A DNA stretch of 32,139 nucleotides from positions 1-32,139 of the forward strand of contig CALMYE010000010.1 of NCBI GenBank assembly GCA_937873425.1. Direction: 5' to 3'. Below are positions 1 through 32,139 of this stretch, piece after piece. This DNA is from an uncultured Sphingopyxis sp. GTDB lineage: Bacteria; Pseudomonadota; Alphaproteobacteria; Sphingomonadales; Sphingomonadaceae. Below the pieces are notes generated by a model. That model had not been told where the DNA came from and made no database searches. It was given only the letters and a program-made list of their open reading frames with translations. Both the position numbers and the translations under genes were made by a program. The first letter of the stretch is position 1. Every line of letters starts with the position of its first letter.

Positions 1-254
1 CGGTCGTCGCCCGCCTCCAGCGCGAGCAATTCGCCGATCTCGGCGAGCGTGAAGCCCGCCGCCTGCGCCGCGCGAATGAACTTCAGGCGCCCGAGATCGT
101 CTTGATCATAGCGGCGGATGCCGCCGCCCCGGTCGCCGCCCCAAGCGCCGCCATCGCGCGCCGGCGTGCGCATCAGGCCGCGGCGCTGATAATAGCGGAT
201 GGTTTCGACGCCGACGCCCCCGGCGCGGGCCAGTTTGCCGATGGTGAGCGGCAT
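1..254 (-). CDS. MerR family transcriptional regulator (partial, N-terminal part)
   Basis: The reverse strand from 254 encodes MPLTIGKLARAGGVGVETIR followed by a YYQRRGL segment, the classic MerR winged helix-turn-helix start (IGxLAxxxGVxxxTIRYYxxxGL). The RRYDQDDLGRLKFIRAAQAAGFTLAEIGELL part follows the family pattern RxY..D..RL.FI..A...GFsL.EI..LL. Only the DNA-binding half (84 codons) is inside the window. The effector-binding C-terminus is cut off, so metal-binding cysteines cannot be checked. A Gly/Trp-rich insert (GGAWGGDRGGG) widens the wing. MerR proteins activate promoters with over-long spacers by untwisting them, and such a promoter lies immediately upstream, driving the divergent redox gene. 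Family assignment is firm; the inducer is unknown. Confidence 0.9.
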   Translation of the reverse strand, partial: MPLTIGKLARAGGVGVETIRYYQRRGLMRTPARDGGAWGGDRGGGIRRYDQDDLGRLKFIRAAQAAGFTLAEIGELLALEAGDD

Positions 255-257
255 GGC

Positions 258-288
258 TTGACTCTGTATCATGGTACGGATGCTATAT
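258..288 (+). promoter_or_regulatory. MerR-type promoter with 19-bp spacer and operator dyad
   Basis: A TTGACT -35 (258-263) and CTATAT -10 (283-288) are separated by 19 bp, longer than the usual 17 and typical of MerR-activated promoters. The spacer carries a 7-4-7 dyad, TCTGTAT-CATG-GTACGGA (263-280), close to the mer operator pattern TCCGTAC-N4-GTACGGA (two mismatches in the left arm). It lies between the divergent regulator and the glutaredoxin/MauE-like gene, so activation of the rightward gene by the MerR protein is the natural reading. Confidence 0.72.
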
Positions 289-298
289 GGAGCGGATG

Positions 299-1042
299 AT
301 GAAACAGACAAGCACCGCCACCCTCCATCGCATGGTCATGCCCGGCCATATCTGTCCCTATGGGCTGAAGGCGAAGCATCTGCTGACCCGCAGGGGCTTC
401 GCAGTCGACGACCGCTGGCTGGAAACGCGCGAGCAGGTCGACGCCTTCAAGGCCGAGCATGACGTCAGAACGACGCCGCAGACCTTCATCGACGGCGTGC
501 GCATCGGCGGTTACGACGATCTCCGGCGCCATTTCGGGCTGAAGGTCCGCGATCCCGACGCGACCAGCTATCGCCCGGTGATTGCGCTGTTCGCGATGAC
601 CGCGCTGATGGCGCTGGCAGCCTCCTACGCCGCCTATGGCGACGCCCTCACCATTCGCGCCGCCGAATGGTTCATCTCGTTCAGCATGGTCATGCTCGCA
701 CTGCTCAAGCTGCAGGATGTCGAGACCTTCTCGACCATGTTCCTGAACTACGACCTGCTCGCGCGGCGCTGGGTGCCCTATGGCACAATCTATCCCTTTG
801 CCGAGGGGCTGGCGGGGGTGCTGATGACCGCGCATGCCCTGCCCTGGCTGTCGATCCCGGTCGCGCTCGCCATCGGCACGATCGGCGCGGTATCGGTGTT
901 CAAGGCGGTCTATATCGACAGGCGCGAACTCAAATGCGCCTGCGTCGGCGGCGGCAGCAAGGTCCCTCTCGGCTTCGTCTCGCTGACCGAGAATCTGGCG
1001 ATGATCGGCATGGCGTTCTGGATGCTGGCGATGTTGCGGTAG
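299..1042 (+). CDS. Glutaredoxin-like domain fused to MauE/DoxX-like membrane domain
   Basis: A 247-residue protein. The N-terminal ~75 residues look glutaredoxin-like: a redox motif CPYG (Cys19) follows a beta-strand, and TTPQTFIDGVRIGGYDDL matches the cis-Pro/TxPxxFIxGxxIGGxxDL signature of glutaredoxins. Residues ~95-245 contain four hydrophobic segments like MauE/DoxX redox-associated membrane proteins, ending in a KCACVGGG motif (Cys213, Cys215) and a last membrane helix. The protein could pass electrons between a cytoplasmic monothiol site and a membrane thiol pair; that role is inferred. GGAG at 289-292 supports the ATG at 299. A start at 296 is possible because the predicted transcript begins near 295, which could make it leaderless. 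An upstream in-frame ATG at 287 falls inside the -10 box and is unlikely. Confidence 0.8.
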   Translation: MKQTSTATLHRMVMPGHICPYGLKAKHLLTRRGFAVDDRWLETREQVDAFKAEHDVRTTPQTFIDGVRIGGYDDLRRHFGLKVRDPDATSYRPVIALFAMTALMALAASYAAYGDALTIRAAEWFISFSMVMLALLKLQDVETFSTMFLNYDLLARRWVPYGTIYPFAEGLAGVLMTAHALPWLSIPVALAIGTIGAVSVFKAVYIDRRELKCACVGGGSKVPLGFVSLTENLAMIGMAFWMLAMLR

Positions 1043-1116
1043 ATTCGGCTCTGTCATTGAAACATGCGGCGGCTCGGCTATCGAAGAGCGATGATCGAAG
1101 ATTTCGGAGTCGCCGC

Positions 1117-2682
1117 ATGCTGAACCGCCGCCATTTCCTGACCGCCGCGGCTGCAGCCGGGATCGGCGCGCCGGCGATCGTCCGCGGCCAGAGCCTGTTC
1201 CGCGCCTATCCGTTCGGCCTGGGCGTCGCGGCGGGCGATCCGGCGAGCGACGGCTTCGTCATCTGGACCCGGATCGCGCCCGAGCCGATGGAGCGCCACG
1301 GCGGCATGCCGCCGGGCAATGTCCCGGTCGACTGGGAGGTTGCGACCGACAGCGGCTTTCGCGACGTGGCGGCGAAGGGCACCGAACTGGCGCGCCCCGA
1401 GCTGGCGCACAGCGTCCATGTCGAGGTGACGCGCCTGCTCCCCGACCGGCCCTATTATTACCGCTTCATCGTCGGCGGCGAGCGCAGCCTGCGCGGCCGC
1501 GCGCGCACCCTGCCCGCGCCCGGCGCGCGGACCGACCGGCTGAAGTTCGGCGTCGCCGGGTGCCAGCATTATGAGGCCGGCTTCTATGGCGCCTATCGCC
1601 ATCTCGCGCGCGAGGAGCTCGCCTTCGTCTATCATTACGGCGATTTCATCTATGAATATCAGCAGAATTATATCTATCCCGACGGGCTGCCGCTGCGGCC
1701 GGTGCGGCAATATGCGCAGCGCGCGCTGTTCGACGTCAATGATTTCCGCACCGCCTATGCCCAGACGCTGATGGACGTGGACCAGCAGGCGGCGCGCGCG
1801 ACGCACGCCTTTCTGTCGAGCTTTGACGATCACGAGATCCGCAACGACTGGGTGTCGCATTACGACAATTGGAAGCTCGACCTGCCCGGCCACGACCCCG
1901 ACGCCGCACCGCCCGAGGTCTTCATGCTGAAGAAGCAAGCGGCGATGCAGGCATGGTACGAGCATATGCCGGTGCGCCGCGCGCTGCTGCCGCGCGGCGG
2001 CATGGTCGCGCTCAACCGCGAATTCCGATACGGCGACCTCGCCGCGATCCAGCTGCTCGACACGCGCCAGTATCGCGACGACCAGCCGTGCGAGGACGGC
2101 TTCAAGCCCGCCTGCGCGCAAGTGTTCGCGAAGGACGCGCAGGTGCTGGGCAAGGCGCAGGAGGACTGGCTGAACCGCAACCTCGCGAAGGGCGGCGCAA
2201 CCTGGAACGCGCTGGCGCAGCAAGTGACGATGATGTCGCTCGACCGGCGGCGGCGGCCAGACGAGCCGGAGAAGATCGTCAATCTCGACAGCTGGGCGGG
2301 CTATGAGGCGCCGCGCGAGCGCATATTGTCGCGGCTGGCGGGCCTGAAGAATTGCGTCGTGCTGACCGGCGACGAGCATCAGAATTTCTGCGGCGACCTG
2401 GTGCTCAGGGACAAGGTCGTCGGCGCCGAGATCGTCGCCACCTCGCTTTCCTCGGGCGGCGACGGCAACGACAAGCGCGCCGGCACCGACGAATGGCTGA
2501 AGCTCAATCCCGAGCTCAAATTCGCCAACGACCAGCGCGGCTATGTCGTGTGCGAGGTCGATCGCGAGGCGTGGCAGGCACATTTCATGGTGGTAGACAA
2601 GGTGACGACGCCGGTGAACAGTCTGTCGAAACGCGCGACCGGGGTGATCGAGAATGGCGTCGCCGGGATCGGCATGGCCTGA
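1117..2682 (+). CDS. phoD: PhoD-type alkaline phosphatase D family protein, Tat-exported
   Basis: A 521-residue secreted phosphoesterase. The N-terminus MLNRRHFLTAAAAAGIGAPA is a twin-arginine signal, as expected for PhoD enzymes, which bind Fe/Ca in the cytoplasm before export. An N-terminal Ig-like PhoD_N domain (GVAAGDPASDGFVIWTR, PYYYRF) covers about residues 33-135. The metallophosphatase domain follows: GVAGCQ near 145, YGDFIYEY near 175, DDHEIRNDW near 236 and TGDEHQNF near 417. These are the PhoD metal-ligand blocks. It hydrolyses phosphomonoesters or diesters in the periplasm. CGGAG at 1105-1109 is a good ribosome site for the ATG at 1117. The next gene, another exported phosphoesterase, starts 46 bases downstream, so a phosphate-scavenging pair is likely. 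Confidence 0.92.
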   Translation: MLNRRHFLTAAAAAGIGAPAIVRGQSLFRAYPFGLGVAAGDPASDGFVIWTRIAPEPMERHGGMPPGNVPVDWEVATDSGFRDVAAKGTELARPELAHSVHVEVTRLLPDRPYYYRFIVGGERSLRGRARTLPAPGARTDRLKFGVAGCQHYEAGFYGAYRHLAREELAFVYHYGDFIYEYQQNYIYPDGLPLRPVRQYAQRALFDVNDFRTAYAQTLMDVDQQAARATHAFLSSFDDHEIRNDWVSHYDNWKLDLPGHDPDAAPPEVFMLKKQAAMQAWYEHMPVRRALLPRGGMVALNREFRYGDLAAIQLLDTRQYRDDQPCEDGFKPACAQVFAKDAQVLGKAQEDWLNRNLAKGGATWNALAQQVTMMSLDRRRRPDEPEKIVNLDSWAGYEAPRERILSRLAGLKNCVVLTGDEHQNFCGDLVLRDKVVGAEIVATSLSSGGDGNDKRAGTDEWLKLNPELKFANDQRGYVVCEVDREAWQAHFMVVDKVTTPVNSLSKRATGVIENGVAGIGMA

Positions 2683-2728
2683 TCCGCCTGTCGCGCGCGT
2701 GCAACAAATGCCAGCCAGCGGGGCCCGG

Positions 2729-3928
2729 ATGACCAGATTCTCCTTCCTTCTCGTCGCCTTCGCCTGCCTCATCTCTGCGCCGCTGCGCGCCGAGGAGCAG
2801 GAACGCGCACCGGTCACCATCCTCGTTTCGATCGACGGCTTCCGGCCCGATTATCTGGACCGCGGGCTGACGCCGAACCTGTCGCGGCTCGCAGCGGAAG
2901 GCGCGCATGGCAGGCTGCGCCCGTCCTTCCCGACCAAGACCTTTCCCAACCATTATGCGATGGTCACCGGCAAGCGGCCCGACACCAACGGCATCGTCGG
3001 CAATGCGATGATCGACCCGCGCCGCCCGGCGGTGACGTTCAGCCTGGGCGATGCGAAGCAGTCGCTCGATCGCTTCTGGTGGGACGAGGCCGAGCCCGCA
3101 TGGGTGACAGCGGAAAAGGCCGGCGTGCGGACCGCAACGATGTTCTGGCCGGGCAGCGAGGTGGCGATACAAGGGGTGCGGCCGTCGGACTGGATGCGCT
3201 TCGATCAGAATATAAGCAACGTCCAGCGGGTGAACGCGGTGCTCGACTGGCTGCGGCGGCCCGCCGACATCCGCCCGGCCTTCGTCACCCTCTATTTCGA
3301 TACGGTCGACACGGCGGGCCACCGCCACGGTCCCGACAGCGACGAGGTGAATGCCGCGCTGGTCGAGGTCGATGAACGGATCGGCGCGCTGAAGGCCGGG
3401 CTCGACGCGCTCGGTCAGCCCGCGCGGCTGCTCGTCGTCGCCGATCACGGCATGCGCGCGACGACCGACAGGCAGGTCATCCGGCTCGCGGAGCTGATCG
3501 ACCTTCCCAGCATCATCGCGGTCGAGGTCGGACCCTATGCCGCGATCGAACCCGCCGCCGGGACCGACGATCGCGTCGCCAAGGCGCTGCTGAAACCGCA
3601 CGATCACATGGCCTGCCACCGCAGGGAAGAGCTGCCGGCGCCTCTCCACTATGGCCGCAATCCGCGCGTCGCGGCGATCATCTGCATCGCCGAGCCGGGC
3701 TGGTCGATCTTCGCGGGCGATCCACCCTGGTCGCCGAACGGCGGGGCGCACGGCTATGGCAATCGCGATCCGCAAATGCTCGCGCTGTTCGTCGCGCACG
3801 GCGCCGGGCTGACGGGCGATATCGGCACGGTCGACAATATCGAAGTCTATCCGCTGCTGATGCGGCTGATCGGCGTGGCGCCGCTGGCGAGCGACGCGGC
3901 GGGGGTATTGGCGAAGCGGCTGCGTTAG
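2729..3928 (+). CDS. Ectonucleotide pyrophosphatase/phosphodiesterase family protein, exported
   Basis: A 399-residue type I phosphodiesterase/nucleotide pyrophosphatase of the alkaline phosphatase superfamily. A Sec signal peptide (MTRFSFLLVAFACLISAPLRA) supports the start at 2729 rather than the in-frame upstream ATGs. The two-metal site is complete: SIDGFRPDYL (first Asp), FPTKTFPNHYAMVTGKRP with the catalytic Thr of TKTFPNH, DTVDTAGHRHGP (Asp/His ligands), VADHGM (Asp-His) and GAHGYGN (last His). Family members cleave nucleotide phosphodiester or pyrophosphate bonds outside the cytoplasm. It follows the PhoD-type gene closely, consistent with a shared transcript. Its TAG stop overlaps the TAA stop of the opposing gene by two bases. 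Confidence 0.9.
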   Translation: MTRFSFLLVAFACLISAPLRAEEQERAPVTILVSIDGFRPDYLDRGLTPNLSRLAAEGAHGRLRPSFPTKTFPNHYAMVTGKRPDTNGIVGNAMIDPRRPAVTFSLGDAKQSLDRFWWDEAEPAWVTAEKAGVRTATMFWPGSEVAIQGVRPSDWMRFDQNISNVQRVNAVLDWLRRPADIRPAFVTLYFDTVDTAGHRHGPDSDEVNAALVEVDERIGALKAGLDALGQPARLLVVADHGMRATTDRQVIRLAELIDLPSIIAVEVGPYAAIEPAAGTDDRVAKALLKPHDHMACHRREELPAPLHYGRNPRVAAIICIAEPGWSIFAGDPPWSPNGGAHGYGNRDPQMLALFVAHGAGLTGDIGTVDNIEVYPLLMRLIGVAPLASDAAGVLAKRLR

Positions 3929-3934
3929 CGCAGC
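3919..3934. repeat. Hairpin centred on overlapping stop codons of convergent genes
   Basis: A perfect 6-bp inverted repeat, GCTGCG-TTAG-CGCAGC, whose four-base loop is the pair of overlapping stop codons (TAG on +, TAA on -). No T-tract follows on either strand, so it is not a classical intrinsic terminator. It may help end or protect both 3' ends. Similar dyads sit at the other convergent junctions of this window. Confidence 0.5.
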
Positions 3935-4461
3935 ACCGCCATCGCGCGGATCGAGCGGTCGGGCGCGTTGACGATCTGGAGCAGATAGCGGCCCGGAGCC
4001 ACGTCATATTCGACCATCTTGCGGATGCCCGAACAGGCGGGGCCGTGGCCGTGCGCGGCCGATTTGACGATCGCGCCGTCCTGCACCAGATCGATCCACG
4101 CCCCGGCGTCGAGCGCGACGACCAGCCGTCCGGGCCGGTCGACGGTGATCGGCACCATGCCGCCGAATTTATGGACATCGGGTGTCCGTTCGGGCGCGAC
4201 CCAATAGCGCAGGCTTTCGAAACCGTGCAGCGACAAGGCCGTGCGCACCGGCCCCAGCACCGTCCAGTCGATCGCCCGCCGATCGCCATAGGCATAGATG
4301 GTCTTGTTCGACGCGGTGCGGCTCCACCCTTCCCACCCCTCGGGCAGGACCGGCTCGGCAGGACAGGCGGGCGCCCTGGGCGGCGCGGCGACCGGCGCGG
4401 CGGTCGGCACAATCAGGGGCAGCGCGGCGGCCAGCGTGAGGGCCATGAGGCGGATCAGCAT
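3925..4461 (-). CDS. Exported protein of unknown function, downstream of mutL
   Basis: A 178-residue protein with a hydrophobic signal sequence (MLIRLMALTLAAALPLIVPTAAPVAA) and then a Pro/Ala-rich stretch, so it is probably periplasmic. The mature part is beta-rich: RLVVALDAGAWIDLV and GRYLLQIVNAP suggest a small beta-sandwich. Two cysteines (PACPAEP and GPACSGI) could form a disulfide. I do not recognise an enzymatic motif. Its ATG abuts the mutL stop codon (TAG at 4462-4464), so it is probably the distal gene of a mutL transcript. No functional link to mismatch repair is visible. The coding call is supported by the signal peptide, the tight spacing and normal codon use. Confidence 0.8.
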   Translation of the reverse strand: MLIRLMALTLAAALPLIVPTAAPVAAPPRAPACPAEPVLPEGWEGWSRTASNKTIYAYGDRRAIDWTVLGPVRTALSLHGFESLRYWVAPERTPDVHKFGGMVPITVDRPGRLVVALDAGAWIDLVQDGAIVKSAAHGHGPACSGIRKMVEYDVAPGRYLLQIVNAPDRSIRAMAVLR

Positions 4462-6273
4462 CTATTTCCTCCCGAACAATCTTTCGACATCGTCCATCGC
4501 CAGCTTCACCCAGGTCGGGCGGCCGTGGTTGCACTGGCCGCTATGCGGCGTCACCTCCATCTGGCGCAAGAGCGCGTTCATCTCGGCGACGCTCAGGGTG
4601 CGGCCCGCGCGGACCGAGCCGTGGCAGGCCATGGTCGCGGCGACGAGTTCCAGCCTTTCGTTGAGGCCCAGCGCGGCGTCGTAACCCGCGAGATCGTCGG
4701 CGATGTCGGTGACCAGCTTGCGGCAGTCGATCGCGCCGAGCATCGCCGGCGTCGCGCGCACCATCACCGCGGCGGGGCCGAAGCGTTCGAGTTCGACGCC
4801 GAGCGCCGCGAGCTGCGCCGCCGCGGTTTCGAGCCGGTCGCAGGCGGGCTCGTCGAGCTCGACCACCTCGGGCAGCAGCAGGCCCTGCGACGGCACCGCC
4901 TGCCCCGCCATGCCGCGCCTGAGCTGTTCGAGCACGAGGCGCTCGTGCGCGGCATGCTGATCGACGATGACGAGGCCGTCCCCGGCCTCGGCGACGATAT
5001 AGGTGTTCGCGATCTGGCCGCGCGCGATGCCGAGCGGATGCTCTTCCGCCTGCGGCGGCACCGCCTCGGCCACCTCGGCGCGGCCGGAGATCGGCGCGGC
5101 GGAGGCGAAGGGGACGAGCCGGTCGTAGACGCGCGCGACATCTTCGGCCGGGGGCGGCGTGTCGGCGCCGAACAGATGGACGGCGGGCTCGCTGCGCTGG
5201 CCGAACAGGAAGCCGGTCGCCGGCTGCGGCGCCACCGGTTCCTGCTGCCACGCCGCGAGCGCGGCTTCGGCGGGACGCTGGACGCTGCGGAAGCCATGTT
5301 CGTCGAGCGCGCGGCGCAGGCCGCCGACGATCAGCCCGCGGACGAGCTGCGGGTCGCGGAAGCGCACCTCGGTCTTCGCGGGATGGACGTTCACATCGAC
5401 CTCGGTCGTCGGCAGGTCGAGGAACAGCGCGACCACCGGATGCCGGTCGCGCGCGAGCAGGTCGGCATAGGCGCCGCGCAGCGCGCCGACGAGCAGCCGG
5501 TCCTTCACCGGCCGCCCGTTGACGAACAGATATTGATGGTCGGCAACACCGCGATTGAAGGTCGGCAGGCTGATCACGCCGCCGAGGCGCACCTCGCCGC
5601 GCTCGAGGTCGACGCCGATGCCGTTGTCGGCGAGGTCGCGGCTGGTGAGCGCGGCGACGCGCGCCAGCCGGTCCTGCCCGCCCTGCACGTCGAGCACGCG
5701 GCGCCCGTCATGCTCGACCGTGAAGCCGATGTCGGGCCGCGCCATCGCGAGCCGCTTCACGACATCGAGGCAGGCGGCATATTCGCTGCGGACGCCGCGC
5801 AGGAATTTGCGCCGCGCGGGGACGCGCGCGAACAGATCCTCGACGAGGACGCGCGTGCCCTTGGCCAGCGCCGCCGGTCCCTCAGCGACCAACGCGCCAT
5901 TGTCGACGACCCGCCGCCAGCCGTCGGCGCCGGCGACCCGGCTGTCGAGCGTCAGCCGCGCGACGCTGGCGATCGAGGGCAGCGCCTCGCCGCGGAAGCC
6001 CAGCGTCGTCACATCCTCGATCGCGTCGCCCGGAAGCTTGGACGTCGCATGGCGTTCGAGCGCCAGCGCCATGTCGGCGGGGGTCATGCCGCAGCCGTCG
6101 TCCTCGACCTCGATTCGCGCGATGCCGCCCTCGGCGAGTCGCACCGAAATGCGGCCGGAACCCGCGTCGATCGCGTTTTCCACCATTTCCTTGAGCGCCG
6201 CGGCGGGTCTTTCGACCACTTCACCGGCTGCGATCCGATTTACGAGCGTTTCCGGCAGGCGGCGTATTGACAT
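4462..6273 (-). CDS. mutL: DNA mismatch repair protein MutL (endonuclease type)
   Basis: A 603-residue MutL. The GHKL ATPase N-terminus starts MSIRRLPETLVNRIAAGEVV and carries ENAIDAG, DDGCGM and GFRGEALPSI, the ATP-binding motifs. The transducer domain runs to about residue 325 (FVNGRPVKDR, DVNVHPAKTEVRF). A variable linker leads to a C-terminal dimerisation domain with DQHAAHERLVLE, which fits the DQHA(X)2E(X)4E metal-binding endonuclease motif, and with GQCNHGRPTW near the end. MutL with this motif nicks DNA itself, as expected in bacteria without MutH. AGGAG eight bases upstream supports the ATG at 6273; in-frame ATGs further upstream have no matching homology. Its stop abuts the next gene's start. 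Confidence 0.97.
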   Translation of the reverse strand: MSIRRLPETLVNRIAAGEVVERPAAALKEMVENAIDAGSGRISVRLAEGGIARIEVEDDGCGMTPADMALALERHATSKLPGDAIEDVTTLGFRGEALPSIASVARLTLDSRVAGADGWRRVVDNGALVAEGPAALAKGTRVLVEDLFARVPARRKFLRGVRSEYAACLDVVKRLAMARPDIGFTVEHDGRRVLDVQGGQDRLARVAALTSRDLADNGIGVDLERGEVRLGGVISLPTFNRGVADHQYLFVNGRPVKDRLLVGALRGAYADLLARDRHPVVALFLDLPTTEVDVNVHPAKTEVRFRDPQLVRGLIVGGLRRALDEHGFRSVQRPAEAALAAWQQEPVAPQPATGFLFGQRSEPAVHLFGADTPPPAEDVARVYDRLVPFASAAPISGRAEVAEAVPPQAEEHPLGIARGQIANTYIVAEAGDGLVIVDQHAAHERLVLEQLRRGMAGQAVPSQGLLLPEVVELDEPACDRLETAAAQLAALGVELERFGPAAVMVRATPAMLGAIDCRKLVTDIADDLAGYDAALGLNERLELVAATMACHGSVRAGRTLSVAEMNALLRQMEVTPHSGQCNHGRPTWVKLAMDDVERLFGRK

Positions 6274-7506
<1,233 letters not shown>

Positions 7507-7523
7507 CCGGGTAACGCCGCACC

Positions 7524-8405
7524 ATGGCCCGCCCGGCACATCGGCGTCCGGGGCAGTCCCGAAAGGCCCAGTACAGCCTGTTCATCGCCTATGTCGTCGC
7601 GGTGACGGGGGCGGTGGCGGGGCTGTTGCTGGCGATACTTTCGGTGGCCGATCCCGTCGGCTTCGCGGCGCTGCGCGTCGCGAGCCACGAGGCGACCGCG
7701 CCCGTCGCGCGCGGCACGCGGTCGGTCATCGGCTCGATCTCCGGCGTCGATGATGCGGTCTCCGCCTATGTCCGCGCGGGATCGCAGAACAGCCGCCTGC
7801 GCGCCGAACTCACCGAGGCGCGGCGCCAGATCGTCGCGACCAGCGCGCTGCAGGAAGAGAATCGCCAGCTCAAGGCACTGCTGGCGCTGCAGGAAGCCGA
7901 CAGGACGGGCATCGCCAACGGTTATCTGCTCACCTCGACCTCGACCAGCAGCAAGCGCGTCGCGCTGCTCAGCATCGGGCGCAACGTCGGCGTCGCGGCG
8001 GGCCAGCCGGTGCGCGGCGCCGACGGTCTGATCGGCCGGGTGCTGGCGAGCGGCCCGTCGGTATCGCAGGTGCTGCTGCTGACCGACATCGACAATATCG
8101 TGCCGGTGCGCCGCGCGCGCGACGGCCTGCCCGCGCTGTCGACGGGGCGCGGCAACGGCGACCTCGACATACGCACGCTCAACATCGCCAACAATCCGTT
8201 CAAGCCGGGCGATATCCTGGTCACCTCGGGCACCGGCGGCCTCTATCCGCCGAACATCCCGGTGGCGATCGTCGTGCAGCGCACCAGCGAAGGCGCGCTC
8301 GCGCGCCCGCTCGCCGACCCGTCGAAGGTCGATGCGGTGTCGGTGCTGCGTCCCTACACGCCCGACAATATCGAGGCGCAGGCCGCGCCGGCATCGGCGC
8401 CATGA
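7524..8405 (+). CDS. mreC: Rod shape-determining protein MreC
   Basis: A 293-residue bitopic periplasmic protein. A basic N-terminal tail precedes a single membrane helix (about residues 18-40, LFIAYVVAVTGAVAGLLLAIL). A coiled coil follows near 80-120 (NSRLRAELTEARRQIV, LQEENRQLKALL). The two-lobed beta-barrel domain carries the family blocks NVGVAAGQPV, GLIGRV, LLLTD and GDILVTSGTGGLYPPNIPVA. MreC scaffolds the elongasome and activates PBP2. A Pro/Ala-rich C-terminal tail is short. The last four bases overlap the mreD start (ATGA), indicating translational coupling. Confidence 0.97.
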   Translation: MARPAHRRPGQSRKAQYSLFIAYVVAVTGAVAGLLLAILSVADPVGFAALRVASHEATAPVARGTRSVIGSISGVDDAVSAYVRAGSQNSRLRAELTEARRQIVATSALQEENRQLKALLALQEADRTGIANGYLLTSTSTSSKRVALLSIGRNVGVAAGQPVRGADGLIGRVLASGPSVSQVLLLTDIDNIVPVRRARDGLPALSTGRGNGDLDIRTLNIANNPFKPGDILVTSGTGGLYPPNIPVAIVVQRTSEGALARPLADPSKVDAVSVLRPYTPDNIEAQAAPASAP

Positions 8406-8926
8406 TCCGCTCGGCCGCGCCGCGCCTGGGCGCGCCTCCCTCGCCGCTGCGCCGGATCGGCATCCCGCTCGCCACGGTGATGCTGGCATCGGCGCTGCCG
8501 CTGATGCTGCCGATGGTCGCCAGTTCGGCGATCCTGCCACCGCTCGGGCTGCTGATGTTCCTCGGCTGGCAACTGCTTCGGACCGAGATGTGGCCGGTGT
8601 GGATCGGCCTGCCGCTCGGGCTGTGGGACGATCTGTTCAGCGGCGCGGCGATCGGCACCGCGGTCGGGCTGTGGACGCTCGCCAGCATCGCCATCCATTA
8701 TTTCGCGCAGCGCATCTATTGGCGCGGCTTTTTCCACGACTGGGCGCTCGCCGCGCTGCTGATCGCGGTCATCCAGTCGCTCGCGGCGCTGATCGCGCAT
8801 CCCGCCGCCCCGGCCGGACAGGCCGCCCTCCTCGTCGCGCCGCAGATCGTCATTGCGGCGCTGCTGGTGCCGCTGTTCCTGCGCATGACCGGCGCGTTTG
8901 ACAATTTCCGCCTGAAACGCCGATAG
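8402..8926 (+). CDS. mreD: Rod shape-determining protein MreD
   Basis: A 174-residue, very hydrophobic inner-membrane protein with about five transmembrane segments. The conserved MreD block WPVWIGLPLGLWDDLFSGAAIGT, with the acidic DDLFSG pair, is present near residues 65-85. MreD works with MreC in the elongasome; its exact biochemical role is not settled for the family. It overlaps mreC by four bases and is followed ten bases later by mrdA, so it lies in the middle of the operon. The length matches sphingomonad MreD proteins. Confidence 0.93.
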   Translation: MIRSAAPRLGAPPSPLRRIGIPLATVMLASALPLMLPMVASSAILPPLGLLMFLGWQLLRTEMWPVWIGLPLGLWDDLFSGAAIGTAVGLWTLASIAIHYFAQRIYWRGFFHDWALAALLIAVIQSLAALIAHPAAPAGQAALLVAPQIVIAALLVPLFLRMTGAFDNFRLKRR

Positions 8927-8936
8927 TTCCACCCCC

Positions 8937-10850
8937 ATGCAGCGCAAGAGTCCGCCGCCGATCACCGAAGCCTGGAGGGGCATGACCTTCACGCGCCGCA
9001 CGCTGCTCGTCGGCGGCGGGCAGATGGTCGTCGGCGCCGCGCTCGCCGCGCGCATGGCCTATATCTCGATCGTCGACAACGACCGCTATGTCCTCGAATC
9101 GGAAAGCAACCGCGTCAACCTGACGCTGGTGCCGCCGCGCCGCGGCTGGATCGTCGACCGCAACGGCAAGGCGCTCGCCAACAACCGCGTCAGTCTGCGC
9201 ATCGACCTGATCCCCGACCGGCTGCACAGCAGGGAGCTGGTGCTCGGCCAGCTCAGGACGCTGCTGCGGCTGGACGGCGACGCGATGGAACGCATCGAGC
9301 GCGACCTGAAGGCCGCATCGGGGTTCCAGCCGGTCGCGGTGAAGGAGGATCTGACCGAGGCCGACTATGCCTCGATCCTCGTCCGCCTGCCCGACCTGCC
9401 CGGCGTCGCGCCGCAGCGCGGTTTCGCCCGCAACTATCCGACCGGCGCCGCGGTCGGCCACCTGATCGGCTATGTCGGTACCCCCAATGCCGAGGAATAT
9501 AAGGCGGCGAACAAGGCGCCGCTCTACATCACCCCCGGCTTCAAGGTCGGGAAGGACGGGCTGGAGAAATATTTCCAGCCGATGCTGACCGGCGAACCCG
9601 GTGCCAAGCGCGTCGAGGTCACCGCGCGCGGCAAGGTGGTGCGCGAGCTGGCGACGACCGAGGACAAGCAGGGCAAGACCGTCCACCTGACCATCGATGC
9701 CGACTTGCAGGACTATGTCGCGCGGCGCATGGGGCGCGAGTCCGGCGCCGCCTGCATCATCGACTGCACCAACGGCGACATCCTCGCCTTCGTCTCGATG
9801 CCCAGCTTCGATCCCAACAGCTTTTCCGACGGGATCAGCAACAATGAATATGCCTGGCTGCGTGCCGACGATCACCAGCCGCTGATCAACAAGGCGACGC
9901 GCGGCCTCTATCCGCCCGGATCGACGCTGAAGCCGATGGTGGCGATCGCCGCGGTCGAAAATGGCGTCGATCCCAGCGAGCGCCATACCTGCATCGGCGG
10001 CTATCGCCTCGGCAACCGCTTCTTCCGCTGCCTCGGCACGCACGGCAGCATCGACATGGCGACCGCCATCATGAAAAGCTGCAACAGCTATTTCTACTGG
10101 CTCGCGCACCGGCTGGGCTATGATTCGATCGCGCCGGTCGCGCACATGCTGGGTCTGGGCGAAGAGTTCCAGCTTTCCGGCAGCAACCAGCGCTATGGCA
10201 CCATTCCCGACAGCGCGTGGAAGATGCGCCGGTTCAACCAGCAATGGACCGCGTCGGATTCGCTCAACGCGGTGATCGGCCAAGGCTATGTCATCGTGAA
10301 TCCGCTGCAGCTCGCGGTGATGACCGCGCGCATCGTGTCGGGGCGCAAGCTTTATCCGCGCCTGATCAACCGCCAGTTCGACACCCCCGCCCTGCCCTAT
10401 TCCGCAGACGCGCTGGCGGTCGCGCGGCACGGCATGGACCTGGTCGTCAACGGCGCGGGCACGGCGGTGCGCAGCCGCCTGCCGCTCGACGGCATCACCA
10501 TGGGGGGCAAGACCGGCACCGCGCAGGTGCGCGGCCTGGCGTCGGGCTCGCGCGGACAGGGCGGCGCCTGGAAATATCGCGACCACGGCCTGTTCGTCTG
10601 TTTCGCGCCGGTCGAAAACCCGCGCTACGCCGCATCGGTGGTGATCGAGCACGGCATGGGCGGCAGCCGCGCCGCCGCGCCGGTGGCGAAGGATTTCTTC
10701 ACCTATCTCTACGACCGCGAAAAGGGCATGGCGGCGCTCGAAGCGCTCGAGGCCGGCTGGGGCGGCACGATCAAGGAACGGATGGACCGCAGCTATGCGG
10801 CGTGGAAGGCGGGCGCGTCGAGCGACCCCGATCCGGGGGTGCCGCAATGA
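8937..10850 (+). CDS. mrdA: Penicillin-binding protein 2, elongasome transpeptidase
   Basis: A 637-residue class B PBP. A short cytoplasmic tail and one membrane anchor (LLVGGGQMVVGAALAARMAYI) are followed by the pedestal/dimerisation domain beginning NRVNLTLVPPRRGWIVDRNG. The transpeptidase domain has all three active-site motifs: STLK with Ser329 nucleophile, SCN at 381-383 and KTG at 525-527. It cross-links new sidewall peptidoglycan as partner of the RodA glycosyltransferase encoded next. SCN in place of SxN with a larger X is common in PBP2. The gene overlaps rodA by four bases. Confidence 0.97.
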   Translation: MQRKSPPPITEAWRGMTFTRRTLLVGGGQMVVGAALAARMAYISIVDNDRYVLESESNRVNLTLVPPRRGWIVDRNGKALANNRVSLRIDLIPDRLHSRELVLGQLRTLLRLDGDAMERIERDLKAASGFQPVAVKEDLTEADYASILVRLPDLPGVAPQRGFARNYPTGAAVGHLIGYVGTPNAEEYKAANKAPLYITPGFKVGKDGLEKYFQPMLTGEPGAKRVEVTARGKVVRELATTEDKQGKTVHLTIDADLQDYVARRMGRESGAACIIDCTNGDILAFVSMPSFDPNSFSDGISNNEYAWLRADDHQPLINKATRGLYPPGSTLKPMVAIAAVENGVDPSERHTCIGGYRLGNRFFRCLGTHGSIDMATAIMKSCNSYFYWLAHRLGYDSIAPVAHMLGLGEEFQLSGSNQRYGTIPDSAWKMRRFNQQWTASDSLNAVIGQGYVIVNPLQLAVMTARIVSGRKLYPRLINRQFDTPALPYSADALAVARHGMDLVVNGAGTAVRSRLPLDGITMGGKTGTAQVRGLASGSRGQGGAWKYRDHGLFVCFAPVENPRYAASVVIEHGMGGSRAAAPVAKDFFTYLYDREKGMAALEALEAGWGGTIKERMDRSYAAWKAGASSDPDPGVPQ

Positions 10851-11953
10851 TCCCCGTCCCCGCCGCCATCCAGCGCTTCCCGTGGAAGCTGATCGCGCTG
10901 CTCACCGCGATCACCGGCTTCGGCATTCTCGTCCTCTATTCGGCGGCGGGCGGCCACTGGTCACCCTGGGCGCTGCAACAGAGCCTGCGCTATCTCGTCT
11001 TCCTCGGCATGGCGCTCGTCATCGGGCGGATGTCGCTGCGCCTGTTCGAGGATTTCGCCTATCTCGCCTATATCGGCGTCGCGATCATGCTGCTCGGGGT
11101 CGAGATATTGGGCTTTGTCGGCGGCGGCGCGCAGCGCTGGCTCGACCTCGGCTTCATGAAGCTCCAGCCGTCCGAACTGATGAAGGTCGCGGTGGTCGTG
11201 GCGCTCGCGCGCTTCTATGCGCAATTGCCGCCCGGCAGCACGCGCAGTTGGACCGCGCTGTGGCCGGCGCTGGTGCTGATCGGCATTCCCGCGGTGCTCG
11301 TCCTGCTCCAGCCCGATCTCGGCACGACGCTCGCCATCTGCGCGAGCGGCGTGGTCGTGATGTTCGCCGCCGGCCTGCCCTTCTGGTGGTTCGGCAGCGT
11401 CGCGATCGCGGGCGCGGCGGCGCTGCCCATACTCTTCTCGATGCTCCACGACTATCAGCAGCGGCGGGTGCTGATCTTCCTCGACCCCGAAAGCGACCCG
11501 CTCGGCGCGGGCTATCACATCAGCCAGTCGAAGATCGCGATCGGTTCGGGGGGCATCGGCGGCAAGGGCTTCCTCAACGGATCGCAGAGCCACCTCGACT
11601 ATCTGCCCGAAGGCCACACCGACTTCATCTTCGCGACGATGGCGGAGGAATGGGGACTGATCGGCGGGATCGCGCTGCTGTTCGGCTTCTACCTGCTGCT
11701 GCGCTGGTCGACGCGCGTCGCGCTGAACGCGCGCACCCGCTTCGGCCAGCTGACCGCGACCGGGCTGACGATGACGATCTTCTTCTACATCGCGATCAAC
11801 CTGATGATGGTGATGGGCATGGCGCCGGTGGTCGGCATCCCGCTACCGCTCTTTTCCTATGGCGGGTCGTCGATGCTGACCGTGATGGCCTGCGTCGGCA
11901 TCGTGCTGGCGATCGAGAATGACGCGAAGAAGGGCGCGGGCCGGGTGCGCTGA
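10847..11953 (+). CDS. rodA: RodA, elongasome peptidoglycan glycosyltransferase (SEDS family)
   Basis: A 368-residue SEDS-family polytopic membrane protein with about ten membrane segments. Hallmarks are QRWLDLGFMKLQPSELMK, LLQPDLGTT, YLPEGHTDFIFATMAEEWG and VVGIPLPLFSYGGSSM. SEDS proteins polymerise lipid II into glycan strands, and RodA pairs with PBP2. Its ATG overlaps the TGA of mrdA (ATGA), so the two partners are translationally coupled. It is the last gene of the mre-mrd operon. I see no terminator on this strand directly after it; the hairpin at 11962-11985 has its T-tract only for the opposite strand. Confidence 0.97.
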   Translation: MIPVPAAIQRFPWKLIALLTAITGFGILVLYSAAGGHWSPWALQQSLRYLVFLGMALVIGRMSLRLFEDFAYLAYIGVAIMLLGVEILGFVGGGAQRWLDLGFMKLQPSELMKVAVVVALARFYAQLPPGSTRSWTALWPALVLIGIPAVLVLLQPDLGTTLAICASGVVVMFAAGLPFWWFGSVAIAGAAALPILFSMLHDYQQRRVLIFLDPESDPLGAGYHISQSKIAIGSGGIGGKGFLNGSQSHLDYLPEGHTDFIFATMAEEWGLIGGIALLFGFYLLLRWSTRVALNARTRFGQLTATGLTMTIFFYIAINLMMVMGMAPVVGIPLPLFSYGGSSMLTVMACVGIVLAIENDAKKGAGRVR

Positions 11954-11985
11954 AAAAATATCGGCGAAGCCCATTGCGTTCGCCG
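11953..11985 (-). terminator. Intrinsic terminator of the nitronate monooxygenase gene
   Basis: Read on the minus strand, a perfect 7-bp stem (CGGCGAA at 11979-11985 pairing with TTCGCCG at 11962-11968, ten-base loop) is followed by ATA and a T6 tract (11958-11953). It lies about 65 bases past the stop of the leftward gene and abuts the rodA stop codon. On the plus strand there is no T-tract, so rodA is not terminated by it in the same way. Confidence 0.7.
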
Positions 11986-12050
11986 CGAGGCATGCTGGCG
12001 GGCCGCTCGCCATCTGTCTCGGTATTGCGGCGCAGGACCGAGGCAGTTTC

Positions 12051-13061
12051 TCAGCAGGAGCGACCGTCGAGCGCCTGATCGACAAGTCTCGCCGTCTCCG
12101 CGAAGCTCGCCTGCTCGCATGCCGCGACATATTCGGCGCGCAGCCGGTGCACGAGTTCGGCGATCGACGGCACATCGTCGATCAGGTCGATCCCCTGCCC
12201 CGCCGACCACAGATTCTTCCACGGCTTCACCCCCTCGGGCAGATGATCGTAGCCGCGCCCGTGCACCACCGTCGGCTGCGGCAGATTCTTCGGATCGAGC
12301 CCGAGCCGTTCCATCGACGGGCGCAGCCAGTTGGCGGCCACGCCCGCGATCTTCGGCGTGAACATCAGATCCTCCGAATGATTCTCGACGAGCATCTGCG
12401 CATAGGCGGGATCGATCGCCGCCTCTTTCGTCGCGATGAAGCGCGTCCCCATATAGGCGAGGTCGGCGCCCAATATCTCCGCGGCGCGAATCGCCGCGCC
12501 GGTCGAGATCGACCCCGCCATCAGCAAGGTGCCGTCGAAGATGCGCCGGATGCGCGGCACCAGCACCAGATGCCCGATATTGCCCGAATGGCCGCCGCCG
12601 CCCGCCCCGACGCAGGTCATTCCGTCGACCCCCGCCGCGATCGCCTTTTCGGCGAAGCGCATCGAGACGACGTCGTGAAAGATCTTCAGCCCCGCGTCAT
12701 GCACCCGCGCCGCCAGTTCAGCCGGGTTGCCGATCGCGCTGATGATGATGTCGACCCCGTAGCGCTTGACGAGGTCGAGGTGCTGCGCCGCCTCGGCGGG
12801 TTCCATCTTGGTCGCCAGATTGACCGCCACCGGGCCGATGCGCGCGCCGGGATTCGCGTCGGCATGGGCATCGAGCGCTTCGCGTATTTCCTTCAGCCAC
12901 GCCTCGAACATCTCGACGCTGCGCGCGTTCTGGCGCGGCAGCGCCCCCATGATCCCCGCCTTGCAGGCCGCGATCACCATCGCCGGATTGCTGATCAGGA
13001 ACATCGGCGCACACACCGCGGGAAGCACCAGACGGTCGCGCAGCGCGGGATCGAGAGCCAT
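12051..13061 (-). CDS. Nitronate monooxygenase / 2-nitropropane dioxygenase family flavoprotein
   Basis: A 336-residue FMN-dependent TIM-barrel enzyme. LPAVCAPMFLISNPAMVIAACKAGIMGALP is the typical start of the family. AGGGGHSGNIGH, with His158, contains the GGHxG region that supplies the catalytic base and phosphate contacts in nitronate monooxygenases, and LLMAGSISTG is a second flavin-phosphate segment. Family members oxidise alkyl nitronates, but many close relatives act in other flavin reactions or have unknown substrates, so the exact reaction is open. GGAGGA just upstream fixes the start at 13061 rather than the in-frame ATG at 13091. It is monocistronic, with its own terminator. Confidence 0.85.
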   Translation of the reverse strand: MALDPALRDRLVLPAVCAPMFLISNPAMVIAACKAGIMGALPRQNARSVEMFEAWLKEIREALDAHADANPGARIGPVAVNLATKMEPAEAAQHLDLVKRYGVDIIISAIGNPAELAARVHDAGLKIFHDVVSMRFAEKAIAAGVDGMTCVGAGGGGHSGNIGHLVLVPRIRRIFDGTLLMAGSISTGAAIRAAEILGADLAYMGTRFIATKEAAIDPAYAQMLVENHSEDLMFTPKIAGVAANWLRPSMERLGLDPKNLPQPTVVHGRGYDHLPEGVKPWKNLWSAGQGIDLIDDVPSIAELVHRLRAEYVAACEQASFAETARLVDQALDGRSC

Positions 13062-13103
13062 GACATTCCTCCTCTGCGCGCTGCGGCGCATTTCACTTAA
13101 TCA

Positions 13104-13109
13104 TTTATA
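13104..13109 (-). promoter_or_regulatory. Possible -10 box for the nitronate monooxygenase gene
   Basis: In an AT-rich patch (13091-13118) unlike its surroundings, the minus strand reads TATAAA, a five-of-six match to the -10 consensus, 42 bases before the start codon. A TTGACA at 13136-13141 is too far away to be its -35, so the box may depend on an activator. Weak evidence. Confidence 0.3.
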
Positions 13110-13137
13110 TGTTTCCTTGATCCCCATGTTGCGATTG

Positions 13138-14121
13138 TCAAGAGGGCGCGCGTGGGGGAGCGCGCCGCGCGCGACGCCAGGCGCTGGGCGAAACGCCCGT
13201 CGCGGCGGTGAAGACGCGGCGAAAGGAGGGAACATCGGCATAGCCGACGAGCTGCGCGATCTCGGTCACCGACCGGTTGGTCTCGGCAAGCATCGACAGG
13301 GCGGCATCGACGCGGGTCCGCTGAACGAACTCGCGCGGGCTCGCCGACCCCGCCGCGCGGAAGCGGCGGATCAGCGACTGGTGGCTGACGCCGAGGTCGC
13401 GCGCGAGATCGGAAATGCGGAAACGCTGGGTGAAGCGGTCGCGAATCCACAGCTGCGCGCGCGCGACGAAGGGGTCCGTCGCCGCCGCCAGCGGCCCGGC
13501 GAGAGGCCCCGGCGGCTCGCGCGCGGCAAGGCTGCGCCCGAGGGTGAGCGAGAACGCCTCCGCGAACAGGCGCGCGACCAGCGCCGCGCTGTCGGCATCG
13601 CGGCTGCACGTCCACAGGTTGCCCGCGCGGCGGATGACATTGTCGGTATCGGCCTGCACGCGCGGGAACAGCCGCCGCAGCGCTCCGACCAGCCGCGGGC
13701 TCGCCGCGCAGCCCGCTCCGTCTAGCAGGCCCGCCGCGGCGAGATGCAGCACGCTCGCCCCGCAGGCGCCGATCTGGACGCCCTCGGCGGACCGCTCGCG
13801 CAGCCAGCGGTGAAAGGGCGCAAAGGCGGGCAACCGCTGATCGAACGCATCGGGATCGGGCAGCTGGAAGGAGGGCAGGAAGATCAGGCGCGGCGCGGTC
13901 GTATCCGCCAGCCTTCCGTCGGCCGGAAAGGCACGCCCGCCGACCAGTTCGACCCGCTCGCCCTCCGCCGCCAGCAGCCGCAGCCCCGTCTGCATCCGCG
14001 TATAGTCGCCGAGCGCGGGGTTGGTCGCAAACACCTCGCCGATCCGGGCATGGGCGTCGATCATTGCGCCGAGCGAGGCGACATAGCCGGGCGAAGTGAC
14101 GACGGCGGCGAGGAAGGGCAT
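13138..14121 (-). CDS. GlxA-like AraC family transcriptional regulator
   Basis: A 327-residue regulator. The N-terminal ~170 residues form a DJ-1/PfpI (class I glutamine amidotransferase-like) domain with the elbow GACGASVLHLAAAGLLDG. The Cys in GAC may sit at the nucleophile position, but such domains are normally ligand sensors here rather than enzymes. The C-terminal ~95 residues contain two AraC helix-turn-helix units: FRISDLARDLGVSHQSLIRRFR and VTEIAQLVGYADVPSFRRVF, followed by TGVSPSAWRR. It is divergent from the phytanoyl-CoA dioxygenase-like gene across 134 bases and is its best candidate regulator. The inducer is unknown. Confidence 0.9.
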   Translation of the reverse strand: MPFLAAVVTSPGYVASLGAMIDAHARIGEVFATNPALGDYTRMQTGLRLLAAEGERVELVGGRAFPADGRLADTTAPRLIFLPSFQLPDPDAFDQRLPAFAPFHRWLRERSAEGVQIGACGASVLHLAAAGLLDGAGCAASPRLVGALRRLFPRVQADTDNVIRRAGNLWTCSRDADSAALVARLFAEAFSLTLGRSLAAREPPGPLAGPLAAATDPFVARAQLWIRDRFTQRFRISDLARDLGVSHQSLIRRFRAAGSASPREFVQRTRVDAALSMLAETNRSVTEIAQLVGYADVPSFRRVFTAATGVSPSAWRRARRAPPRAPS

Positions 14122-14155
14122 GGCGGCGATCCGGAATTTTACCCGCGTATAATGT

Positions 14156-14163
14156 CAATATTG
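14156..14163. promoter_or_regulatory. CAATATTG palindrome in the AraC / dioxygenase divergent region
   Basis: A perfect 8-bp palindrome, CAATATTG, lies 35 bases upstream of the AraC-type gene and about 93 bases before the dioxygenase start. It stands out in a GC-rich gap next to a minus-strand TTGACATTATA stretch. It could be part of an operator or a promoter. Only position and symmetry support this. Confidence 0.25.
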
Positions 14164-14255
14164 CCCCTTGTTGTCGAGGGCGCCCGCGGCGCACAATCGC
14201 CAAAACGACGGCCCGCGACAAGGATCGCGGGCGGAGAGGAGCGAAAGGACAGGCC

Positions 14256-15239
14256 ATGGCGACCCAGCCTCTTTACATGCCCGACGCGAAGGACCTCGAC
14301 GTGCTGAGCGTCAAGCCGGTGCGCGAGCTCGAATCCTGCAACCACCTGCTCGACGATCATGATGCGCTGATGCGCTTCCACGACGAGGAGGGCTATATCC
14401 TGCTGCGCGGCGTGCTCGATCCCGCCTCGGTCGAGGAAGCGCGTCAGGCGATGTTCGCCGTGATGGAGCGCCACGGCCTGATCGAGCCCGGAGCGACCGA
14501 GCCGGTCTGGACCGGAATCCCCTCGCCCGGCGGCATGGAGGAAAGCCCGGAATTTTCGGGCATCGCACGGCGGCTGATCGAAAATCCGGCGAACATGGAA
14601 TTGATGGAAAAGATTCTCGGCGAGCCCGCCTGCATCATCCCGATCGTCCAGTATCGCGCCTATCCGCCGGGAGGGTCGATCACCGGCGTGCATCAGGACG
14701 GTTTCTTCAGCCCCGGCATCAGGAATTACAAGCCGGTGTGGACTCCGCTGACCAATTGCGAGCGCGAGGTCGGCGGGCTGATGCTCGCGGTGCGCCAGTG
14801 CAACCGCGGATTTTTCCACAATGTCGCGAAGACGCCGAGCTCGATCCCCGAAGGCGTAATCCCCGACGACAGCTGGGCGACCACCGACTATTTCCCCGGC
14901 GACGTGCTGATCCTCAACCCCTCCACGCCGCATGCGAGCATGCCCAACACCTCGAACCGCTGCCGCGTGACGATCGACACGCGCGTGCAGTCGGCGGCCG
15001 ATCCGCGCGTCCTGCTTGCCGACATCGTCGCAGCCGACGAAGACAGCATCCGCGTCCGCACGACGGACGGGGCCGAACGCCGCTTCACGGTCGACGACGA
15101 CACCTTTATCCGCATCGAGCATCCGGGCGTTCGGCAGAAGCGCGCCGATTACGTGCCGAGCGCGGCGCCGGGCAAGCGCATCGTCGTCGTGTTCGACGGC
15201 GACCATGCGGAAACGCTGCGCCGGGCGTCGGAGAACTGA
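14256..15239 (+). CDS. Phytanoyl-CoA dioxygenase family protein (Fe(II)/2-oxoglutarate)
   Basis: A 327-residue double-stranded beta-helix oxygenase. The facial triad is visible: HQD with His146 and Asp148, then TPHASMPN with His226. Arg237, eleven residues after the distal His, is placed to bind the 2-oxoglutarate carboxylate. SITGVHQDGFF and PGDVLILNP are typical of PhyH proteins. These enzymes hydroxylate a substrate while oxidising 2-oxoglutarate to succinate. Known family substrates range from phytanoyl-CoA to ectoine, halogenated compounds and terpenoids, so the target is undetermined. A C-terminal extension of about 80 residues after the core (from ADPRVLLADIV) is longer than the minimal fold. 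Ribosome site GAAAGGA precedes the ATG at 14256. Confidence 0.88.
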   Translation: MATQPLYMPDAKDLDVLSVKPVRELESCNHLLDDHDALMRFHDEEGYILLRGVLDPASVEEARQAMFAVMERHGLIEPGATEPVWTGIPSPGGMEESPEFSGIARRLIENPANMELMEKILGEPACIIPIVQYRAYPPGGSITGVHQDGFFSPGIRNYKPVWTPLTNCEREVGGLMLAVRQCNRGFFHNVAKTPSSIPEGVIPDDSWATTDYFPGDVLILNPSTPHASMPNTSNRCRVTIDTRVQSAADPRVLLADIVAADEDSIRVRTTDGAERRFTVDDDTFIRIEHPGVRQKRADYVPSAAPGKRIVVVFDGDHAETLRRASEN

Positions 15240-15255
15240 GCGCGCGCGGGTCAGT
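15235..15255. repeat. Dyad across the stop codons of convergent genes
   Basis: ACTGA (15235-15239) and TCAGT (15251-15255) form a 5-bp inverted repeat around an 11-base GC-only loop. The arms contain the TGA stops of both convergent genes. There is no T-tract. Three of the five pairs follow automatically from two facing TGA codons, so the evidence for function is weak. Confidence 0.3.
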
Positions 15256-16198
15256 CCGGGCGCCGGCTGAGCCCGTCGGCCGCGTTCGAACCGAGTGTGC
15301 AGAGCGGCAGCGCCGACCCGCCGGCGGCGTTGCTGCTGACCTCCAGGTTCGACATGCCGACACGGTCGCCCATGCGCGCGGTGCCGATCGTCTCGACCGC
15401 GCTATAGCCGCGCACGTGCATCATGATCGCGTCGCTGCGGTCGCACGCGATGTTCAGCGTTTCGCCGTTCGCGAGGTGCAGCACACCGCGCCCGGCGCGC
15501 GGGGTCAGCGCATCGGATTCGAGCTCGACGACGACGTCGCTGTCGACGATCGCGATCGTCTGACCGTCGCGCCAGACATAGCCGACCTTCAGCACCCGGC
15601 CGTCCTGCACCAGATGGATGATATGCGTCGTCAGGTCCGGCCCGAAGACGCAGGGCCACCATCGCGTCCCCCGGCTCGTCGACCAGTCGCGCCGCGCCCA
15701 CGACCGGTCGCGATAGCCGAGCGCGTCGATCGCCACCTCGCAGTCACCGATGCGGACCTTGCCGGTCATCCGGCCCGACACCTCGAAATGATGCGCGGCG
15801 CCCGTCAGTTGTTGCCCCGGCATGGCGATCGCATGATAATCGAAGCGCGGGTGGAAATCGGCGAAGCGCAGATCGGCCTCGCAATCGGGAAAGTCAGCCG
15901 TGATATGCGCATCGCCATCGAACAGTATGCGCAGATGCGGTCCCCATCCCATATGCGCCTCGCCCCGGTCGCCCGCGCCAAGCGGCGCGCCGGTGACGTT
16001 CGAGCGGAAGCGCAGGCCGTCGTGGGTGAAGACGCCGAAGCAGCTGTTGACCGCGCCGACGACCGGCTCCTGCCCCAGCCGCCAGAAACCGCCGATGCCC
16101 GCGTCGCGGTCGTGCCAGACGAACAGGCTGCTTTCCTGCCACAAGGGATCGTCGGTCGGGACATGCGGGCGGTCGTCGGCTTCGGAGAAGATATGCAT
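15251..16198 (-). CDS. DUF7064/DUF7065-like (AttH/lipocalin-like fold) protein
   Basis: A 315-residue beta-rich protein. The features recall the DUF7065-DUF7064 proteins common in sphingomonads and mycobacteria, which resemble the AttH/carotenoid-hydratase lipocalin-like fold: DDPLWQESSLFVWHDRDAGIG near the N-terminus, FHPRFDY in the middle and the RDRSWARRDW block near residue 180. No catalytic mechanism is established for this group. It often occurs beside phosphotransferase and SDR genes, as here: it is divergent from the APH-like gene with only 38 bases between starts. CCGGAGG precedes the ATG at 16198; the ATG at 16300 lacks support and would overlap the neighbour. The domain name is from memory of the family and is moderately certain. 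Confidence 0.75.
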   Translation of the reverse strand: MHIFSEADDRPHVPTDDPLWQESSLFVWHDRDAGIGGFWRLGQEPVVGAVNSCFGVFTHDGLRFRSNVTGAPLGAGDRGEAHMGWGPHLRILFDGDAHITADFPDCEADLRFADFHPRFDYHAIAMPGQQLTGAAHHFEVSGRMTGKVRIGDCEVAIDALGYRDRSWARRDWSTSRGTRWWPCVFGPDLTTHIIHLVQDGRVLKVGYVWRDGQTIAIVDSDVVVELESDALTPRAGRGVLHLANGETLNIACDRSDAIMMHVRGYSAVETIGTARMGDRVGMSNLEVSSNAAGGSALPLCTLGSNAADGLSRRPD

Positions 16199-16236
16199 CA
16201 GGGCCTCCGGCAGGAAATGGCGGCAAGGGGACGGGC

Positions 16237-17265
16237 ATGACACGCAGCGGTGACGATCTTCGTGACATATTGAACGATTGGGCAGGCGGGGCGCTCGCAC
16301 ATCTCGGGGACGTCACCTGCGCGACGCCCGTCGCAGCCGAAGGCGGCGCATCGAGCGAGACTTGGCTGGTCAACGCGCGCGTCGGCGCAGACCACCGGCG
16401 CTGGGTGCTGCGCATCGAACCGCGCGGCCATCAGGTCTATCAGGACCCGTCGGTCGCGCGGCAATATCGGGTGATCGAGACGCTCGCGGCAGAGCCGGGC
16501 CTGCCGGTGCCGGCACCGGTCGCCCTTGAGGCCGACGCCGCACTGCTCGGCGCGCCCTTCTTCCTGATGGAACGCGCCGAGGGCACCGCGCCGCCGAACG
16601 ACTATCATCGACGTGGCCTCTTCGCGGACGCCACGCCCGCCGCACGCGAAGCGATGTGGGCCGAGGGCATCGCGCTGATGGCGCAGCTGCACCGGCTCGC
16701 CCCGGCGCCCTTCGCCTTCCTCGCGGCACCCGGCCTGGCGCCGGAAAGCGACGGCATCGCGCAGGAACTGGCGCGCTGGGACGCCTATCGGCGCTGGGCC
16801 GATATTCCGCAATTGCCGCTCTACGACCGCGCGCGTCTCTGGCTGGAGGATCGCCGCCCCGCTCCCGTCCCGTCCGGTTTCGCCTGGGGCGATGCGCGGC
16901 CGTGCAACATGCTGTTCGCAGGGCAGCGCTGCACCGCGCTGCTCGACTGGGAAACCGCCTCGCTCGGCGGCGCCGAGAGCGACCTCAGCTGGTGGCTCTT
17001 CTATGACCGCATGGTGAGCGAAGCGGAAGGCATCGCGCGGCTCGACGGATTGCCCGACGCCGCCGCGACCATCGCGCTGTGGGAGGCCGAGGCGGGCCGC
17101 AAGACACAGGCGATGGACTGGCACCTCATCTTTGCCGGCTACCGCTTCGCCTTGATCAGCGAACGGGCGCGGAATCTGGCGATCAAGGCCGGACGCCTGC
17201 CCGCCGATGCGTGGGGCGAGGCGAACCCCGCGGTGCGACTGCTCCGCGACCTGCTGAACGATTGA
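16237..17265 (+). CDS. Phosphotransferase family protein (APH/ACAD11 kinase-like fold)
   Basis: A 342-residue aminoglycoside-phosphotransferase-fold protein. An N-lobe with WVLRIEPRG (strand carrying the ATP-lysine position, here Arg) and FFLMERAEG (hinge) precedes a C-lobe with the catalytic loop WGDARPCNMLF and LLDWETASLG. Asp219 (catalytic), Asn224 and Asp237 (metal) are present. The usual His of the HGD motif is Trp217, as in several sphingomonad paralogues. Relatives include the N-terminal kinase domain of ACAD11, which phosphorylates 4-hydroxyacyl-CoA. Given the nearby acyl-CoA genes, a hydroxyacyl substrate is plausible but inferred. It is unlikely to be an antibiotic kinase. It is divergent from the DUF7064-like gene. 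Confidence 0.85.
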   Translation: MTRSGDDLRDILNDWAGGALAHLGDVTCATPVAAEGGASSETWLVNARVGADHRRWVLRIEPRGHQVYQDPSVARQYRVIETLAAEPGLPVPAPVALEADAALLGAPFFLMERAEGTAPPNDYHRRGLFADATPAAREAMWAEGIALMAQLHRLAPAPFAFLAAPGLAPESDGIAQELARWDAYRRWADIPQLPLYDRARLWLEDRRPAPVPSGFAWGDARPCNMLFAGQRCTALLDWETASLGGAESDLSWWLFYDRMVSEAEGIARLDGLPDAAATIALWEAEAGRKTQAMDWHLIFAGYRFALISERARNLAIKAGRLPADAWGEANPAVRLLRDLLND

Positions 17266-17279
17266 CCGCGCGGCGGTCA
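17263..17279. repeat. Hairpin joining the stop codons of convergent genes
   Basis: A perfect 7-bp inverted repeat with a three-base loop, TGACCGC-GCG-GCGGTCA. Its outer triplets are the TGA stops of the rightward phosphotransferase and the leftward SDR gene. It has no T-tract. It could form a stable RNA hairpin at both 3' ends. Confidence 0.45.
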
Positions 17280-18080
17280 GACCGCGATATCCTTGTTCTT
17301 ATGGTGGAGATAGGTCAGCAGCCCGATCGGGATGCGGCTGCCGCCGTTGACCGGGATCACCGCGCCCGACACCCATGCGGATTCGTCGGACAGCAGATAG
17401 ACCGCGAGCGGCCCGACATCGTCGACCACGCCGAGCCGTTGCAGCGGCACCGTCTCGACCTGCCGCCTGCGGCGCGCGGGGTCGGCCATCGTCTTGGAAT
17501 TTTCGGTCAGCACGACGCCCGGCGCAATTGCGTTGACGCGGATGCCGAGGTGCCCCCATTCGACCGCCGCAGTCGCGGTCAGGCTGTCGACTCCGGCCTT
17601 GGCCGCGCCATAATGGGCGGTCGGCGGACAGGGCTGCGATCCGCTGCGCGACGAGAGATTGACGATGCTGCCCCCGCGCTCAGCCATCGCCTTCGCCGCC
17701 GCCTGCATCGCGAAGAAAGTCCATTTGAGGTTGAGATCGACAACGCGGTCCCACTGCCCCTCGTCGATGCCCAGCATCGGTCCGACATCGCCGGCATTGG
17801 CGCTGCCAGCATTGTTCACCCAGCCGTCGATGGCCCCGAAGCGATGCTGCGCCTTGGCGACGATCTCGTCGATCCCCGCCTGCGACATGATGTCGCCCGG
17901 CACGATCAGATGCGCGGCGCCGAGATCGGCGAGTTCCGCCGCCGTCTCCTCCAGCGGTCCCGGCGTCCGGCCGGTGATGACGAGATTCGCTCCGGCTCTG
18001 GCGCAGGCGCGCGCGATGCCGCGACCGATGCCGCGCCCGCCGCCGGTGATCACGATCGTCTTGCCCGCGAGCGAAAACAT
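17277..18080 (-). CDS. SDR family oxidoreductase
   Basis: A 267-residue classical short-chain dehydrogenase/reductase. It has the Rossmann motif TGGGRGIG (residues 12-19), NNAG, a catalytic Ser in NLSSRSG, and YGAAK with Tyr157 and Lys161, then the VNAIAPG block. SGAVIPVNGGSRI is the usual C-terminal element. The Gly-rich loop and GRTPG after beta-2 suggest NADP(H), but this is uncertain. Classical SDRs interconvert alcohols and ketones. It is the last gene of the leftward operon, 14 bases after the preceding SDR. The tail IGLLTYLHHKNKDIAV is longer than in the neighbours. Confidence 0.92.
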   Translation of the reverse strand: MFSLAGKTIVITGGGRGIGRGIARACARAGANLVITGRTPGPLEETAAELADLGAAHLIVPGDIMSQAGIDEIVAKAQHRFGAIDGWVNNAGSANAGDVGPMLGIDEGQWDRVVDLNLKWTFFAMQAAAKAMAERGGSIVNLSSRSGSQPCPPTAHYGAAKAGVDSLTATAAVEWGHLGIRVNAIAPGVVLTENSKTMADPARRRRQVETVPLQRLGVVDDVGPLAVYLLSDESAWVSGAVIPVNGGSRIPIGLLTYLHHKNKDIAV

Positions 18081-18094
18081 GTCCCCGTCTCCCT

Positions 18095-18835
18095 TCAGGT
18101 GCCGGCGGCACCATCGACCATGACGATCGAACCGTTGACGTAGCTCGCATCGTCGCTCGCCAGATAGGCGATCATGGCCGCGATCTCGTGCGGCTGGGCG
18201 ACGCGCCCCTGCGGGATCGCCGCGACGATCTGGTTCAGATGCGCTTCGGGCAGATCGTCGAGAATCGGTGTCTGCGTCACTCCCGGCGCCACCGCGTTGC
18301 AGCGAATGCCGTCGGCGGCATATTCCTTCGCGGTCTGCCTGGTCAGCATGACCATCCCCGCCTTGGATATACTGTAGGGGCCGACGCGCGGCACGGCGTG
18401 AAAGCCGGCAGGCGAAGCGAGATTGACGATCGCCCCGCCGCCGGCCGCGATCATGCGCGGCAGCGCCGCCTGCGTCAGCGCCAGCGGCGCGCGCAGGTTC
18501 GCGGCCATCACCTTGTCGAAGTCTTCAAGCGCCAGTTCGTGCAGCCGCTGCATGCGCGGACCTCCGATTCCCGCATTGTTGACGAGGATGTCGATGCGCC
18601 CGAACGCGTCGTCCATCGCCGCGAACAGTGCCGCGACGCCCTCTGCGGTCGTGATGTCGGCGGCGCAAACCCGCACCCCCGGCAGGTCCGCCGCCAGCCG
18701 ATCGAGTCCCGCCGCGTCGAGGTCGGCGGCCAGCACCTCCGCCCTCTCCGCGACGAAGCGCCGCACCACCGCGCTGCCGATCCCGCCCGCCGCGCCGGTA
18801 ACCAGCGCCGCCTTGCCTTCCAGCTTTCGGCTCAC
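18095..18835 (-). CDS. SDR family oxidoreductase (GTG start)
   Basis: A 246-residue classical SDR: TGAAGGIG cofactor loop, LAADLDAAG with Asp after beta-2 (favouring NAD(H)), NNAG, a Ser in NLASPAG, YSISK (Tyr/Lys), CNAVAPG. The catalytic serine region reads LASPAG, the Ser being followed by Pro, slightly unusual. The start is GTG at 18833-18835 (VSRKLEGKAAL), overlapping the upstream stop as GTGA; the longer frame upstream is a shadow of the neighbouring gene. Four-base coupling places it in the leftward operon. A 3-hydroxyacyl-CoA dehydrogenase or a cyclic alcohol dehydrogenase role is possible. Confidence 0.9.
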   Translation of the reverse strand: MSRKLEGKAALVTGAAGGIGSAVVRRFVAERAEVLAADLDAAGLDRLAADLPGVRVCAADITTAEGVAALFAAMDDAFGRIDILVNNAGIGGPRMQRLHELALEDFDKVMAANLRAPLALTQAALPRMIAAGGGAIVNLASPAGFHAVPRVGPYSISKAGMVMLTRQTAKEYAADGIRCNAVAPGVTQTPILDDLPEAHLNQIVAAIPQGRVAQPHEIAAMIAYLASDDASYVNGSIVMVDGAAGT

Positions 18836-19617
18836 AGCCGTGAGGCCATCGCATAGCTCGACATGTCGGGGAGCATATGGCCGCCATCGACGACCAGCGC
18901 CTGTCCGGTCACGAACTGCGAGGTCGGCGAACAGAAGAACAGCACGGCATTGGCGATATCGCTCGGCAGGCCGGCGCGCTGCATCGGGATATTCGGCACG
19001 ATCTTGTCGCGCGTCGCATCGTCCATGCGCGGGCTGCGGTCGTCGATGACCAGCCCGGGTTCGATGATGTTCACCGTCGCGCCATGCCTGGCGAATTCGA
19101 GCGCGAGGTTGCGCGCGATGCCGTTCATCCCGCCCTTCGACGCGGCATAGGCATCGAGTCCCGCAAGCCAGGCGTGATTGCCGATCAGCGACGAAATGCC
19201 CACGATCCGCCCGTTGTCGCTGGCCTTGATATGCGGCAGCGCCGCACGGCTCAGCCACATGAAGCTATAGAGGTTGGTGCGCATCACTGCGTCGAATTCC
19301 GCGTCGGCGAGATTTTCGAACGGCGTGAAGGGAAAGATGCCGCTGTTGTGCACGACGATGTCGAGTCCCCCGAACGCATCGGCGGCGGTCTTCACCGCCG
19401 TGTCGCAGGCCTCGCGCGTCGACAGGTCCAGCGCGACCAGTTCGACCTCGCCGCCCATCGCGCGCAGTTCGTCGCGCACCTCGCTCCCGCTCGCCTCGGT
19501 ACGCGTGGCGATGGTCACGCGTGCGCCGTTCTGCACCAGTTGCGTCGCGATGACGCGCCCGATGCCGCGCCCGCCGCCGGTGACGAGCGCATTTTTTCCT
19601 GAAAGATCGACCTTCAT
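18832..19617 (-). CDS. SDR family oxidoreductase
   Basis: A 261-residue classical SDR. TGGGRGIG lies at residues 13-20 and TRTEAS after beta-2 suggests NADP(H). HNSG replaces the usual NNAG. A Ser in GISSLIG and YAASKGG supply the catalytic Ser-Tyr-Lys. TGQALVVDGGHMLPD closes the fold. It starts at 19617 with AGGACAGGAA immediately before the ATG. It overlaps the downstream SDR start by four bases and follows the preceding gene by 11. It is part of the four-SDR run of the leftward operon. Confidence 0.92.
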   Translation of the reverse strand: MKVDLSGKNALVTGGGRGIGRVIATQLVQNGARVTIATRTEASGSEVRDELRAMGGEVELVALDLSTREACDTAVKTAADAFGGLDIVVHNSGIFPFTPFENLADAEFDAVMRTNLYSFMWLSRAALPHIKASDNGRIVGISSLIGNHAWLAGLDAYAASKGGMNGIARNLALEFARHGATVNIIEPGLVIDDRSPRMDDATRDKIVPNIPMQRAGLPSDIANAVLFFCSPTSQFVTGQALVVDGGHMLPDMSSYAMASRL

Positions 19618-19628
19618 TTCCTGTCCTT

Positions 19629-20570
19629 TCACCTGGTCGCCGCGATCGCGGCTTCCGTCCATGTCCACAGCCGCTCGGCCGATGCGGCATCGCGCGCCCA
19701 CGGCTTGACGCCCACGCGCTTGCCCTCTTCGCTCGGCAGCGCCTCGTTGCAGTCTTCCAGATAGAGCCCGCCCGTGCCGTCGAGTTCGCGGCCGAGCGCG
19801 GCCCAGATCGTCGTCGCGCTGCCCTGTTCGACCGTCTTCCATTTATACTGGCTCGCCTGCGCCGGATCGATGCCAAGCCGCTGGCGGATCTCGTCAGTCA
19901 TGTGCCGCCCGAGCGACGTGTGAATACCGCCGGGCATCAGCGAAAAGGCACGAATGCCGTCGTTCCGGCATCGGCGGTCGAGTTCGAGCGCAAACAACGC
20001 ATTCGCCGTTTTCGACCGGCCATAGGCCGCCAGCGGGTCATAGTCGGTGCGCTCGAAATTGGGGTCGTCGAAATCGAAATCGCTCCAGTGATGCCCGCTC
20101 GACGCGACGGCGACGACGCGCGCCCCGCCAGCTGCCTTCAGCGCGGGAAGCAGCAGGCTGGTCAGGTGAAAATGCCCGATGTGATTGACGCCGAGCTGCA
20201 TCTCGAACCCTTGCGCGGTGCGCATCAGCGGACACGCCATGATCCCGGCATTGGCGATCAGCAGATGCAGCGGCGCGCCGTCATAGGCCGCCGCAAAAGC
20301 CTCGACCGAGCGCAGGTCGGCAAGGTCGAGCGCCGCGACCGTCGCCTTGCCGCCCGCCGCGACAATCTCGTCCGCCAGCGCCCCCGCGGCGGCGGGATCG
20401 CGAACTGCCAGGATCACCTCGGCGCCGTGTGATGCGAGCACCCGCGCGGTTTCGACCCCAAGCCCGCTCGTCGCGCCGGTGACGATCGCGCGCTTGCCGG
20501 CCAGGTCGTGGCCGGCGGCGACCTCGGCGGCGGTCGAACTCCATCCGAAGGGGGATGTGATGCGGGTCAT
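19629..20570 (-). CDS. SDR family oxidoreductase, retinol/WW-domain oxidoreductase-like
   Basis: A 313-residue SDR longer than its neighbours. It resembles the retinol dehydrogenase/WWOX-type and protochlorophyllide reductase-like group: FGWSSTAAEVAAGHDLAGKRAIVTGATSGLG, VRD after beta-2 (NADP(H)-favouring), LLIANAGIM, VNHIGHFHLT, VASSGH, YGRSKTANALFALEL. The catalytic Tyr-Lys is in YGRSK. This group usually acts on bulky hydrophobic alcohols or ketones, which fits a terpenoid- or steroid-like substrate, though that is inference. Its ATG overlaps the stop of the thioesterase-like gene (ATGA). Confidence 0.9.
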   Translation of the reverse strand: MTRITSPFGWSSTAAEVAAGHDLAGKRAIVTGATSGLGVETARVLASHGAEVILAVRDPAAAGALADEIVAAGGKATVAALDLADLRSVEAFAAAYDGAPLHLLIANAGIMACPLMRTAQGFEMQLGVNHIGHFHLTSLLLPALKAAGGARVVAVASSGHHWSDFDFDDPNFERTDYDPLAAYGRSKTANALFALELDRRCRNDGIRAFSLMPGGIHTSLGRHMTDEIRQRLGIDPAQASQYKWKTVEQGSATTIWAALGRELDGTGGLYLEDCNEALPSEEGKRVGVKPWARDAASAERLWTWTEAAIAATR

Positions 20571-21358
20571 GGTCTTTGTCTCCTGTCGAGGAAGAGGGTC
20601 TGATGCGCGTGGCCGATCTCGCCCGCCTCGTCGGCGAGCCGGCTGTGGACGATAGCGATACCGTTGCCCGCGCTGCCGGTCTCGGCGGCGATGCGGACCC
20701 ACTCGCCTTCCGGCATGCGGGTCAGGTGCAGGCTGATATCGACATTGGCGAAACTCCATTCGCGCCAGTCGACGAAGCTGGAGGTGCCGCTGCCGAAATC
20801 GGATGCCATCGCGAGCAGCATGAAGGGCGAAATGGGCGTGCCCGGCACGATTTCCCCCGCTATGCGCGCCCAGACGACGCCGGGGCCGCGAACCTCGAGC
20901 CCGCCCGATTCGAGCCGCGTCTCGATGATATGCCGCATCGGCGAGCGGTCGCCGTTCAGGCTCGGCAGGCCCGGCGGCGGCAGCGCGTGGCGGGGCGTCT
21001 CGGTCCCCGGCGATTCGCCGGTCCGCACACGCAGCGCCGAGGCGCGCGCGGTGACCGTTCCGTCCTGCACCAGCTCGACGTCGAGCAGTTGCAGCCGCTT
21101 GCCCTCGCGCACCACCGTCACCTTTGCCGCGACCGGCGCCATCAGCGTCGGCTTCATGATGTCGAGCAGCAGCCGGCTCGTCACCATCGGCGCGGGGCTG
21201 GGCGTGCGTTCGATCTCGTGCGCGATCAGCGCGTTGAGCACGACGCCGCTCTGCAAGCGGCGGTCCCACGGCCCGGTCGCAAGCACGGTCGGCGTATAGA
21301 TGTCACCCTCGCGCTCGAAGATGTGGCGCAGGTCGGGCTCGATGGACAGCGACGCCAT
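20567..21358 (-). CDS. Thioesterase-like (double hotdog) protein
   Basis: A 263-residue protein resembling the TesB-like/thioesterase-superfamily double-hotdog proteins often found with fatty-acyl catabolic genes. ATGPWDRRLQSGVVLNALIAHEIE is the first hotdog helix region, and PTLMAPVAAKVTVVREGKRLQLLDVELVQDG its following strands. The second hotdog contains ARIAGEIVPGTPISPFMLLAMASDFGSG and HLTRMPEGEWVRIAAETG. Family members hydrolyse acyl-CoA thioesters; some bind acyl-CoA without proven catalysis. I cannot confirm the catalytic Asp/Gln/Thr set. It is coupled to both neighbours: one-base overlap upstream and four-base overlap downstream. Confidence 0.8.
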   Translation of the reverse strand: MASLSIEPDLRHIFEREGDIYTPTVLATGPWDRRLQSGVVLNALIAHEIERTPSPAPMVTSRLLLDIMKPTLMAPVAAKVTVVREGKRLQLLDVELVQDGTVTARASALRVRTGESPGTETPRHALPPPGLPSLNGDRSPMRHIIETRLESGGLEVRGPGVVWARIAGEIVPGTPISPFMLLAMASDFGSGTSSFVDWREWSFANVDISLHLTRMPEGEWVRIAAETGSAGNGIAIVHSRLADEAGEIGHAHQTLFLDRRQRP

Positions 21359-22314
21359 CAGCCGGCCTTCCGCGGCGCGTCGGGCCAGGCAAGCGCCGCG
21401 ACGTCCGCCGCCTGCGTCCGGTATCCGCCCATCTCCCCGACCAGCCAGCGCAGGCGAAAGGTCCACAGGTGCAGCGCATGTTCGAGCGTCATGCCGAGCG
21501 CGCCGTTGAACTGGTGCATGTCGTAATTGACCTGCGTGACCGCGCGCTGCGCTTGCAGCGCCGCGAGCGCGGCGTCGAGCGGGCTGCCGCTCCACGCCGC
21601 CTTTATCGCCAGCCAATAGGTGCCGCGGCATTTCTCGGCATCGGCGGCGAGGCGGTGCTGCACCGCCTGGAACGAGCCGACGGGGCGCCCGAACACCTGC
21701 CTTTGCTTGACATAGTCGGTGGTGAAATCGGTCGCCGCCTGCATCGCCGCGGCGATGTCTAGCGCGAGGGCCAACCGCCACAGCCGCCGCAATTCGCCGG
21801 CTTTGCCCGCGCCCAGGCGCCGTGCCGCCGACAGATCGGGCTCCGCCGCGAACTTGCCGATCGGATAGGCATAGACGCCGTCCAGCGGCACCACCTCGTG
21901 CGCACCCATATCCACCACCGCGACATCGTCGCCCAGATCGACGATCAGCGTCCGCGCCTCACTCAGGAAACGCACCCCGCGCGTTAGGTCGGAAAGCCGC
22001 GCGACCGCGACCGGGCGCGACAGCGCCTCGCCTGTCAGCAGCGGCGCGATCAGCACCGACGCCCCCGTCTCCAGCACCAGCGGCGACAGGCCGGCCTCAT
22101 AGACGAGGATCGCGGCTTCCACCGCCCCGCATTCATCCTCCAGCGCGATATCGAAGAAGCCGCCGCCCGCCAGCGCCGCCTCCATCTCCGTCGCGGGATG
22201 AAAGGCGCGCGGCTCGACGACATTGCCGGTGCGCGGCAGGTCGCGATGATCGGCGACGATGCGCTGGATCGCCTCGGCGAGCGCGCGCTGATCGGCGGAG
22301 AAATCGAAATCCAT
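21358..22314 (-). CDS. Acyl-CoA dehydrogenase family protein, short subunit
   Basis: A 318-residue ACAD-fold protein, shorter than the ~380-residue norm. The C-terminal domain has RQVFGRPVGSFQAVQHRLAD, the RxxFGxxxxxFQxxxH segment that contacts FAD of the neighbouring subunit, and HQFNGALGMTLEH. The N-terminal CxGxSEPxxGSD flavin/substrate block is missing. This is the mirror image of its operon partner, which has the block and lacks RxxFG. The pair is best read as an alpha2beta2 heterotetramer like the steroid side-chain FadE/ChsE enzymes. ATG at 22314, preceded by GGGGGAA, is preferred over an in-frame TTG at 22320. Confidence 0.87.
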   Translation of the reverse strand: MDFDFSADQRALAEAIQRIVADHRDLPRTGNVVEPRAFHPATEMEAALAGGGFFDIALEDECGAVEAAILVYEAGLSPLVLETGASVLIAPLLTGEALSRPVAVARLSDLTRGVRFLSEARTLIVDLGDDVAVVDMGAHEVVPLDGVYAYPIGKFAAEPDLSAARRLGAGKAGELRRLWRLALALDIAAAMQAATDFTTDYVKQRQVFGRPVGSFQAVQHRLAADAEKCRGTYWLAIKAAWSGSPLDAALAALQAQRAVTQVNYDMHQFNGALGMTLEHALHLWTFRLRWLVGEMGGYRTQAADVAALAWPDAPRKAG

Positions 22315-22316
22315 CG

Positions 22317-23462
22317 TCAATTCCCCCGCGGCAGGCCGAGGTGGCGGCCCGAGATCATGTTGAGCTGCACCTCCGCCGCGCCCGCCGCGATGCCGGCGGT
22401 GATCGCCGAATTGAACTGCGCGCGCAGATGTCCGTCGGCGCCGTCGACCAGCAAGTCGGGCAGATAGGTGGAGGTCAGGTTCGCGACCGCATGGTCGGCC
22501 TGGATCATCGCCCAGCGCGCGAGATAGGTCTCGGCACCCGGCTCGCTATCCTTGGCGCGCCCGTCGATGACCAGATAGGTTTGCAGGCGCGCCGCCTCGA
22601 CCATCGCCAGCGCCGCCGCGCAATCGGCGCGCACCACCGCATCGTCGAACAGCCCGCGCGCCTTCAGCACATCGACGACATGCGCAAGGCCTCGCGCGGC
22701 CTTTTCATATCGCCCCGCGCCGATCCGCTCATAATGGATGATCGCCTGCACGATCTGCCAGCCATTGCCCTCCTCGCCGAGCAGCGCATCGACGGGCAGC
22801 CGCGCGTCGGTGAAGAAAATCTCGTGGAAATCGTGGCGCGAATGAACGCCGGGGATCGGCCTGATCTCGATGCCCGGCGTGTCCATCGGGACGATGAAGC
22901 AGCTGACCCCGCCCTTGCCCTTGCCGCCTACGCGCGCGAGCAGAAACATGACGTCGGCGCGGGCGGCGTAGCTGGTCCAGATCTTGGTGCCGTTGACGAC
23001 GTAGTCGATGCCGTCGGGTTCGGCGCGCGTCTTCATATTGCCGAGGTCGGTGCCTGCCTCGGGCTCCGAAAAGCCCTGGCACCAGAGCAGCTCGCCCGCC
23101 GCGATCGCCCGAAGCCAGCGCTGCTTCTGCGCCTCGGTTCCGAACTTCATGATGGCCGGGCCTGCCCAGTTGGTGCCGAGATAGAGCGACGAACGCGGCT
23201 CGCCGATCGACCACATCTCCTCGCTGATGATGATCTGCTGCCACGCACTGGCGTCGCAGCCGCCATATTCGGCGGGCCAGTGCCGCACGATCAGGTCGCG
23301 CTCGGCGAGCCGCGCGTTGAAGATGCGGGCGTACTCCATCAGCCTGGGGCTCGACGGACCGTGCGGCGCATATTCGTCCCACCAGTCGTCGGGCAGCGTC
23401 GCCAGCACGGCGCGGAGTTCGGCGCGATACGCCTCCTCCGATTCGGTCCACGCGAATTCCAC
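22317..23462 (-). CDS. Acyl-CoA dehydrogenase family protein, long subunit (GTG start)
   Basis: A 381-residue ACAD with WCQGFSEPEAGTDL near residue 125 and YVVNGTKIWTSYA, the flavin- and substrate-binding core. Glu245 in HYERIG sits where isovaleryl-CoA dehydrogenase carries its catalytic base, and no Glu is found at the MCAD-type position near the C-terminus (AAEVQLNMISGRHLGLPRG). The RxxFGxxIxxFQ segment is absent, supporting pairing with the short subunit encoded two bases downstream. It introduces an alpha,beta double bond into an acyl-CoA. The GTG start has AGAGGAATC before it. It is the first gene of the leftward operon, with promoter and dyad just upstream. Confidence 0.92.
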   Translation of the reverse strand: MEFAWTESEEAYRAELRAVLATLPDDWWDEYAPHGPSSPRLMEYARIFNARLAERDLIVRHWPAEYGGCDASAWQQIIISEEMWSIGEPRSSLYLGTNWAGPAIMKFGTEAQKQRWLRAIAAGELLWCQGFSEPEAGTDLGNMKTRAEPDGIDYVVNGTKIWTSYAARADVMFLLARVGGKGKGGVSCFIVPMDTPGIEIRPIPGVHSRHDFHEIFFTDARLPVDALLGEEGNGWQIVQAIIHYERIGAGRYEKAARGLAHVVDVLKARGLFDDAVVRADCAAALAMVEAARLQTYLVIDGRAKDSEPGAETYLARWAMIQADHAVANLTSTYLPDLLVDGADGHLRAQFNSAITAGIAAGAAEVQLNMISGRHLGLPRGN

Positions 23463-23478
23463 GATTCCTCTCCTCGTT

Positions 23479-23496
23479 TAATTGGTATACTTATTC
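23479..23496. promoter_or_regulatory. Candidate operator 1 of the GntR/FCD regulator
   Basis: An 18-bp imperfect dyad, TAATTGGTA|TACTTATTC, lies in the 95-base gap between the leftward dehydrogenase operon and the regulator gene. Six of nine positions are symmetric. Its half-site TAATTGGTA recurs as TAACTGGTA before the rightward operon. TGGTATAC matches five of six fixed positions of the FadR/FCD-type pattern TnGTnnACnA. It covers the -10 of the leftward promoter, as expected for a repressor site. Confidence 0.6.
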
Positions 23497-23515
23497 AACG
23501 CACGCGCCTTGTCAA
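23488..23515 (-). promoter_or_regulatory. Predicted promoter of the leftward catabolic operon
   Basis: On the minus strand a perfect -35, TTGACA (23510-23515), is followed after 16-17 bp by TAAGTAT (about 23487-23493) as a weak -10. Transcription would start near 23480, leaving a leader of about 18 bases that includes the ribosome site before the GTG at 23462. The candidate operator overlaps the -10. Confidence 0.5.
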
Positions 23516-23557
23516 ACGCGGCGAAAGGCACGAAGGATCGGAAAGGCAGATCAGGGC

Positions 23558-24733
23558 ATGAGTCGTCCGGGGGGCATTTTGGCGATAACGGGCGCGAACA
23601 AGCGCAGGCGGAAGCTGGGCGAGGTGGTCGCCGAACGGATCATCGACGAGATCGTCCAGCGCGGCTGGAAGGAAGGCGAGGTGCTGGGCACCGAGGCCGA
23701 TTTCATGGAGCGCTTCCGTATCTCGCGCGCGACGTTCCGCGAGGCGGTGCGCCAGCTCGAATGGCATGGCGCAGCCGGCATGCGGCGCGGCGTCTATGGC
23801 GGGCTGGTGGTCAAGGCGCCGCCGCGCCATGCGATCGTCTATGCCGTCAAGACATATTTCGAGCTGACTAAGGTCGACCGCGCGCTGCTCGACCGGACCG
23901 CCGAAGTCCTGCGCAATGCGCCGCGGCTGCGCCCCGACACCGGCGACAACGAGGCGATCGGCCTGTTCCTCGAGGCGCTCGATCACCGGACGATCAGCGA
24001 CCTTGCCGAGGAACGCATGGTCGCCGGAACGACCCCGAAGCTCAGCGAGACGATCGCGCTGCAACTGGTGCAGGACATCGAGAATGCCGGTTTCGAACCC
24101 GGCGCCAACCTGGGCAACGAAGCCGAGCTTCAGCAGCGCTACGGCGTCAGCCGCGCGGTGCTGCGCGAGGCGCTGCGACCGCTGGAGCTGCACGAGATCG
24201 TCCGGGTCAAGACCGGTGCGCGCGGCGGCGTCATCATCCGCCAGTGCGACCCGGCCTATACGGTCGAGCTGACCGCCACTTACCTCGCCTATTCGCGCAT
24301 TCCGCTGTCGCACCTGTGGGAAGCGCAGAGCTGCCTCGAAATCGTGGCGATCGAGGATTTCACGCGCCGCGCCGACGCGGCGTCGCTCGCGGCGTTGCGC
24401 AAGGCCTTCGCCCGACTCGAAAAGGCATCGGCGGGCCATTATCTGGCGGCGGCATGCGAGTTCCACCAGATCATCGCCGACCTCAGCGGCAACCGCGCGC
24501 TCGCGCTGTTCGTCGACGTGGCGCTCCGCTACGGCCTGACCGCGCTCCCCCGCCCCGACGAGGCCTTCCTGCCGCAGCTCAAGGACCTCCACCGCGAGAT
24601 GATCGACACCGTCGAGGCGGGCGACGTCGCGGCGGCGATGGCGCTGATGCGCGCGATGTTCGATCATTCGCGCCGCTGGATCGCGCGGCTCGAACGCGAC
24701 CGCGAACGGCGCGCGGCCGAGTGGTCAGACTGA
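23558..24733 (+). CDS. GntR-family regulator with two winged helices and an FCD domain
   Basis: A 391-residue regulator, about 1.6 times the usual GntR/FCD length. The first GntR winged helix spans residues 19-86 (LGTEADFMERFRISRATFREAVRQLE) and the second 161-228 (LGNEAELQQRYGVSRAVLREALRPLE); the two are clearly similar. An FCD effector domain follows (about 240-380) with EFHQII, LHREM and FDHSRR supplying probable metal-binding His residues. Between the helices, residues 87-160 contain a stretch (NEAIGLFLEAL) resembling the NRALALFVDVAL near the FCD end, as if a first FCD domain had been mostly deleted. FadR-type regulators usually repress until an acyl-CoA or organic acid binds. It sits between two operons bearing matching dyads. 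It is convergent with the EthD-like gene, overlapping it by nine bases. Confidence 0.93.
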   Translation: MSRPGGILAITGANKRRRKLGEVVAERIIDEIVQRGWKEGEVLGTEADFMERFRISRATFREAVRQLEWHGAAGMRRGVYGGLVVKAPPRHAIVYAVKTYFELTKVDRALLDRTAEVLRNAPRLRPDTGDNEAIGLFLEALDHRTISDLAEERMVAGTTPKLSETIALQLVQDIENAGFEPGANLGNEAELQQRYGVSRAVLREALRPLELHEIVRVKTGARGGVIIRQCDPAYTVELTATYLAYSRIPLSHLWEAQSCLEIVAIEDFTRRADAASLAALRKAFARLEKASAGHYLAAACEFHQIIADLSGNRALALFVDVALRYGLTALPRPDEAFLPQLKDLHREMIDTVEAGDVAAAMALMRAMFDHSRRWIARLERDRERRAAEWSD

Positions 24734-24735
24734 CC
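24723..24735. repeat. Short dyad across overlapping convergent gene ends
   Basis: GGTCA-GAC-TGACC, a 5-bp inverted repeat with a three-base loop. The arms contain the facing TGA stops of the regulator and the EthD-like gene, whose reading frames overlap by nine bases. There is no T-tract. Three pairs are given by the stop codons themselves. Confidence 0.3.
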
Positions 24736-25417
24736 CGAAGCAAATGCCGTCGGCGGCATAGGGCGCCGCCGCGATGCCCGAGGTGTCGAGCGCCGGCGAA
24801 AGGAACATGCGCTCGGTCCCGGCCCGCGCCTTGAGTTCGGCGAACGCCGCCTCCGCGTCGCTCGCCAGCACTTCGTAGAGCGCGAGATAGCGAAAGGGAT
24901 AGGGCTTCAGCGCCGGATGATCGACCAGCCGGAAGCGCTGCGCCGCGACGAACCCGGGCACCGCGAGCACATCGGGAATATGGGTGTTCGTATACCAGTC
25001 GTTGAATTCATCGTGATCGCCCGGCGTGGCATTGGTGAGCACGATATAGAGCAGCCGGTCCTTGCCCTCCGCATCTGGCGCTACCTTGGACCGGACGCGA
25101 TCCGTCAGCGCCTCGCCGATCGTCATCATCGTCGATTCGCGGTCGAGCGTGTCGCTCATCGTCCATTCGCCGCTGCCCGCCCGGCGGAAAACCTCGTTGA
25201 GGACCGCAGCCGGATCGCCGTTCAGCCAATAGGCGGCGGCATTGGTCCAGCGCAGCCCCTCCGGCCTGTCCGTGACGCTCGTATATTCGCCGCGCAGCAC
25301 GCCGGGAACCGCGCACACGTCGGGCAGATGATGCGTCAGATACCAGTCGCGATGATCGTCGGCACGTCCTTCCACCGGGTTCTGCATCACCAGCAGGATC
25401 GCGTTCGCATCGGCCAT
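24725..25417 (-). CDS. EthD-like tandem dimeric alpha+beta-barrel protein
   Basis: A 230-residue protein built of two similar halves. HRDWYLTHHLPDVCAVPGV (residues ~22-40) is repeated as FNDWYTNTHIPDVLAVPGF (~138-156), each preceded by a hydrophobic strand (AILLVMQNP, LLYIVLTNA). The pattern WYxxxHxPDVxAVPG is typical of EthD/DUF4286-type ferredoxin-like domains, so the gene encodes a fused dimer. EthD-like proteins are common in sphingomonad and actinobacterial catabolic clusters; some are lyases or monooxygenase-like, and many are unassigned. The paired His residues of WYxxxH could be functional. It has its own predicted promoter, facing away from the crotonase operon. Confidence 0.85.
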   Translation of the reverse strand: MADANAILLVMQNPVEGRADDHRDWYLTHHLPDVCAVPGVLRGEYTSVTDRPEGLRWTNAAAYWLNGDPAAVLNEVFRRAGSGEWTMSDTLDRESTMMTIGEALTDRVRSKVAPDAEGKDRLLYIVLTNATPGDHDEFNDWYTNTHIPDVLAVPGFVAAQRFRLVDHPALKPYPFRYLALYEVLASDAEAAFAELKARAGTERMFLSPALDTSGIAAAPYAADGICFGSV

Positions 25418-25443
25418 CGTCTCTCTCCCTGTTCGTGCGATTG

Positions 25444-25472
25444 TCTAAAATGGGCTTGCCGCAAAGCGTCAA
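25444..25472 (-). promoter_or_regulatory. Predicted promoter of the EthD-like gene
   Basis: The minus strand reads TTGACG (25467-25472), a 17-bp spacer and TTTAGA (25444-25449), 27 bases before the start codon at 25417. The -35 is good and the -10 matches three of six. The candidate operator 2 lies just upstream of this -35. Confidence 0.4.
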
Positions 25473-25482
25473 TGGATGCAAG

Positions 25483-25500
25483 TAAAGGGTATACCAGTTA
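25483..25500. promoter_or_regulatory. Candidate operator 2 of the GntR/FCD regulator
   Basis: An 18-bp dyad, TAAAGGGTA|TACCAGTTA, with seven of nine symmetric positions and a perfect GGTATACC core (25488-25495). The right half read on the minus strand is TAACTGGTA, differing at one base from the TAATTGGTA of operator 1. It ends directly before the GAAGGA ribosome site of the crotonase gene, so a bound protein would cover the start region of the rightward operon. Confidence 0.6.
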
Positions 25501-25512
25501 GAAGGATTGAGG

Positions 25513-26313
25513 ATGTCATCGCGCTATTCGGGCTATACGGCCCTGTCGATCGCACAGGACGGCCATGTCCTGACGATCACCCTCGACAACCCTCCGCTCA
25601 ACGGCATGACGCCGGAGGCGCATGAGGAACTGACACGCGTCTGGGCCGACGCCGGAAGCGACACGGGCGTGCGGGTGATCGTCTTCACCGGCGCGGGCGA
25701 ACGCGGCTTCTGCGCCGGCGGCGATCCGAAGAAGATGATCGACAATTGGGGCAATCGCGAACGCTGGCACGTCGGCATCTTCGAGGCGCGGGCGATCATC
25801 GTCGCCATGCTCGAATGCCCGAAACCGGTGATCGCGCGGATCAACGGCCATGCGATGGGCATGGGGGCGAGCCTGGCGCTCGCCGCCGACATCACCATCG
25901 CGGTCGAGGATGCGCTGATCGGCGACCCGCATGTCAGCGTCGGCCTCGCCGCGGGCGACGGCGGCGCGCTGCTGTGGCCGAACCTGATCGGGCTGGTCGA
26001 GGCGCGGCGCCACCTGCTGTCGGGCGAGCCGCTGCGCGGCAGGGAAGCGGCGGCGAAGGGACTGGTCACCGAATCGGCGACGCGCGAGGAACTCGACGGC
26101 GCGGTGAAGAAATGGGTCGACACCTTCCTCTCCAAATCGCCGAGCGCGCTGCAGACGACCAAGCAGGCGCTCAACCTCGACATCCTCGACAAGGCGCGGC
26201 GCCACATGGGCGAGATGCTGCGGCTCGAAACGAAAAGCTGGGAATCGCCCAACCACCGCGAGGCGGTGCAGGCGATGATCGACAAGCGCCCGCCCGATTT
26301 CATCGACGAATGA
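25513..26313 (+). CDS. Crotonase (enoyl-CoA hydratase/isomerase) family protein, atypical active site
   Basis: A 266-residue crotonase-fold protein. The oxyanion-hole elements FCAGGDPKK and GHAMGMGAS are present. A gap-free alignment to rat mitochondrial hydratase over the core shows that both catalytic glutamates are replaced: Glu144 by Ser120 and Glu164 by His140 (in DPH). Asp149 occurs in the following AAGDGG loop. It is therefore unlikely to be an ordinary hydratase; isomerisation, hydrolysis or C-C bond cleavage are alternatives known in the superfamily. GAAGGA at 25501-25506 fixes the ATG at 25513. It opens the rightward operon; the next gene begins 18 bases downstream. Confidence 0.9.
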   Translation: MSSRYSGYTALSIAQDGHVLTITLDNPPLNGMTPEAHEELTRVWADAGSDTGVRVIVFTGAGERGFCAGGDPKKMIDNWGNRERWHVGIFEARAIIVAMLECPKPVIARINGHAMGMGASLALAADITIAVEDALIGDPHVSVGLAAGDGGALLWPNLIGLVEARRHLLSGEPLRGREAAAKGLVTESATREELDGAVKKWVDTFLSKSPSALQTTKQALNLDILDKARRHMGEMLRLETKSWESPNHREAVQAMIDKRPPDFIDE

Positions 26314-26331
26314 TTACGGAAAACCAGGACC

Positions 26332-27405
26332 ATGTCTGACGAACTCGACCTCGGCGTGCTCGCCGGGAGCTTTGCCGAAATGCTCGGCGCCGAATGGCCG
26401 CGCGAAAAGGCGATCGCCTGGTCGCAGGCGCCCGAAGGTTTTGCCGCGCCGCTGTGGAACCAGATGGCCGAACTCGGCTGGACCGCGCTGACCGTGCCCG
26501 AAGATCATGGCGGGCTGGGACTCGGCACCGAAGCGGCGGCGGCACTCCACGCGGCGCTCGGCGCGGCGGCGGCGCCCGTGCCCATGCTCGGCACGACGCT
26601 CGCGACCACGCTCGTCGCCGCGGCGGGCAACGACGCGCAAAAAGCGGACCTTCTCCCGCGCCTCGCCGACGGTTCGCTCCGCGCGGCGGTCGCACAGCCG
26701 GGCGATGCGGTAGCGGCGATAGCGGGCGGCACGGCGAACGCGACCATAGCCGATATGGTCGACTCTCCATCGGCGACGACCCTGTTCCTGCGCGCGAGCC
26801 GCGACGGCGCCTCCTGCTGGCTCGTCCTACCAGCCGAGGCTCCGGGCGTCTCGGTCGCGGACACGGCGCTGACCGACGCGACGCGCACACTCGGCACCGT
26901 CACGCTCGACGGCGTGGCCGTCGACGACAGCGCCGTCCTCGTGCCGGAGGACGCCGCCGCGATCGACGATCACCTGCTGCGCACCGCCGCCATCGCTATC
27001 GCCGCCGACGCGATCGGCGGCGGCGAAGCCGCGCTCGCCGGGACGATCGACTATCTGAAGGTGCGCGAGCAGTTCGGCCGCGTCATCGGCTCCTTCCAGG
27101 CCCTGAAGCACCGCATCGCCGACCATCAGGCGGCGCTGGTCGCCGCGCGCGGGCTGGTCGAACATGCTGCGAGCCTTCCCGCCGGCCATCCACACGCCCT
27201 GCTCGACGCACTGTCGGCGAAGCAGCATGTGACCCGCACCGTCGCCGAGATCGCCCGCGACTGCATCCAGCTCCACGGCGGCGTCGGCTTTACCGCCGAA
27301 TTCTTCCCGCACATCTATCTCAAGCGCGGCAAGCTGAACGAGGCCCTGTGGGGCACGCGCAACCGGCTGCTCGACCGGATCGCCGACATGCTGGAGGCCG
27401 CGTGA
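26332..27405 (+). CDS. Acyl-CoA dehydrogenase family protein, short subunit
   Basis: A 357-residue ACAD-fold protein. GWTALTVPEDHGGLGLG marks the N-terminal helical domain. The C-terminal domain has REQFGRVIGSFQALKHRIAD and QLHGGVGFTAE, the segments that clasp the partner's FAD. The CxGxSEPxxGSD block of the middle domain is absent (AVAQPGDAVAAIAGG in its place) and the YEG catalytic motif is missing. It complements the next gene, which has what this one lacks. Their reading frames are coupled (TGATG). The pair probably forms a heterotetramer. Confidence 0.9.
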   Translation: MSDELDLGVLAGSFAEMLGAEWPREKAIAWSQAPEGFAAPLWNQMAELGWTALTVPEDHGGLGLGTEAAAALHAALGAAAAPVPMLGTTLATTLVAAAGNDAQKADLLPRLADGSLRAAVAQPGDAVAAIAGGTANATIADMVDSPSATTLFLRASRDGASCWLVLPAEAPGVSVADTALTDATRTLGTVTLDGVAVDDSAVLVPEDAAAIDDHLLRTAAIAIAADAIGGGEAALAGTIDYLKVREQFGRVIGSFQALKHRIADHQAALVAARGLVEHAASLPAGHPHALLDALSAKQHVTRTVAEIARDCIQLHGGVGFTAEFFPHIYLKRGKLNEALWGTRNRLLDRIADMLEAA

Positions 27406-28607
27406 TGACCCGGACGTTCGATATCATCTCCAAGGTCGGCGACGAGTCCGCCTTCCGCCGCGAAATCCGCGACTGGCTCGCCGCCACCGTTCCCGCCGAC
27501 TGGCGCCGGACGTGGCAGGCGGTGCGCGATTCCGACCTCAAGGCCATCGTCGTCGACTGGCTTGAGGAGCGCCGCAAGGTCGGTCTGGCGACGCCGCACT
27601 GGCCGCGCGAATGGGGCGGCCCCGGCATCCCCTTCGCCTATCAGATCATCGTCTATGAAGAGTTCGCCCGCGCCGACGCGCCCGAACTCGACATGTACAC
27701 CATCTCGCTGTTCCACACCCCCGCGACCCTGTTCGAGCATGGCACGCAGGAACAGAAGGACCGCTATCTCGGCGGCATCACCCACGGCACCGACATCTGG
27801 TGCCAGGGCTTTTCGGAGCCCGGCGCCGGCTCCGACCTCGCCGCGCTGCGCACCAGCGCGCGCCGCGAGGGCGACCATTATGTCGTCAACGGACAGAAGA
27901 TCTGGTCGTCGGCGGCGATGCACGCCGATTATTGCCTGCTGCTCGCGCGCACCGACCCCAACGGACCGCGCAAGCATGACGGCATCTCCTATTTCATCAT
28001 GGACATGAAGTCGCCGGGGGTCGAGGTGCGCCCGATCCGCCAGATCACCGGCGAGGCCGAATTCGCCGAAATCTTCCTCGACGATGTGAAGATACCCGCC
28101 GCGAATCTGATCGGCGCCGAGGGCAATGGCTGGAACATCGCGCAATCGACGCTGTCGACCGAGCGCGGCCTGCTGATCTTCGGCGCGGTCGAACGGCTCG
28201 CCCATTCCTTCGAGCTCGACCGCCGGGCGGCGACGGACGGCTGGATGCGCGACGTGCAGCTGCGCCGCGAATATGCCGCCTTCCATGCCGAGCTCCAGTC
28301 GCTGCGCCTGATGATCCGCCAGTTGCTGATCGAGCTCGAAGCCAATCCCGACAAGGCGTCGCCGACGCTGCCGACCTATATCAAGCTGATCTGGGGTCCC
28401 TTCCTTCAGCGCTACACCGAATTCCTGCTCCGCGCCGAAGGCATCGACGCGCTGAAATGGCAGCCGTCGATTCCCGGCACCGGACACAGCAGCCGCCTGC
28501 GTATGAACGATTTCCTGAAAAGCTATGGCTGGACGATCGCGGGCGGGTCGAACGAGATCATGCGCAATATCATTTCGGAGCGCATTCTCGGCCTGCCGCG
28601 CGGCTGA
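27405..28607 (+). CDS. Acyl-CoA dehydrogenase family protein, long subunit
   Basis: A 400-residue ACAD with WCQGFSEPGAGSDLAALRT and YVVNGQKIWSS, the flavin/substrate core. Glu253 in STERG occupies the isovaleryl-CoA-dehydrogenase-type base position. The C-terminal GGSNEIMRNIISERILGLPRG lacks the Glu of the medium-chain YEGTSQ motif. No RxxFGxxIxxFQ is present, so a partner must supply that part. It introduces an alpha,beta double bond, passing electrons to ETF. ATG at 27405 overlaps the preceding stop by one base. It is a likely partner of the 26332 gene product and a paralogue of the pair at 21358-23462. Confidence 0.93.
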   Translation: MTRTFDIISKVGDESAFRREIRDWLAATVPADWRRTWQAVRDSDLKAIVVDWLEERRKVGLATPHWPREWGGPGIPFAYQIIVYEEFARADAPELDMYTISLFHTPATLFEHGTQEQKDRYLGGITHGTDIWCQGFSEPGAGSDLAALRTSARREGDHYVVNGQKIWSSAAMHADYCLLLARTDPNGPRKHDGISYFIMDMKSPGVEVRPIRQITGEAEFAEIFLDDVKIPAANLIGAEGNGWNIAQSTLSTERGLLIFGAVERLAHSFELDRRAATDGWMRDVQLRREYAAFHAELQSLRLMIRQLLIELEANPDKASPTLPTYIKLIWGPFLQRYTEFLLRAEGIDALKWQPSIPGTGHSSRLRMNDFLKSYGWTIAGGSNEIMRNIISERILGLPRG

Positions 28608-28628
28608 CCCGGGACAGGAAGGGACGAA

Positions 28629-30071
28629 ATGACCGATTCCGCTGCAACCCTGGATATGCCGTCCGATCGGCCGAAATCGTCGATCTGGCGCCTCGTGCTC
28701 CCGCTGATGGTGGCGGAGATCGTCGGCTCGCTCGAACTGACGATGATCTATGCCGCGATGCGCAGCCTGATATCCGATTTCGGCAGCGCATCGGCGGCGG
28801 GCTGGCTGATCACGTCCTTCATGCTCTCCTCGGCGGCGGGCGCGGCACTGTTCGGGCGGCTCGGCGACCTGCTCGGCCGGCGCCGCATCCTGCTCGCCGT
28901 CCTGATCATCTCGACCATCGGATCGGTGCTCAGTGCGGTGACCCGCGATCTCGGCTGGCTGATCGTCGGACGCGCGATGCAGGGCGCCGCGGGAGCGATC
29001 GTGCCGCTGTGCTTCGGCATCGTGCGCGAACATGCCGACCCCAGGCAGGTGCCGTTCGGCATCAGCCTGCTCGCGGTGGCGGCCAGCCTGTCTTCGGCGA
29101 CCGGGCTGGTCATCGGCGGCGCGATCATCGACCTCGCCGACTGGTCGATGATCTTCAAGGTCACGGCGGCAATGGGGGCGATCGCGGTCGTCTGCATCGC
29201 CGTCTTCGTGCAGCGCGACCGCGCGTGGAACCCGGGCGCCGTGCGCGACGACCTGCTCGGCGGATTGCTGTTCATCCCGGCCGCCATCGGCCTGTTGCTC
29301 GCGATCGACAATATGGGGCGTTCGGGGTGGTCCGACCCGATGACGCTTGTCTATATCGCGGTCGCGGTGATCTCGCTCGTCGCGTGGGTGTGGCGCGAAC
29401 TCAGCGTGCCCAATCCGCTGCTCCAGGTGCGGCTGCTCGCAAGACCGGAAATCGGCTGGGCGAACGCCTGCTATGTCGCGCTTGCGCTCGGCGCCTTCCA
29501 GGGCGGACAGATCATGGCGCTGTTCGGGCAGCAACTGCCCGAAACCGGCGCCGGGCTCGGTCTGTCGGCGACGGCGGCAGGCTTCCTGCTGCTGCCGGCC
29601 AATATCATCACCGCGATGAGCTATCCCTTCGTCGCGCGCCTCGTCGAACGCCACGGCCCGCGACTGATCGGATCGATCGGCTTTCTGCTGATCATCATCG
29701 GCTTCGGGTCGCTGATCCTGTGGAACGACGGTGCCGCGCTGGTGATGACGCTGCTCGTCATCCAGTCGATCGGCCTCGGCATCGTCTATGTGACACTGCA
29801 GATCGTGATCGTCAGCGCTGCGCCCGCCGACCGGGTCAGCGAGGCGACCGGCATGATGACCGTCATCCGCGCGACGGCGATGGCGATCGGTGCGCAGACG
29901 GTCGCGACCCTGCTGTCCGGCGGCGGACATCATGGCGGCGGGGCCGTGCGCTTCCCGGCGCAAGCCGACTATATCACCGTCTTCCTCTTCGTCTGCGGCA
30001 CCGGACTCGCCGGCGTGCTGCTCGCACGCATGCTGCCGCGACGGCTCGCGGCGATCGTCCAGACGCATTGA
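28629..30071 (+). CDS. MFS transporter, DHA2-like (about 14 membrane segments)
   Basis: A 480-residue polytopic membrane protein. After a 20-residue cytoplasmic tail the sequence runs through repeated hydrophobic helices; the length and pattern fit the 14-segment DHA2 branch. GRLGDLLGRRRILL (about residues 76-89) is the MFS motif A between helices 2 and 3. GRAMQGAAGAIVPLCFGI corresponds to motif C-like or helix-4 sequences. DHA2 proteins are mostly proton-driven exporters. In this catabolic operon it could import the substrate or export an inhibitory intermediate; sequence alone does not decide. It lies 21 bases after the dehydrogenase gene. Confidence 0.9.
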   Translation: MTDSAATLDMPSDRPKSSIWRLVLPLMVAEIVGSLELTMIYAAMRSLISDFGSASAAGWLITSFMLSSAAGAALFGRLGDLLGRRRILLAVLIISTIGSVLSAVTRDLGWLIVGRAMQGAAGAIVPLCFGIVREHADPRQVPFGISLLAVAASLSSATGLVIGGAIIDLADWSMIFKVTAAMGAIAVVCIAVFVQRDRAWNPGAVRDDLLGGLLFIPAAIGLLLAIDNMGRSGWSDPMTLVYIAVAVISLVAWVWRELSVPNPLLQVRLLARPEIGWANACYVALALGAFQGGQIMALFGQQLPETGAGLGLSATAAGFLLLPANIITAMSYPFVARLVERHGPRLIGSIGFLLIIIGFGSLILWNDGAALVMTLLVIQSIGLGIVYVTLQIVIVSAAPADRVSEATGMMTVIRATAMAIGAQTVATLLSGGGHHGGGAVRFPAQADYITVFLFVCGTGLAGVLLARMLPRRLAAIVQTH

Positions 30072-30082
30072 AAGGGCCATTG

Positions 30083-31240
30083 ATGGACGAACGCATCGCC
30101 CCCCTCTTCTCCCCCTTCGCGCTGCGCTCGCTGACCCTCGCGAACCGCATCGTCATGGCGCCGATGACGCGCGGCTTTTCGCCGCGGGGCGTGCCGGGCG
30201 CCGATGTCGCCGCCTATTATGCGCGCCGCGCCGACACCGGCCTGATCCTGACCGAGGGCGTCGGCGTCGATCATCCCGCCGCGCTCGGCGGCAGCGGGGT
30301 CGACGGCGACAATGCGCCGCACATGTATGGCAAGGCCGCGCTGGAGGGCTGGCGCGCGGTCGTCGATGCCGTCCATGCGGCGGGCGGCGTCATCATGCCG
30401 CAGCTCTGGCACCAGGGCGTGATGCGCGAAATGGGTACCGGCCCCCACCCCGAGGTCGAATCGGTGCGCCCCTCGGGCATCTGGGGTCCGCTGGACAGGA
30501 CCGCTATGGTGTCGCCCGCCTATATGGAGGCGGTGGCCGCCAAACCCGGCCGCGCGATGACCGACAGCGAGGTCGCCGATGTCATCGAGGGCTTCGCGCG
30601 CAGCGCGCGCTGGGCGATGGAGGTCGGTTTCGACGGCATCGCGATCCACGGCGCGCACGGCTATATGGTCGACAATTTCCTGTGGGACGGCACCAACCGG
30701 CGCACCGACCGCTGGGGCGGCGATCACAGGGGACGCACCGCCTTCGCGGCCGAACTGGTGCGCGCGGTGCGCCGCGAGATCGGGCCGGAGCCGGTCATCA
30801 ACTTCCGCTTTTCGCAATGGAAGCAACAGGATGTCCGGGCGCGCCTCGCCGATACGCCCCAACAACTGGAAGAAATCCTGGGTCCAATCGCCGACGCCGG
30901 GGTCGATATCTTCGACGGCAGCCAGCGCTATTTCGACAAGGCCGAATTTGAAGGATCGCCGCTGAACCTCGCCGGCTGGGCGAAGAAACTGACCGGCAAG
31001 GCGTCGCAGACCGTCGGCGGCGTCGGGCTCAGTTCGGGCGTCTATGATTCGAAAAAGACCGGCGGCTCCGGCGCGGCGCTCGAAAATGTCCACAAGGTCG
31101 CCGAGCGGCTGGCCCGCGGCGAATTCGACCTCGTCGGCGTCGGCCGCGCGATCATGCACGACCCGCACTGGACGCGCCGCATCCGCGAGGGCCAGGAACT
31201 GCTGCCCTTCGATGAAGGATCGCGCCGCGTCCTCACCTGA
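30083..31240 (+). CDS. Old Yellow Enzyme family NADH:flavin oxidoreductase
   Basis: A 385-residue FMN-binding TIM-barrel ene-reductase. LFSPFALRSLTLANRIVMAPMTRG is the classic N-terminus. Catalytic His189/His192 lie in IHGAHGYMVDNFLW, and TNRRTDRWGG and VGVGRAIMHDP bind FMN phosphate. It lacks the Fe-S and second flavin domains of 2,4-dienoyl-CoA reductases, so it is the single-domain type, reducing activated C=C bonds of enones or dienoyl compounds with NAD(P)H. In the operon it could saturate a ring double bond. It starts 11 bases after the transporter gene. Confidence 0.93.
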   Translation: MDERIAPLFSPFALRSLTLANRIVMAPMTRGFSPRGVPGADVAAYYARRADTGLILTEGVGVDHPAALGGSGVDGDNAPHMYGKAALEGWRAVVDAVHAAGGVIMPQLWHQGVMREMGTGPHPEVESVRPSGIWGPLDRTAMVSPAYMEAVAAKPGRAMTDSEVADVIEGFARSARWAMEVGFDGIAIHGAHGYMVDNFLWDGTNRRTDRWGGDHRGRTAFAAELVRAVRREIGPEPVINFRFSQWKQQDVRARLADTPQQLEEILGPIADAGVDIFDGSQRYFDKAEFEGSPLNLAGWAKKLTGKASQTVGGVGLSSGVYDSKKTGGSGAALENVHKVAERLARGEFDLVGVGRAIMHDPHWTRRIREGQELLPFDEGSRRVLT

Positions 31241-31262
31241 CGGAGCAACGAAAGGGAGAGGC

Positions 31263-32054
31263 ATGGCAGGAGCATTGCAAGGGCGCACGGCGATCGTCAC
31301 CGGCGCCGGGCGCGGGATCGGGCGCGGCATCGCGGTCGAACTGGCGCGCGAAGGCGCCCAAGTCGTCGTCGCCTCGCGGTCGCAGGGCAGCATCGACGAT
31401 ACGCTGGCCGAGATCGCCGGCATCGGCGGCACCGCGATCGGCACCGTCCGCGACGTCGGCAATCGCGACCATATCGCGGCGACCGTAGCCGGCGCGGTCG
31501 AACGCTTCGGCGGCCTCGACATCATCGTCAACAATGCGCAGAGCTTCGGCACCGCCGAGCAGCCCGCGCCGACGCCGGTCATCACGCCGCTGGAGGACTT
31601 CAACGACGGCGAGTGGGACCGCACCTTCGCAACCGGCCCGACCGCGACCTACCATTTCATGAAGGCCGCCTTCCCGCATCTCAAGGCATCGGGTGCCGGG
31701 CGCATCATCAACTTCGGCTCCTATTGGGGGCAGGTCGGCTATGAGGGGTCGGCCGCATACAACGCCGCCAAGGAAGCGATCCGTGGCCTGACCCGCACCG
31801 CCGCGCGCGAATGGGGAAAATATGGCATCACCGCGAACGTCATCAATCCGGCGATCGCCTCCGATGCGCTCAAGAGCTTCATCGCCAACCAGCCCGAACA
31901 TGCGCGAAAGGCGATGGAGACGATCCCGATGCGCCGCTATGGCGACATCTATGCCGACGGCGGGCGCCTCGCGGTGTTTCTCGCCGGCGACGATGCCAGC
32001 TTCCTGACCGGCATGACCTTTCAGGCCGATGGCGGCCTGTTCATGGCACCGTGA
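31263..32054 (+). CDS. SDR family oxidoreductase
   Basis: A 263-residue classical SDR: TGAGRGIG (residues 14-21), ASRSQGS after beta-2 (NADP(H)-favouring), NNAQ in place of NNAG, a Ser in NFGSYWG and YNAAK. LTGMTFQADGGLFMAP closes the fold. An insert of about eight residues (AEQPAPTPVITPLED) enlarges the substrate loop after NNAQ. AAAGGGAGAG precedes the ATG. The TGA overlaps the next gene's GTG start by four bases. Confidence 0.92.
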   Translation: MAGALQGRTAIVTGAGRGIGRGIAVELAREGAQVVVASRSQGSIDDTLAEIAGIGGTAIGTVRDVGNRDHIAATVAGAVERFGGLDIIVNNAQSFGTAEQPAPTPVITPLEDFNDGEWDRTFATGPTATYHFMKAAFPHLKASGAGRIINFGSYWGQVGYEGSAAYNAAKEAIRGLTRTAAREWGKYGITANVINPAIASDALKSFIANQPEHARKAMETIPMRRYGDIYADGGRLAVFLAGDDASFLTGMTFQADGGLFMAP

Positions 32055-32139
32055 CGGGCGGCTCCTTCACCGGCCGGGTCGCGCTCGTCACCGGCGGCGC
32101 GTCGGGGATCGGCGAAGCGATCGTCCGCCGCCTCGCCGC
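32051..32139 (+). CDS. SDR family oxidoreductase (partial, N-terminus only)
   Basis: A GTG start at 32051-32053 overlaps the preceding stop (GTGA). The 29 codons visible encode VTGGSFTGRVALVTGGASGI and then GEAIVRRLA, the beta1-TGGxxGIG-alpha1 start of a classical SDR. The gene runs off the window, so the rightward operon has at least seven genes. Confidence 0.85.
   Translation, partial: MTGGSFTGRVALVTGGASGIGEAIVRRLA

Follow-up and report, generated by a model that had tools for sequence, protein, structure and literature searches.

Genes and dyads at the locus

The window (the whole 32,139-nt stretch of Sphingopyxis DNA that was analysed) contains a regulator gene (23558..24733, + strand, 391 aa), assigned from Pfam matches, a structure model and an internal repeat, which lies between two runs of genes, each presumably an operon. 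The leftward run starts with an acyl-CoA dehydrogenase gene with a GTG start codon (22317..23462, - strand; Pfam Acyl-CoA_dh_M, 4.2e-22), followed by a gene for a second, partner acyl-CoA dehydrogenase-like protein (21358..22320, - strand; Acyl-CoA_dh_1, 1.3e-12). The remainder of this run (17277..21364, - strand; exact starts unsettled) encodes a 4HBT_3-type thioesterase (Pfam, approximately 20570-21364) and four SDR-type frames, three assigned by NCBIfam and the fourth (within 18095-19258) by reading of the sequence alone. Downstream of the regulator gene, an EthD-like/DUF4286 protein of 230 aa is encoded on the minus strand (24725..25417; DUF4286 at 9.7e-08, and EthD at 0.00047 with 21.7 of 22 bits, just under the cut-off), divergently from the gene of an enoyl-CoA hydratase/isomerase (ECH; 25513..26313, + strand; ECH_1, 4.5e-44), the ATG of which at 25513 corresponds in the alignment to GTG of relatives. 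The ECH gene is the first of the rightward run, the remainder of which (26332..32054, + strand) encodes two acyl-CoA dehydrogenases, an MFS transporter, an FMN oxidoreductase-like frame (ending at 31240, identified from the list of open reading frames only) and an SDR protein. The acyl-CoA dehydrogenases matched the PimC/PimD and IpdE2 models only far below the cut-offs.

Two matching dyads, one before each run, had been reported in a preliminary description, and both were confirmed in the sequence. Candidate operator A (TAATTGGTATACTTATTC, 23479..23496, + strand) lies in the gap from which the leftward acyl-CoA dehydrogenase run and the regulator gene diverge, 16 bases from the GTG of the acyl-CoA dehydrogenase gene, and candidate operator B (TAACTGGTATACCCTTTA, 25483..25500, - strand) lies between the EthD-like and ECH genes, 12 bases from the ECH start, with the Shine-Dalgarno sequence of that gene following at once. 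Both sites read GTATACCARTTA when oriented with the structural run. Counted by eye, 6 of the 9 symmetric pairs are complementary at site A and 7 of 9 at site B, and a repeat search called both dyads palindromes, with 81% (16-nt arms) and 82% (11-nt arms) complementarity. The gap holding site B is itself divergent (between the EthD-like gene on its left and the ECH gene on its right), a point unmentioned in the preliminary description; since both gaps are divergent, four transcription units adjoin the two sites.

The 12-mer common to the sites, TAAYTGGTATAC, was found in only two exact copies, at 23479-23490 (+) and 25489-25500 (-), in the genome of 4,344,726 bases (337 contigs, 92% complete). 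With up to 3 mismatches the window contains 7 matches, as compared with 3.06 +/- 1.98 in shuffled sequences (6 of 100 shuffles reach 7), so that the degenerate pattern is weakly above chance; only those at sites A and B are exact. The next-best match outside the dyads, CGACTGGTATAC (24990-25001), falls inside the EthD-like gene, and relative L016 has GTGTAC at that position. The claim that no third non-coding copy is present in the window holds at up to 2 mismatches, with the exception of 25483-25494, which is the other arm of dyad B.

Conservation and distribution of the sites

The regulator has matches at 77-94% identity in four further genomes, giving 5 of 80 genomes of the genus including its own; close copies of the locus are present in the named genomes Sphingopyxis panaciterrulae and Sphingopyxis sp. 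PET50. Exact TAAYTGGTATAC occurs in 6 of the 80, namely in the five regulator carriers, each with two copies, and in G216. All ten copies of the carriers adjoin or flank the regulator gene, and the 75 regulator-free genomes together have the one stray copy, which in G216 precedes what we take from its sequence to be an anhydromuramic-acid-kinase-like gene. The reversed pattern, used as a control, gave 26 scattered matches in the same 80 genomes. Among 397 genomes drawn from the family, regulator matches at E <= 1e-35 were detected only in its own genome and in G417 (54% identity), the latter being, by contig position, the same record as locus L017.

The dyads could instead belong to another regulator encoded elsewhere, the flanked gene being a bystander. 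The genome does contain nine other GntR-type matches to the regulator, some of which could recognise a site like TGGTATACCA. We consider this highly improbable, since the 12-mer tracks the flanked regulator in 5 of 5 genomes, is nearly absent where that regulator is absent, and has no further exact copy in its own genome. The co-occurrence has limits of its own. The same five of 80 genomes are the only ones with acyl-CoA dehydrogenase matches at 91% identity or more and with ECH matches at 85% or more, which indicates that the cluster is kept or missing as a whole; as the sites are inherited with the cluster, their co-occurrence with the regulator is partly linkage and not independent, and the sample is small, at five genomes from a single genus. 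Cases of target genes in regulator-free genomes are also too few to serve as a test. At E <= 1e-60, ECH matches are present in 12 of the 80 genomes, those beyond the five being G153 (66%) and six others (42-48%), and in G153, the only regulator-free ECH case examined, neither GGTATA nor TATACC precedes the ECH gene and the neighbouring genes differ. At E <= 1e-110, acyl-CoA dehydrogenase matches are found in 6 of 80 genomes, the sixth being G203 (50%).

Conservation relative to the surroundings is a better argument for the sites than co-occurrence. In footprinting across the five genomes, each gap alignment is fully invariant over 12 columns only at its dyad, and in the gap of site B this reaches one column beyond the dyad. 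At site A, 11 of the 12 columns of the 12-mer are invariant versus 47 of the other 103 aligned columns, and at site B (GTATACCAGTTA) all 12 are invariant versus 37 of 98 elsewhere. The conserved stretch at site A is longer, with 18 of 19 columns of TTAAYTGGTATACTTATTC invariant and one position variable. In the more distant L017, the regulator of which is 54-55% identical, site A reads CAATCCGTATACCTATTC and keeps only the GTATACYTATTC part; the gap that follows the regulator gene yielded no second site, and at this locus ECH and EthD-like genes are missing between the regulator and the right arm.

Site A had also been described as covering a -10 element. TATACT at 23486-23491, following TGG, does resemble an extended -10, but a scan of 23300-25700 found no sigma-70-type promoter. 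The orientation of TGGTATAC, toward the regulator gene at site A and toward the EthD-like gene at site B, raises the alternative that the conserved elements are core promoters, with TGGTATACT/TGGTATACC serving both the regulator gene and the EthD-like gene as an extended -10. We regard this as improbable: conservation goes beyond a -10 element, including at site A TTAAYTGG on one side and TATTC on the other; only one copy of the 12-mer exists among the 75 other genomes of the genus, unlike a housekeeping promoter element; the promoter scan was empty; and L017 has lost TGG while keeping GTATACCTATTC. An operator and a -10 element may, nevertheless, overlap at one site.

Each gap contains a second conserved block, and hence sites A and B are not the sole constrained sequence there. 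In the gap of site A, TTGTCAAACG on the plus strand (23509..23518; TTGACA on the minus strand) is invariant in the five genomes and is also present in L017, and is possibly the -35 of the leftward run. In the gap of site B, a block of 28 bases, CTTGCC...GATGCAAG (25455..25482, + strand), has a single copy in each of the five genomes when up to 3 mismatches are allowed; in relatives it is nearly palindromic (in L016 the arms are 86% complementary), with its inner part degraded here. This block could be a -35 region or another operator, a -35 role being a plain guess for both blocks.

Searching the five genomes for a third site with one mismatch allowed yielded 17 matches, of which 10 are the exact sites; the reversed pattern yielded 60. 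Judged by eye from translated frames, as were the gene names, three of the seven extra matches are codons of a phenylalanine-4-hydroxylase-like gene (G000, G173 and G207) and three fall in other coding frames. The seventh, TAATTAGTATAC in G173, is apparently located in a gap before an AMP-ligase-like gene. None of the seven was counted as belonging to the regulon. A different dyad, ATCAGTATACTATTTAA, without a match to the 12-mer, was noticed approximately 8 kb to the right of site B in G173, G210 and G165, and was absent from the stretches fetched for G207. In G173 the gene after it is that of an FMN oxidoreductase (Pfam), two P450 genes follow further along, and the gap that holds the dyad seems to be divergent (the left gene being assigned by eye). 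As our contig ends at the end of the window, before the expected position, the regulon may include a third site lying about 8 kb to the right, beyond the contig.

Architecture of the regulator and asymmetry of site A

The regulator had been taken for an ordinary GntR/FCD protein. Both domains were verified by Pfam, with GntR (PF00392) at 70.7 bits (cut-off 27; 8e-20) in two stretches and FCD (PF07729) at 54 bits (cut-off 24.3; 2.8e-14) in one, but the chain contains two winged-helix DNA-binding domains (wHTH). Its layout consists of wHTH1 (residues ~20-85), a shortened FCD-like linker (~90-155), wHTH2 (~162-227) and a full FCD domain (~232-390), with an internal repeat that pairs residues 19-106 with 161-248 (32% identity, E 3e-15). 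An AlphaFold2 model built on no more than four sequences (mean pLDDT 81.8, pTM 0.78) shows both winged helices, four helices across 90-155 and another seven starting at 232; after its winged helix, the first unit has only about 70 residues, in four helices. From this architecture, the regulator looks like a fused GntR-FCD pair with a shrunken first FCD domain. The protein has the GntR winged helix and C-terminal FCD domain of the FadR/FCD subfamily, and two winged helices where that subfamily has one per chain.

Among the Foldseek matches listed, all are regulators of GntR type and most are known FCD proteins, with E. coli NanR, which has one winged helix per chain, in first place (E 1.8e-07); their low query-normalised TM-scores (0.25-0.41) are expected because about half of the chain aligns. 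NanR is also the best NCBIfam match, to the second half (103.7 bits, below the cut-off of 260); the UxuR model gave 48.2 bits, below its cut-off of 442. In the FCD domain, the Asp located shortly before FH in two aligned PDB proteins, presumably a metal-site residue, is Ala in the regulator. Compared by eye with the DNA-contact residues of FadR given in PMC7797058 (Glu34, Arg45, Thr46, Arg49 and the wing Gly66), both winged helices retain four of the five (Glu, both Arg and Gly) and have Ala in place of Thr46.

Sites of the FadR subfamily are described as palindromes rich in A/T, in which TKGT/ACMA boxes leave 2 or 3 nt between GT and AC, UxuR being listed with 2 nt (PMC4494728). The present locus resembles the subfamily, and UxuR, in its GntR wHTH and FCD domains, its TKGT/ACMA-type site with 2-nt spacing and the position of a site in the divergent gap beside the regulator's own gene; it differs in having two winged helices per chain and in the second arm of site A, TTATTC, which is not the mirror of TAAYTGG. 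The sites share the GGTATA core with those of NanR, which binds direct repeats of TGGTATAW (PMC4494728), unlike the arrangement in the window.

All five genomes have an asymmetric site A (TAAYTGG-TATAC-TTATTC), with the core and the TAAYTGG arm fitting the FadR-subfamily consensus and the other arm conserved as TTATTC, and this asymmetry may alter the binding mode of the regulator. At site B the right arm, after the last C of GTATAC, varies, reading CCCTTTAC in our genome, CTATTAC in G207, CCTATTC in G165, CCATATTC in G173 and CCATATC in G210.

One of the nine other GntR-type proteins, encoded on contig C205, spans both GntR domains of the regulator, whereas the other eight cover one part only. 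The gap after the C205 gene contains GGTATACTGATTCAACGC (minus strand), identical to site A (GGTATACTTATTCAACGC) at 17 of 18 positions. A genome search for GTATACYTATTC with at most one mismatch gave 7 matches, including one at site A and one at the C205 site, versus 6 for the control. Both the C205 site and L017 keep the TATTC side and have changes in the TAAYTGG half, and wHTH1 is better conserved than wHTH2 in the same two comparisons (75% vs 66% in L017; 53% vs 41% in the C205 paralog). As the TATTC side and wHTH1 are kept together, we hypothesise that wHTH1 reads the TATTC side.

Two modes of binding were weighed, both compatible with the sites being operators. In the first, to which we give somewhat less than an even chance, the regulator would be an ordinary FCD homodimer with one winged-helix pair on each degenerate palindrome, the other pair being idle or bound to a second operator, in which case a bridge between sites A and B could loop 2.0 kb of DNA. 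Helix-turn-helix proteins of this family are generally dimers on two-fold symmetric sites (PMC4494728), site B is near-symmetric in G173 and G210 (TGGTATACCA), and GTATACYTATTC is exact at site B in only 1 of 5 genomes (G165). A looping precedent is found in Atu1419, a tetrameric VanR-type FCD regulator that loops DNA between two sites (PMC7797058); it likewise has four DNA-binding heads per assembly, two operators and a catabolic cluster, but four separate chains and a symmetric recognised sequence, ATGTATACAT. The spacing between sites A and B is 2006-2021 bp in the five genomes, which says little for a loop since it is set largely by the lengths of the regulator and EthD-like genes. Against a simple homodimer, the asymmetry of site A is identical in five genomes and its right side recurs beside the C205 paralog. 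In the second mode, a group of GntR regulators would have joined its two subunits in a single chain with diverged winged helices, letting one chain read an asymmetric, directional operator, here with wHTH1 on TATTC and wHTH2 on TAAYTGG. That the TATTC arm is exact at site B in only one of five genomes, and site B near-symmetric in two, counts against this mode, which we regard as rather unlikely.

Proteins with two GntR stretches by Pfam are also encoded on plasmids of Rhodococcus and Streptomyces (L097, L099 and L101, the protein start of L101 being set upstream of the annotated one), with two FCD stretches in L099 and one each in L097 and L101; a Streptomyces relative has the order GntR-FCD-GntR-FCD. 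These proteins are like the regulator in carrying two GntR stretches per chain, and are approximately 28-52% identical to it by segment. Their halves align at 33% in L097 and 38% in L099; these two are longer than the 391-aa regulator (477 and 490 aa) and, as in the window, have acyl-CoA dehydrogenase and SDR neighbours. The L099 type has two complete GntR-FCD units, whereas the window regulator has one Pfam FCD domain and a shortened first one. We found no description of a double-GntR or fused GntR-FCD regulator in the open-access literature, as represented mostly by titles and the beginnings of abstracts.

GTATAC is present in a gap adjoining the double-GntR gene in the window, L017 (in which the two domains derive from alignment, not Pfam), C205, L097 and L099. 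In L097 it lies ~35-40 bases before the regulator gene and is the sole copy in 8.4 kb; in L099 it lies before the next acyl-CoA dehydrogenase gene and is the sole copy in 8.7 kb. It is absent from the gaps of the double-GntR L101, which has GTGTAC, and of the more distant L098 (GntR as a whole by Pfam, no single stretch under 1e-4) and L103. No GTATAC was found in the adjoining gap at five loci with regulator genes of single-GntR length (L095, L096, L100, L102 and L104, with the Pfam scan covering L095 only), L100 and L102 having one copy each inside coding frames. Since the loci were chosen after the first cases had been seen, the presence of GTATAC beside double-GntR genes is a possible lead.

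The predicted regulon

The two dyads are probably operators of the GntR/FCD regulator encoded between them, controlling the adjoining units. Of the two-arm regulon originally proposed, a local regulon with two sites is strongly favoured by the way in which sites and regulator occur together and are conserved across five genomes, but it would comprise four adjoining units and not two: i) the leftward acyl-CoA dehydrogenase/thioesterase/SDR run, ii) the regulator gene, iii) the EthD-like gene, and iv) the rightward ECH/acyl-CoA dehydrogenase/MFS run. Counting against the operator assignment are the partial retention of site A in the distant L017 and the resemblance of TGGTATAC to an extended -10.

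In the proposed mechanism, a FadR/FCD-type GntR regulator with two winged helices would bind one site in each of the two divergent gaps. It most likely represses, perhaps including its own gene, since each site abuts the ribosome-binding site of a structural run, a position that places a promoter or start site at or just upstream of the site. An intermediate of the pathway, either an acid or its CoA thioester, would be bound by the FCD domain and release the regulator. The predicted regulon is as real as comparative genomics with five genomes can show.

These data suggest that an uncharacterised catabolic cluster of acyl-CoA type, carried by 5 of 80 genomes of the genus, forms a compact, testable regulon with one regulator and two unique candidate operators. 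If a single chain does read site A, the regulator would be a natural fused GntR protein with two specificities and would allow the change from a symmetric to an asymmetric dimer to be tested directly, and GTATAC with unequal arms would be a motif with which to look for what similar double-headed regulators control in Rhodococcus, Streptomyces and sphingomonads.

A candidate third operator in related genomes

In three relatives carrying the double-GntR/FCD regulator (G173, G210 and G165), a third GTATAC dyad, ATCAGTATACTATTTAA, was found about 8 kb to the right of site B (L038:18610-18631, L040:18964-18985 and, on the opposite strand, L039:826-847, respectively), with an FMN oxidoreductase gene located downstream of it in G173. 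This dyad is a candidate third operator of the regulator.

Other elements and neighbouring genes

A 28-base near-palindrome (25455-25482), located before the enoyl-CoA hydratase/isomerase gene, is present as a single copy in each of the five regulator-carrying genomes; its inner part, CGAACCGCGGTTCG, is perfect in G165 and G210 and degraded in the window's own genome. Adjoining the leftward acyl-CoA dehydrogenase/thioesterase/SDR run are genes for an APH-type phosphotransferase (16237-17265) and a phytanoyl-CoA dioxygenase-like protein (14256-15239), near which the 12-mer shared by sites A and B was not detected at up to 2 mismatches. One exact copy of TAATTGGTATAC occurs in the regulator-free genome G216 (L027, about 1501-1512), followed by a presumably anhydromuramic-acid-kinase-like gene.

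Other double-GntR genes

The window's own genome contains a second double-GntR gene (contig C205, L006:1414-2406), in whose protein Pfam detected no FCD domain. It is followed by a GTATAC dyad and another gene, the latter having no Pfam match at 1e-4. The plasmid relatives L097 and L099 each encode one double gene, whereas at the corresponding place Mycobacterium branderi has two separate GntR-type regulator genes, arranged head to tail (L102:3950-5581).
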